From Desulforapulum autotrophicum (GTDB lineage: Bacteria; Desulfobacterota; Desulfobacteria; Desulfobacterales; Desulfolunaceae), in NCBI GenBank assembly GCA_020723285.1, contig DYJE01000039.1, forward strand, positions 1 through 43,760: a stretch of 43,760 nt of DNA, read 5' to 3'. Of the stretch, positions 1-43,760 are shown piece by piece. The position numbers and the translations under genes were made by a program. Position 1 is the first letter of the stretch. Each line of letters opens with the position of its first letter. A model generated the notes under the pieces. That model was not told where the DNA came from and made no database searches. It saw nothing but the letters and a program-made list of their open reading frames with translations.

Positions 1-2113
1 ATCCGCCCTGGGTGATGCTGGTGTTGGCTGCGGGGCTTGATATGGATGCCGTGGGATTGGTGTCGGGCTCAACCACGGTGATGGTGCGGGTGGCGCTGCT
101 CACATCGCCGTCGTTGTCGGTCACGGTGTAGGTCACGGTAAAGGTGCCCACGGTGCTGAAGGTCACGCTGCCGGGATCTTCCACGGTTTTGGCCGCCACA
201 CCGGACGTTCCGAAATTCCAGGCGTGGGTGTAAGGCGCGTTGCCGCTGGTGACCGTGGCCGCGAAGTTCACAGATCCGCCCTGGGTGATGCTGGTGTTGG
301 CTGCGGGGCTTGATATGGATGCCGTGGGGTTGGTGTCGGGAACAAGGACGGTGATGGTACGGGTGGCGCTGCTCACATCGCCGTCATTATCGGTTACGGT
401 GTATGTCACGGTGTAGATGCCGGGAGAGCTGAACGTCACGCTGCCGGGATCTTCAACGGTCTGGTTTGCAATCCCTGAATCCCCGAAATTCCAGGCGTGG
501 GTGTAAGGTGCGTTGCCGCTGGTGACCGTGGCTGCGAAATTCACGCTGCCCCCCTGGGTGATGGTGGTGCTGGACGCGGGGCTTGAAATGGCCGCCGTGG
601 GATTGGTGTCGGGCTCAACCACGGTGATGGTGCGGGTGGCGCTGCTCACATCGCCGTCGCTGTCCGTCACGGTGTAGGTCACGGTAAAGATGCCCACGGT
701 GCTGAAGGTCACGCTGCCGGGATCTTCCACGGTTTTGGCTGTCACACCGGATGCACCGAAATTCCAGGCATGGGTGTAAGGCGCGTTGCCGCTGGTGACT
801 GTGGCCGCGAAGCTCACACTTCCGCCCTGGGTGAGGGTGGTGTTGGCGGCAGGACTTGAAATGGCCGCCGTGGGGTTGGTGTCGGGTTCAACCACGGTGA
901 TGGTCACGGTGTCTGAGCTTGCATCGCCGTCCTCATCCGTCGCGGTGTAGGTCACCGTGTAAACACCGGTATTGTAGAAGGTCACGCTGCCCGGATTCTG
1001 GTCGGAGCTGGCAGGAACATCCGTGTCTTCAAAATCCCAGGCGTGGGTGATCGTGCCGTTTCCGCTTGATACCGTGGCGCTGAATTCAACGGAGCTGCCA
1101 GCCGTGACCACGATGTCGACTTCAGGTGTGGAGATGGATGCGGAGGGTTCCACATCGATGATCCGTTCGTTCACCGTCACGGAAAGGGTCCGGGTGCAGA
1201 CATCGCCGTCGTTGTCCGTCACGTTGAGGGTCACCGTATACGTTCCGGGTGTTGAGAAAATCACACTGCCCGGATCTTCCACGGTGCTGTCGTCGATGTC
1301 GGAGGCACCGAAATTCCAGTAATAGGTGTACGGAGCGTTGCCGGTGGTGACCACACTTTCAAAGGTCACGGCGTCGCCCTGGGTGAGGGTCACGTTGCCT
1401 GCGGGGCTTGAAATTTCAGCTTCCGGATTGACGTCCACATAGATCTGGGTGACGGTGACGGTGACGGTGGCTGTGGCAACAGAACCGTTGGCGTCGGTGA
1501 CGGTGAAAGTGACCGTGAAGAATCCGGCATCGTTAAATGTGACGTTACCCGGATCTTCCACGGAACTTCCGGCAGGGCCGCCCGCTCCGAAATCCCATGC
1601 AAAGGTGTAGGGAGCCACACCGCCGGTGAAAGAACCCTGGAAATTCACAACTTCGCCTTGGGTGATGTTGGCTAATATAATCGGAGAATCAATGTGGGCT
1701 TCTAACTGACTGTAGGGATTAATTGGGGGGGTATAAACAATTTCATCGGAAAAATCACTGGAGTTACCGCAGCTGTTGAAAGCTTTGACGGAAAAGTACC
1801 ATGTGGTTTCTGATATATCCTTTGTTTTATATATTACAGTGCTGTCTGTGTATTCTACATTGGCATCGGTGTTATTCTCAGCTGTTGCCTGAATATCTGT
1901 GCTGTTGTTCGTATAATTTCCAGATGAAGTTCCGTAATAGACAACGTAGTGTTCGGCATCTTCGTTTTTGTCCCACTCCAGTGTCACATCCACGGCACCG
2001 GCTTTGACGGCCAGCACATGAAGGATGAGAGATAAAAGGATGAACGCGGTCATGACCCGGATCAGTGTTCCTTTGAATGTGACGGGAAGGGATAATATTG
2101 AAACTTTTTTCAT
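1..2113 (-). CDS. Secreted FN3/PKD-repeat surface protein (C-terminus beyond window)
   Basis: This open frame runs from ATG at 2113 to the window edge without a stop, so at least 704 residues are present and the C-terminus is missing. The start is supported by an AGGAGG ribosome site about 10 bases upstream. Residues 1-39 form a basic plus hydrophobic signal peptide. Residues about 40-130 look like a fibronectin type III domain (LEWDKN, HYVVYYGTS, WYFSVKAFN). From about residue 145 there are at least six PKD-like domains with the pattern YTHAWNFG, DPGSVTF, YTVTYTVTDNDGD. Four units repeat every 273 bp (91 aa) and the two nearest the N-terminus every 279 bp. PKD domains are usual in exported adhesins, chitinase-like enzymes and surface fibres. 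No catalytic domain is visible in the part seen, so the activity is unknown. The call of an exported multi-domain protein is firm; a surface-adhesion role is inferred. Confidence 0.85.
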   Translation of the reverse strand, partial: MKKVSILSLPVTFKGTLIRVMTAFILLSLILHVLAVKAGAVDVTLEWDKNEDAEHYVVYYGTSSGNYTNNSTDIQATAENNTDANVEYTDSTVIYKTKDISETTWYFSVKAFNSCGNSSDFSDEIVYTPPINPYSQLEAHIDSPIILANITQGEVVNFQGSFTGGVAPYTFAWDFGAGGPAGSSVEDPGNVTFNDAGFFTVTFTVTDANGSVATATVTVTVTQIYVDVNPEAEISSPAGNVTLTQGDAVTFESVVTTGNAPYTYYWNFGASDIDDSTVEDPGSVIFSTPGTYTVTLNVTDNDGDVCTRTLSVTVNERIIDVEPSASISTPEVDIVVTAGSSVEFSATVSSGNGTITHAWDFEDTDVPASSDQNPGSVTFYNTGVYTVTYTATDEDGDASSDTVTITVVEPDTNPTAAISSPAANTTLTQGGSVSFAATVTSGNAPYTHAWNFGASGVTAKTVEDPGSVTFSTVGIFTVTYTVTDSDGDVSSATRTITVVEPDTNPTAAISSPASSTTITQGGSVNFAATVTSGNAPYTHAWNFGDSGIANQTVEDPGSVTFSSPGIYTVTYTVTDNDGDVSSATRTITVLVPDTNPTASISSPAANTSITQGGSVNFAATVTSGNAPYTHAWNFGTSGVAAKTVEDPGSVTFSTVGTFTVTYTVTDNDGDVSSATRTITVVEPDTNPTASISSPAANTSITQGG
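8..1100 (-). repeat. Tandem 273-bp PKD-coding DNA repeats
   Basis: The same coding block, recognisable by CTGGGTGATG or close variants on the + strand, recurs at 8, 281, 554 and 827, exactly 273 bp apart; the next unit is more diverged. Long stretches are almost identical between copies, including third codon positions. This points to recent duplication or gene conversion inside the gene. More copies probably lie beyond the window edge. Confidence 0.85.
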
Positions 2114-2477
2114 TTGCTGGCTCCTCCTGACGCAAATATAAAAACATGCTGAGCATATTACCGATGACGGCAGCTCCAATGTTTGTGCCACGGGGAGGAA
2201 TGATTGTAATATTCTGATTTATAATGGAAATATAAAAATCATGACTTTTTGGACGCCTTGGGCGTGGTGGTATTTGACACCCAGACGGTAGCGATATTTA
2301 ATTATTATCGCTATTTGATCAATTGGGAGAGGGCTTAGCGGAGTGAAAAAACCTTACTATAAAGGGTTATCCTTCATTCGATGTTGGATGTTGGGCGCTG
2401 GATGTTCGACGTTCATCGCTGCGCATACAGATGGCATCTTTTCATGCCGTCCCCGTCCGAACGCCCGGATTCATCCA
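2114..2477. other. Intergenic region with inverted repeat and dispersed repeat copy
   Basis: No credible gene is seen here. The segment holds the leader and ribosome site of the PKD-protein gene, an 8-bp inverted repeat TAGCGATA/TATCGCTA at 2289-2296 and 2306-2313 with an AT-rich 9-base loop, and a copy of the dispersed intergenic repeat at about 2369-2415. The short inverted repeat could be an operator or a weak bidirectional terminator; the sequence does not decide. Confidence 0.6.
2369..2415 (+). repeat. Dispersed intergenic repeat, uninterrupted copy
   Basis: The segment begins CCTTCATTCGATGTTGGATG, continues with TTGGGCGCTGGATG and ends TTCGACGTTCAT. It matches, block for block, the two halves that flank the 150-bp palindromic element at 10231-10436, so it represents the empty form of that site. 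A shortened version lies on the minus strand near 43597-43629. It is non-coding and function is unknown. Confidence 0.75.
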
Positions 2478-2924
2478 TCATTCATTGCCGGTTGGCTTCT
2501 TCTTTTTCCTGGATCGTTTGAACCGGTAGGTCTTGGAAAGCATGGTGATCAGGTCGAGATACCAGCGTATACCCATGGCGTCGCCTTCCAGCTGGAGATC
2601 CCCGCTGATCACGGCATTCATCAGGGCCTTGGGGTTGCCCATGGCCATGTCCATCATGATTTTCGCGCCTTTTTCCGGGGTGGACCAGATCAGACGGACC
2701 ATGGAATCGGTGGCTCTGCCCGACTCGAAGCCCACACTCCCGCCCTGAAACCGGAATGTCCGGGGCACATCTTCGGACCGGGCCGTCATGGTGAGCACCA
2801 GATTGTTTGATGCGATTTTTTCTTTGAACGCCGGTGAGTGAAAGGCCGTAAATCGCATCAGCCCGTAGAGGCCGCGCAGGGTCATAATGAAACGGATACG
2901 GTGGGTTGAAGTGATCATGTTCAT
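2478..2924 (-). CDS. SCP2 sterol-carrier-like small protein
   Basis: The product is 148 residues with no signal peptide. The C-terminal half (about 75-135) has the look of an SCP2-type lipid-binding fold: a strand-rich part, then STPEKGAKIMMDMAMGNPKAL and a closing ISGDLQLEGD segment followed by a helix. It ends in a strongly basic tail (KRSRKKKK). SCP2 domains bind fatty acyl chains, sterols or acyl-CoA in a hydrophobic tunnel; the ligand cannot be told here. The start at 2924 follows AAGGAAAAC; an in-frame ATG two codons later is also possible. The gene is divergent from a TetR regulator 156 bp away with a palindrome between, which suggests TetR control. Family assignment is by pattern only and moderately sure. 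Confidence 0.6.
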   Translation of the reverse strand: MNMITSTHRIRFIMTLRGLYGLMRFTAFHSPAFKEKIASNNLVLTMTARSEDVPRTFRFQGGSVGFESGRATDSMVRLIWSTPEKGAKIMMDMAMGNPKALMNAVISGDLQLEGDAMGIRWYLDLITMLSKTYRFKRSRKKKKPTGNE

Positions 2925-2986
2925 GTTTTCCTTGAAACAATGCCGGGTTTACTGTTAAGGTCTTTGTTGCCGGACCGCAAAATAAG

Positions 2987-3002
2987 TATAGTGGTCACTG
3001 TA
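2987..3002. promoter_or_regulatory. Candidate TetR operator
   Basis: TATAGTGGTCACTGTA is a 16-bp imperfect palindrome with 7-base arms, one mismatch and a 2-base centre. It lies between the divergent SCP2-like and TetR genes, the usual place for a TetR-family operator. Binding is inferred. Confidence 0.45.
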
Positions 3003-3080
3003 TTCAATGAACCAATTAATGTCAACACCAACACGATAACTGGAGCAACATCATGTTCTCCTGCGGGATATGGGTGACGT

Positions 3081-3698
3081 GTGAAATCGAATATCGTCGA
3101 AAAATCCAAAGAAAGATACCTGGAATACGAACGCCGGCATCAGGAAATTCTTGACGCCGCCATCAAGCTGTTCAACACCCGGGGCTATGTGGCCACCACC
3201 ACGGCGAAAATCGCCAGTGACGCCGGGGTGACCGAAAGGACCATCTACGGCCATTTCCAGAACAAGCAGGACCTCTTTACCGAGTGCGTGTATTCCATCA
3301 TGGGAAAACTCCTGGACACCTGGAAAAACGAGCTTGAAAAAAACAAGGATGACGACATCGGTTATCTGCGTTCCATTGCCGTGTCTTTCGTGGATTTCGT
3401 GGTCAACAACCCCGACAAGTCCATGTTTCTCGTTCATCTGTTCAGCTTCCGGGTTGTCCCTGAATTTGACACCCTGGTCACCGACTTTCTCAAAGGCATG
3501 GTGGAAAGTGCGGAAAACGCCATTATCGGCATGAAGAACAAAGGTGTGGTGAAAAGCGACCTTCCTCCCCGGCTGCTGGCAGGCATGTTCATCAGCCAGT
3601 ATTTTTCCATGGTCTTCGTCAATGAATTCGTGGGCAAGGAATACCTGACCCCGGACACCATCATCCGGATGGCCAAAAACCTCATGAAAATCGATTGA
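3081..3698 (+). CDS. TetR/AcrR family transcriptional regulator
   Basis: The 205-residue product has an N-terminal TetR helix-turn-helix at about residues 20-65: ILDAAIKLFNTRGYVATTTA followed by IASDAGVTERTIYGHFQNKQDLF, which is textbook for the family. The remaining helical C-terminal part is the ligand and dimer domain and gives no clue to the effector. The start is GTG at 3081 because an in-frame TGA lies two codons upstream and no ATG occurs before the DNA-binding domain. No strong ribosome site is visible. It is divergent from the SCP2-like gene, and the large macroglobulin gene follows 85 bp downstream in the same direction, so it may regulate either. TetR proteins usually repress and are released by a small hydrophobic ligand; acyl-CoA or lipid sensing would fit the SCP2 neighbour but is inference. 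Confidence 0.93.
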   Translation: MKSNIVEKSKERYLEYERRHQEILDAAIKLFNTRGYVATTTAKIASDAGVTERTIYGHFQNKQDLFTECVYSIMGKLLDTWKNELEKNKDDDIGYLRSIAVSFVDFVVNNPDKSMFLVHLFSFRVVPEFDTLVTDFLKGMVESAENAIIGMKNKGVVKSDLPPRLLAGMFISQYFSMVFVNEFVGKEYLTPDTIIRMAKNLMKID

Positions 3699-3783
3699 TC
3701 TCCGGCAGGAAACTTGCAAGCCCTAAGCGGGTTTATCGATATTGAACTCTGCAAACCAAGACTGTTTAACGCAAAGGAAAACC

Positions 3784-6700
3784 ATGCGGCGACAAAAAAA
3801 ATATGCGGCCATCGTTCTTTTTTTTCTGATGTTCATTGTGGCGGGTTTCGGGATTTTCCAGCCCGGCAGCCAGGCACTGACCCTTTTCAAGAAACTTTCA
3901 AAAAAAACGACGGTGGTGCCGTTCAAAGCCAGATTCCAGGCATTCCAGGACGCCATGCCCGAAGACCGGGTCTACCTCTCCTGCGACAAGCCGTTCTATT
4001 ATCCGGGCGAAACCGTGTGGTTTGAAGCCTACGTCCGCAACGCCGCCGACATGAAGCCCTCTCTGAAAAGCGAGATCGTCCACGTGGAATGGATCGCTCC
4101 GTCGGGCAACGTGGTGAAGGAGCTTCATCTGATCGCCCGGAACGGAACCGCCGCAGGCGATGTAAACCTCCCGGAATCCATGCCCGGCGGCATCTACACG
4201 CTGAAAGCCTTCACAAGCTGGCAGAAAAACAGCCCGGAACCCGCGTTTTTCGTCAAGGATGTTCCGGTGCAGAACGTGATCCTTCCCGCCGTAAAAATGA
4301 AACTGGATTTCCTGAAAGAATCCTACGGGCCGGGGGATGAGGTGCTGGTGAAATTCGATGTGGCAGCCCGTGATGACAAGCCCCTCCAGGATCAGACCTA
4401 CACCTGCGGCGTTCTTCTTTCCGGAAAACGCCATAAGGAAATCAAAGGAAAAACCAGAAAAGACGGATCGGCCCTGATTCGTTTCACATTGCCTGAAAAC
4501 CTCGACTCGGCGGACGGGGTTCTGTCCGTCACCCTGCCTTATGAAGGGAAAACCGAATCCATCGCCCGGTCCATTCCCATCCTCGCCACCCGGCTGGACG
4601 TGGGGATTTACCCCGAAGGCGGGGATCTGGTGACCGGCATCGAATCCCGGGTGGCCGTGCGCGTCCGCGACGAATTCGGCAAACCCGCCGATGTGTCGGC
4701 CGTGGTGGAAACCTCCGATGGAAAACGTGTCACCGAATTTGACACCGTGCATCAGGGCATGGGGCTATTCAAACTGAAACCTTCAATCAGCACAGGTTAT
4801 GTGATCCGCATCGTAAAGCCCAAAGGCGTTTCAGGCCAGTTCCCCCTGCCCTCCAGCCTGGAGCGGGGATACGTCCTTGAAGCCTCGGTCCGCGAAGGCA
4901 AAGAGGCTGTTGTGCTTGTGAAATCCACGGAAAAAGAGATGATGACCGTCACCGTGAGGTCGCGGGGAAAGCACTACGACGAACGGAGTTTCATGGCCGG
5001 ACAAGGCGAAAACCGTCTTTCCTTCGATTTGTCCTCGTTCCCCATGGGCGTGGCCCAGATCACCCTTTTCGACTCGAAGAACATCGAACGGGCGGAGCGG
5101 CTCTGTTTCATCCACCCGAAAAAACAACTGAAAATATCCCTGAGCACCGACAAAAAAGTATACGGCCCCAGGGAAAAAGTCACCCTGACCGTCAAGACCA
5201 CCGATGACCGGGGTCTTCCCGTACCGGCCCAGTTCACCGTGTCCGTGGCCGACGACAACCTTCTCACCTTTGCCGACGACAAGCAGGGCCATATCCTTTC
5301 CAAGCTTCTTCTTGAACCGGACCTGACCGGAGACGTATTTGAACCGTCTTTTTATTTCGATGAAAAGGAAAAAAAGCGTGATGAAGCCATGGATCTCCTG
5401 ATGATGACCCAGGGGTGGCGGCGTTTCACCTGGAAAGCCGTTCTGGCCGAAACACCTCCGACGTTGTCTTTTCCCGGTGAACGTGCGGAAATCAAAGGTA
5501 CGGTCCTCATGGGAACCGGACGTCCCGAACCTGCCGCCGGGGCCAAAGTCACGGTGGAATCCTCGGGGAAAAGCGTGATCGCCGACGAAAAAGGCCAGTT
5601 CATCATCCGGGATCTGGACCTTTACAAAACGGAAAGCCTCGTCGCCTCCAAAGGCGCTCAGACAGGATTTCCCGTGAGTGTGAGCCGCTACGACACGCCG
5701 CTGACGGTGTACCTCTCACCGAGAATCTTCGAGCGTATGGACCTGAAAGGCAGAGCCAAAGGCATGGATGTCCCGATGGCTGTCGGGGCGGTTCCTGAGG
5801 CTCTGAACGCTTTTACCGCTGAAGATGAGGGTGCCGGAAAAATGGCCATGATGGCTGTTCCACCGCCCATGCCTGCTCCGGTCATGGCCAAACCGGTCGA
5901 GCAGGACAACGAACCGGCGCGCCGGGTGGCCATGGAAATCATGGACCCGCGTTTCATGGGTAAAATCAGGCGGGATGTGATTCCTGTGGACGACGGACAA
6001 GCCCCCGTCTATACAAGGGCCCGTGTTTTTCCGGAAACCGTCTACGAAACAACGGAAACGGACACGCGAAGCGATTTCCGGTCCACCCTGTATTTCAAGG
6101 GTCTGGTGGAAACGGACCGGAGAGGCGTGGCCCGGCTGACCTTCTGCAACTCCGACGCCGTGACCTCCTTCAGGGCCGTGGCAGAGGGTATCAGCGCCGA
6201 CGGTCTTGTGGGGCGCGCAGATCATGCCTACAGCACCGCCCTTCCGTTCAGCCTGGACGTGAAAATCCCCGTGTCTGTCAGCATGGGCGACGAAGTGAGC
6301 CTGCCCCTGACCCTCTCCAACGGCACCGGCAAAACCCTTGCAGGCAGCCTTGACATCACGGTTCCCCAGGGTTTCAAGTCCCTTGGCCCCCTGAACCTCG
6401 ATCTTTCCGTTGAAAAAGGCCAGGCCAAAACCCTTCTCGTTCCCTTTGTCGTCGCCGACATGCCGGGCAAGACGACGTTCAAGGCCACATTCAGCTCAGG
6501 CAAAGATTCTGACACGGTGGTGAAAGACATCACCGTCGCTCCCAGGGGATTTCCCGTATCCATCGGCCTTTCGGCCCAGGAAAAAGATAAAACCTTTGAT
6601 GTCACCGTGGAAAAACCGGTACCCGGAAGCCTTGTGGCACGGTTTTCGGCTTATCCCACCGTTGCGAGCGAGCTTGTCAAGGGCATTGAATCCATTCTCC

Positions 6701-8142
6701 AGGAACCTTACGGCTGTTTCGAGCAGGCGTCGTCCAGCACCTATCCCAACATCCTGGTGCTGGATTACCTGAAAGAGCAGAAAGACCCGGACCCCTCCCT
6801 GATGAAAAAGGCCTGTGATCTTATCGGAAAAGGGTACGAACGTCTGGTGGCTTATGAAACCCAGGAAAAAGGCTACGAATGGTTCGGCGAAAAACCCGGC
6901 CACGAGGCCCTGACCGCTTACGGACTCATGGAGTTCAGGGATATGGCGATGGTATACCCCGGTGTGGATGCGGCCATGGTAAAACGCACGGGGGACTGGC
7001 TTCTTTCACGCCGTGACGGCCAGGGCGGATTCGCCCGAAACGCCAAGGCCCTGGACAGCTTTGGACGGGCCGATGCCGCCGTGACCAACGCCTACATTGT
7101 CTATGCCCTGTCCGAAGCCGGTTATGTTTTCGAAATCAAGGCCGAACTGGACAAAGCCGTCGAAACGGCCGTAAAAACCAAAGACCCCTATCAGCTGGCC
7201 CTTATGGCCAACGCCCTGTTCAACGTGAAAGACCCCCGGAAAGAAGAGATCCTCAAACAACTCCTCACCCTCAGAAAAGATGACGGAAGCTACATTGGTC
7301 TTTCCACCTCCGTCACCTGCTCCACCGGAGCGTCTCTCACCGTCGAAACCACGGCGCTGGCCGTTCTGGCCCAATTGAAATCCACGGCTCCCGATGCCCG
7401 GAGTCTGGAAACCTCGGTGCGCTTTCTTGTTTCCGCCCGTTCGGCTTATGGAGGATTCGGCAACACCCAGAGCACCGTTCTGGCGTTGAAAGCCCTCACC
7501 AACTTTGCCAGGTTCTCCCGAAGGACGGCCGAATCAGGGCGCATCGTGGTGTTCGTGGATGACAGGCCCGTGAGTTCCGTGTCCTACGCCAAGGGTGAAA
7601 CCCAGGAAGTGACTCTGCCGGAAAGGGAACTGTCCGGCTGTTTCAAGGAAGGCTCGTCACGGGTCCGTGTTCTTTTCGAAGGTGTGACCCAGGCCCTGCC
7701 CTACACCTTTTCCCTCACATACAACACGTATCAGCCAGCCTCTTCCGGTGTCTGTCCCCTGAAATTCGAAACAAAACTCGACACCCAGGAAGTCAACGTC
7801 GGAAACCCCTTGCGGATGACGGTCACTCTCACCAACACCGTAAAAGACAAGGGCCAGCCCATGAGCCTTGCCGTCATCGGCATTCCGGGCGGACTTTCCC
7901 CCCTTCCATGGCAGATCAAGGAACTTCAGGACAAAAAGATCGTGGATTACGTGGAGATTCTGGGCAACAACCTGGTGCTGTACTACCGCCAGATGAAGCC
8001 CGGTGAAACGAAAACCGTTCTTCTTGATCTGAAAGCCGAGGTTCCCGGCATCTACGAAGGCGCCGCATCAAGCGCTTACCTCTATTACAGTCCGGAGAAC
8101 AAGGTCTGGGTCAAGGGGGCACAGGTCAAGATTCATGAATGA
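3784..8142 (+). CDS. Alpha-2-macroglobulin family thioester protein
   Basis: The 1452-residue product starts with a basic tail and one hydrophobic segment (residues about 6-25), a signal or membrane anchor. The ATG at 3784 is chosen because AAAGGAAAACC precedes it; an in-frame ATG 14 codons upstream has no ribosome site. Residues about 55-165 look like an MG2 domain (VYLSCDKPFYYPGETVWFEA). A central macroglobulin region follows, then an Ala/Met/Pro-rich stretch (about 670-705) where a bait region may lie. An A2M domain begins near 755 (FRSTLYFKGLVETD). The thioester motif YGCFEQ has Cys at residue 978, inside an alpha/alpha-toroid region, and a receptor-binding-like C-terminus closes the protein. 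Such proteins trap proteases covalently in the envelope. Homologues often pair with pbpC; here none is adjacent. Its 3' end overlaps the opposing kinase gene by 17 bp. Confidence 0.9.
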   Translation: MRRQKKYAAIVLFFLMFIVAGFGIFQPGSQALTLFKKLSKKTTVVPFKARFQAFQDAMPEDRVYLSCDKPFYYPGETVWFEAYVRNAADMKPSLKSEIVHVEWIAPSGNVVKELHLIARNGTAAGDVNLPESMPGGIYTLKAFTSWQKNSPEPAFFVKDVPVQNVILPAVKMKLDFLKESYGPGDEVLVKFDVAARDDKPLQDQTYTCGVLLSGKRHKEIKGKTRKDGSALIRFTLPENLDSADGVLSVTLPYEGKTESIARSIPILATRLDVGIYPEGGDLVTGIESRVAVRVRDEFGKPADVSAVVETSDGKRVTEFDTVHQGMGLFKLKPSISTGYVIRIVKPKGVSGQFPLPSSLERGYVLEASVREGKEAVVLVKSTEKEMMTVTVRSRGKHYDERSFMAGQGENRLSFDLSSFPMGVAQITLFDSKNIERAERLCFIHPKKQLKISLSTDKKVYGPREKVTLTVKTTDDRGLPVPAQFTVSVADDNLLTFADDKQGHILSKLLLEPDLTGDVFEPSFYFDEKEKKRDEAMDLLMMTQGWRRFTWKAVLAETPPTLSFPGERAEIKGTVLMGTGRPEPAAGAKVTVESSGKSVIADEKGQFIIRDLDLYKTESLVASKGAQTGFPVSVSRYDTPLTVYLSPRIFERMDLKGRAKGMDVPMAVGAVPEALNAFTAEDEGAGKMAMMAVPPPMPAPVMAKPVEQDNEPARRVAMEIMDPRFMGKIRRDVIPVDDGQAPVYTRARVFPETVYETTETDTRSDFRSTLYFKGLVETDRRGVARLTFCNSDAVTSFRAVAEGISADGLVGRADHAYSTALPFSLDVKIPVSVSMGDEVSLPLTLSNGTGKTLAGSLDITVPQGFKSLGPLNLDLSVEKGQAKTLLVPFVVADMPGKTTFKATFSSGKDSDTVVKDITVAPRGFPVSIGLSAQEKDKTFDVTVEKPVPGSLVARFSAYPTVASELVKGIESILQEPYGCFEQASSSTYPNILVLDYLKEQKDPDPSLMKKACDLIGKGYERLVAYETQEKGYEWFGEKPGHEALTAYGLMEFRDMAMVYPGVDAAMVKRTGDWLLSRRDGQGGFARNAKALDSFGRADAAVTNAYIVYALSEAGYVFEIKAELDKAVETAVKTKDPYQLALMANALFNVKDPRKEEILKQLLTLRKDDGSYIGLSTSVTCSTGASLTVETTALAVLAQLKSTAPDARSLETSVRFLVSARSAYGGFGNTQSTVLALKALTNFARFSRRTAESGRIVVFVDDRPVSSVSYAKGETQEVTLPERELSGCFKEGSSRVRVLFEGVTQALPYTFSLTYNTYQPASSGVCPLKFETKLDTQEVNVGNPLRMTVTLTNTVKDKGQPMSLAVIGIPGGLSPLPWQIKELQDKKIVDYVEILGNNLVLYYRQMKPGETKTVLLDLKAEVPGIYEGAASSAYLYYSPENKVWVKGAQVKIHE

Positions 8143-9304
8143 ATGATTTGGAAAAAGGAAGAATAACCTCGAAACAGGTGCCCTTGCCCGGTTCCGACGA
8201 AACGGTGATGTCGCCGCCGCAGGACTCCACCATGGATTTGACGCTGGCAAGGCCCAGTCCGGTGCCTTTGCCCGGCTGCTTGGTGGTGTATCCTGATTCG
8301 AAGATGCGATCGATCCTGTCCGCTTCAATCCCCTCTCCGCTGTCCGTGATTTTCAGAACGATGCTGCTTCCGCTGACAGCGGTCTCAAGGGTGAGTTCTT
8401 TTCTGGCGGTAAATTCCATGGCGTCCACGGCATTTTTAACCAGGTTGTCCAGAATCTGTTTGATATGCAGGGGATTTCCCTTGAAATACGGCAGGGATTC
8501 GCAGAGGCGCAGATTCCGCCGGACCGTATGGGCGTAATGGCTGTCCATGCTGAAAAACCGGTCTTCTTCCCGGATGATGGCGTTGATGTCCACGTCCTGA
8601 ACGTAAAGCGGGTCCTCATGCCGGGACCGGTTCATAATCTCCGCGATGATGTTTCGCATTTTTTCGGCACAGTGCATGCCGTCCGCGCAGTGCCCTGCCA
8701 GTTCGTCCATATCCGGGGGGTCATCGGTCAAGCCTTCCTTGATCAGAAAAAAAAGCCCTGAAATATTGCTCAGTGTGTTGTTCAGGTTGTGGACGATATG
8801 GGCCGTATGGGTTCCGATCATGGCCATACCCATGGATTCCATCATCTGCCGTGTCCGCTCCTCGACCTTGATCTCCAGCGCGGCGTTCTGCTCGGTAAGC
8901 TGATGAAGCAGCTGTTGCCGTTCCTCGTTCAGAGCGTGATAATCCAGGGCCTGACGGATCAGCAGCTTCAGTTCCGTATCGTTCCAAGGCTTGGAGATGT
9001 ACCGGTAGATGTTGCCCGTTTCCATGGCTCTTAATATCGTTCCCGAGTCAGAAAGTCCTGAAACGATGAGCCGGACCGTCGAGGGGTGGGCCAGGGCGAT
9101 GGTGCGCAGAAGTTCAAGCCCATCCATTTCGGGCATGGAAAGATCGGTCAGCACCACATGGACAGGGTTTTCATTCATGACCCCAAGGGCAGCGCGCCCG
9201 TTTTCAGCGGTCAAAAGACGGTAAGGTTCGTTTTTAAGGGTTCTTGCAACGGCTTTCAACACATGGGGCTCGTCATCGACGAGAAGCACGTTTTTGCTGT
9301 CCAT
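8126..9304 (-). CDS. Receiver-histidine kinase hybrid, HNLNN-type H box
   Basis: The 392-residue soluble protein has a receiver domain (1-120) with phospho-acceptor Asp54 in VLTDLSMPEMD and the SKPW lysine loop. A coiled coil (about 122-155) leads to a HisKA-like region with His172 in AHIVHNLNNTLSNI. The HATPase_c domain has N box DNLVKNAVDAM, G1 DSGEGI and G2 GKGTGLGL. There are no membrane segments, so input comes through the receiver from another kinase. The residue after the active His is Asn, where most HisKA kinases have Glu or Asp; that acidic residue helps phosphotransfer or phosphatase activity, so catalysis may differ. No output regulator is adjacent. It is transcribed divergently from the acyltransferase gene and converges on the macroglobulin gene. 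Confidence 0.92.
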   Translation of the reverse strand: MDSKNVLLVDDEPHVLKAVARTLKNEPYRLLTAENGRAALGVMNENPVHVVLTDLSMPEMDGLELLRTIALAHPSTVRLIVSGLSDSGTILRAMETGNIYRYISKPWNDTELKLLIRQALDYHALNEERQQLLHQLTEQNAALEIKVEERTRQMMESMGMAMIGTHTAHIVHNLNNTLSNISGLFFLIKEGLTDDPPDMDELAGHCADGMHCAEKMRNIIAEIMNRSRHEDPLYVQDVDINAIIREEDRFFSMDSHYAHTVRRNLRLCESLPYFKGNPLHIKQILDNLVKNAVDAMEFTARKELTLETAVSGSSIVLKITDSGEGIEADRIDRIFESGYTTKQPGKGTGLGLASVKSMVESCGGDITVSSEPGKGTCFEVILPFSKSFIHES

Positions 9305-9552
9305 AGGACCTCATGTCATCATAATGTGGGTAGGGTTCTCTCATTCCAAGGATGGTGTCTTCAAAAATATACGTGAAACAACGGGCGAAGAAAACCAAAA
9401 AAACCAGCAAATCTCAGAGTCCTGATGTTTCGGACAGCCGGAAAAAGTTTTCCCTCACGCATTGTTTTTTGAACCAATACGATATATAGAACGGAACGTT
9501 TTGTGACGTACAAAAGGTCCGTCTTTTCAACTTTCTTGCTGCTGGAGTGTTT
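9305..9552. promoter_or_regulatory. Divergent intergenic region with inverted repeat
   Basis: This AT-rich gap must hold the promoters of the kinase (leftward) and acyltransferase (rightward). TTTTGT and ACAAAA at 9499-9515 form a perfect 6-bp inverted repeat with a GACGT centre, about 40 bases before the acyltransferase start, and may be an operator. No clear -35/-10 pair stands out. Confidence 0.35.
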
Positions 9553-10125
9553 ATGAAACAATTCTGGAGTCTTGTCGGAAAATCTCTTTATATGGCCATG
9601 GGCTGGCGCTTTGAGCCCCTTCCCCCTTATTTTTTAAAAAAACACGTGATCATCGGTTTTCCCCATACCAGCAACATGGACACGGTGCGGGCGTTTACAG
9701 GTTTTCGGATCGTCAAGCGCACCGGGCATGTCATGATCAAAAAAGAGTGGTTCAAATGGCCCATGTCCGTGTTTCTTGGAGCCATCGGCGGAATTCCCGT
9801 GGACCGCAAGGCGGCCAGCGGGGTCGTGGGACAGATGGTGGATATTTTCAACGAACGGGACGAGTTTCTCCTGGCCATCGTACCCGAAGGCACTCGCAAG
9901 GAAGTCCGAACCATCAAAACTGGATTCTGGCACATTGCCAAGGCGGCCGATGTGTCGATCATCTGCTGGTATCTGGACAACGACCATAAAACCACCCGCT
10001 GGCTCGGGGAAATCATCCCCGGCGACGACAAGGTGGCCGACATCCTCCGTATACGCCAGATCTACGCCGACGCCGGCTACACCTTTCCCCTCGATGTGGA
10101 GTCCATTCCCAAAGAATACCGGTAG
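9553..10125 (+). CDS. PlsC-type 1-acyl-glycerol-3-phosphate acyltransferase family protein
   Basis: The 190-residue protein carries the HX4D acyltransferase motif as PHTSNMD (His38, Asp43), the GGIPVDRK block near residue 78 and VPEGTRK near 113, in the order and spacing of the PlsC family. These motifs transfer an acyl chain from acyl-ACP or acyl-CoA to a lipid hydroxyl at the inner membrane. It is shorter than typical PlsC (about 240 aa), and the acceptor is not certain: lysophosphatidate is the default but other small members modify different lipids. The ATG at 9553 follows CTGGAG; a GTG two codons upstream is the alternative. It is a single-gene unit closed by a strong terminator. Confidence 0.88.
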   Translation: MKQFWSLVGKSLYMAMGWRFEPLPPYFLKKHVIIGFPHTSNMDTVRAFTGFRIVKRTGHVMIKKEWFKWPMSVFLGAIGGIPVDRKAASGVVGQMVDIFNERDEFLLAIVPEGTRKEVRTIKTGFWHIAKAADVSIICWYLDNDHKTTRWLGEIIPGDDKVADILRIRQIYADAGYTFPLDVESIPKEYR

Positions 10126-10159
10126 TCGCGGACACGTCCTGCTTTTTACAGACTGTAAA

Positions 10160-10188
10160 GGGAGCCGACAGGCTCCCGTTGTTTTTTT
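10160..10188 (+). terminator. Rho-independent terminator of the acyltransferase gene
   Basis: GGGAGCC and GGCTCCC form a perfect 7-bp GC-rich stem with a GACA loop, followed by a run of T (GTTGTTTTTTT). It starts 35 bases after the acyltransferase stop codon. A second short palindrome, TTTACAG/CTGTAAA, lies just before it at 10145-10159. Confidence 0.92.
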
Positions 10189-10248
10189 GTCCGTTGCAGC
10201 GGGTGTCACATTAAAATTCCAACATGGAGTTATCCTTCATTCGATGTT

Positions 10249-10398
10249 GATGGCGTCGTAAAAAGTCCCATATGCGGCGTTATAGTGTTTGGCCGGACGT
10301 TCGACGTACTCCATGTACGCCTTCACGCCCGGCCAAACACGATGCCTTGCCTCTGGGCCCTTTTCCATAGCCATCGGGCGACTTTTTACGAGTCCATC
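10249..10398. mobile_element. 150-bp MITE-like palindromic element with terminal inverted repeats
   Basis: The ends GATGGCGTCGTAAAAAGTC (10249-10267) and GACTTTTTACGAGTCCATC (10380-10398) are inverted repeats matching at 17 of 19 positions. Inside, GTGTTTGGCCGG (10285-10296) pairs with CCGGCCAAACAC (10329-10340), and CGTAC/GTACG (10305-10319) makes the tip. The whole element can fold into one long hairpin. GATGTT occurs directly on both sides (10243-10248 and 10399-10404), as a target duplication would. It interrupts the dispersed repeat seen intact at 2369-2415. A nearly identical end recurs at 43714-43760. No coding capacity is present, so movement would need a transposase elsewhere. Confidence 0.85.
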
Positions 10399-10436
10399 GA
10401 TGTTGGACGTTGAACGCTGGATGTTCGATGTTCATT
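10399..10436 (+). repeat. Dispersed intergenic repeat, right half interrupted by the 150-bp element
   Basis: GATGTTGGACGTTGAACGCT followed by GGATGTTCGATGTTCATTC continues the repeat whose left half (TATCCTTCATTCGATGTT) ends at 10248. Removing the 150-bp element and one GATGTT rebuilds a sequence that aligns without gaps to 2369-2415. Confidence 0.75.
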
Positions 10437-10639
10437 CATTCGCGCAATCGGAACAGACGTATGGAAACCAGGCTATAAAAAAATCAGCTCCCCTCTTACC
10501 GCGTTTTTCACCCCTCCGCTTCCATGGCACAGCCCATGCAAAACCAGAATCTTTTGAAACGGCCCGGTGATCGATAAAAATTTCCTGCTAAGAGTTTTTC
10601 ACGTTCATCGGCTGGGGGTCACAGATCTGGAGGTGAGAT
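10437..10639 (+). promoter_or_regulatory. Leader of the lone receiver gene
   Basis: No gene is seen here. The stretch ends with a strong ribosome site, CTGGAGGTGAGAT, directly before ATG 10640. An AT-rich part around 10470-10600 probably carries the promoter, but no clear -35/-10 pair can be named. Confidence 0.4.
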
Positions 10640-11047
10640 ATGGAAGCCATGATGGTGCTGCTGGTGGATGACGAAACGCGGTATCTTGAAACCACACGGA
10701 AACTTCTGGAAAGAAAAGGCTACAGGGCCATGACCGCCTCAAGCGGCCCCGAAGCCCTGGCCAGACTTGCGGAAAACGAGATCCATGTGGTGATTCTCGA
10801 TGTGAAGATGCCCCATATGGACGGGCATGAAACGTTCCGGGAAATTAGGAAGCATTATCCGCTGGTGGAGGTGATCATGCTCACCGGCCACGCCACGGTG
10901 GACTCCGCCATCGAGGGCCTGAGGGAAGGGGCTTTCGATTACCTGATGAAACCCACGGATGTGGATGTGCTCATTGAAAAAGCCGAAGAAGCTTTCGAGA
11001 AATATAAAAAACACCGGGCCCGAATCGCGTCCTCCGTGTCCGGATAA
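10640..11047 (+). CDS. Single-domain response regulator
   Basis: The 135-residue protein is a receiver domain with acidic pair Asp10/Asp11, phospho-acceptor Asp54 (VILDVKMPHMDG), the LTGH threonine and the MKPT lysine. About 20 charged residues follow, with no DNA-binding or enzymatic output. Such receivers act by protein contact or as phosphorelay shuttles. It is monocistronic: the 150-bp element lies upstream and a strong terminator downstream, and no partner kinase is next to it. The soluble kinases at 8126-9304 and 22622-23827 are candidate partners, but nothing in the sequence links them directly. Confidence 0.93.
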   Translation: MEAMMVLLVDDETRYLETTRKLLERKGYRAMTASSGPEALARLAENEIHVVILDVKMPHMDGHETFREIRKHYPLVEVIMLTGHATVDSAIEGLREGAFDYLMKPTDVDVLIEKAEEAFEKYKKHRARIASSVSG

Positions 11048-11132
11048 TCAGAACTTCATCCGGGTTTCCGGTGAACGTGATCGTGAATGGCCTAGGTAAC
11101 GTTCATGGCGCTGAATCCGGGAGTGTCGGAGG

Positions 11133-11180
11133 CCGGATATGCCTGTATAAAATACCACCCTGGCATATCCGGTTTTTTTT
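11133..11180 (+). terminator. Rho-independent terminator after the lone receiver gene
   Basis: CCGGATATGCC (11133-11143) and GGCATATCCGG (11162-11172) form a perfect 11-bp stem with an 18-base loop, followed directly by eight T residues. It lies about 85 bases after the receiver stop codon. Confidence 0.92.
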
Positions 11181-11302
11181 CAAATGGCCTCTGCCTGCAT
11201 TGAAATGCGATTTCCAGCTTGTAAAAATACGGAATACATGCATAAATGGTTGCCCGTCACAGGTCATAATATTATCGGGTACAATCCGGTCTGGTGCATG
11301 TT

Positions 11303-11953
11303 ATGTTTTTTGAATTCACAATGAATGCGGTCAGTTCCATGGCACATCCCGTGGCACTGTACTTTCTGCTCACCGGGATTCTGCTGTTGTGCGGATTCGG
11401 TCTTCCCCTGCCGGAAGACGTGATTCTCATCACGGGCGGATATCTGGCCTATTCCGGTTACATGGATATCCGTATTTTTCTGGTTCTGGCCATGGCCGGT
11501 GTTCTTCTCGGCGACAGCAGCATGTTCATGATCGGAAAAAAAACCGGGGATTCGATATTGAACCACCGGTTTTTATCCCAGTTCATCAAGCCCTTTCACA
11601 TACGGAAAGCACGGAATGTCATCGAAAAATACCATGACCGCATCTTCTTCATCGCCCGGTTCCTTCCCGGCCTGAGATCCGCCATTTTTTACACAGGCGG
11701 CGCCCTTAAAACCAAGTTCATGAAATTTTTCCTGTACGACGGTATCGCCGCACTGATCAGCGTTCCGGCCCTGGTTCTCGGGTCCTATTTCGGCGGGGAG
11801 TACATCGACCAGGTGTTCAGGGTGGCCAAAGGCGTTCAGACCGCCCTTGTGGTTCTGTCGATCCTTCTGGTCGCGTTTGTGGTGATCCGGGTCCGGCAGT
11901 GGATCAAGCAGAAAAACGTCCATGGAAACGATTCCACTGAAAATAAAGCGTGA
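11303..11953 (+). CDS. DedA family inner-membrane protein
   Basis: The 216-residue protein has the DedA pattern: an early re-entrant hydrophobic segment with GFGLPLPEDVILITGGYLA, the conserved arginine block FIARFLPGLRSAIFYTGGAL near residue 120, and hydrophobic segments near the C-terminus. DedA proteins are polytopic membrane proteins that help lipid-carrier or phospholipid recycling and keep the proton motive force; the substrate of this one is unknown. Possible starts are GTG 11294, ATG 11303 and ATG 11321, none with a strong ribosome site; 11303 is taken. The last 32 bp overlap the start of the M14 peptidase gene in another frame, so the two are probably co-transcribed. Confidence 0.9.
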   Translation: MFFEFTMNAVSSMAHPVALYFLLTGILLLCGFGLPLPEDVILITGGYLAYSGYMDIRIFLVLAMAGVLLGDSSMFMIGKKTGDSILNHRFLSQFIKPFHIRKARNVIEKYHDRIFFIARFLPGLRSAIFYTGGALKTKFMKFFLYDGIAALISVPALVLGSYFGGEYIDQVFRVAKGVQTALVVLSILLVAFVVIRVRQWIKQKNVHGNDSTENKA

Positions 11954-13424
11954 TGTCCTGATCGTCCTGATTATCCTCTGCCTTCCATGCCAGGCCCTGT
12001 CTGCCTTTTCTGACAGAACGCCCCACGAAATCCGGATATCGGCTCATGGCGGCCTTGAACGGCTGGTCCGCCTTGGAACGGACATCGACCGTGTTTCAGG
12101 TCTTGCCGTTTCGGCCTACCTGTCGCCGTCTGAATTTAAAAACCTCATCTCCATGGGCTACAGTGTCCGCCCTGTTCCCGACCGTGAAATAACGGCGTAC
12201 AAGCTGTATTACGGCAGAAAAAGTAAGGCCGCCACGGATCTGTATTACCCGCTTTACAGCGAACTTTCAGATCGCATCACGCAGTTTGCAACGTCATATC
12301 CGGCCCTTTGCCGGGTTGAAAGCATCGGTCAATCGGTTGAGGGCAGGGAAATCTGGGCCGTCACGGTCACCGGCAACCCGGACACCCGTGAACCGGAACC
12401 GGCCGTCACCCTGATTGCCACCCTTCACGGCAACGAACCTGTAGGGACCGTTCTTTTGATGGAACTGACAGAACACCTTCTTGAAAACCACGGCACGGAC
12501 CCGCGTGTGACGGCGCTTGTGAATCACCATGAAATCCGTATCGTTCCCTTGGCCAACCCCGACGGTTATGCCAGCGGCGACCGTTACAACGCCCAGGGTA
12601 CGGACCTTAACCGCAACTTTCCCGACCCATCACCGAATTCTGCGGATTATTTCGACAGTATCGACGGCAGAGCCCCTGAAACCCTGGCACTCATGGCCTG
12701 GATCATGGACCGACCAGCAGCTGTTTCACTCAATCTGCACACAGGTTTCCTCGTGGTGAACTACCCCTATGATTTCACCCTGGACACTGCACCGGATGAC
12801 ATTCTGTTTCAGCACATGTCCCTGGCCTACGCTGCGAACTGCCCGGACATGGCCGCCAGCGTGTACGCGAACGGCATCGTCCGAGGGGCCGAATGGTACG
12901 TGATCGAAGGCGGACTTCAGGACTGGGCCACCCTTGGTAAAGGCGAACTTCATGTGACGGTGGAGCTCAGCAACGAAAAATACCCTGCCCCCCAAACACT
13001 TTCCGCATTGTGGAACGCCAACCGCGACGCCCTTCTGGCCTATATGGAGACGTCGGACACGGGCATCGGCGGCCGGATTCTGGACAGGGCGTCCGGTGAG
13101 CCCCTTTCAGGATGGATTCATATCGAAGGAAACAGCCACGACGTGTTTTCCGAGAGACAGACCGGATTTTTCATGCGGGTCCTCCGGCCCGGAACGTATA
13201 CGATCACGGCCTATGCGGAAAACCATGTGTCGAAATCCGTCAGGGATCTTTCGGTTGTGCAGGGCGAAACAACGATCTGTGATTTTTTACTGGAAAAAGG
13301 AAGCGATCCGGATCATCCCGGCACCAAGGAGACCAACTGGCCCCGGATCGAGGCCGTGGCCGATCATTCGGAACCGGCCCGTTCGGAAGAGGATTCCGGG
13401 TGCTTTATCGGATGCGTTTTATGA
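11922..13424 (+). CDS. Secreted M14 zinc carboxypeptidase
   Basis: The 500-residue protein begins with a signal peptide (about 1-28, VLIVLIILCLPCQALS). After a pro-like region it has a peptidase M14 domain (about 110-375): zinc ligands His169 and Glu172 in TLHGNEPVG and His273 in NLHTG, substrate residues Asn230-Arg231 in TDLNRNFPDP, and catalytic Glu348 in HVTVELSNEKYP. A transthyretin-like carboxypeptidase regulatory domain (about 380-460) follows, as in the N/E (M14B) subfamily. The enzyme would remove C-terminal residues from peptides outside the cytoplasm. The C-terminus ends in SGCFIGCVL after an acidic, low-complexity tail. It overlaps the DedA gene by 32 bp. Specificity for basic residues is typical of the subfamily but not proved here. 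Confidence 0.93.
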   Translation: METIPLKIKRDVLIVLIILCLPCQALSAFSDRTPHEIRISAHGGLERLVRLGTDIDRVSGLAVSAYLSPSEFKNLISMGYSVRPVPDREITAYKLYYGRKSKAATDLYYPLYSELSDRITQFATSYPALCRVESIGQSVEGREIWAVTVTGNPDTREPEPAVTLIATLHGNEPVGTVLLMELTEHLLENHGTDPRVTALVNHHEIRIVPLANPDGYASGDRYNAQGTDLNRNFPDPSPNSADYFDSIDGRAPETLALMAWIMDRPAAVSLNLHTGFLVVNYPYDFTLDTAPDDILFQHMSLAYAANCPDMAASVYANGIVRGAEWYVIEGGLQDWATLGKGELHVTVELSNEKYPAPQTLSALWNANRDALLAYMETSDTGIGGRILDRASGEPLSGWIHIEGNSHDVFSERQTGFFMRVLRPGTYTITAYAENHVSKSVRDLSVVQGETTICDFLLEKGSDPDHPGTKETNWPRIEAVADHSEPARSEEDSGCFIGCVL

Positions 13425-13427
13425 TTC

Positions 13428-13715
13428 TTATCTTTCCTTCCAGCACGTTGGTTTTCTGTGCAGATGCATGATGGCTACGATCCATATGTCGTTATTGACA
13501 ATGCGGTAGAGGACGCCATAGGGGAACCTGTTTGTGAGACATCGCCTTGTTTTTATATCCATTTTAGTCCAGGCGTAAGGATTTGAACATACCCGGCTGA
13601 TGGTCGCGTAAACTTCCTCGGAAAATCTGAGACCTAATCCTGACTGGCGTTCTTCATAATATTCAACAGCTTCAAAAAATTCTTTTTCTGCAGATTCATG
13701 AAACCTGTAGTTCAT
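13428..13715 (-). CDS. ParE/RelE-superfamily toxin
   Basis: The 95-residue protein has the short helix-strand pattern of ParE/RelE: FHESAEKEFFEAVEYYEE, then FSEEVYATISRVCSNPYAWTK, then RRCLTNRFPYGVLYRIVNNDIWIVAIMHLHRKP. The pattern fits plasmid-stabilisation type toxins, which poison gyrase (ParE) or cut mRNA on the ribosome (RelE); which one cannot be read here. Its ATG overlaps the TGA of the upstream antitoxin gene as ATGA, the usual translational coupling. It converges on the M14 peptidase gene, ending 3 bp from its stop codon. Confidence 0.9.
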   Translation of the reverse strand: MNYRFHESAEKEFFEAVEYYEERQSGLGLRFSEEVYATISRVCSNPYAWTKMDIKTRRCLTNRFPYGVLYRIVNNDIWIVAIMHLHRKPTCWKER

Positions 13716-13945
13716 TTTGAAAATCTTTTTTTAATTTTTTCAAAAACTTCCTCGCCAGGTATGAGCTTTGCGGTTCCATTTTCAATATCCCGGCATCGAC
13801 GTTCCACCTCCTTGGCCCATGCCTGATCGATATCATTCTGAGTTGGAAGGTTTGTACTGATGATCAGCTTGTCGATTAACATTAACCGATCATCAATCGG
13901 GAGATCAAGAGCTTGTTCAAATAGTTTTTCAGCCAAGTCTGTCAT
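13712..13945 (-). CDS. Addiction-module antitoxin
   Basis: The 77-residue product (MTDLAEKLFEQALDLPIDDR, ending FEKIKKRFSK) matches the putative addiction-module component family: a short helical protein with Leu-Pro-x-x-[DE]-R near the start, partnered with ParE/RelE toxins. The start at 13945 is chosen because AGGAGG lies 8-9 bases before it; an upstream in-frame ATG at 13978 would contain that site. It precedes and overlaps the toxin gene by 4 bp. Such antitoxins bind the toxin and often repress their own promoter. Confidence 0.9.
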   Translation of the reverse strand: MTDLAEKLFEQALDLPIDDRLMLIDKLIISTNLPTQNDIDQAWAKEVERRCRDIENGTAKLIPGEEVFEKIKKRFSK

Positions 13946-13978
13946 GTTTTTTTTCCTCCTGTCATTCAATATATTCAT

Positions 13979-14027
13979 TTGGACATGTTAAATCAAAGCT
14001 TAAAAAGCTTTTGATGAATGACAGATT
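13979..14027 (-). terminator. Weak hairpin between nadE and the antitoxin gene
   Basis: Read on the minus strand, ATCAAAAGCTT and AAGCTTTGAT form a nearly perfect short stem just after the NAD synthase stop. There is no clean T run, so this may be a weak terminator or only an AT-rich palindrome. Confidence 0.35.
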
Positions 14028-15008
14028 TCATCCAACCCCCTCCACAGACTCCAGAAGAACCGGCGGAAGATGGAGGTATCGGGTGCTGTTTCGTTTGCTG
14101 TCGATGTCCTTGTAAGCCAGCTCCACCTGTTCTGCGGTGAGACCGGCCACAGGGGCCACGGTTTCGGGGGATATGCCGTGGTTTTTGCCGTAGAGGCACA
14201 AATCCAGCTTGTCATAGGGAAGGGCGAAGTAGAATTCGTCCTGACCCTGGGCCAGGGAGTAGGTGTCGGTGGTGGGCGGACGTTTCACGATGTCTTCGGG
14301 GACTCCCAGATGACGGGCCAGCATGTACACCTGGGTTTTATACAGGTGGGCGATGGGTTTGATGTCGCCGCTGCCGTCTCCCAGTTTCACGAAAAAACCC
14401 TGGTCGTATTCCAGACGGTTCGGGGTTCCCGTGGTGGCGTAGTTGTTTCTGTCCGCGTGGTAATACTCGAACATCTTGCGGATGCGCTGTTTGAAATTGG
14501 TGGCGGCGAGAATGGACAGGTAGGCGTCCAGACCCAGACGTTTTTTCACCATTTCCCCTGTGGGACTCTGGGCCACCAGGGAAAACAGGCTGTACCCAGG
14601 CTTGTCCGTGACAGAGGGCAGAACGATCTTGGATTTCCAGTTTTCCCCGTATTCGGGAACCACGGTCCTCACCGCGTCATCGTATCGTTTGTAAAAACCC
14701 ACCGCCGAAAGGGTATCGCTGATATCCTCGTGAACGGTCCGGACCCCGAAGGTTTCCGCCACCCGGCCGGACAGGAATAGGGTTTCCTCGGCGCTGTGGC
14801 GCTCGGGCATCTGGAGGGCCAGGACCCTCTCCGGTCCCACGGCCTTTGCACACAGAGCCAAAGTCACCGAACTGTCGATACCGCCTGAAACAGCCACCAC
14901 ATAGCCTTTTCGCCGAAATGTGGCTGACAGGTGCCTGCGGAGTTCCTGGGTGATGGCCGAAACGCAGGCCGCGCAATCGAGATTGAAAACGTTTTCCGAA
15001 AATGACAT
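14028..15008 (-). CDS. nadE: NAD+ synthase, ammonia-dependent type
   Basis: The 326-residue protein has the PP-loop SGGIDSS at 41-47, which binds ATP pyrophosphate, and the NadE block GTPNRLEYDQGFFVKLGDGS with DIKPIAHLYKTQVYMLARHL further on. It adenylates nicotinate adenine dinucleotide and amidates it to NAD+. No N-terminal glutaminase (CN-hydrolase) domain is present, so ammonia or a separate amidotransferase must supply nitrogen. It is about 50 residues longer than E. coli NadE, with extra sequence around residues 105-165. AAGGAGA lies before the start. It is the last gene of a seven-gene minus-strand run, 20 bp after the SrkA-like gene. Why NAD synthesis sits behind a Ser/Thr signalling cluster is not obvious. 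Confidence 0.9.
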   Translation of the reverse strand: MSFSENVFNLDCAACVSAITQELRRHLSATFRRKGYVVAVSGGIDSSVTLALCAKAVGPERVLALQMPERHSAEETLFLSGRVAETFGVRTVHEDISDTLSAVGFYKRYDDAVRTVVPEYGENWKSKIVLPSVTDKPGYSLFSLVAQSPTGEMVKKRLGLDAYLSILAATNFKQRIRKMFEYYHADRNNYATTGTPNRLEYDQGFFVKLGDGSGDIKPIAHLYKTQVYMLARHLGVPEDIVKRPPTTDTYSLAQGQDEFYFALPYDKLDLCLYGKNHGISPETVAPVAGLTAEQVELAYKDIDSKRNSTRYLHLPPVLLESVEGVG

Positions 15009-15028
15009 CTGTCCAGTTCTCCTTACGT

Positions 15029-16024
15029 TTATCCGTTCATGTTTCCATACCGGCCGAGATCTTTTCGAATGATGCCCAGCTGCTGTTCCAGGTCGCTGAT
15101 TTCATTGGCCCAGAACCGGTCGTTCCCCCAGTCGGGAAAAAGGGTCCGGAATTTGTAGTCGTCTTTCTGCCGGCTGCACCAGGCCAGAAAATACACGATC
15201 CGCATGGCCCTCAACGGTTCGATGAGCCGCAGTGTCCGGTCGTCGAACTCCCGGAACTGCTCGTAGCCTTCAAGAAGAAGGTTCATCTCCCGTCGGCACT
15301 TTGCCGCGTGATCCGGCAGAAGCAGCCAGAGATCCTGAACCGGCGGGCCGGTGACCATGTCGTCGAAATCGATGATCATGATGCCTTCGCCGGGCCGGTG
15401 AAGAAAATTCTTGCCGTGGCAGTCCCCGTGAAGGCGGATACGTTCCGCTGTCTCGAACAACGGCGCGCTGAGGTCGATGATTTCCGAGCAGAGGCCGACA
15501 AACATCCGCAGATAGGAGGGGCTGACAAAACCGCCGTCAACCAGGGTTTTCACATCGTCCGCCATGGAAAGCCCGGGATGGAGAACCACCCGTGACGGAG
15601 CGTTCCGTTCCGCTCCCGCCCCATGGACCCGCCCGATAAGCTGGCCCAGCCGCCGGTAATCGTCGTCACCGGTGATTTCAATTTCCCGCCCCCAGCGTTT
15701 GGGATACACGGCAAAACGGATGGAACCCGCCTGTCCTATCGTTCCGCCGCCGGGCAGAACCAGGGGGGTGATCACCGGAATTTCATGGACCGCGCAATCG
15801 AGAACGAATCGATGTTCGTCGGAAAGAGCCTCGTCGGCCCACCGGCCCGGTCTGTAAAATTTGGCCACGAACCGTTCGCCGTCCCGGCTCTCCAGTTCAT
15901 AGACCCGGTTGATGTAGCTGGGCAGCGGGGAGGTGAGGCCGGTCATGGGCCTTTCCAGGGCTTTTTCCACGGAACCGATGATCAGGTCGGGGGTCAGGTC
16001 TTCAAATGCGGGGCTTGTGTTCAA
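15029..16024 (-). CDS. srkA: SrkA/YihE-like stress-response protein kinase
   Basis: The 331-residue protein is an aminoglycoside-phosphotransferase-fold kinase with SYINRVYELE, ERFVAKFYRPGRW (ATP lysine), the catalytic block IRLHGDCHGKNFL near residue 190 and the metal block MIIDFDDMVTGPPVQDLWLL near 215. This combination is characteristic of SrkA (YihE), a Ser/Thr kinase that protects against lethal stress in E. coli. The start codon is TTG at 16024: it follows GAGGA at proper spacing and overlaps the TGA of the upstream regulator gene as TTGA. In E. coli the gene is tied to the Cpx system, and here too it follows an OmpR/CpxR-like regulator. Confidence 0.9.
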   Translation of the reverse strand: MNTSPAFEDLTPDLIIGSVEKALERPMTGLTSPLPSYINRVYELESRDGERFVAKFYRPGRWADEALSDEHRFVLDCAVHEIPVITPLVLPGGGTIGQAGSIRFAVYPKRWGREIEITGDDDYRRLGQLIGRVHGAGAERNAPSRVVLHPGLSMADDVKTLVDGGFVSPSYLRMFVGLCSEIIDLSAPLFETAERIRLHGDCHGKNFLHRPGEGIMIIDFDDMVTGPPVQDLWLLLPDHAAKCRREMNLLLEGYEQFREFDDRTLRLIEPLRAMRIVYFLAWCSRQKDDYKFRTLFPDWGNDRFWANEISDLEQQLGIIRKDLGRYGNMNG

Positions 16025-16749
16025 TGGTGTTCCTCGTCGGACCAGGCATAGCCTTTTCCCCAGACGGTTTTGATGTACCGTGGCCGGGCCGGATCGTCTT
16101 CCGTTTTTTTTCTGATCCGGCTGATGTGGACATCGATGGATCGGTCAAAGGCATCGAATTCCCGGCCCCGGGCGGTGTTGAGAAGGTGGTCTCTTGAAAA
16201 CGGCCGTCCCGGATGACGGACCAGTTCGCTCAGGATGTCCCATTCCACAGCGGACAGGCCCAGGTCCTTTCCAGCCTTGAAACCCTTTCCCCGGCCCATG
16301 TCAAACACAAAGGGGCCCAGATATAAAAGATCGGAATCGGCTGTGTCACGCGGGGATGATGACGGAGCACCGCGCCGGAGCACGGCTTTGATCCGGGCCA
16401 GAAGCTCCCTGGGGTTGAAGGGTTTGTGCATGTAATCATCGGCACCCATTTCAAGGCCGACGATCCGGTCCGTTTCATCGATCCTGGCGGTCAGCATGAT
16501 CACGGGAAGATCGGAGAGGGTCCTAAGCTGCCGAAGGGTTTCAAACCCGTCCATGTCCGGCAGCATGATGTCGAGAACCACAAGGTCGAAGGGAACGTCC
16601 GTGTTGTCCCGGATCATGGCCACGCCGTCCGATCCGGTGTAGGCGGATTCAACGGTATACGGATGACTGTTCAGGTACTCCGTGAGCACAGCCTGAAGTT
16701 TTTTGTCGTCATCGATGACCAGTATTTTCCGTTTGAACGGCTCCGTCAT
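16021..16749 (-). CDS. OmpR/CpxR-like DNA-binding response regulator
   Basis: The 242-residue protein has a receiver (1-125) with phospho-acceptor Asp60 (LVVLDIMLPDMDG), LTAR threonine and HKPF lysine, a Ser-rich linker, and an OmpR-type winged helix (about 150-238) with LSAVEWDILSELVRHPGRPF and IDVHISRIRKK, ending YIKTVWGKGYAW. It binds DNA as a phosphorylated dimer. The sensor kinase that normally sits next to such a gene is absent, so it is an orphan. It lies 23 bp after the FecR gene and overlaps the SrkA-like gene by 4 bp. The CpxR-SrkA pairing of enterobacteria makes an envelope-stress role plausible, as an inference. Confidence 0.95.
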   Translation of the reverse strand: MTEPFKRKILVIDDDKKLQAVLTEYLNSHPYTVESAYTGSDGVAMIRDNTDVPFDLVVLDIMLPDMDGFETLRQLRTLSDLPVIMLTARIDETDRIVGLEMGADDYMHKPFNPRELLARIKAVLRRGAPSSSPRDTADSDLLYLGPFVFDMGRGKGFKAGKDLGLSAVEWDILSELVRHPGRPFSRDHLLNTARGREFDAFDRSIDVHISRIRKKTEDDPARPRYIKTVWGKGYAWSDEEHH

Positions 16750-16772
16750 GGTTATGCGCCGCCTGTGGCTTT

Positions 16773-17537
16773 TTAATGACCGGTGGCTCTGAAGTCTTTG
16801 ACGTAATCTCCGCCAAATGTTTCAAGCTCGTCGAAGGCTTCCTGGTCTTTTTTGTCCATGGGGTGCTGGTCCACACGTCCGCCGTTGATGCAGATGGTGT
16901 TCCGGGCGTTCAGAAGGAAGGACTTTTTATATTCCACGAAATCCGATTTTTCTTTGTCGATGAACGCCTCAGCTTCACGTTTCATGTCTTTGACGCCCTC
17001 TTCCATTTCGGCTTTGAAATCATCAAGTTCTTCTTTTTCTTTTTTTCTGTGGATTTCAAACTCTCCCTTGGTGGCTTCCACATTCACGAGGCCCTCCTGA
17101 AGGGCCAGGGTTTCGCCGTTTCCGTCTTTTTTCACCACAAAGGACGTGGCCCTGACGCCGAACACCGCCGAATCGGTCTGAACCATGCGCATCGGCCCGG
17201 CGGATTTGGCGAAACTAAACAGGATGGTGCCTCTGAGATGAGCGAAAAGGGTGGGTTTTTCGATACCGAGGCGGCTGTTCTCCCCAATGACGGTCACGGA
17301 ACCGTTGGTGAACTTCACCACGGCTTTCCCGCCGGAACGGGTATTGATTTCTTCGTCGGTAATGGCGATATAGTCCGAAACTTCTGGCTTTCTCACTTTG
17401 CCTTTGTTGTTTATGATGGTGACGTTTCCTTTGCACTTCACGATTTTGCCCTGAAAATCTCCGGCAGCCGCGAAGGCCGGTATCAAAGCCAGGACGAGAC
17501 CTGCCAGAATGTAACGTCGTGTTTTCATCGTTTGCAT
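16773..17537 (-). CDS. Secreted FecR-domain protein
   Basis: The 254-residue product has a signal peptide (YILAGLVLALIPAFAAAG) and a FecR domain at about 30-145: DEEINTRSGGKAVVKFTNGS, IGENSRLGI, and the late block TDSAVFGVRATSFVV. An acidic and lysine-rich helical tail (about 150-220, EKEELDDFKAEMEEGVKDMK) follows. FecR domains occur in periplasmic sensors and structural proteins; no ECF sigma factor is nearby, so this is not a classic FecIR pair. The start may be ATG 17537, which overlaps the FHA stop as TGATG, or ATG 17528, better spaced from AAGGGG. Its place between FHA and regulator genes suggests an envelope component whose state is read by the phosphorylation system. Confidence 0.85.
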   Translation of the reverse strand: MQTMKTRRYILAGLVLALIPAFAAAGDFQGKIVKCKGNVTIINNKGKVRKPEVSDYIAITDEEINTRSGGKAVVKFTNGSVTVIGENSRLGIEKPTLFAHLRGTILFSFAKSAGPMRMVQTDSAVFGVRATSFVVKKDGNGETLALQEGLVNVEATKGEFEIHRKKEKEELDDFKAEMEEGVKDMKREAEAFIDKEKSDFVEYKKSFLLNARNTICINGGRVDQHPMDKKDQEAFDELETFGGDYVKDFRATGH

Positions 17538-18259
17538 CACCCCTTCAGTATGAATTTCGCCTTGAGGGAACCGATGGAGATGGTGTCGAACTCCTCCAGC
17601 TTCACCGATTCTTTGACCGTGCTGTCGTTGACCTTGGGTTTGGACATGCCGCCCACGTAACTGAGCTGGTAACCTGTGGGCATCATGCTGATGGTGGCGG
17701 CCACTTTTCCCATGGTGAGCCCGCCCACCACGATGTCGTTGGACGGGTCCTTGCCGATTTTCACCAGCTTCTTGGTCAGGGGAAACTCCCCTTCGGCCCC
17801 GCTCAGGTAGGACAGAATCCCCACTTTGTCCACGGTGATCTTGGCCCTCAGCTCGTCGGCGGTTTTGGCAAGCATTTCACGGTGCTCTTCAGTGTCAAGC
17901 ACCATGGTTTTCTCCATCCAGCCTTCTTCTTCCTGCTTTTCCTCGATATCGGGCCGGGCTTCGCCTTTGACGTAGCCGAATATCAGCCGGTGCTTACCGA
18001 TGGAAATCACGTCACCGTGCCTGAGCTGATGGGTGGTGATCATCTTGTCGTTCACGAACGTGCCGTTGGTGCTGTTGAGATCGACGATCATGAATCCGCC
18101 GTTGTCGGCGCTTTCCACCTTGGCGTGACGGCCGGAAACCGACACGTTCTCGATGACGATGTCGTTGGAGTCCCTGCGCCCGATTTTAATGCTTTTCCCC
18201 TTTTCCACACGGTACTTGCTGATGATCTTGTCTTTGAACTGAAGCTGAAGAATCGGCAT
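17537..18259 (-). CDS. Double FHA-domain protein
   Basis: The 240-residue soluble protein has a canonical N-terminal FHA domain (about 20-95) with IGRR at 26-29, SGRH at 42-45 and NSTNGTFVN at 62-70, the residues that hold phosphothreonine. A second FHA-like fold (about 150-240) has IGKDPSNDIVV but lacks the SxRH and NGT motifs, so it probably does not bind phosphate in the same way. The linker is acidic and contains TMVLDTEE, a likely site for phosphorylation by the cluster kinase. FHA proteins collect phosphorylated partners. It lies directly after the PP2C gene and overlaps the FecR gene by one base. Confidence 0.93.
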   Translation of the reverse strand: MPILQLQFKDKIISKYRVEKGKSIKIGRRDSNDIVIENVSVSGRHAKVESADNGGFMIVDLNSTNGTFVNDKMITTHQLRHGDVISIGKHRLIFGYVKGEARPDIEEKQEEEGWMEKTMVLDTEEHREMLAKTADELRAKITVDKVGILSYLSGAEGEFPLTKKLVKIGKDPSNDIVVGGLTMGKVAATISMMPTGYQLSYVGGMSKPKVNDSTVKESVKLEEFDTISIGSLKAKFILKG

Positions 18260-18302
18260 GATGCTGTCCTCTCTTGATGTATGTTAAGCCCTGATTCCCT
18301 TA

Positions 18303-19115
18303 TCAGGACCATCCCAGTTTTTTGAACAGGGTTGATAAAAAACCGGAATCGCGCCGGACATTCTTGACCCGGATCACGATCACGGTGATGTTGTCGTCGC
18401 CGCCCCGCTCCTTGGCCATGTCCACCAGGCGTGCACAGGCCTTGTCGGGTTTTTCGTCCTTGACCACGGCAAGAATCTCCGGGGGGGAGAGCTTGTCGCT
18501 CAGGCCGTCGGAGCAGATCACGAAGGTGTTGCCCTTGAAACACTGGTTTTCGCAGATGTCCGCGTCCACAGTGTCAAGAACACCCATGCCCCGTGTGAGC
18601 ATATGCCGGAATTTTTCGTCGATTTTCACGGCGTCTCCGTTGCCCATGGCCGCTTGTTCGGCAATGACCGTGTGGGGCACGGACAGCATTTCGATGGATT
18701 CGCCCTGAATCAGATATATGGGGCTGTCCCCCACATTGGCGGCCACGAAGGAATCACCGGTGAACCACACGGCGGACACGGTGGACCCCATGCCCCGGCA
18801 TGACTCCTTGCTCTGGGAGATGCTGTACACGCTGCTGTTGGCCAGACGGATCGACGCGAGAAGCCGGTTTGCCTCCTGCGTGAGGTCCAGATCCTCGTCT
18901 TCCAGCTCCTCCACCTCGGAACCATCCGCAAACCGCTCCATGTAGCTTTTCATGGTTTCAACCACCACACGGCTGGCCACTTCCCCGGCCTGGTGACCTC
19001 CCATGCCGTCGGCCACGATATACAGCCCCATGCGGTCATCCACGAGGAGGCTGTCCTCGTTGCCCGTGCGCTTGCAACCCACATCCGTTATCCCGGCGGA
19101 TTCAACCACAACCAT
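18303..19115 (-). CDS. PP2C-family Ser/Thr protein phosphatase
   Basis: The 270-residue protein has all PP2C metal motifs: NEDS (Asp21), VADGMGGHQAGE (Asp36, Gly37), MGSTVSAVW, NVGDSPIYL, CSDGLSDKL and GGDDNITVIV. It would remove phosphate from Ser/Thr residues using two metal ions in the cytoplasm, and reverse the action of the CHASE2 kinase encoded directly upstream. There is no membrane segment. The gap of 109 bp to the kinase gene may hold an additional promoter. The next gene, the FHA reader, begins after 43 bp. Kinase, phosphatase and reader side by side is the standard layout of bacterial Ser/Thr signalling modules. Confidence 0.95.
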   Translation of the reverse strand: MVVVESAGITDVGCKRTGNEDSLLVDDRMGLYIVADGMGGHQAGEVASRVVVETMKSYMERFADGSEVEELEDEDLDLTQEANRLLASIRLANSSVYSISQSKESCRGMGSTVSAVWFTGDSFVAANVGDSPIYLIQGESIEMLSVPHTVIAEQAAMGNGDAVKIDEKFRHMLTRGMGVLDTVDADICENQCFKGNTFVICSDGLSDKLSPPEILAVVKDEKPDKACARLVDMAKERGGDDNITVIVIRVKNVRRDSGFLSTLFKKLGWS

Positions 19116-19224
19116 AGCACGTCCCGAACTCCGATAAGTTATTTTTGTATTGCGGCATTTTGACTTATTTTCATCAAAAAAACAACCATAGATGACGCTT
19201 TATTCACAGCATCCTCAGATTGTC

Positions 19225-21774
19225 CTATGACTGAACCGTCTGTTTTTTGGCCATGACCTCGTCGATTTTTTTGCCCAGCTCCCGGAGGTGGACCGCCAGG
19301 TCCAGCGCCCGCTGGTAGCGTTTGTCCCTGTCCTTTTCAAGGGCCTTGTCCAGAATCAGGACCAGGGGCTTGATGATCCGGGGATTGACCGTCCTTGGAT
19401 CGGGATGGGGCTCGTTCAGAATGTTGTGCATCAGGGCTGCCGGGTTTTCACCCTGGAAGGGGAGCCGCCCGGTCAATAGCCGGTACATCATGGTTCCCAG
19501 GCTGAAGATATCCGAACGCCCGTCCACTTTCTTGCCTGAAAACTGTTCCGGGGACATGTAGTGGGGCGTTCCCTTGATGACGCCGGTCATGGTCTGGGAT
19601 GTGGCTGAAATCCGTGCGATTCCGAAGTCGGTGATCTTGATGATCCCGCTGGTAAGAAGCATGATGTTTGCCGGTTTGATGTCCCTGTGCACGATGCCTT
19701 TCTGGTGCGCGTAGTCCAGACCGTCGGCAATGTCCGCCACGTAGTCGATGACTTTCCTCATGGGCAGAAGGTTGTCCGGTTTGGTGAACTGGTCCAGGTC
19801 CTGGCCTTCCAGGTATTCCATGGCGATGTAGGCCATGTCCTTTTCCGTGCCCGCGTCGTAGATGGTGACGATGTTGGGGTGAGACAGGGTCCCGGCGCTC
19901 TGAGCTTCCCGGAAAAAGGTGTCGGACATTTTTTTGGCTTCTTCCGGTTCGAAATCGTCGGAAAACCGGACGGTCTTGATGGCGGTGGTCCGGTTGATCC
20001 GGGGGTCCTGGCCCAGGTACACCACGCCCATGGCCCCCTTGCCCAGCTGCCTGATGATTTCATACCGGCCCAGGGTGGGGCGTGTGCCCGTGCCGGTGGC
20101 GTCCATGGGGTCCACCGACGAGCCGCCGCCCAGAAATCCGTCCCCGAAGACCATGGTTTCCGAAGCCACCAGGAGCTTCTTTTTTCGGGCTGTGATGTCC
20201 TTGTAGTTTTCATCGTATTCCGCCATGTACTCGTACACCGACGCGGCCTTGTTCAGCTGGCGTTTCCGTTCGTAATCCTGGGCCAGATTGTAAAGGACGC
20301 CCATCATCTGGTTGTCCAGGGGAACTCTCCGGAATTTGTCGAAGGCCATGTCCAGCATGCCCTGCTCCTGGAAAGACACCCCCAGCATGCGGTTGGTTTC
20401 CGCGGATTCCCCTTCCACTTTTTCCTTGCCCGCTTCGGTGATGAAGAAGCGGATGCTGATGACACCCGTATAGCCCGAAATCAGAAGAAGTATGGGGTAT
20501 GTGATCCGTATCCAGACGCCCTGGGACGTGAACAGAACGGTGGCACCCACGATCATCAGGGCGAGAACGCCAAAAAAGGTGAGGCTTGCGGGCAGGGCTT
20601 TGATTCTGGGAAAGACGAAGGTGATCAGCGCCCCGAGCATAAGGATCAGCGCCACTTCCATGACCGCGCCCCACACCGGCTCCCGGATGAATCGGCCGGT
20701 GAGGATCGACCAGATGGTGTTGGCGGAAAAATCAGCCAGGCTCATGCCGATGGACGTGGGTGTGATCAGCGGATTCATGATGCCCGAGGCCGAAGGGCTG
20801 ATCAGCACGATCTTGTTTTTGAACAGTGAGGGCGACACCTTGCGGTTGATCACGTCAAAAAAGGAATACCGTTTGAAAGAGCCTTCGTCGCCTTTGAAGC
20901 TGATGAGGTATTCGGAGTTGTGGGTCAGGGGCAGCACTTTTCCGCCCAGGGTCAGATTCGAGCCCAGATCGGCTTTCACCTGGGACACCGGCACGTTGAG
21001 GTACGCCGCCGCCAGCCTGAGCGGATAAGACGGGACGTACAGGCCCTGATATTCATAAAGCAGCCGCCCTTTCCGAACCGTTCCGTCAGGGTCCGCCCCG
21101 TAGTTGATGTGGCCGATGCCCAGAGCCGCATCAAGCAGGCCGGCGATGGGAATGGACACTTCGGCGGACCGGGGATACTCCGCTTCCGGCGGAATGGTCA
21201 CGAATTGAAGGCTCTGACGGGCCAGGGGGCTGTTTTCATCGGCCTCCTGGTTTTCCGGGATCACCTCCGAATCCTTGAAAAACACCGGAAGCATCACGTT
21301 TCCCGAGCGTTTCATGGCTTCGGCAAGGGTCTTGTCGTTGTCCAGGCGGAGTTCCGACTCCCGCATCCGGCTGAGAAAACCCTGCCCGGCCTGTCCGGTG
21401 ACGGCGGCAAGGGTTTCCGAGAACAGCTGCTCCAGATTCCTGATTTCAGCAAGTCCGCTGTTCTGTTCCGCCTCGCTGAGAATCAGGTTGAGGCCGATAA
21501 CCTTGGGTGTGCCTTCGTTGATGGTGTCGATGCCTTTCGCCACCAGAGATCTGGGCCAGGGCCAGCGTCCGAGTTTTTCAATGGAGTCGTTGTCGATGTC
21601 CACGATCACGATGTCGCTGTCCGCGGCCTCATCGCCCCGGAGTTTCATGCGGATATCGTAGTATTTCAACTCCAGGACGTCCAGAAACTCAAGACCGGAA
21701 AACCAGAGAATCAGGAAAAGAAACGTCAGACCAAGGCCTGAAACAAGAGCTGGATGCTTTTTGATAAATCCCAT
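19225..21774 (-). CDS. CHASE2-sensor transmembrane Ser/Thr protein kinase
   Basis: The 849-residue protein has an N-terminal membrane segment (about 10-30), an extracytoplasmic CHASE2 domain (about 35-340; ELKYYDIRMKLRG, VIVDIDNDSIEKLGRWPWPR), three further membrane helices (about 350-430), a short TPR-like region (about 450-540), and a C-terminal Ser/Thr kinase (about 565-830). Kinase motifs are complete: LGKGAMGVVY, Lys600 in AIKTV, HRDIKPAN with Asp698, DFG with Asp716, GTPHYMSPEQ and DIFSLG. The usual CHASE2 kinase order has the kinase at the C-terminus as here. It senses an unknown envelope signal and phosphorylates Ser/Thr targets, probably including the FHA protein. It is the first gene of the seven-gene run. 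Confidence 0.95.
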   Translation of the reverse strand: MGFIKKHPALVSGLGLTFLFLILWFSGLEFLDVLELKYYDIRMKLRGDEAADSDIVIVDIDNDSIEKLGRWPWPRSLVAKGIDTINEGTPKVIGLNLILSEAEQNSGLAEIRNLEQLFSETLAAVTGQAGQGFLSRMRESELRLDNDKTLAEAMKRSGNVMLPVFFKDSEVIPENQEADENSPLARQSLQFVTIPPEAEYPRSAEVSIPIAGLLDAALGIGHINYGADPDGTVRKGRLLYEYQGLYVPSYPLRLAAAYLNVPVSQVKADLGSNLTLGGKVLPLTHNSEYLISFKGDEGSFKRYSFFDVINRKVSPSLFKNKIVLISPSASGIMNPLITPTSIGMSLADFSANTIWSILTGRFIREPVWGAVMEVALILMLGALITFVFPRIKALPASLTFFGVLALMIVGATVLFTSQGVWIRITYPILLLISGYTGVISIRFFITEAGKEKVEGESAETNRMLGVSFQEQGMLDMAFDKFRRVPLDNQMMGVLYNLAQDYERKRQLNKAASVYEYMAEYDENYKDITARKKKLLVASETMVFGDGFLGGGSSVDPMDATGTGTRPTLGRYEIIRQLGKGAMGVVYLGQDPRINRTTAIKTVRFSDDFEPEEAKKMSDTFFREAQSAGTLSHPNIVTIYDAGTEKDMAYIAMEYLEGQDLDQFTKPDNLLPMRKVIDYVADIADGLDYAHQKGIVHRDIKPANIMLLTSGIIKITDFGIARISATSQTMTGVIKGTPHYMSPEQFSGKKVDGRSDIFSLGTMMYRLLTGRLPFQGENPAALMHNILNEPHPDPRTVNPRIIKPLVLILDKALEKDRDKRYQRALDLAVHLRELGKKIDEVMAKKQTVQS

Positions 21775-22217
21775 GCGAAAGGTTATCCCTTGTCTATGTT
21801 TAAAACGGCGCTGTGAGAAATGACACGAAAGAAGGAATCAGATTCCACGCTAAATGCCTGATTCTTCTAAAATCTACAGCAAAGGCCCTGGGATGTCAAA
21901 GCGTTATCGTCAAGGCCTTCTTTTTTATGCGGCCAAGGGATAAAACGGCACGGGAAACAGAAGACCTCCCCCTGTTTCTGAAAATCCGCCAGGTCAGGAA
22001 AAAATTATCCATCCCCTGATAATTTGGGTTTTTCCGACACAGGCCTTTGTGTTAATATGGACTATCGTTCGGTGTTATCCTTTCCGACATTCAGCAATCA
22101 TACAAAAAAAGTAACATATTGGATCCGCGTTAAGCCGTCAGGCCTTAAAAAAGCGATCCGGCCGATACATCAAAACCATCTTCATTTCGTCATGTCAGCG
22201 ATTTTTTGGAGGATCAT
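21775..22217. other. Divergent intergenic region of 443 bp
   Basis: No convincing gene is visible. The region separates the CHASE2 kinase operon (leftward) from the receiver-CheA operon (rightward) and must hold both promoters. GAATCAG (21835-21841) pairs with CTGATTC (21858-21864). AAGGCC (21882) pairs with GGCCTT (21914), followed by CTTTTTT, and resembles a weak terminator in the + direction although no + gene lies upstream. The right end carries TTTTTTGGAGGATCAT, the ribosome site of the first receiver gene. Confidence 0.4.
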
Positions 22218-22625
22218 ATGGAAATGCCCTTGAGGGTGTTGATTGTGGAAGACGACTTTACTTGCCGCATCCTTCTTCAGGAAGTGATGAACCGTTACGG
22301 CGTATGCCATATCGCCACCAATGGCTTCGAAGCGCTGGTGGCCTTTCAGGAGGCCATTCAAAGCGGGGCCCCTTACGACCTCGTGTTTCTGGACATCATG
22401 ATGCCGGAAATGGATGGCCAGGAAACCCTCAAACGGATCAGGGCCATCGAAACGGATGAAGGCATCATGGTGGGCAAAGGCGTCCGGATCATCATGGCCA
22501 CATCCCACGCCGACTCGAAAAACATTCTGGAATCCTTCAATGAGCTGTGCGACGCCTATCTGATCAAACCCATTCAGGTCCATAAACTCATCAGCGAACT
22601 GAAAAAACTGGAATTGATTCCATGA
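22218..22625 (+). CDS. Single-domain response regulator
   Basis: The 135-residue receiver has the acidic pair Glu11/Asp12-Asp13, phospho-acceptor Asp59 (LVFLDIMMPEMDG), ATSH in the threonine position and IKPI for the lysine. No output domain is present. The ATG at 22218 follows GGAGG by five bases; a TTG four codons upstream would include the ribosome site. It is the first of four overlapping genes; its stop overlaps the next start as ATGA. CheY-like proteins of this kind take phosphate from CheA or a hybrid kinase; both are encoded in the same operon. Confidence 0.95.
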   Translation: MEMPLRVLIVEDDFTCRILLQEVMNRYGVCHIATNGFEALVAFQEAIQSGAPYDLVFLDIMMPEMDGQETLKRIRAIETDEGIMVGKGVRIIMATSHADSKNILESFNELCDAYLIKPIQVHKLISELKKLELIP

Positions 22626-23827
22626 CACGGACACATCGGATACTCATCGCCGACGACGACCTCACCAGCCGTATCGCACTGGGCGGAATCCTGAAAAAGT
22701 GGGGATACTCCGTGGACATTTTCGACAACGGCGACGATGCCTGCAACCGGCTGATGGGCAGTGACGACTATCAGGTGGCCGTTCTGGACTGGATGATGGA
22801 GGGCATGGACGGCATCGAAATCTGCCGGCGCCTGTCCCGGAGCCTTCGGAAAGAATCCTGCTACCTGATTCTCCTCACAGCCCGTCAGGATCTCAGGGAC
22901 CTGATCCAGGGCCTTGAAGCCGGAGCCAACGATTATGTGGTGAAGCCTTTCGAACCCGAGGAACTTCATGCCCGGATCCGGGTGGGCATCCGGGTGTCCA
23001 GGCTTCAGCGCGATCTCAAAAAATACTCGGAAGATATGGAAAGTCTGGCGGAACAAAGGGCTCAGCAGCTGGTTCACGCGGACCGGCTTTCCACCATCGG
23101 AACGCTTACGTCCGGTGTGGCCCACGAAGTCAACAACCCCTTGAGTTTCATATCCGGCAACCTGCGGTTCATGAAAGACTGCTGGCCCACCATCAGCCGC
23201 GTGCTCTCCGAAAGCCGCCAGAACGGCAGGGAAGATACGGAACTGATCGACACGATTCTCACGGAGATCCCCAAAACACTTCAGGGCATAAGGACGGGCG
23301 TCGACCGCATCAGTCACATCGTGGACGGATTGAAGTTCTACGCCCGGAAAGGCCGTGCCGAAAAGGCAGCCATGGATGTCAACCAGGCCATCGACCAATC
23401 TCTCGAACTCTGTCACAACCGCCTGAAATACGGCATTCACGTGGATTTCGCCCGAACCGGGCAAACCCTGGTTCTGGGTGACACCCAACAGCTCCAGCAG
23501 GTGTTCGTGAATCTTATCGTCAATGCGGCGGACGCCCTGGAAGGCCGGGCCGACAGCCGGCTGGAGATCACGGTAAACGAAGAGGAAAACATCGTGAAAA
23601 TCACGTTCCGTGACAATGGGCCCGGCTTTCCGGCAGGCAGTGAAAGCCAGATTTTCACCCCTTTTTTCACCACGAAGGACGTTGGGAAGGGGACTGGACT
23701 TGGGCTTTCCATCTGCCAGGGGATCATCGAAAACCACGGCGGAAACATCACGGCGAAACACAACGAAAAAGGCGGGGCCTCTCTGATCATCACCCTTCCC
23801 CGGCTCAGCGAAAGGAGCACAACATGA
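22622..23827 (+). CDS. Receiver-histidine kinase hybrid
   Basis: The 401-residue soluble protein has a receiver (1-125) with Asp56 (VAVLDWMMEGMDG) and VKPF lysine, a coiled coil, a HisKA domain with His168 in GVAHEVNNPLSFI, and HATPase_c with N box VNLIVNAADAL, DNGPGF, a short FFTTK lid and GKGTGLGLS. It lacks a membrane domain, so its input is phosphate on the receiver or binding by a partner. It overlaps both neighbours by 4 bp. Unlike the kinase at 8126-9304, the residue after the active His is Glu, as expected for full phosphotransfer activity. It may act on the receivers on either side of it. Confidence 0.95.
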   Translation: MTRTHRILIADDDLTSRIALGGILKKWGYSVDIFDNGDDACNRLMGSDDYQVAVLDWMMEGMDGIEICRRLSRSLRKESCYLILLTARQDLRDLIQGLEAGANDYVVKPFEPEELHARIRVGIRVSRLQRDLKKYSEDMESLAEQRAQQLVHADRLSTIGTLTSGVAHEVNNPLSFISGNLRFMKDCWPTISRVLSESRQNGREDTELIDTILTEIPKTLQGIRTGVDRISHIVDGLKFYARKGRAEKAAMDVNQAIDQSLELCHNRLKYGIHVDFARTGQTLVLGDTQQLQQVFVNLIVNAADALEGRADSRLEITVNEEENIVKITFRDNGPGFPAGSESQIFTPFFTTKDVGKGTGLGLSICQGIIENHGGNITAKHNEKGGASLIITLPRLSERSTT

Positions 23828-24255
23828 AAGCCTGTATACTGATCGTCGATGACGAAGCGGAAATCAGGGACATGCTGTCCCGGCATTTCAAATTCCAGGG
23901 CTACGATGTGGAAACCGCGGGAACGGTGGACGATGCCCTGGTCATCCTGAACCGGAAGATGGTTCAGGTGGTGATCAGTGACATCATGATGCCCGGCAAA
24001 ACAGGAATCGAGCTGCTGAAGGCGATTCACGACAGCTTTCCCATGATCCGGGTGATCATGATCACAGGGTATGTGACCCTGGAAAACGCGCTGACCTGTA
24101 TGCGCAAAGGGGCGGATACCTGCATCTTCAAGCCGCTTGGGGATCTGGAAGAGCTGGATGAAGCGGTGGTGAGGGTCTACCAGTGGCATATGCGATGGCA
24201 GGACAAGCTGCACTCCCTCCAGAAAATGAAAACGGGCGGGGGGGACAAGGCATGA
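23824..24255 (+). CDS. Single-domain response regulator
   Basis: The 143-residue receiver has Asp9/Asp10, phospho-acceptor Asp53 (VVISDIMMPGKTG), MITGY for the threonine and FKPL for the lysine, followed by a Trp-containing helical tail (about 115-143) with no recognised output domain. The alpha4-beta5-alpha5 face resembles NtrC-type receivers, yet the AAA+ part is absent. Its start overlaps the kinase gene and its stop overlaps cheA, each by 4 bp. Confidence 0.94.
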   Translation: MKACILIVDDEAEIRDMLSRHFKFQGYDVETAGTVDDALVILNRKMVQVVISDIMMPGKTGIELLKAIHDSFPMIRVIMITGYVTLENALTCMRKGADTCIFKPLGDLEELDEAVVRVYQWHMRWQDKLHSLQKMKTGGGDKA

Positions 24256-26324
24256 TGAGCGATGAAAAAAATTACTCCATGGATCTTGAGATCCTGGTGG
24301 GTTTTGTGGATGAGGCGTCGGACAGCCTGACCAAGGCCGTGGACGATCTTCTGACCGTGGGACGGAAGGGATACGACGACAACCTGGTCCAGTCCGTGTT
24401 CAGAGCATTTCATTCCATCAAGGGAAACTCCGCGTTTTTCGGGCTTTTTCCCATCAAGACCCTCAGCCACGCCCTGGAACAGGTTCTGGACAGGCTGAGA
24501 AAAAAAGAACTTCCCGCAGACCATGACGTCATCGACCCTCTGATTGACGGGGCATCGGTTCTGAGCACCTGCTTCTCGCGTGTGAGAACCGGGGGCATCG
24601 ACGCCATCGACACGTCCGACATCTCGCCGGCCCTGAATAGACTTCACGCAGTCATCGAGCGCAAACAGGATGCGGACATGACCTTGAAGACCCTCCTCGA
24701 CGATCTTGTCCGGGTGGAGAAAAATGAAAAAAATCTGGCGCAGGTCATCGAAAAGCTCTCCCGTTTCGTTCAAGGTGAGGAAAATACGGACGATCCGGAA
24801 CAACTCCGGGGAATGGTCCCCAAAACAGGCCCCGAATATGCCCGTCGTCTCATCAATCTTCTGCAAAGCCCCGAAAAAGGCATTCTGCCGGAAGCGCGAT
24901 GCGATGAGATTGAAGCTGAGATCCTTGTGCTTCATTCATCCGTCGCCGATGAATCGCAAAAAGCCCTGATCGATGACCTGAAGAAGGATTTCATCATGTA
25001 CCGGAAATCCGTGGGGCTTGATCCGCTTTTAAGGGAAGCTCTCCTGGACAAGATCGCCCTTTTTCCAGAGGGGCGCTCCGCCGCCGATCCCGATGCGCCC
25101 CAGGGAGAAACGCCGGGACAGGGTCCGGCGAAAACCATGCGGGTCAGCGAAGCCTCGGTGGATCAGTTTCTATCCTATGTAGGAGAACTGGTGGTGGTTG
25201 AGGAAATGTACGCGAGCCTGGAACTTCAGATGCTGGAAGGCCGTCTTCCCCAACGGGAGATCGCCTCGTCCCTCAAGAAGACCACGGATATCTTCAAAGG
25301 CCTGTCACGCCAGCTTCAGCGAAGCATCATGGAGATCCGGAAAGTTCCGGTCAGCCACCTTTTTCAACGCATGCCGAAAATCGTTCACGACGTGGCCAGG
25401 GAAAAAAACAAAGACATCGAAATCGTGATGGAAAACGGCCATCTCCAGGTGGACAAGAATCTGATAGAAACCCTGGAAGCCCCCCTGATCCACATGGTGC
25501 GCAACGCGGCGGATCACGGCATTGAAAATCCGGAAAACCGGAAGGCGGCAGGAAAACCGGATCAGGGCCTCATCGTCCTTTCAGCGGAGGAGGTCGGTGA
25601 ACATATCCGGGTCACCATCAAAGACGACGGTGCCGGGCTGAACCTCGAAAAAATCCGGAACAAAGCCGTGGAACTGGGAATCATGGACCCTCATTCGGAC
25701 CTGGACGAAGCGAAAATCATCGACGTGATGTTTCATTCGGGAGTTTCAACGGCGGAACATGTCACCGACATCTCGGGCCGGGGCGTGGGTATGGATGTGG
25801 TCAAGAAGAACATCGAAGACGCGGGGGGGTCCATCCGGACCGTTTCCCAGCCCGGCAAAGGCACCACGTTCACCCTGACTCTCCCCTCCAGCGTCACCAC
25901 CCAGATCATCCATGGCTTCATCGTTCGGACAGGCAGCAAGCGCTGCATCATTCCACTTGATACGGTGAACGGAAGCCTCAGCTACAGCTCGGCGGACATC
26001 AGCACCATCAAAGGACGGCGTCAGGTCCTCACGTACAACAACCGTCTGATTCCCCTGAATCTTCTTGGCCACATCGTTGACCCCGGCGGACCGGAATCCG
26101 AAACCCGAAACAACGGCTCGGATATCATCGTGGTGACCCAGGCGGGGAATATGGAAAAAGCGTATGTGGTGGACGCGGTGGAAGGCATCCGCCAGGTGGT
26201 TGTGAAACCCATTCATCAGGTGGGTGGATGTGAAACCCGCATGATGAGCGGCGGTGCCGTCATGGGCGACGGCACCGTGGCGCTGATTCTCGATATGGAA
26301 AAAATCATGAAGTTCGATGTGTAG
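24252..26324 (+). CDS. cheA: CheA chemotaxis-type histidine kinase
   Basis: The 690-residue protein has an N-terminal HPt domain with phospho-acceptor His54 in FRAFHSIKGNSAFFGL, a long helical linker (about 110-290) in place of a clear P2 domain, a P3 dimerisation region (about 295-375), the P4 kinase with MVRNAADHGIE, DDGAGL, SGRGVGMDVV and GKGTTF, and a C-terminal CheW-like P5 domain (FIVRTGSKRCIIPL). It phosphorylates receivers in response to chemoreceptor arrays or other input. The start overlaps the previous stop as ATGA. No cheW, cheR, cheB or receptor gene is in the operon, so it may belong to an alternative cellular function pathway instead of flagellar chemotaxis. The receptor at 30780-32450 is the only one in the window. 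Confidence 0.95.
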   Translation: MMSDEKNYSMDLEILVGFVDEASDSLTKAVDDLLTVGRKGYDDNLVQSVFRAFHSIKGNSAFFGLFPIKTLSHALEQVLDRLRKKELPADHDVIDPLIDGASVLSTCFSRVRTGGIDAIDTSDISPALNRLHAVIERKQDADMTLKTLLDDLVRVEKNEKNLAQVIEKLSRFVQGEENTDDPEQLRGMVPKTGPEYARRLINLLQSPEKGILPEARCDEIEAEILVLHSSVADESQKALIDDLKKDFIMYRKSVGLDPLLREALLDKIALFPEGRSAADPDAPQGETPGQGPAKTMRVSEASVDQFLSYVGELVVVEEMYASLELQMLEGRLPQREIASSLKKTTDIFKGLSRQLQRSIMEIRKVPVSHLFQRMPKIVHDVAREKNKDIEIVMENGHLQVDKNLIETLEAPLIHMVRNAADHGIENPENRKAAGKPDQGLIVLSAEEVGEHIRVTIKDDGAGLNLEKIRNKAVELGIMDPHSDLDEAKIIDVMFHSGVSTAEHVTDISGRGVGMDVVKKNIEDAGGSIRTVSQPGKGTTFTLTLPSSVTTQIIHGFIVRTGSKRCIIPLDTVNGSLSYSSADISTIKGRRQVLTYNNRLIPLNLLGHIVDPGGPESETRNNGSDIIVVTQAGNMEKAYVVDAVEGIRQVVVKPIHQVGGCETRMMSGGAVMGDGTVALILDMEKIMKFDV

Positions 26325-26564
26325 CCGGGATTTTAGAGATCACACTGAACAAATGTATTGACGCTTCAGTAGAAATTGATATTGACGAAAAGGCCAAGGC
26401 TGATTTGGGTTAAAAATCCAGAATCCTTACATATGGGCATTGACGTCAATGACAGAACATAAAATCGAACAAGAACCGAACGGTTCCACAGCATTGTGGC
26501 AGCCTTCCTTGACAGCTAACGTTTCGCATTGCCGGAACTCAACACCATGACGGGAGGACACGCC
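26325..26564. other. Intergenic stretch with possible gene remnant
   Basis: Between cheA and the HEPN gene there is no intact gene. One frame ending in TAA at 26411 reads LEITLNKCIDASVEIDIDEK and then AKADLG, which has protein-like composition, but there is no start codon or ribosome site. It may be the 3' remnant of a lost gene. GGGAGGA at 26552-26558 is the ribosome site of the next gene. Confidence 0.3.
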
Positions 26565-26984
26565 ATGACCGACCATACCCCACGCTGGCATTACCGCTTC
26601 GACAATTACCACCGCGCCTTCAGCCTCTTGCGCGAGGCACTCTGGCAGGAACGTCCGCTGACCCAGCTGGAAAAGGAAGGGGTGATCCAGCGTTTTGAAT
26701 ACACTATGGAACTGGCCTGGAAAACGTTGAAGGATTACTTGGAAAGCGAAAATGTGGTTCTGGACCAGGTCACGCCCCGTGCGGTGATCCGAAGCGCTTT
26801 CGAGGCAGGCGTCATCCGGATGGGTGAACCGTGGCAGAACGCCCTCGATGCGCGCAACAGAATGTCCCACACCTATAACTTCGAGACGTTCGAACAGGTC
26901 ATAGCCGATATCCGTTCCAGTTATCTTTCGGCATTTGACGAGCTGCACGAATTTTTACTGCCTCGAAGGACCGAGACACCATGA
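26565..26984 (+). CDS. HEPN-family toxin (HI0074/HepT-like)
   Basis: The 139-residue helical protein belongs to the HI0074-type nucleotidyltransferase partner family: QRFEYTMELAWKTLKDYLES at 42-61 and ALDARNRMSHTYNFETFEQ at 93-111. The latter holds R-x4-H-x-Y (Arg97, His102, Tyr104), the HEPN ribonuclease motif whose tyrosine is modified by the partner MNT enzyme in studied HepT/MntA pairs. The ATG at 26565 is chosen because GGGAGGA precedes it by six bases; two upstream starts lack a site. The stop overlaps the nucleotidyltransferase start as ATGA. Toxin function is inferred from family and motif. Confidence 0.88.
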   Translation: MTDHTPRWHYRFDNYHRAFSLLREALWQERPLTQLEKEGVIQRFEYTMELAWKTLKDYLESENVVLDQVTPRAVIRSAFEAGVIRMGEPWQNALDARNRMSHTYNFETFEQVIADIRSSYLSAFDELHEFLLPRRTETP

Positions 26985-27343
26985 GTGCGGCTTTCGGTTT
27001 GACCTGTGTCGAGCGGAATCTTCTTCGGGAGATCCTGGAAACGGCAGGGGACCGAATCGAGCGGGTGGCCGTGTTCGGCTCCCGTGCTTCAGGAAAACAG
27101 CGCCCGAATTCGGATCTTGATCTGGTTCTTTACGGCAGCGCCGATGAAGCGGTCTGCGCCCGCCTCCAGACCCTGTTTCAGGAAAGCCGCCTGCCGTTTT
27201 CCGTGGATGTCAAAAGCTACGACACCATAAACTATCCGCCGCTTCGGGCGCACATCGACACGGCGGCGCGGCTCCTTTTCGTGCGTACCCATTCAGGGCT
27301 TGAACCTGCGGATAAACATGACAACGACAAACTCACTATTTAA
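26981..27343 (+). CDS. MNT-type nucleotidyltransferase antitoxin
   Basis: The 120-residue protein is a minimal nucleotidyltransferase: VAVFGSRASG followed by NSDLDLVLYG gives the GS-x10-D-x-D motif (Gly33, Ser34, Asp45, Asp47) that binds ATP and metal. A third acidic position is Asp75 in FSVDVKSYD. In studied HEPN/MNT pairs this enzyme adds AMP units to the toxin tyrosine and silences it; that role is assigned here by family and by the 4-bp overlap with the HEPN gene. Only a short gap follows, then the convergent yciH gene. Confidence 0.9.
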   Translation: MSAAFGLTCVERNLLREILETAGDRIERVAVFGSRASGKQRPNSDLDLVLYGSADEAVCARLQTLFQESRLPFSVDVKSYDTINYPPLRAHIDTAARLLFVRTHSGLEPADKHDNDKLTI

Positions 27344-27351
27344 TAAAGAAA

Positions 27352-27367
27352 ACTGATTGCAATCAGT
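27352..27367. repeat. 16-bp perfect palindrome between convergent genes
   Basis: ACTGATTGCAATCAGT is a perfect palindrome in the 31-bp gap between the nucleotidyltransferase and yciH genes. It could form a short hairpin and help end transcription from both sides, but no T run follows it. Confidence 0.45.
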
Positions 27368-27374
27368 CGGTTCA

Positions 27375-27746
27375 TCATCCCCCGGCCCGTTTCACCGTGT
27401 ATCCCAGGCCACGCAGCTCACGTTCAAGGGTTTCCCGGTGGTCTCCCTGGATTTCAATGACGTGGTCCTTGACGCTTCCGCCGGTGCCGCATTTCTGCTT
27501 CAGCGATTTGGCCAGCTCTTTCATACCGTCTTCATCCAGCGGGAGGCCGGTGATCAGCGTAACACCTTTCCCATTCCGCCCTTTGGTCTCCCGCATCAGG
27601 CGCACGATGCCGTCTTTCTTCGGCGCTGCGGTTCTGGGCTTTCCGCAGCGGCAGGACGGCGCGGGGTTGTTGCACTGCGGGCACATTCGCCCGAATTCAC
27701 TGGAATAGACCAGACCACTGTTCTTGTCTTGAGTTTTCAAAGCCAT
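27375..27746 (-). CDS. yciH: SUI1/eIF1-like translation factor YciH
   Basis: The 123-residue protein has a zinc-ribbon-like start (CPQCNNPAPSCRCGK, four Cys) and a C-terminal SUI1 domain (about 48-120) with ETKGRNGKGVTLITGLPLD, LKQKCGTGGSVKD and VIEIQGDHRE. SUI1/YciH proteins bind the small ribosomal subunit and affect start-codon choice; in E. coli YciH has been linked to stress-time translation. It follows the adenylate cyclase gene on the same strand after a 70-bp gap and may be read from it or from its own promoter. Confidence 0.95.
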   Translation of the reverse strand: MALKTQDKNSGLVYSSEFGRMCPQCNNPAPSCRCGKPRTAAPKKDGIVRLMRETKGRNGKGVTLITGLPLDEDGMKELAKSLKQKCGTGGSVKDHVIEIQGDHRETLERELRGLGYTVKRAGG

Positions 27747-27816
27747 GGGGTTACAACGTCCTTCTTATTCCATGTTGCAATCAAGATGACACCCTGTTTC
27801 TTTATTATGACACCAT

Positions 27817-30684
27817 TCAGAACGGACTGACCCAGACCCCGTCCCACGTTGAGGTGTCGCTGTTTTCGAGCTGGATGCAGCGGTCGAGAAATATACGGCA
27901 CAGGCCGTCCTGGTCAACCCCGTTCATGAAATAGTCCCGGGCTTTTTTGAAATCCCTGGCCCTGTAGCAGGCCATGCCCTCTTCAAAGCACCGCTGGCCA
28001 TCGTTGAGGGCCAGTCCTTTCAGGCCCAAGACCTGGTAAAGATCCACGGGCCGTTTTTTACCCCGGACTTTCACCGTATCCACAAACCGCACCGCGAATC
28101 CATCCTCAAGGTCCCGGAAGGTGGAATCGCTGATCAGGACACCCGCCCCGTAGTATTTGGTGAGTTTTTCAATGCGGGACGCCACATTCACGCCGTCGCC
28201 GATGACAGTGTACTCCATGCGACGCTCGGATCCGATGTTGCCGGAGATCACTTCACCGGTGGAAATGCCGATGCCGATGTGAATGGGGGCTTTCCCTTTT
28301 TCGTGGCGGGACCTGTTGAACACGGCGAGCTTTTCGTGCATGGCAAGGGCTGTCCGAACGGCGCGCACGGCGTCGTCGTTACGGGAGTAGGGTACGCCGA
28401 ACACGCTCATGATTCCGTCTCCCAGGTATTTGTCGAGAACCCCGTCATGTTCGAAGATCTCGTTGACCATCATGCTGAAGTATTCGTTGAGAAAAGCCAC
28501 TGTTTCTTCGGCGGAAAGACTTTCGGTGATGCCGGTGTAACCCCTTATGTCGGAAAAAAGGATGGTGGCCTTGCCCCTCTTGCCGCCCAGAGTCTGCCGG
28601 GCCGGATCGTCCAGGAGTTTTTCCACGATATCCTTGGACATATAGCGGATGAGGGTGCTTTTCATCCGTTTTTCCCGGCTGATGTCCTCAAGGACTACGA
28701 CCAGTCCTTTACGCGTGTCCGTGGCATCCACCAGGGGCACGGCGTTGACGTTCACGACAGTCTGGCGTCCGGAAGGGAAAACAAGCTCCTGGTCGTAACC
28801 CACCATGGGCTTTCCGCTGTGGTAAACCTGATCGATGTCCCGGATCAGCCGGGCGTTGCCGTCGCCGAGAACATGGCGGAAATCGGTTTTTTCAAGGCCT
28901 TGGGCATGGCCGTCAAAAAGAGCTCTGGCGGCCCTGTTTACCGTCACCATGCGGTAATCGTTGTCCAGGGTGATGATGGCGTTGGAAATGCTTTCCTGAA
29001 CCGAGGCCAGATAGTTTTTCATTTCCACGGTCTTTTCGAACAGCCGGGCGTTTTCAAGGGCCACGGCAATGTGGGATGAAAGAGCCCGGAGCAGGTCTTC
29101 GTCGTCCGTGTCAAACCCGGCCTCTTTTTTATTCATGGCCTGGACCACGCCGATGATGGCACCTTCGCGGTTGACGATGGGGGCGCAGAGCACCGAGCGG
29201 GTGTGGAATCCGGTTTTTTCGTCCACCGAGGCCAGAAACCGGGGATCATCGTAGGCGTTTTCGATATTCAGGGTTTCCCCTGTCTCGGCCACATAACCGG
29301 CAAGTCCCCGGTCCATGGGAAAACGGATGGCCGTCAGTTCCGATTTCTGGGCCACCTTGGACCAGAGTTCCCGGCTTTCATGATCCACAAGAAAAAGGGA
29401 GCTGCGTTCGACCTGAAGCACTTCCGTGATTTTGTTCACGATATCCACGAACAATGTGTCAAGGTCCAGGGTTCTGGCCACATGGGTGGCCACATCGAAC
29501 AGAATGGCCATTTTTTCATGGTCCTTGATCAGCCGCTTGTAAAGCTGGAGGTTTTCCACGGCAATGGCGGTCTGGTAAGCAAAAGCGGTGAAAAACGATT
29601 CATCGGCCTTGTCGAAATGCCCGCTTTTTTTGTTGATCACCTGGAGAACACCCACCAGTTCTCCTTTGAGGTTTAACAGGGGGCCGCAAAGAATGGACTG
29701 GGTCTTGTAACCGGTTATGCGGTCCACGGCGGAATCGAAGCGGGAATCGGCGTAGGCGTCTTCGATGTTCACGGGTTTTCCGTGCTTCACCACCCAGCCC
29801 GCCACACCCTTGTCCTTTGAAATGCGGATTTCACGGGTGGCGACGCCTTCCGCCAGCATGGACCAGAGTTCGCCGGTGAATTCATCGAGAAGAAACAAGG
29901 TGGCCCTCTCGGCGTTCATGATTTTCCGGGCCGTGGTGACGATGCGCTCGATCTGGCTCTCGATGCCTTTGCGAAGGGAGAGAACCTCGGTCATGTCCAG
30001 AAGTTCGTAGATGTTTTCCAGGTATTTTTCTGCGCGTCTCGACTGACCCACGGTCCGTTCGAACCGAAGGTTGGTTTTCCGGAGCCGCTGGGTGATGAGG
30101 ATGAGAAAGGTCCGGGCCAGATCCGGGGATTCATGGAACAGGTGGTCGAGGTCGGCGTAGTCGATCCTCAAAAGCTGGCAGCGGGAGAGGGCCTTGACGC
30201 TGGCCAGGCGGTGACCGTCGCTGAAATACCCCATTTCACCGATACTCTCACCGGGCTCCAGATGGCAGATGGGGACCATGTCCTGGTATTCGTCTTTGCG
30301 GTACACGAACGCCCGGCCCTGGATGAGAAGGTAAAAGCAGTCCCCCAGGCTGTCCTGGGCGATGAATTCCTCGCCCTCGTCGAATTTCACTTCCGTGGCC
30401 CGTTCACTGATCAGCAGCAGGTCGCGCCGGGACAGATTTTTGAAAAGACCGCATCGGGACAGGCGGTCATGGCGCTGCTGCCTCAAGGCTTCCGAAAGCA
30501 TTTCGGGGCTCACGGCCCCAGCCTCCACCAGAATGCTGCCCAGAAACGGCCGTTCCTGATAAGGTCCCGAGCCGTTCTGAACGTCCAGGGATGCCCTTAT
30601 CACATCGGGGCCGCAATCCAGGTAATCTCCGATCTTCTTTTCCGAAAGCCCGCAATTCCCATGTATTTTCTCTTTTTTCGACAT
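27817..30684 (-). CDS. Multi-sensor class III adenylate cyclase (CNB-GAF-GAF-PAS-CYC)
   Basis: The 955-residue soluble protein begins with a short region like the N-domain of type II secretion ATPases (LGSILVEAGAVSPEMLSEAL), then a cyclic-nucleotide-binding domain (about 75-195; GEEFIAQDSLGDCFYLLIQG, PGESIGEMGYF), two GAF domains (about 230-380 and 395-550), a PAS domain (about 560-665), and a class III cyclase (about 695-870). Catalytic motifs are complete: FSDIRGYT (Asp712), KYLGDGIM (Asp756) and VNVASR. The Lys in KYLGD and the Thr in the second base-selecting position point to ATP rather than GTP. A TPR-like tail closes it. The enzyme would make cAMP and may bind its own product through the CNB domain. 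It stands between the chemoreceptor and yciH genes. Confidence 0.95.
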   Translation of the reverse strand: MSKKEKIHGNCGLSEKKIGDYLDCGPDVIRASLDVQNGSGPYQERPFLGSILVEAGAVSPEMLSEALRQQRHDRLSRCGLFKNLSRRDLLLISERATEVKFDEGEEFIAQDSLGDCFYLLIQGRAFVYRKDEYQDMVPICHLEPGESIGEMGYFSDGHRLASVKALSRCQLLRIDYADLDHLFHESPDLARTFLILITQRLRKTNLRFERTVGQSRRAEKYLENIYELLDMTEVLSLRKGIESQIERIVTTARKIMNAERATLFLLDEFTGELWSMLAEGVATREIRISKDKGVAGWVVKHGKPVNIEDAYADSRFDSAVDRITGYKTQSILCGPLLNLKGELVGVLQVINKKSGHFDKADESFFTAFAYQTAIAVENLQLYKRLIKDHEKMAILFDVATHVARTLDLDTLFVDIVNKITEVLQVERSSLFLVDHESRELWSKVAQKSELTAIRFPMDRGLAGYVAETGETLNIENAYDDPRFLASVDEKTGFHTRSVLCAPIVNREGAIIGVVQAMNKKEAGFDTDDEDLLRALSSHIAVALENARLFEKTVEMKNYLASVQESISNAIITLDNDYRMVTVNRAARALFDGHAQGLEKTDFRHVLGDGNARLIRDIDQVYHSGKPMVGYDQELVFPSGRQTVVNVNAVPLVDATDTRKGLVVVLEDISREKRMKSTLIRYMSKDIVEKLLDDPARQTLGGKRGKATILFSDIRGYTGITESLSAEETVAFLNEYFSMMVNEIFEHDGVLDKYLGDGIMSVFGVPYSRNDDAVRAVRTALAMHEKLAVFNRSRHEKGKAPIHIGIGISTGEVISGNIGSERRMEYTVIGDGVNVASRIEKLTKYYGAGVLISDSTFRDLEDGFAVRFVDTVKVRGKKRPVDLYQVLGLKGLALNDGQRCFEEGMACYRARDFKKARDYFMNGVDQDGLCRIFLDRCIQLENSDTSTWDGVWVSPF

Positions 30685-30779
30685 AGGGCACCGTTGCCTG
30701 TAAGGGTGATATCAACGTGACGCAGTCCTATCATTCTGAAATAATGTCCAGAAACTATATACCCTTGTTTTTTCCGGTG

Positions 30780-32450
30780 TCAAACACTTGGGTCCTCTAT
30801 CCTGAAGAAATCGATGTTATTTTTCAGTTTTGACGTGACAAGACCGAAACGGGACACCGCCTTTTCAATCTGGTTTGCGGCATCCGAGGTGCTGTCCGAA
30901 GTTTTGAAGATCATCCCCACGTCTGTTTTGATCTGCCCCATCCGGGCCAGGGAGTTGGCAACGTTGTCCGCGATTTCACGGGAAGTCAGGCCCGTTGAGG
31001 CGATGATTGATGATATGTCATTGATGGCATGTTTCTGTCCGTCGATGGCTCTGGACACATCCAGGGATATTTCATTGATGGTTTTCATGCATTCGGCAAG
31101 TTCGGTGACGGAGCTGACCGCTTCACGGCTCTGGGCCAGAATGGAATCGATCTGGGAGTCGATCTCCGAAGCGGATTGCGAGGTCTGGCGCGCCAAGTTT
31201 TTCACTTCTTCGGCCACAACGCCGAATCCTTTGCCGTATGATCCGGCCCGGACCGCTTCGATGGTGGCGTTTAAAGCCAGAAGGTTGGTCTGGGCCGAAA
31301 CGGTTTTGATGATTTCCGTGATTTTGTTGATCTGATGGACGGAGTCGTTGAGGGCGTTGATGATTCCCGACGATGTTTCAATTTTGGCCATGGCCTCCTC
31401 GGAGGTCAGAAAGGAAACCCGCTGACTGTTGTCCGCGATGGCGCTGACCGTACCGTCGATGTCGTTCACCGAGGTATGGATGTTTTCAATGATGTCATGG
31501 ACGCCCTTGACCGCCGATTCAATGCCTGAAATCCACTCCATGGCCGAGGTGACGGAATCTTCCACGCTCATGGATTTGGAATTCAAAACACCCACGCCCT
31601 CCACAAGGGTCATGGAAATGTTGCTCAGTTTCCCTGATTCGTCCACCACGGTTTCCGCACCGTCCTGGAGTTCCAGGACCAGGGAACCCAGGGTTTCCCC
31701 CATGGTATCCACGGCTTTAGCGATCCGGCCCACTTCGTCCAGGCTTGTTATACCGGTTTTTAGAGTCAGATCGCCCTGGGCCATCTGCTCGACGTTACGG
31801 ATGGTTTTTTCAATGGAACGCCGGACCGACTTGGAAATAAAATACCCGGACACGACGATCAGCAGCACAGACACAACAAACGCCGCCACACCCGATGCGG
31901 CAATGCGCCGGTAGGTTTCTGAGGCTTTTTCAAGAGCTGAATCATTGGCGGCTTTTTTCCTGGACAGCGTCGTTTCAAGGAGTTTGTCGATTTCATCGAT
32001 TTCCTTTTCACAAGGGGTGACAAAGGTGGTGGCGAGGGTCAGGTCGGTGGCGGCCATGTCCAGGGCGTTCTTCATGTGGGTGTTGTATGCCTTGAGCCGT
32101 GTGACCAGGGCGGGATCAATCCCCTTTATGGTGCTGACCCTCCCCAGAAGCCCGTCGATCTTTTTTTTCTGGTCTTCGGCCAGGTCGCTGATGCGCTTTT
32201 CGTCGTAGCCCGTATTGTACCAGCTCAGGATTTTGTAAAGATTGGCGTGGATGAGCCGCAGTTCACCGCTTTCCGTGAGGATATTTTCGACTTCCGACAT
32301 GTTTCGCGAGTGATCCAGCAGCAGGTGATGTTGAAATGAAATGTAGCGATGCCCGCTGATGCCGATCATCAGAAAAATTCCCAGCGTGAACAGGGGAACC
32401 AGCTGCATTTTGCTTGTCAGCCTCATGTTGGAGAACCATTGTGCGCCCAT
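30780..32450 (-). CDS. Methyl-accepting chemotaxis protein
   Basis: The 556-residue protein has two membrane segments (about 14-34 and 205-225) around a helical periplasmic domain of the four-helix-bundle type, then a HAMP-like segment (about 225-280) and a signalling domain with the conserved hairpin tip SAQTNLLALNATIEAVRAGS followed by YGKGFGVVAEEVKNLARQ. The start at 32450 follows AAGGACAC; a longer version from 32495 has no ribosome site. There is no C-terminal CheR-docking pentapeptide. The receptor couples to a CheA/CheW array. It lies downstream of the Cache-protein gene and shares its strand, which suggests that the secreted Cache protein could present ligand to this receptor. No che genes are adjacent. 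Confidence 0.94.
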   Translation of the reverse strand: MGAQWFSNMRLTSKMQLVPLFTLGIFLMIGISGHRYISFQHHLLLDHSRNMSEVENILTESGELRLIHANLYKILSWYNTGYDEKRISDLAEDQKKKIDGLLGRVSTIKGIDPALVTRLKAYNTHMKNALDMAATDLTLATTFVTPCEKEIDEIDKLLETTLSRKKAANDSALEKASETYRRIAASGVAAFVVSVLLIVVSGYFISKSVRRSIEKTIRNVEQMAQGDLTLKTGITSLDEVGRIAKAVDTMGETLGSLVLELQDGAETVVDESGKLSNISMTLVEGVGVLNSKSMSVEDSVTSAMEWISGIESAVKGVHDIIENIHTSVNDIDGTVSAIADNSQRVSFLTSEEAMAKIETSSGIINALNDSVHQINKITEIIKTVSAQTNLLALNATIEAVRAGSYGKGFGVVAEEVKNLARQTSQSASEIDSQIDSILAQSREAVSSVTELAECMKTINEISLDVSRAIDGQKHAINDISSIIASTGLTSREIADNVANSLARMGQIKTDVGMIFKTSDSTSDAANQIEKAVSRFGLVTSKLKNNIDFFRIEDPSV

Positions 32451-32497
32451 GGCCGTGTCCTTATGAAATAAACTCTGTTTATGTCGTGAATACAATC

Positions 32498-32520
32498 AGG
32501 GGCGGAAGTCATCCGCCCCT
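32498..32520 (-). terminator. GC-rich hairpin between Cache and chemoreceptor genes
   Basis: AGGGGCGGA and TCCGCCCCT make a perfect 9-bp stem with a five-base loop. It lies 30 bases after the Cache gene stop on the minus strand and 48 before the chemoreceptor start. There is no full T run after it, so it may only reduce read-through and set unequal levels of the two proteins. Confidence 0.55.
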
Positions 32521-32549
32521 TTGCACAGAATTCGGTAAGATGGTGCGGA

Positions 32550-33014
32550 TCACTTGTAAACGCCGCAGCAGAAGGCGATATCCCCTTCTCCGGTGACATA
32601 GGTGGTTTTGTGTTCAATCTTCGAGGATTCCGGGTTTTTATATTTGTAGTCCACCCAGCCTGTTTCCTTCTTTTTAGCCAGGGCCACAATGTCCTTTCTG
32701 AAGAATTTCCCGTCCACATCGGGGACTTCCATCATGTTTTTTCCCACCAGTTTGGGATTTTTCGGATGGGCGACGATGACGCCGTTGAAATCATACGCAA
32801 AAACATAGATCTCGCCTTTGACGAACGAGCCGTTGGGGTCGTTGATCGCCGCAAGGGTCTTGACCTTTCCTGTGGCTTTCATCATTTTGACCGCATCATT
32901 GACCATGGAGACCGCGGTTTTCTTTTCATCATCGGCGGCGGATGCGCAAATGGCGAAGTTCATGGCAAGGACGGTGATCAGCAGGACGTTCATGACAAAT
33001 CGTCTTTTTTTCAT
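32550..33014 (-). CDS. Periplasmic single-Cache-domain protein
   Basis: The 154-residue protein has a signal peptide (FVMNVLLITVLAMNFAICASA) and then one Cache_2-like domain: AVKMMKATGKVKTLAAINDP, IYVFAYDFNGVIVAHPKNPK, LVGKNMMEVPDVDGK and WVDYKYKNPES, ending CCGVYK. Cache domains bind small organic acids, amino acids or other metabolites and are normally part of receptors; here the domain is free in the periplasm. AAGGAG lies seven bases before the start. It precedes the chemoreceptor gene on the same strand, with a hairpin between. Two adjacent Cys near the end (CC) could be paired or bind a metal. Confidence 0.88.
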   Translation of the reverse strand: MKKRRFVMNVLLITVLAMNFAICASAADDEKKTAVSMVNDAVKMMKATGKVKTLAAINDPNGSFVKGEIYVFAYDFNGVIVAHPKNPKLVGKNMMEVPDVDGKFFRKDIVALAKKKETGWVDYKYKNPESSKIEHKTTYVTGEGDIAFCCGVYK

Positions 33015-33288
33015 GGTGTGCTCCTTTTTTCGGGTGAGTGACGGAAGAGGTATTGCTGGATTTTTTTATCGTCCGGACGGTTTCAAAACTGAAGCCAAGA
33101 TTACAAAAAATCGGTTAACCCCATGAATCCATAAATCGAAAGGTTTTTTGTAATGACGGATGGCGAAATGCGCCGGACTCTGTACAGAACGGTTTTTTTA
33201 TGTCATGGTGATTTCGTTTACACATTTTCCAACCGGCAGGAGCAAAAGTTTTTCTTTCAGGTAAACACCCTGTGACAGGAGACAATCG
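33015..33288. promoter_or_regulatory. Divergent intergenic region with long inverted repeat
   Basis: The gap lies between the Cache gene (leftward) and the NfeD-like gene (rightward). ATTACAAAAAA (33100-33110) and TTTTTTGTAAT (33144-33154) form a perfect 11-bp inverted repeat with a 33-base loop. It may be an operator or a looped regulatory site. The right end carries ACAGGAGACAATCG, the ribosome site of the NfeD-like gene. Confidence 0.4.
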
Positions 33289-33867
33289 GTGAAAACCATG
33301 CTGGGCAGTTTCGACAGTCTTGAAAAATTCTTTCTGGTCTGCGCCGTAAGCGGCGGATTTTTTATAATCATACGGATCATGCTCCAGTTTGTGGGCTCCT
33401 CATCGGATATGGACATGCCTGGGGGCCATGACGCCATGGACGTTCACCACGCCGATTCGGACCTGGGTTTCAAGTTTCTTTCGGTTCACGGACTTTCCAC
33501 GTTTCTCATGATGTTCGGGCTTATCGGCCTCGCCCTTTACCGCCAGAGCGGTGTAGGTCCCATTCTTTGCGTGCCGGGTGCTGCGGCCGCCGGCGTCATC
33601 GCCGTGTGGATCGTGGGCAAGCTGTTTCAGGGCGCGGCAGGCCTCCAGAGCAGCGGAACCCTTGACAACAGGGATTCCGTCGGTGCCACGGGAACGGTGT
33701 ACCTCACCATTCCCGAAAAAGGCATCGGCCGGGTTAACATCCGCTTCAAAGGCCGGTTGAGGGAGTGTGACGCCATGGCGATTCACGGCGAGAAACTGGA
33801 CACCGGAACCCCCATCCGCGTCATCAAAGTCAGCGACTCCATCCTCATGGTGGAGCGGGTGGCCTGA
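33289..33867 (+). CDS. NfeD-like membrane protein with OB-fold, flotillin partner
   Basis: The 192-residue protein has three hydrophobic segments (about 14-34, 65-85 and 90-110) and a soluble C-terminal OB-like domain (about 125-192; VGATGTVYLTIPEKGIGRVN, GTPIRVIKVSDSILMVERV), the layout of NfeD1b/YqiJ-type proteins. A His- and Asp-rich loop (about 40-58, DMDMPGGHDAMDVHHADSD) could bind metal. The start is GTG 33289, seven bases after AGGAG; ATG 33298 is too far from it. NfeD-family proteins work with flotillins, which help form membrane microdomains, and a flotillin gene follows. The two genes are 197 bp apart with a palindromic repeat between them. Confidence 0.8.
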   Translation: MKTMLGSFDSLEKFFLVCAVSGGFFIIIRIMLQFVGSSSDMDMPGGHDAMDVHHADSDLGFKFLSVHGLSTFLMMFGLIGLALYRQSGVGPILCVPGAAAAGVIAVWIVGKLFQGAAGLQSSGTLDNRDSVGATGTVYLTIPEKGIGRVNIRFKGRLRECDAMAIHGEKLDTGTPIRVIKVSDSILMVERVA

Positions 33868-33936
33868 ATTCGTATCTTTTTTAGTTAAAAAGTCATGCCT
33901 CCGGCGGCCCTGCCGGACAATGCTGTTGACTTAGAG

Positions 33937-34015
33937 ATGGGCACGGCTTAGCCTTTGCCCATCCTAAGGGCAACAGACCGAAAATGTAGGATGGGCAAAG
34001 CGTCAGCGTGCCCAT
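33937..34015. repeat. 79-bp palindromic intergenic repeat upstream of flotillin gene
   Basis: The left arm (33937-33966) starts ATGGGCACG and ends CTTTGCCCATCCTA; the right arm (33987-34015) is its near-exact inverted copy, starting TAGGATGGGCAAAG and ending CGTGCCCAT. Only the middle of each arm differs. The loop is 20 bases. It looks like a REP or MITE-type hairpin found between genes in many bacteria. It may protect mRNA ends or partly end transcription between the NfeD-like and flotillin genes. Confidence 0.8.
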
Positions 34016-34064
34016 TAGAGAAACAAACAGGCTTGAACCAACCAAAGATATACAAGGAGATCCC

Positions 34065-35600
34065 ATGTTCAATTTCTGGATTCTGCCCGTTGTGGCCTTT
34101 CTCTTTCTCATTGTTTCAACCCTTACCTTTCTAGCGTCGCGTTACAAACGCTGCCCCTCGGACCAGATCCTCGTCCTATACGGCAAGGTGGGTGAAGGCC
34201 AGTCCGCGCGGTGCATCCACGGCGGCGGGGCCATGGTCTGGCCCCTGATCCAGGATTACGCCTACATCAGCCTGACCCCCATGACCATCAGCATTCCACT
34301 GCAAAAGGCCCTGTCGCTCCAGAACATCCGCATCAACGTGCCGTCCACCTTCACCGTAGGAATCAGCACCGAGCCGGAAATCATGAATGCGGCGGCGGAA
34401 CGTCTGTTGAACCTCACGTCCCAGCAGATCGAGGAAATGGCCAAGGAAATCATTTTCGGTCAGCTCCGCCTTACCGTGGCGTCCCTGACCATCGAGCAGA
34501 TCAACCAGGACCGGGAGAGCTTTCTGGAATCCATCCGCAAAAACGTGGCCCCGGAACTGAACAAGATCGGCCTTTATCTGATCAACGTGAACATCACCGA
34601 CATCACCGACGAGTCGGGCTACATCGACTCCATCGGTAAGAAAGCGGCGGCGGAAGCCATCAACCAGGCCAAGGTGGACGTGGCCGAGCAGGACAAGCTG
34701 GGGGCCATCGGCGAGGCCGAAGCCACCAAGGTCAAAGAGATCCGTGTGGCTGAAAATGTGGCCGAGGCCCAGAAAGGCAAGAAAAAGGCCGAGGCGGACC
34801 AGCGGGTTTTCGTGCAGCAGCAGGAAACGACGGCCACCATCGGCGAGGCCCAGGCCACCAAGGACAAGGAAATCAAGGTGGCGGAGAACGTGGCCGAATC
34901 GGAAAAAGGCAAGAAGAAGGCCGAGGCGGACCGCCGAATCTTCGTCCAGCAGCAGGAAGCCCAGGCCGTGGACGGGGAAAACAAGGCCAAGGCCGATATC
35001 GCCGCCGCCAACGCCGAGCTGGCCGTCAGGCAGGCCCAGGCCATGAAACTGGGCGAGGTGGCGAAGCGCGAGGCGGAAGTGGAGATCCAGAAAGCCCAGT
35101 ACTTGGCCGAAGAACAGCGGCTCAACGCCGAGGAAGTGGTGCGTCAGGAAATCGAGAAGCGGAAAATCGAAATCGCCGCCGAAGCCGAAGCGGAAAAAAT
35201 CCGCCGGGAAGCCAAAGGTCAGGCCGACGCCATTCTTCTGAAATATCAGGCCGAAGCCGAAGGTCTGAGAAAAGTCCTCGAAAGCAAGGCCGCCGGGTAT
35301 CTGGAACTGGTGAAAGGCTGCAACGGCGACGCCAAGGCCGTGGCCACCCTCCTGATGACGGAAAAAATCGAAAAGATCGTGGAAATGCAGGTGGAAGCCA
35401 TCCGGAACATCCGGATCGACAAAGTCACGGTGTGGGATTCAGCCGGAGGCGCAAAGGATGGGACGGCCACCTCCAACTTTCTGTCCGGCCTCATCAAAAG
35501 CATCCCGCCCCTTCACGACGTGGCGCAGATGGCCGGAGTGGAACTCCCGGAATACCTGGGCCGGATGACCGTGGAACCCAAAAACGAATCCGGGTCTTAA
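34065..35600 (+). CDS. Flotillin-like membrane scaffold protein
   Basis: The 511-residue protein has an N-terminal membrane segment (about 3-25), an SPFH/band-7 domain (about 30-190; SDQILVLYGKVG, NVPSTFTVGISTEP, LRLTVASLTIEQINQDR) and a long Glu/Ala/Lys-rich coiled-coil flotillin domain (about 190-430). The ATG at 34065 follows AAGGAG. Within the coiled coil a 44-residue unit (GEAEATKVKEIRVAENVAEA and on, then GEAQATKDKEIKVAENVAES and on) occurs twice in tandem, from 34710 and 34842. Flotillins form membrane microdomains that organise signalling and secretion proteins. The NfeD-like gene just upstream is the expected partner. Confidence 0.94.
   Translation: MFNFWILPVVAFLFLIVSTLTFLASRYKRCPSDQILVLYGKVGEGQSARCIHGGGAMVWPLIQDYAYISLTPMTISIPLQKALSLQNIRINVPSTFTVGISTEPEIMNAAAERLLNLTSQQIEEMAKEIIFGQLRLTVASLTIEQINQDRESFLESIRKNVAPELNKIGLYLINVNITDITDESGYIDSIGKKAAAEAINQAKVDVAEQDKLGAIGEAEATKVKEIRVAENVAEAQKGKKKAEADQRVFVQQQETTATIGEAQATKDKEIKVAENVAESEKGKKKAEADRRIFVQQQEAQAVDGENKAKADIAAANAELAVRQAQAMKLGEVAKREAEVEIQKAQYLAEEQRLNAEEVVRQEIEKRKIEIAAEAEAEKIRREAKGQADAILLKYQAEAEGLRKVLESKAAGYLELVKGCNGDAKAVATLLMTEKIEKIVEMQVEAIRNIRIDKVTVWDSAGGAKDGTATSNFLSGLIKSIPPLHDVAQMAGVELPEYLGRMTVEPKNESGS
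34710..34973 (+). repeat. Two tandem 132-bp repeats in the flotillin coiled coil
   Basis: GGCGAGGCC(G/C)A(A/G)GCCACCAAGG begins at 34710 and again at 34842, exactly 132 bp (44 codons) later, and the similarity runs through to the FVQQQE motif of each unit. The repeat keeps the reading frame and would lengthen the coiled coil by one unit. Confidence 0.8.
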
Positions 35601-35617
35601 AAAATGAATTGGCCTTA

Positions 35618-35656
35618 CGGCGGCCCTGCCGGGGGCCAAACTTTTTGAAAAAGTTT
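35618..35656 (+). terminator. Repeat with palindrome downstream of flotillin gene
   Basis: CGGCGGCCCTGCCGG (35618-35632) is followed by the perfect palindrome AAACTTTTTGAAAAAGTTT (35638-35656). The 15-bp GC-rich part also occurs at 33902-33916, so the flotillin gene is bracketed by two copies. The A/T palindrome could act as a weak terminator; the GC-rich part looks like a dispersed repeat fragment. Confidence 0.5.
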
Positions 35657-35863
35657 GACAAAACAGGTTATGGCATATAATTAACCCATTAATTTTATTG
35701 AGTTATACGAATAAATAACAGCCATTGGGCTGCATATCTTTCCCCAACCTGTTTGCCCAGCTTTTCAAGCTGGTCCTCGCGAAAGCGGGGAAGCTGGTCT
35801 CCCGGAAGGGCCGCCGGAGGCAAACATCACGAAGCCACAGAACCCCCACGACAGAAAAAAACC

Positions 35864-35893
35864 TTGACCATTTCCCGTTCGATATTGTAATTA
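35864..35893 (+). promoter_or_regulatory. Candidate promoter of the TrmB gene
   Basis: TTGACC (35864-35869) and TAATTA (35888-35893) are 18 bases apart and resemble a -35/-10 pair. Transcription would begin close to 35900, the start codon itself. No ribosome site precedes that codon, so the messenger may be leaderless. Confidence 0.5.
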
Positions 35894-35911
35894 ACTACCA
35901 TGGTAGTTAAT
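35890..35911. promoter_or_regulatory. 22-bp perfect palindrome over the TrmB start codon
   Basis: The core TTAACTACCATGGTAGTTAA (35891-35910) extends by one complementary pair on each side. The ATG of the TrmB gene (35900-35902) lies at its centre, and the left arm covers the candidate -10 box. A perfect palindrome in this place is a strong candidate for an operator at which the TrmB-family protein controls its own operon. Confidence 0.65.
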
Positions 35912-36712
35912 GAATTGATCCAACATATCAAAGCCCTGGGGTTTTCCGAATACGAAGCCAAAGCGTATCTCTGCCTTTTGCGGATTCAACCGGCCACGGC
36001 CTATGAAATCGCTCAAGGTTCGGGCATTCCGTCATCCAAAATCTACGAGGTCATCGCCCGGCTGGTGGAAAAGCAGGTGTTCATGGCGGACGGAGACGAG
36101 GGCAAAAAAAGGTTTCTGGCCCTATTGCCCGAAGAGTTCGTGGACAGGCAGAGGGCCGGTTTCGGAAAAACCCTGGACATCCTGGCGGCGGAACTTCCGG
36201 TGCTTCAGAGCGAGGCTCCGGCATCCGTGATCTGGAACGTCACCGATTACGATCTGTTCATGGACAAGGCCGCCCGGATGGTGCAATCCGCTGAAAAAAC
36301 TCTTCTGCTGTCCGCCTGGGAAAAGGAGAGGGAACAGATAGAGCCGCTGCTGGTGGAACGTGAAAAACAGGGCGTCCGCATCGCCGCCATCCAGTACGGA
36401 GACAGGACCGACGGCGCGGGTGCGCTTTTCCGCCATCCCATCGCCGACACGCTGTACCAGGAAAAAGGTGGAAGGGGCCTGGTGCTGGTGCGTGATTCCA
36501 GAGACGCTCTGGTGGGCACCATCGACACAGAGCATAAGGTCCACGGGGCGTTCAGTTCCAACCAGGGGTTCATCACCCTGGCGGAGGACTACATCAAACA
36601 CGACATCTACATCATGAAAATCGTCAGCCGTTTCGACCAGACGCTGATTGAAAAATTCGGAACCAACTACAGGCATCTGAGAAACATATTCGAGGACAGG
36701 GACAACCCATGA
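35900..36712 (+). CDS. TrmB-family transcriptional regulator
   Basis: The 270-residue protein has an N-terminal winged helix (about 5-75) with IKALGFSEYEAKAYLCLLRI, ATAYEIAQGSGIPSSKIYEV and IARLVEKQVF, typical of TrmB. A PLD-like effector domain follows (about 105-270), with KTLLLSAWEKE and a late FITLAEDYIKHDIYI segment. TrmB regulators sense sugars or metabolites in archaea and some bacteria. The start at 35900 is the first ATG in frame and lies in a perfect palindrome with no ribosome site upstream. Its stop overlaps the aminotransferase start as ATGA, so the two are one operon. The effector is unknown; amino or keto acids would fit the partner gene. Confidence 0.9.
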   Translation: MVVNELIQHIKALGFSEYEAKAYLCLLRIQPATAYEIAQGSGIPSSKIYEVIARLVEKQVFMADGDEGKKRFLALLPEEFVDRQRAGFGKTLDILAAELPVLQSEAPASVIWNVTDYDLFMDKAARMVQSAEKTLLLSAWEKEREQIEPLLVEREKQGVRIAAIQYGDRTDGAGALFRHPIADTLYQEKGGRGLVLVRDSRDALVGTIDTEHKVHGAFSSNQGFITLAEDYIKHDIYIMKIVSRFDQTLIEKFGTNYRHLRNIFEDRDNP

Positions 36713-37563
36713 AAATCTACATCGACGGAATGTATTATGACAAAAGCGAAGCCAAAGTGTCCGTGTACGACCACGGACTTCTCTACGGCGACGGCGTGTT
36801 CGAAGGTTTGCGGATTTACGGCGGCAAGGTGTTCAGGCTGAAAGACCACCTTGCGCGCCTTTACGACAGCGCCAAGGCCATTCACCTCACCATTCCCATG
36901 CCCATGGAGGACATGGCGGCGGCGGTGCTCGACGCCGTTTTGGCCAATGAAAAAACCGACGGATACATCCGGCTGGTGGTGACCCGAGGGGTGGGAAACC
37001 TGGGCCTCAACCCCTTTTCATGTGAACGGGCCTCGGTGATCATCATCGTGGACGACATCCAGCTTTATCCCCCGGAATGCTACAGTCAGGGCATCGCCGT
37101 GATCACCGCGTCGGTGCGCCGGGTGCCGGCCCAGTGCCTGGATCCCCGGATCAAATCCCTGAACTACCTGAACAACATCATGGCCAAAGTGGAGGCCATC
37201 CACGCCGGATGCCTGGAGGCCCTGATGCTGAACACCGAGGGATATGTGGCGGAGTGCACGGGAGACAACGTGTTCTACATCAAAAACCAGCGGCTGATGA
37301 CCCCCGAATCCACCCATGGGGCCCTTGAGGGCATCACCCGGAGCACGGTCATCGAAGCGGCCGGGGATATCGGCCTCACCGTGGAAAGCCGGGCCACCAC
37401 GCTGTACGACATCTACACCGCCGACGAATGCTTTCTCACCGGCACCGCCGCCGAACTCATCCCGGTGGTGACGGTGGATGGGCGGACCATCGGCGAGGGC
37501 AGACCCGGTCCCGTCACCCTTGATCTGAAAGCCGCGTTTGCCCGGCGCATTCTTTCTGAATAA
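36709..37563 (+). CDS. ilvE: Branched-chain amino acid aminotransferase (class IV)
   Basis: The 284-residue PLP enzyme of fold type IV has VSVYDHGLLYGDGVFEGLR near the start, the PLP lysine Lys149 in DPRIKSLNYLNNI, and the phosphate-binding block ECTGDNVFYIK with EGITRSTVIEAA further on. The length and motifs fit IlvE, which exchanges amino groups between Val, Leu or Ile and 2-oxoglutarate; D-amino acid or aminodeoxychorismate members are less likely. It is coupled to the TrmB gene by a 4-bp overlap. The dehydratase operon follows after 423 bp. In some anaerobes a branched-chain aminotransferase feeds a 2-hydroxyacyl-CoA dehydratase route; that link is possible but not shown here. Confidence 0.9.
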   Translation: MKIYIDGMYYDKSEAKVSVYDHGLLYGDGVFEGLRIYGGKVFRLKDHLARLYDSAKAIHLTIPMPMEDMAAAVLDAVLANEKTDGYIRLVVTRGVGNLGLNPFSCERASVIIIVDDIQLYPPECYSQGIAVITASVRRVPAQCLDPRIKSLNYLNNIMAKVEAIHAGCLEALMLNTEGYVAECTGDNVFYIKNQRLMTPESTHGALEGITRSTVIEAAGDIGLTVESRATTLYDIYTADECFLTGTAAELIPVVTVDGRTIGEGRPGPVTLDLKAAFARRILSE

Positions 37564-37582
37564 ATGGGGCGTAGGGGTATCA

Positions 37583-37612
37583 TGTAGGGGCAATTCATGA
37601 ATTGCCCCTACA
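37583..37612. repeat. 30-bp perfect palindrome after ilvE
   Basis: TGTAGGGGCAATTCA is followed at once by its exact inverted copy TGAATTGCCCCTACA. It lies 20 bases after the aminotransferase stop codon and can form a 15-bp hairpin. Similar GGGGCAATTC palindromes are common intergenic repeats in bacteria. There is no T run, so it is called a repeat, although it may also stop transcripts or protect their 3' ends. Confidence 0.75.
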
Positions 37613-37986
37613 GCGGCCCCGCAAATTCACCCTTCTCCATTCGCGCCCCAAAGTTCCCTAAAAGATGATTGTATTCTCGTTTTTCCTGGCCGTCCGCCGG
37701 TTTAAACGCCTGTTTTCCCTATGGCCTGTTTTTTTACAGTGCTGTAAAAAATCCTTGACAACACCATTTTGCCGTGACACATTGTCGACAATCGACAAAC
37801 TACATTCGACAATCAATTCGGTACGCCTTGCTTTCCGGATTATTTCGTGATCCATCCGGCGAAAAACCGTCGGAAACCTGTAACCGTAAGGACGTCAATC
37901 ACAACTCCGTGGCAGCCGGATTGATGCGGCATGTCATTGAGGTCACGGTTTGATGACGCCCTGATTAACCTGAAGGAGCCATTTCA
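37613..37986 (+). promoter_or_regulatory. Regulatory region of the dehydratase/reductase operon
   Basis: No gene is seen here. TTTTTTACAG/CTGTAAAAAA with a TG loop makes a strong inverted repeat around 37730-37751. TTGACA at 37755-37760 is a possible -35 box. ATTGTCGACAAT (37781-37792) is a perfect palindrome. The heptamer TCGACAA occurs at 37785, 37792 and 37806. From about 37830 to 37986 there is a leader of about 150 bases ending in GAAGGAGCC, the ribosome site of the first gene. I recognise no known riboswitch in it. Confidence 0.5.
37781..37812. promoter_or_regulatory. Operator-like palindrome plus phased TCGACAA heptamers
   Basis: ATTGTCGACAAT is a perfect 12-bp palindrome. TCGACAA begins at 37785, 37792 and 37806, offsets of 7 and 14 bases, so all copies are in 7-bp phase. 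TTGTCGACAA-like sites are known for several GntR-family regulators. The regulator of this site is not identified in the window. Confidence 0.5.
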
Positions 37987-39441
37987 ATGAAATCGCTATC
38001 GCAGCAAAACGGCAACGGCCATGGAAACGACCTGTCCGCCGTGATCTCCGGCATACTGAAGACCCGTGAAACACGGGGTCTGATGGCGGATGTGGTGCCG
38101 GACATCATGGAGGCCTGGGCCGGGGATAACCGTCTGAAAAAGAAAATCGCAGGACAGATCGAGGGTTTCGTCCGAAAGACACTGAACGGATCTCCAGTCA
38201 ATTCAGGAATTTCACTGACGGATCTCATGAACGACACCGCCTTTGCATCGTCGGCGGCCCGATTTCTGCCGTCGGCCGTGACGGTGCTTGCGGATGCTCT
38301 GAACGCCCTGACCGCCCACTTCGAAACCGCGTCAGACGACGACCGGGAACGGTTCATGACCGAGCTTCTGGACAGTGTGTCCCGGAGCCGTGCAGGCCAC
38401 ACGGTGAGCACGGTTTTGAAAACCCTGAACCGCTGCTACGAGGAAAATCCCGCCTACCTGTCGGAAAAACTCGGCAAAGCCGTGGTCACCTGGATGGAAG
38501 GGCTTGATTTCGGGGAGATCCGCGATTTTATCGACCTTTCGGCGGAAGACATGAAAACCCTCACCTCCGCCGTGGTGGATACTTTGTGGAAATACCCGTC
38601 CAAGCTGGTTCTGGGCCTGAGCTTCATCGCGGACATCGTGAATTCCGCCACGTTCGCGTCCGCGGAATTTCTGGCCATGACCAACAAAATCTCTCCGGAT
38701 CTTCTGACCGATGTGGTGTTTTCGATTTTCAGGAACGTGGACGGCAAATCCGCGGCAAGGCTCCTGAACCAGGTGTCCGAACTGGTGCGGAAGATCCACA
38801 CCGGCAGCGCCCTTCTGGGCGATCCGGGAACCACCCAGCTTCCCATCGACCTGACCCGGTTTCTTGAAGATTTCCTTTCCGTTTTCGATGGGGAACTGAT
38901 GTGGAAAGCCAAGGTGGCCTTTGAAGAGGAAAAGGAAATCGTGGCCCGGGTGTTCTACCAGGTGATGAAGGAAAATCCGGAGCGGCTGGAACGCCGGATG
39001 ATCCGTTATTCGTCCCTCAAAAACGCGCAGATCCGCGCCCTTCTTCACCACATGTCCGCCATGACCCAGCTGCCGGAACAGGAGGTGGCCGACTCGGCGG
39101 AAAAAGGACTGGCCGCCGTGGAAACCCAGGATCTGGCCGAGGTTGTTAATCTGTTCTTCCTTTTCATGAACAAGATCAGCGACCTCAAACCCTCCCTGAT
39201 CCCAGGCCTTGTGGCCCAGTTTGCGGATGCCCTGGATCTTTACGAGGTGAACGACGGGCTTGAACAATTTTTTGAAACCGTGGGCGAGGCCCTGATTCCC
39301 TTGGAACGGGTGATCGTGCCCAAGGTGGTAAAGCACCTGTGCACGGTGCTTGCCCCCAGAGACGACGATTACGAACAGGAAGCCGCCGAAGCCCGCTCCA
39401 TGCTCCGCGCGCTGCTTCTGGGTGAGGAGGTGACGGTATGA
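37987..39441 (+). CDS. Unrecognised helical protein leading the dehydratase operon
   Basis: I do not recognise this 484-residue protein. It has no signal peptide, no membrane segment and no Cys cluster, and it appears almost wholly alpha-helical with amphipathic repeats (for example LLDSVSRSRAGHTVSTVLKT, VVNLFFLFMNKISDLKPSLI, LEQFFETVGEALIPLERVIV), in the manner of HEAT- or ARM-like scaffolds. AAGGAGCC precedes the ATG. Its stop overlaps the next start (ATGATGA), so it is translated with the dehydratase subunits and is probably needed with them in similar amounts. It could be an assembly factor, scaffold or encapsulating partner of the iron-sulfur enzymes; this is inference from position only. 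Confidence 0.8.
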   Translation: MKSLSQQNGNGHGNDLSAVISGILKTRETRGLMADVVPDIMEAWAGDNRLKKKIAGQIEGFVRKTLNGSPVNSGISLTDLMNDTAFASSAARFLPSAVTVLADALNALTAHFETASDDDRERFMTELLDSVSRSRAGHTVSTVLKTLNRCYEENPAYLSEKLGKAVVTWMEGLDFGEIRDFIDLSAEDMKTLTSAVVDTLWKYPSKLVLGLSFIADIVNSATFASAEFLAMTNKISPDLLTDVVFSIFRNVDGKSAARLLNQVSELVRKIHTGSALLGDPGTTQLPIDLTRFLEDFLSVFDGELMWKAKVAFEEEKEIVARVFYQVMKENPERLERRMIRYSSLKNAQIRALLHHMSAMTQLPEQEVADSAEKGLAAVETQDLAEVVNLFFLFMNKISDLKPSLIPGLVAQFADALDLYEVNDGLEQFFETVGEALIPLERVIVPKVVKHLCTVLAPRDDDYEQEAAEARSMLRALLLGEEVTV

Positions 39442-40619
39442 TGAAGGAGTTTTACGACGCGGCAACCCGCATCCGAAGTGACGTATTGAGCCGGTGGAAG
39501 GACACAGGCGGCAACGTGGTGGGCTACACATGCTCCTACGTGCCTTCAGAAATCTTTCATGCCGCCGGAATCCTGCCCTACAGAATAAGGGGCATCGAGA
39601 CGGAAAGCATGGAAATCGCCGACGCTTATTTCGGCCCGTACATCTGCACCTTTCCCAAGTGTGTGCTCCAGCTGGCCGGAAAAGGGAAGTACGACTTCTT
39701 AGACGGTGCCATCATCACACCGGGCTGTGACAGCATGCGCCGCCTGGACGAGTGCTGGCGCAAAGCCGGCGATGCCATTCCCGGCATCGTTCCTTCGTTT
39801 TTCTATTATTTCGATGTGCCCCACAAAAGCATCGGCCACGGCACGCGCTGGTTCCGTGAAGAAATCGTGAACCTCATCAAGGCCCTTGAAAACCAGTTCG
39901 GCATCACCATCACCGATGAAAAGCTGAACGCATCCATCCGGCTGTACAACCGGGCCCGGCGACTTCTGAAAGAACTGGAAGACCTGAGGGCCAAAGACGC
40001 CGTGGTGATTTCCGGCACCGACGCCTTTGCCGTGACCATGGCGGGCACGGCCATGCCCCGTGAGGAGTACACCGAGCACCTGGAAAACCTGGTGGCAAGC
40101 CTTAAAAAGAAAAAAGCGAAAAAAGACGAACGGAAACGGATCATGCTCATCGGCAGCATCAGCGACGACATCAGCCTGGTGGATCTGGTGGAACAGAGCG
40201 GCAAAGCCGTGGTGGTCACGGAAAATCTCTGTTTCGGCGTGCGTGATGAAGGCAACGAGGTGGCGGAAGAGGGCGATCCCGTGGACGCCCTGGCCAAAGC
40301 CTACCTGGGCGAAAGCACCTGCCCCAGGATGTACGGGAAATACAAGGAACGGCTGGCCACGCTTTCAGCGATCATCCGTCGTTCCAACGTGGACGCCGTG
40401 GTGATGCAGAACATCCGTTTCTGCGACCTTCACGGATCGGAAAACGGTCTGTTCGAACGGGATCTGGAAAAAGAGGGCATACCCTGTATCCGCCTGGAGC
40501 GGGAATACGGGCCCCTGGTTGAAACAGGACGCCTCCGGATGCGCATCGACGCCTTTTTCGAAAGGCTGGAATCCCAGAGGCCGCACAAAGAAAACGTATA
40601 CAGCATGGAGGCCGTATGA
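39438..40619 (+). CDS. 2-hydroxyacyl-CoA dehydratase / benzoyl-CoA reductase subunit (C-like)
   Basis: The 393-residue protein belongs to the HgdB/FldB/BcrC family (dehydratase D-component). Cys32 (GYTCSYVPSEIFHAAGILPY), Cys70, Cys75 and Cys97 (ITPGCDSMRRLDECW) lie where family members hold a [4Fe-4S] cluster; CFGVRDEG is a later conserved segment. The two related subunits bind the acyl-CoA and receive one electron at very low potential from the activase. The start is ATG 39438 or 39441, overlapping the upstream stop. Its stop overlaps the second subunit gene as ATGA. Substrate cannot be told: aromatic acyl-CoA, or 2-hydroxyacyl-CoA from amino acids. Confidence 0.9.
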   Translation: MMKEFYDAATRIRSDVLSRWKDTGGNVVGYTCSYVPSEIFHAAGILPYRIRGIETESMEIADAYFGPYICTFPKCVLQLAGKGKYDFLDGAIITPGCDSMRRLDECWRKAGDAIPGIVPSFFYYFDVPHKSIGHGTRWFREEIVNLIKALENQFGITITDEKLNASIRLYNRARRLLKELEDLRAKDAVVISGTDAFAVTMAGTAMPREEYTEHLENLVASLKKKKAKKDERKRIMLIGSISDDISLVDLVEQSGKAVVVTENLCFGVRDEGNEVAEEGDPVDALAKAYLGESTCPRMYGKYKERLATLSAIIRRSNVDAVVMQNIRFCDLHGSENGLFERDLEKEGIPCIRLEREYGPLVETGRLRMRIDAFFERLESQRPHKENVYSMEAV

Positions 40620-42016
40620 GACCGGAAATCCTCGAATACAACATGGACTGGATGCTTTGCAGCATCATGATGGCCGCGTCCAAAACCGCCGACGGCTCCA
40701 GGAAGGAATACGACCGCCTTCAGCCGTACATCCCCTATTTCAGCGGCATTCTTGAGCCCATGGTGAACGCCGGAAAACCGGGGATCACCTTTTTGAAGAT
40801 GTTCACCGATTATCTGGACAACATCGTCACGGCCCACGACAAGGGGAAAAAAGTGGCCCTCACCACGTTCTGCTTCTCTCCGTCGATTCTCTATTCCATT
40901 GACGTGGTGCCGGTGACGCTGGAAATCTTAACCACCTTCGGCCGTCTGATGTGGAGACGGGGCATCGTGGATTACCTGGACTACTGTGTGGAACTGGGCC
41001 TCACGGAAACGGCCTGCTCGGCCCAGCGGGGCAGCATGGGGGCCTATCTCGCAGGGCTCGGTGCCCATGTGGACATGGTGATCTGCGACACGCCCGGCGT
41101 CTGCGACACCAACGCCAACTCCTTCACCTTTGCCGCTGCCTATCTGGACAAGCCCTATTTCCAGCTGAACTACCCCCAGACCATCGGCGATGAACGGACC
41201 GACAAATACCACCTGGAAGACTACATGGCCATGATCGATTTTCTCGAAAAAAACACCGGGAAAAAACTCGATCTGGACCGATTGAAACTGACCCTGGATG
41301 AAATCAAGATCCAGGACCAGCTGGTGTCGGACCTTGAAGACTACCACCGTCTTGTTCCCACGCCCCTTCCCGTGATTTTCAACCTGTTCATCTATGCAGG
41401 AAGGTTCATGTTCGCCGGGGAACCCATCTACACAAAACTCTTGAAAGAAATGCTGGAAGTGGCTGGAGAAAAGGCGGCCAAAGGTGAATCGGGCCTCACT
41501 TCCGGCAAAGAAAACCTTAGGGCCTTCATGTGCTACATCGACCACTACGCCATCAACCTCCAGTTCTACGACTGGCTGAACGACAACGGCATCGCCCACC
41601 TGGGGGGGATTCTTTCCCGTACTTTCAATATCGCTTCTCCCTACATCAAAGGGCTGGAAGGTTCAGGGTACTCCATCGACACCTCGTCCATCGAGACCAT
41701 GATCGACAGCATCGCCCAGATGAACGCCCGCATGCCCATGGTCCGGAGCATAAGGGGCCAGTACGACAAACCCGGCATGTGGTTGGAGGAAACCCTGGCA
41801 CTGGCCAAGATGTTCAAGGTGGACTGCATCATCTACAACGGCACACCGGGCTGCCGGAACACCTGGGGCATGGTCAAGCCCTTTGCCATGGATCTTGAAA
41901 AGCACGGGTATCCCACCCATGTGATGTACGGCGACGCCTTTGACGAACGGGTGGAATCCTGGGAGGCGTCCCTTGAAAGACTCAACGAATTCTTCAACGT
42001 AAGGGGGTTGCTATGA
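40616..42016 (+). CDS. 2-hydroxyacyl-CoA dehydratase / benzoyl-CoA reductase subunit (B-like)
   Basis: The 466-residue protein is the larger second subunit of the same family. Candidate cluster ligands are Cys86 (TTFCFSPSILYSIDVVPVTL), Cys134 (ETACSAQRG), Cys157 and Cys163 (ICDTPGVCDTNANSF). Later blocks YDWLNDNGIAHLGG, MPMVRSIRGQYDKPG and YNGTPGCRNTWGMVKPF correspond to the family's substrate and cluster-binding regions. At 466 residues it is longer than most HgdA/BcrC proteins and close to the size of BcrB. It overlaps both neighbours by 4 bp. It would pair with the preceding product to form the catalytic dimer. Confidence 0.9.
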   Translation: MRPEILEYNMDWMLCSIMMAASKTADGSRKEYDRLQPYIPYFSGILEPMVNAGKPGITFLKMFTDYLDNIVTAHDKGKKVALTTFCFSPSILYSIDVVPVTLEILTTFGRLMWRRGIVDYLDYCVELGLTETACSAQRGSMGAYLAGLGAHVDMVICDTPGVCDTNANSFTFAAAYLDKPYFQLNYPQTIGDERTDKYHLEDYMAMIDFLEKNTGKKLDLDRLKLTLDEIKIQDQLVSDLEDYHRLVPTPLPVIFNLFIYAGRFMFAGEPIYTKLLKEMLEVAGEKAAKGESGLTSGKENLRAFMCYIDHYAINLQFYDWLNDNGIAHLGGILSRTFNIASPYIKGLEGSGYSIDTSSIETMIDSIAQMNARMPMVRSIRGQYDKPGMWLEETLALAKMFKVDCIIYNGTPGCRNTWGMVKPFAMDLEKHGYPTHVMYGDAFDERVESWEASLERLNEFFNVRGLL

Positions 42017-42810
42017 CACTGGTCGCAGGGTGCGATGTGGGTTCCCTCACATCCAAGGCCGTCATTTTGAAAGACAATGCGCTTCTGGGCATCGGCGTGG
42101 TGAAATCCCTGGCCGATCCTCAGGATTCGGCGGACGCCGCCATGAAACTGGCCCTTGACAACGCGGGATGCAGCTTTTCAGACATCCGGCACTGCGTAGG
42201 CACGGGCTACGGCAGGGAGCGGATCAGCTTCGTCAACGAGGCACGGTCGGAAATCGCCTGCCACGGCAAAGGAGCATTGTGGCTGGTGCCATCGGTCAGG
42301 ACCGTCATCGACATCGGCGGCCAGGACTGCAAGGTGATCCGCATCGACAAGGACGGCGTGGTGGAGAAATTCATCACCAACGACAAATGCGCCTCGGGCA
42401 CGGGACGGTTCCTGGAGGTCATGGCCAAGGTGCTGAACATCAGCCTCACCGAACTGGGGGAACTCTCGGAGAAAACCGAAACCCCCATCACCTTTGCCAG
42501 CATGTGCACGGTGTGGGCCCAGGCGGACATCATCAAATACCTGAACTCCGGCCACAGCGTTGAGGACATCGGCGCGGGCATCAACGCGGCCATGGCCAAA
42601 CGGGTGGCTATGCTGGCCGGAGCCGTGAAACCGGAAAAGGATGTGGTGATGACCGGAGGTGTGGCCAAGAACAAAGGCGTGGTGTCCACCCTTGAAAAGG
42701 TCATGGGCGTCCGGATCCGGAAAGTCCGGAAAGCGGACCCCCAGATCGCCGGGGCCATCGGCGCCGCACTTTTTTCAAAATCACGGCTAAACGGCGGAGG
42801 TGCTAAATGA
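42013..42810 (+). CDS. Acyl-CoA dehydratase/reductase activase, first copy (A-like)
   Basis: The 265-residue protein is an ASKHA-fold ATPase of the BcrA/BadF/HgdC type: GCDVGSLTSKAVIL at the start, the second ATP block VIDIGGQDCKVI, the cluster Cys126 in NDKCASGTGRFLEVMA, Cys165 in ASMCTVW, and VMTGGVAKN. Two subunits share one [4Fe-4S] cluster and use ATP to push an electron onto the catalytic dimer. It differs from the second copy at many positions (for example C106 in GGQDCK versus A), so the two are distinct proteins that may form a heterodimer as in benzoyl-CoA reductase. It overlaps both neighbours by 4 bp. Confidence 0.94.
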   Translation: MTLVAGCDVGSLTSKAVILKDNALLGIGVVKSLADPQDSADAAMKLALDNAGCSFSDIRHCVGTGYGRERISFVNEARSEIACHGKGALWLVPSVRTVIDIGGQDCKVIRIDKDGVVEKFITNDKCASGTGRFLEVMAKVLNISLTELGELSEKTETPITFASMCTVWAQADIIKYLNSGHSVEDIGAGINAAMAKRVAMLAGAVKPEKDVVMTGGVAKNKGVVSTLEKVMGVRIRKVRKADPQIAGAIGAALFSKSRLNGGGAK

Positions 42811-43589
42811 TCGTTGCAGGATGTGATGTGGGCTCGCTCACGGCCAAGGCCGTGATCATGAAAGACGGCGAGATCCTCGCCAGTGCTGTGGAACGGGCGG
42901 GAACGCGGCCCAAAGACTCGGCGGAGCGGGTGCTGGACATTGCCCTGTCCATGGCGGGACTTAAGCGGGAGGATATCCGGTTCGCCGTGGGCACAGGATA
43001 CGGCAAAGACCAGATTCCCTTTGTGAACCAGTCGGAATCGGAGATTTCGTGCCACGCCAAGGGGGCCTGGTGGCGCATGCCGTCGGCCCGGATGGTCATC
43101 GACATCGGCGGCCAGGATGCCAAGGCCATCAAAATGGATGAAAACGGCACCATAGTCCGGTATGTGTACAATGACAAATGCGCCTCGGGCACGGGGCGGT
43201 TTCTCGAAGTCATGGCCGAAGCCCTGGGCGTGCCCCTGGAAGACATGGGCAGCCTTTCCGAGCAAAGCACGGAAAAGCTCACCATCAGCAACCAGTGCGT
43301 GATTTTCGCCGAAACCGAGGTGGTGTCTCTCATCAACGAGCGGAAAAAACCCCAGGATATCGCAAGGGCCCTTCACAAAGCCCTGGCCAGCCGGGTGGCG
43401 TCACTGGCCAAAAGCATCGGCGTTGACGAAGACATCGTGATGACCGGGGGGGTCGCGAAAAACAGCGGCGTGTTCAAGGCCTTGTCCGAAGGGCTGGGGT
43501 TGCCGGTGAAAAACCTGCCGGACATGGACCCGCAGATCAACGGAGCGCTGGGGGCGGCTCTGATTGCGGGGGAGAAGATGAAGAAATGA
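42807..43589 (+). CDS. Acyl-CoA dehydratase/reductase activase, second copy (D-like)
   Basis: The 260-residue paralogue of the preceding gene has GCDVGSLTAKAVIM, VIDIGGQDAKAIKM, cluster Cys125 in NDKCASGTGRFLEVMAE, Cys164 in SNQCVIFAE, and VMTGGVAKNSGVF. It is an ATP-dependent one-electron activator of the same family. Two different activases in one operon is the pattern of class I benzoyl-CoA reductase (BcrA and BcrD), while simple 2-hydroxyacyl-CoA dehydratases have one homodimeric activator. It closes the five-gene operon; after its stop at 43589 come only repeats. Confidence 0.94.
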   Translation: MIVAGCDVGSLTAKAVIMKDGEILASAVERAGTRPKDSAERVLDIALSMAGLKREDIRFAVGTGYGKDQIPFVNQSESEISCHAKGAWWRMPSARMVIDIGGQDAKAIKMDENGTIVRYVYNDKCASGTGRFLEVMAEALGVPLEDMGSLSEQSTEKLTISNQCVIFAETEVVSLINERKKPQDIARALHKALASRVASLAKSIGVDEDIVMTGGVAKNSGVFKALSEGLGLPVKNLPDMDPQINGALGAALIAGEKMKK

Positions 43590-43713
43590 AGAAAAGATGA
43601 ACATCGAACACGTCAACATCGAATGGTGAATGGGGATGTTGCGGGTTGAAGAGCTGAGCATGGAAAGGGCGGTGATGCGGTTTGAAATGGTCAAACGTCC
43701 AACGCCCAACGCT
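43590..43713. repeat. Degenerate copies of the dispersed intergenic repeat
   Basis: No gene is visible. ATGAACATCGAACA and CAACATCGAATG (43597-43629) are the reverse complement of parts of the repeat at 2369-2415, with a deletion between. AACGTCCAACGCCCAACGCT (43694-43713) is another reverse-complement fragment lying directly against the second 150-bp element. No terminator is obvious for the operon within this stretch. Confidence 0.6.
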
Positions 43714-43760
43714 GATGGACTCGTAAAAAGTCGCCCGATGGCTATGGAAAAAGGCCCAGA
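43714..43760. mobile_element. Second copy of the 150-bp MITE-like element (cut by window edge)
   Basis: GATGGACTCGTAAAAAGTC at 43714-43732 is identical to the reverse complement of the right end of the element at 10249-10398. The next 28 bases (CGCCCGATGGCTATGGAAAA and on) match it with about one difference. It is in the opposite orientation to the first copy and again adjoins the dispersed repeat. The rest of the element lies beyond the window. Confidence 0.85.

Follow-up and report, generated by a model that had tools for sequence, protein, structure and literature searches.

How does the operon reported here relate to systems that have already been described? The Had system makes do with a single activase, and the DCCP system consists of one HGD-D protein and one activase. 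Unlike the Had and Hgd systems, our operon has two different activases. Its plan is that of the class I benzoyl-CoA reductase (BCR) BzdNOPQ (PDB 8s02; PMC11971306), in which two HGD-D subunits are joined by two activases, and of the 3-methylbenzoyl-CoA reductase MbdNOPQ (PDB 9g87, 9gai), which likewise has four subunits. It departs from BzdNOPQ, however, in that a helical protein, HEL, is added, and in that most relatives further add ACS-like and CooC-like genes. By description only, the operon can also be likened to a ketone-induced pair of HGD-D subunits in strictly anaerobic sulfate reducers, which is given as functionally unassigned in passages of PMC7888143 and PMC8084838; in the same passages, the Desulfotomaculum pair belongs to a cluster that also encodes a TDP enzyme and a B12 mutase, and the Desulfosarcina cetonica pair lies elsewhere. 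Among the open-licence PMC listings and passages searched, none gives an earlier description of the operon, and passages of PMC5322559 concern selenium genes. The potentials attained by double-cubane enzymes lie close to the biological limit, and few reactions have been assigned to this group; the present gene set brings to it a subunit of its own, a pair of accessory proteins akin to those of carbon monoxide chemistry, and a putative regulator site.

The operon lies towards the end of the window, by which we mean the whole stretch of 43,760 nucleotides that was analysed. ORF calling yields five frames between 37987 and 43589, connected by four 4-bp overlaps and encoding, from 5' to 3', the 484-residue helical protein, the two HGD-D subunits and the two activases (Table 1). 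A five-gene operon with such overlaps had been proposed in the first-pass annotation, and its ORFs are found exactly at the positions claimed, with Pfam in agreement for four of the proteins (cut-offs of 28.4 bits for HGD-D and 31.5 bits for BcrAD_BadFG); the comparison with bcrCBAD likewise holds, two HGD-D subunits and two different activases being united in one operon. As contig C64 ends at 43760, 171 bases after activase 2, the operon may run on past the window; in the nearest relatives, a CooC-like gene lies directly downstream, on the same strand in locus L089 and on the opposite strand in locus L088. The statement that no ferredoxin is present can be upheld for the readable part only, as the cluster of some relatives includes a protein with several [4Fe-4S] clusters; a flavoprotein head is absent from the window copy. 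A second copy of the gene set is found in the same genome, that of a bacterium related to sulfate reducers, and this duplication, together with the joint occurrence of HEL and the large-subunit clade in 16 of the 297 phylum genomes surveyed, argues for the operon being more than a chance arrangement.

Table 1. Features of the operon and its flanks (positions in the window)
Feature	Position	Strand	Assignment
Perfect palindrome ATTGTCGACAAT	37781-37792	.	predicted operator of GntR-FCD regulator
Promoter-like sequence overlapping the palindrome	37785-37813	+	9/12 consensus matches
HEL, 484 aa	37987-39441	+	all-helical repeat protein; no Pfam family above cut-off
Small HGD-D subunit, 393 aa	39438-40619	+	PF06050, 312 bits; predicted [8Fe-9S] double-cubane protein
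Large HGD-D subunit, 466 aa	40616-42016	+	PF06050, 147 bits; predicted catalytic [4Fe-4S] subunit
Activase 1, ATPase BcrAD_BadFG, 265 aa	42013-42810	+	PF01869, 202 bits
Activase 2, ATPase BcrAD_BadFG, 260 aa	42807-43589	+	PF01869, 199.5 bits
3' edge of contig C64	43590-43760	.	reading stops 171 bases past the last activase

We lean towards viewing the operon as encoding an ATP-driven, class-I-BCR-like reductase of acyl thioesters with an obligate helical partner, its substrate and reaction being what we infer. Electrons from ferredoxin or flavodoxin would enter a [4Fe-4S] cluster held between the two different activases. With ATP hydrolysis as the driving force, they would move first to the small subunit's double-cubane [8Fe-9S] cluster and next to the open-coordination [4Fe-4S] cluster in the large subunit, the site at which the acyl-thioester substrate would be reduced. 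As the fold of HGD-D proteins and activases serves dehydratases too, sequence alone leaves the step of reduction unproven.

The ligand residues were compared at positions taken from PMC11971306, in rows from 26 loci hand-chosen among 99, which also supplied the trees. All six double-cubane cysteines (Cys32, 70, 97, 265, 295 and 329) are kept in 26/26 small subunits, that of the window included, and the three cluster cysteines and the glutamate of the large subunit in 29/29, as they are in BzdNOPQ; the residues of the window's large subunit are Cys134, 163 and 413, Glu103 and Asn166. Its third cysteine aligns with a cysteine in 4/4 curated Bzd rows, the partial PDB chains giving no comparison here. 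The six cluster cysteines are likewise found in DCCP/YjiM (PDB 7yyl). HadBC/HadI (2-hydroxyisocaproyl-CoA dehydratase; PDB 3o3m, 4eht) has the same fold, and HadB shares two cluster cysteines and the glutamate of the large subunit as far as its fragment covers them; HadC, however, keeps 4/6 ligand positions of the small subunit, and MbdN has cysteine at 3/6. The position of BzdO His131, a histidine in 4/4 curated Bzd rows, is asparagine in 29/29 aligned large subunits, so that the proton chemistry must differ from that of BzdO.

Judged by sequence, the operon stands apart as a separate branch. In trees built without BcrB, BcrC, MbdO, FldBC and HgdAB as references, both subunits form separate clades at 100/100, apart from BzdNO, HadBC and the double-cubane proteins, with DCCP/YjiM on a separate branch of the small-subunit tree and MbdN elsewhere on a long branch. 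The NCBIfam equivalogs agree with this separation: the small subunit scores 164.2 bits against a cut-off of 421.15 for BcrC, 160.7 against 453.8 for BzdN and 173 against 700 for HadC, and its best score, 188.9 bits for the DCCP equivalog NF040772, is also under the cut-off of 350, as is the second score with this model, 27.6; for the large subunit, no BCR model appears among the matches at E up to 0.1. The separate branch suspected in the first-pass annotation is thereby substantiated within this set of references, the subunits lying outside the characterised clades and HEL outside the Pfam and NCBIfam families. A putative DCCP-like gene with an activase occurs on another contig (C85) of the same genome. 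Among plasmid records, the large subunit has no match and a BzdN query retrieves distant relatives in 26 records; the two regions examined form long branches in the small-subunit tree, whereas neither the tree of the large subunit nor the ligand table retained them.

Could the enzyme instead belong to the 2-hydroxyacyl-CoA dehydratases, its second activase being an unusual addition, so that one electron serves many turnovers of an amino-acid-derived substrate without net reduction? The HGD-D fold is common to both, the large-subunit profile A4 has HadB (3o3m_A, E 6.9e-17) as its best PDB match, and ORF list and Pfam place a class IV aminotransferase gene 423 bases upstream of the operon. This gene, however, has at most one sequence-cluster partner among the 99 loci, and the window's large subunit as a single query matches a double-cubane protein only in the PDB. 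With the incomplete ligand set and distant equivalog score of HadC as opposed to six cysteines throughout the small subunits, and the activase pair being conserved, we regard a dehydratase as unlikely. The small subunit has BzdN (8s02_B, E 1.2e-44) as its best PDB match. The two activases score 249.4 and 243.9 bits with TIGR00241, activase 1 has MbdQ (9gai_D, E 4.2e-59) as its best PDB match, and of the 62 named loci that have room, the profile map shows two activases after the large subunit in 57, as in BCR-type enzymes, a count made over a fixed downstream distance that scores L097, L111 and L113, where the activases precede the focal large subunit, as misses.

The benzoyl-CoA reductase likeness carried an aromatic implication that our survey does not bear out, and benzoyl-CoA is probably not the substrate. 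In the operon's own genome, which is 97% complete, the model of the ring-opening hydrolase, TIGR03200, finds nothing at E up to 1e-60, and among the survey genomes such matches are rarer in carriers (3/27) than in others (62/167), a difference whose Fisher p of 0.008 takes genomes as independent and is supportive only, as both traits follow lineages. On this scarcity and the asparagine at position 131 we reject the canonical benzoyl-CoA pathway. An aromatic acyl-CoA reductase whose aryl-CoA substrate, for example a polycyclic or substituted one, is not opened by the usual hydrolase would retain the architecture and ligands of class I BCRs and could account for ligase-like and enoyl-CoA-hydratase-like neighbours (5/99 loci each, by eye and untyped) and for a Smithella-type ACAD-like protein whose best NCBIfam match is cyclohexane-1-carbonyl-CoA dehydrogenase, with 98.4 bits where the cut-off asks for 650; the missing hydrolase match and the uniform loss of the histidine nevertheless speak against it, and we hold it to be slightly less probable still than a dehydratase. 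Benzene activation clusters, considered as a further possibility, consist of other genes in passages of PMC13101534 and PMC13416013; the latter also mention that an HGD-D-like cluster of strain BzS1 went undetected.

HEL has no counterpart among the families searched, with a best Pfam score of 15.2 bits against a cut-off of 24.3 and nothing from NCBIfam at E up to 0.1. The protein contains related segments and a conserved middle part, Asp174 to Leu276. Its AF2 model has a pLDDT of 88.3; the whole model finds nothing closer in the PDB than a Foldseek E of 2.1 and a VIA Z of 4.4, and the core, residues 136-330, has no Foldseek match there. Such a missing match does not prove a new fold. HEL would be an obligate partner of the reductase, serving either as a scaffold or as the holder of a bulky hydrophobic acyl group. 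That it always accompanies the enzyme is true of the phylum sample, in which HEL and the large-subunit clade occur in the same 16 genomes (16/16), and nearly so of the order sample, with HEL in 27 of 28 carriers among 194 genomes; the exceptions are genome G405 of the order sample, which has the large subunit alone, and loci L112, L141 and L142, which have no HEL gene despite room for one. The 297 and 194 genomes of these samples were drawn from larger groups, and the locus counts describe nearest relatives, the named-genome scan having taken the best 80 of 132 relatives and kept 78 loci. The gene set is widespread in Desulfobacterota and Spirochaetota, and its short gene list lends itself to substrate finding by proteomics in a culturable carrier, for example Desulfoluna limicola (strain ASN36, locus L132).

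What do the neighbouring genes add? As ORFs in GC-rich loci are partly miscalled, locus counts were taken from the profile map. Of the 51 loci with room for it, 48 have an ACS-like gene in this map, and for the CooC-like gene the figure is likewise 48 of 51; the second operon of the genome has both genes. Some contigs appear twice among the 99 loci (for example L075/L131, L072/L141 and L083/L160), which affects the counts of neighbour clusters, aligned CooC- and ACS-like proteins and ACAD-like proteins given here, and leaves the 78 named loci unaffected. The CooC-like proteins, which we take to be such from their Walker A and CxC motifs (60/60 aligned), have general library matches of the MinD/ParA/NifH type; the ACS-like protein carries an invariant CxxCx5C tail (60/60 aligned) and resembles ACS at about residues 317-482 only. 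By analogy with the ACS literature it presumably binds CoA, and our open-licence PMC search found no paper supporting this. In most relatives, this ACS-middle-domain protein and the CooC-like ATPase would be part of the set. The motifs and the recurrence of both genes might also suggest that the operon encodes a machine which matures or reductively activates another metalloenzyme and has these two proteins as its clients; however, neither CODH nor full ACS was seen by eye among 15 recurrent neighbour clusters, and with the resemblance to ACS so confined, this is the least probable of the readings weighed here.

Some relatives add the multi-[4Fe-4S] protein and ACAD-like proteins, and some have genes that, judged by eye, resemble flavodoxin, enoyl-CoA hydratase or thioesterase, all of which points to acyl thioesters. 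A point against our reading is that 34 of 36 ACAD-like sequences lack the Glu of the YEG motif, so that these neighbours are something other than simple beta-oxidation enzymes; the GMC label derives from weak NCBIfam and PDB matches. Taking the acyl-thioester reductase further, one may tentatively picture an undescribed class of ATP-driven low-potential reductases, in which an obligate helical subunit of new fold, paired with a double-cubane HGD-D enzyme, would present a bulky acyl thioester, a CoA-binding ACS-middle-domain protein and a CooC-type metal chaperone would be dedicated partners, and the substrate would lie outside aromatic catabolism; we consider this extended version possible, though doubtful.

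Thioester chemistry could also serve membrane lipid synthesis, in a system reducing an acyl ester or acyl thioester in the manner of PlsA/Ger, which in passages of PMC13274423 perform ester-to-ether chemistry with PF01869 activation domains. An acyl-ACP-thioesterase-like gene, recognised by eye, adjoins the operon in loci L109 and L116. In PlsA/Ger, however, the same passages place the activation domains within one protein, as opposed to the four separate subunits here, and the regulators adjacent to the operon look catabolic (one typed as GntR-FCD, the others by eye), so that we judge a lipid-modifying role very improbable.

A GntR-FCD regulator would control the operon, its binding being suggested by the shared palindrome. 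ATTGTCGACAAT occurs once in the window, where 0.14 would be expected with up to one mismatch; the promoter call overlapping it is weak, as the scanned region holds 3 such sites against 2.4 expected. The regulator's own gene (L009:464-1159, minus strand) is not preceded by an exact copy. Of 69 loci, 7 have the loose form TTGTNNACAA ahead of the module, where shuffled sequences give 0.74, and in 60/69 upstream regions it is missing or placed elsewhere; ATTGTCGACAAT itself recurs in 9 of the 78 named loci. In the 5.44-Mb genome ATTGTCGACAAT has four sites, as compared with none for a reversed-pattern control. Two of these precede the two operons, and the other two may be due to chance, one lying, by eye, close to where a tamB-like gene starts and the other within an ORF.

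What kind of enzyme is encoded at the end of the window? Joined by four 4-bp overlaps, the five ORFs of the operon run from HEL (484 aa) through two HGD-D subunits of the reductase/dehydratase type (393 and 466 aa) to two BcrAD_BadFG activases (Pfam), and as the window is the complete contig C64 (43760 bases), the readable sequence stops 171 bases past the last gene. This anatomy fits the benzoyl-CoA reductase (BCR)-like enzyme named in the first-pass annotation; the enzyme would work in the manner of a class I BCR, yet it falls short in tests of membership of this class. Its make-up is consistent with a double-cubane reductase that is driven by ATP, has a helical protein as its obligate partner and acts on an acyl thioester; the substrate, the type of reaction and the role of HEL are what we infer here.

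A study of BzdNO gives Cys36/73/100/263/293/327 as double-cubane ligands and Cys95/128/380, Glu65 and His131 as the large-subunit site (PMC11971306). In alignment rows drawn from 26 selected loci, all six double-cubane cysteines are kept in 26/26 small subunits, whereas HadC keeps four of these positions and MbdN three. The large subunits have the Cys positions and the Glu in 29/29 rows, the available parts of the PDB chains ending before the third Cys; the position of His131 in BzdO, however, is Asn in all 29, as against His in 4/4 curated Bzd rows.

The proposed separate branch of the family is borne out by trees with partial PDB chains and several long branches, from which BcrB/BcrC, MbdO, FldBC and HgdAB are absent. 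The small subunits form one side of a 100/100 branch, inside a larger set (100/99) that also takes in the second-set subunits and further paralogues from Desulfobacterota, and are separate from BzdN, MbdN, HadC and DCCP; the large subunits likewise form one side of a 100/100 branch, separate from BzdO and HadB. NCBIfam equivalog scores lie far under cut-off. The implied aromatic substrate fared less well. The ring-opening hydrolase model TIGR03200 matches in 65/194 order genomes (E <=1e-60) and in 3/27 HEL carriers (Fisher p = 0.008, lineage not corrected), no match at this E-value was found in the own genome, and BzdN-type proteins exceed the cut-off in 5/297 phylum genomes. Judged by gene content, this rarity makes a canonical benzoyl-CoA route unlikely, while the operon may act on another aryl-CoA.

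For the helical partner of the proposed reductase, an AlphaFold2 model (50 sequences) is all-helical, with a pLDDT of 88.3, or 90.7 for the core (residues 136-330); no PDB fold match was found for the whole model or the core. Since its thirds, compared as profiles, show a kinship probability of 88-95%, HEL looks like a diverged repeat. Nine residues are invariant, all in the middle part: Asp174, Pro204, Lys206, Asp238, Asp242, Glu265, Arg268, Gly273 and Leu276.

That HEL always accompanies the subunits holds in the phylum sample, where HEL and the large-subunit clade (>500 bits; next phylum genome, 246) occur in the same 16/297 genomes, and nearly so in the order sample of 194, which shares some genomes with it: HEL is in 27, the clade (>500 bits) in 28 and both in 27, G405 having the large subunit without HEL. 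The best 80 of 132 relatives from a scan were kept as 78 loci (Desulfobacterales, Smithella/Syntrophaceae, Spirochaetota and a few others; by title nearly all MAGs). In profile-map counts of loci with room, HEL lies upstream in 58/61 (not in L112, L141 and L142), a small subunit is present in 57/61, two activases lie downstream in 57/62 (fixed distance), and ACS-like and CooC-like genes occur in 48/51 each. Of 52 loci with room, 36 have a GMC-like flavoprotein as upstream head, 11 have ACAD-like proteins, five have neither and none has both; L074, outside this count, carries the two kinds together, downstream of its large subunit. Most loci with an ACAD-like head have one or two extra, shorter HEL homologues. 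The window's nearest relatives, L088 and L089, lack either head; a CooC-like gene lies directly downstream in both (opposite strand in L088), and an ACS-like gene is present in L088 and was not found in L089. Of 99 loci (some contigs counted twice), 25 also have a large HGD-D subunit of a second family and 23 a multi-[4Fe-4S] protein.

The Glu of the YEG motif, which we take to be the catalytic base, is missing in 34/36 ACAD-like sequences; both heads are therefore flavoproteins of uncertain activity. All 60 aligned ACS-like members carry CxxCx5C at the C-terminal end, and all 60 CooC-like members a Walker A motif and CxC. PF03598 scores 50.8 bits on one ACS-like member; in another, that of the second operon, the ACS match is confined to about residues 317-482. 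This paralogous set, on the minus strand of contig C12 in the own genome, has a GMC-like head, HEL (27% identity to the window's HEL), small and large HGD-D (51% and 52%) and two activases, followed by an ACS-like protein, a CooC-like ATPase and, further away, a GntR-FCD regulator.

Upstream of the window operon, a separate gene pair encodes a TrmB-type regulator and a class IV aminotransferase; the gap to HEL measures 423 bases (421-424). In this gap lies ATTGTCGACAAT (with <=1 mismatch, 14/100 shuffles match), of which the 5.44-Mb genome holds four copies, two preceding the window and C12 operons, and none of the reversed pattern. It occurs in 9/78 loci, in five close before a GntR-like gene (L088, L094, L118, L133, L158); Pfam, run on the own-genome GntR, supports the identity there. 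A GntR-type regulator is predicted to bind ATTGTCGACAAT, but no exact copy was found before the own-genome GntR gene, and a loose form is upstream in only 7/69 loci, against 0.74 expected. The gap also has a 30-bp palindrome, which may be either a terminator or a mobile repeat of small size.

L072 and L141, whose contigs are equal in length, are probably one contig; the flanking genes of their large HGD-D gene encode an ACAD-like pair, an ACS-like protein and a third ACAD-like protein, the last with the YEG Glu intact. The wider relatives L185-L197, some of them stretches that end early, have HGD-D pairs, mostly with activases and with no HEL match, often beside GMC-, ACAD-, ACS-, CooC-like or Fe-S genes.

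Coordinates of the operon, the predicted site and further features
Sequence	Positions	Feature
Window	3742-8142	alpha-2-macroglobulin family protein, 1466 aa
Window	37583-37612	perfect palindrome, 15-nt arms, no loop
Window	37781-37792	ATTGTCGACAAT
Window	37987-43589	five-gene operon, + strand
L011 (own genome, C88)	7535-9643	702-aa protein, a single chain combining activase and HGD-D parts; other HGD-D system type
L072	7066-13753	large HGD-D gene without HEL
L141	7333-14020	large HGD-D gene without HEL
L149	16731-17690	radical-SAM-like gene (by eye), downstream of module
L156	15416-16375	radical-SAM-like gene (by eye), downstream of module
L203 (own genome, C75)	10445-12373	outer-membrane protein, FadL-like (by eye), close to the C75 palindrome copy
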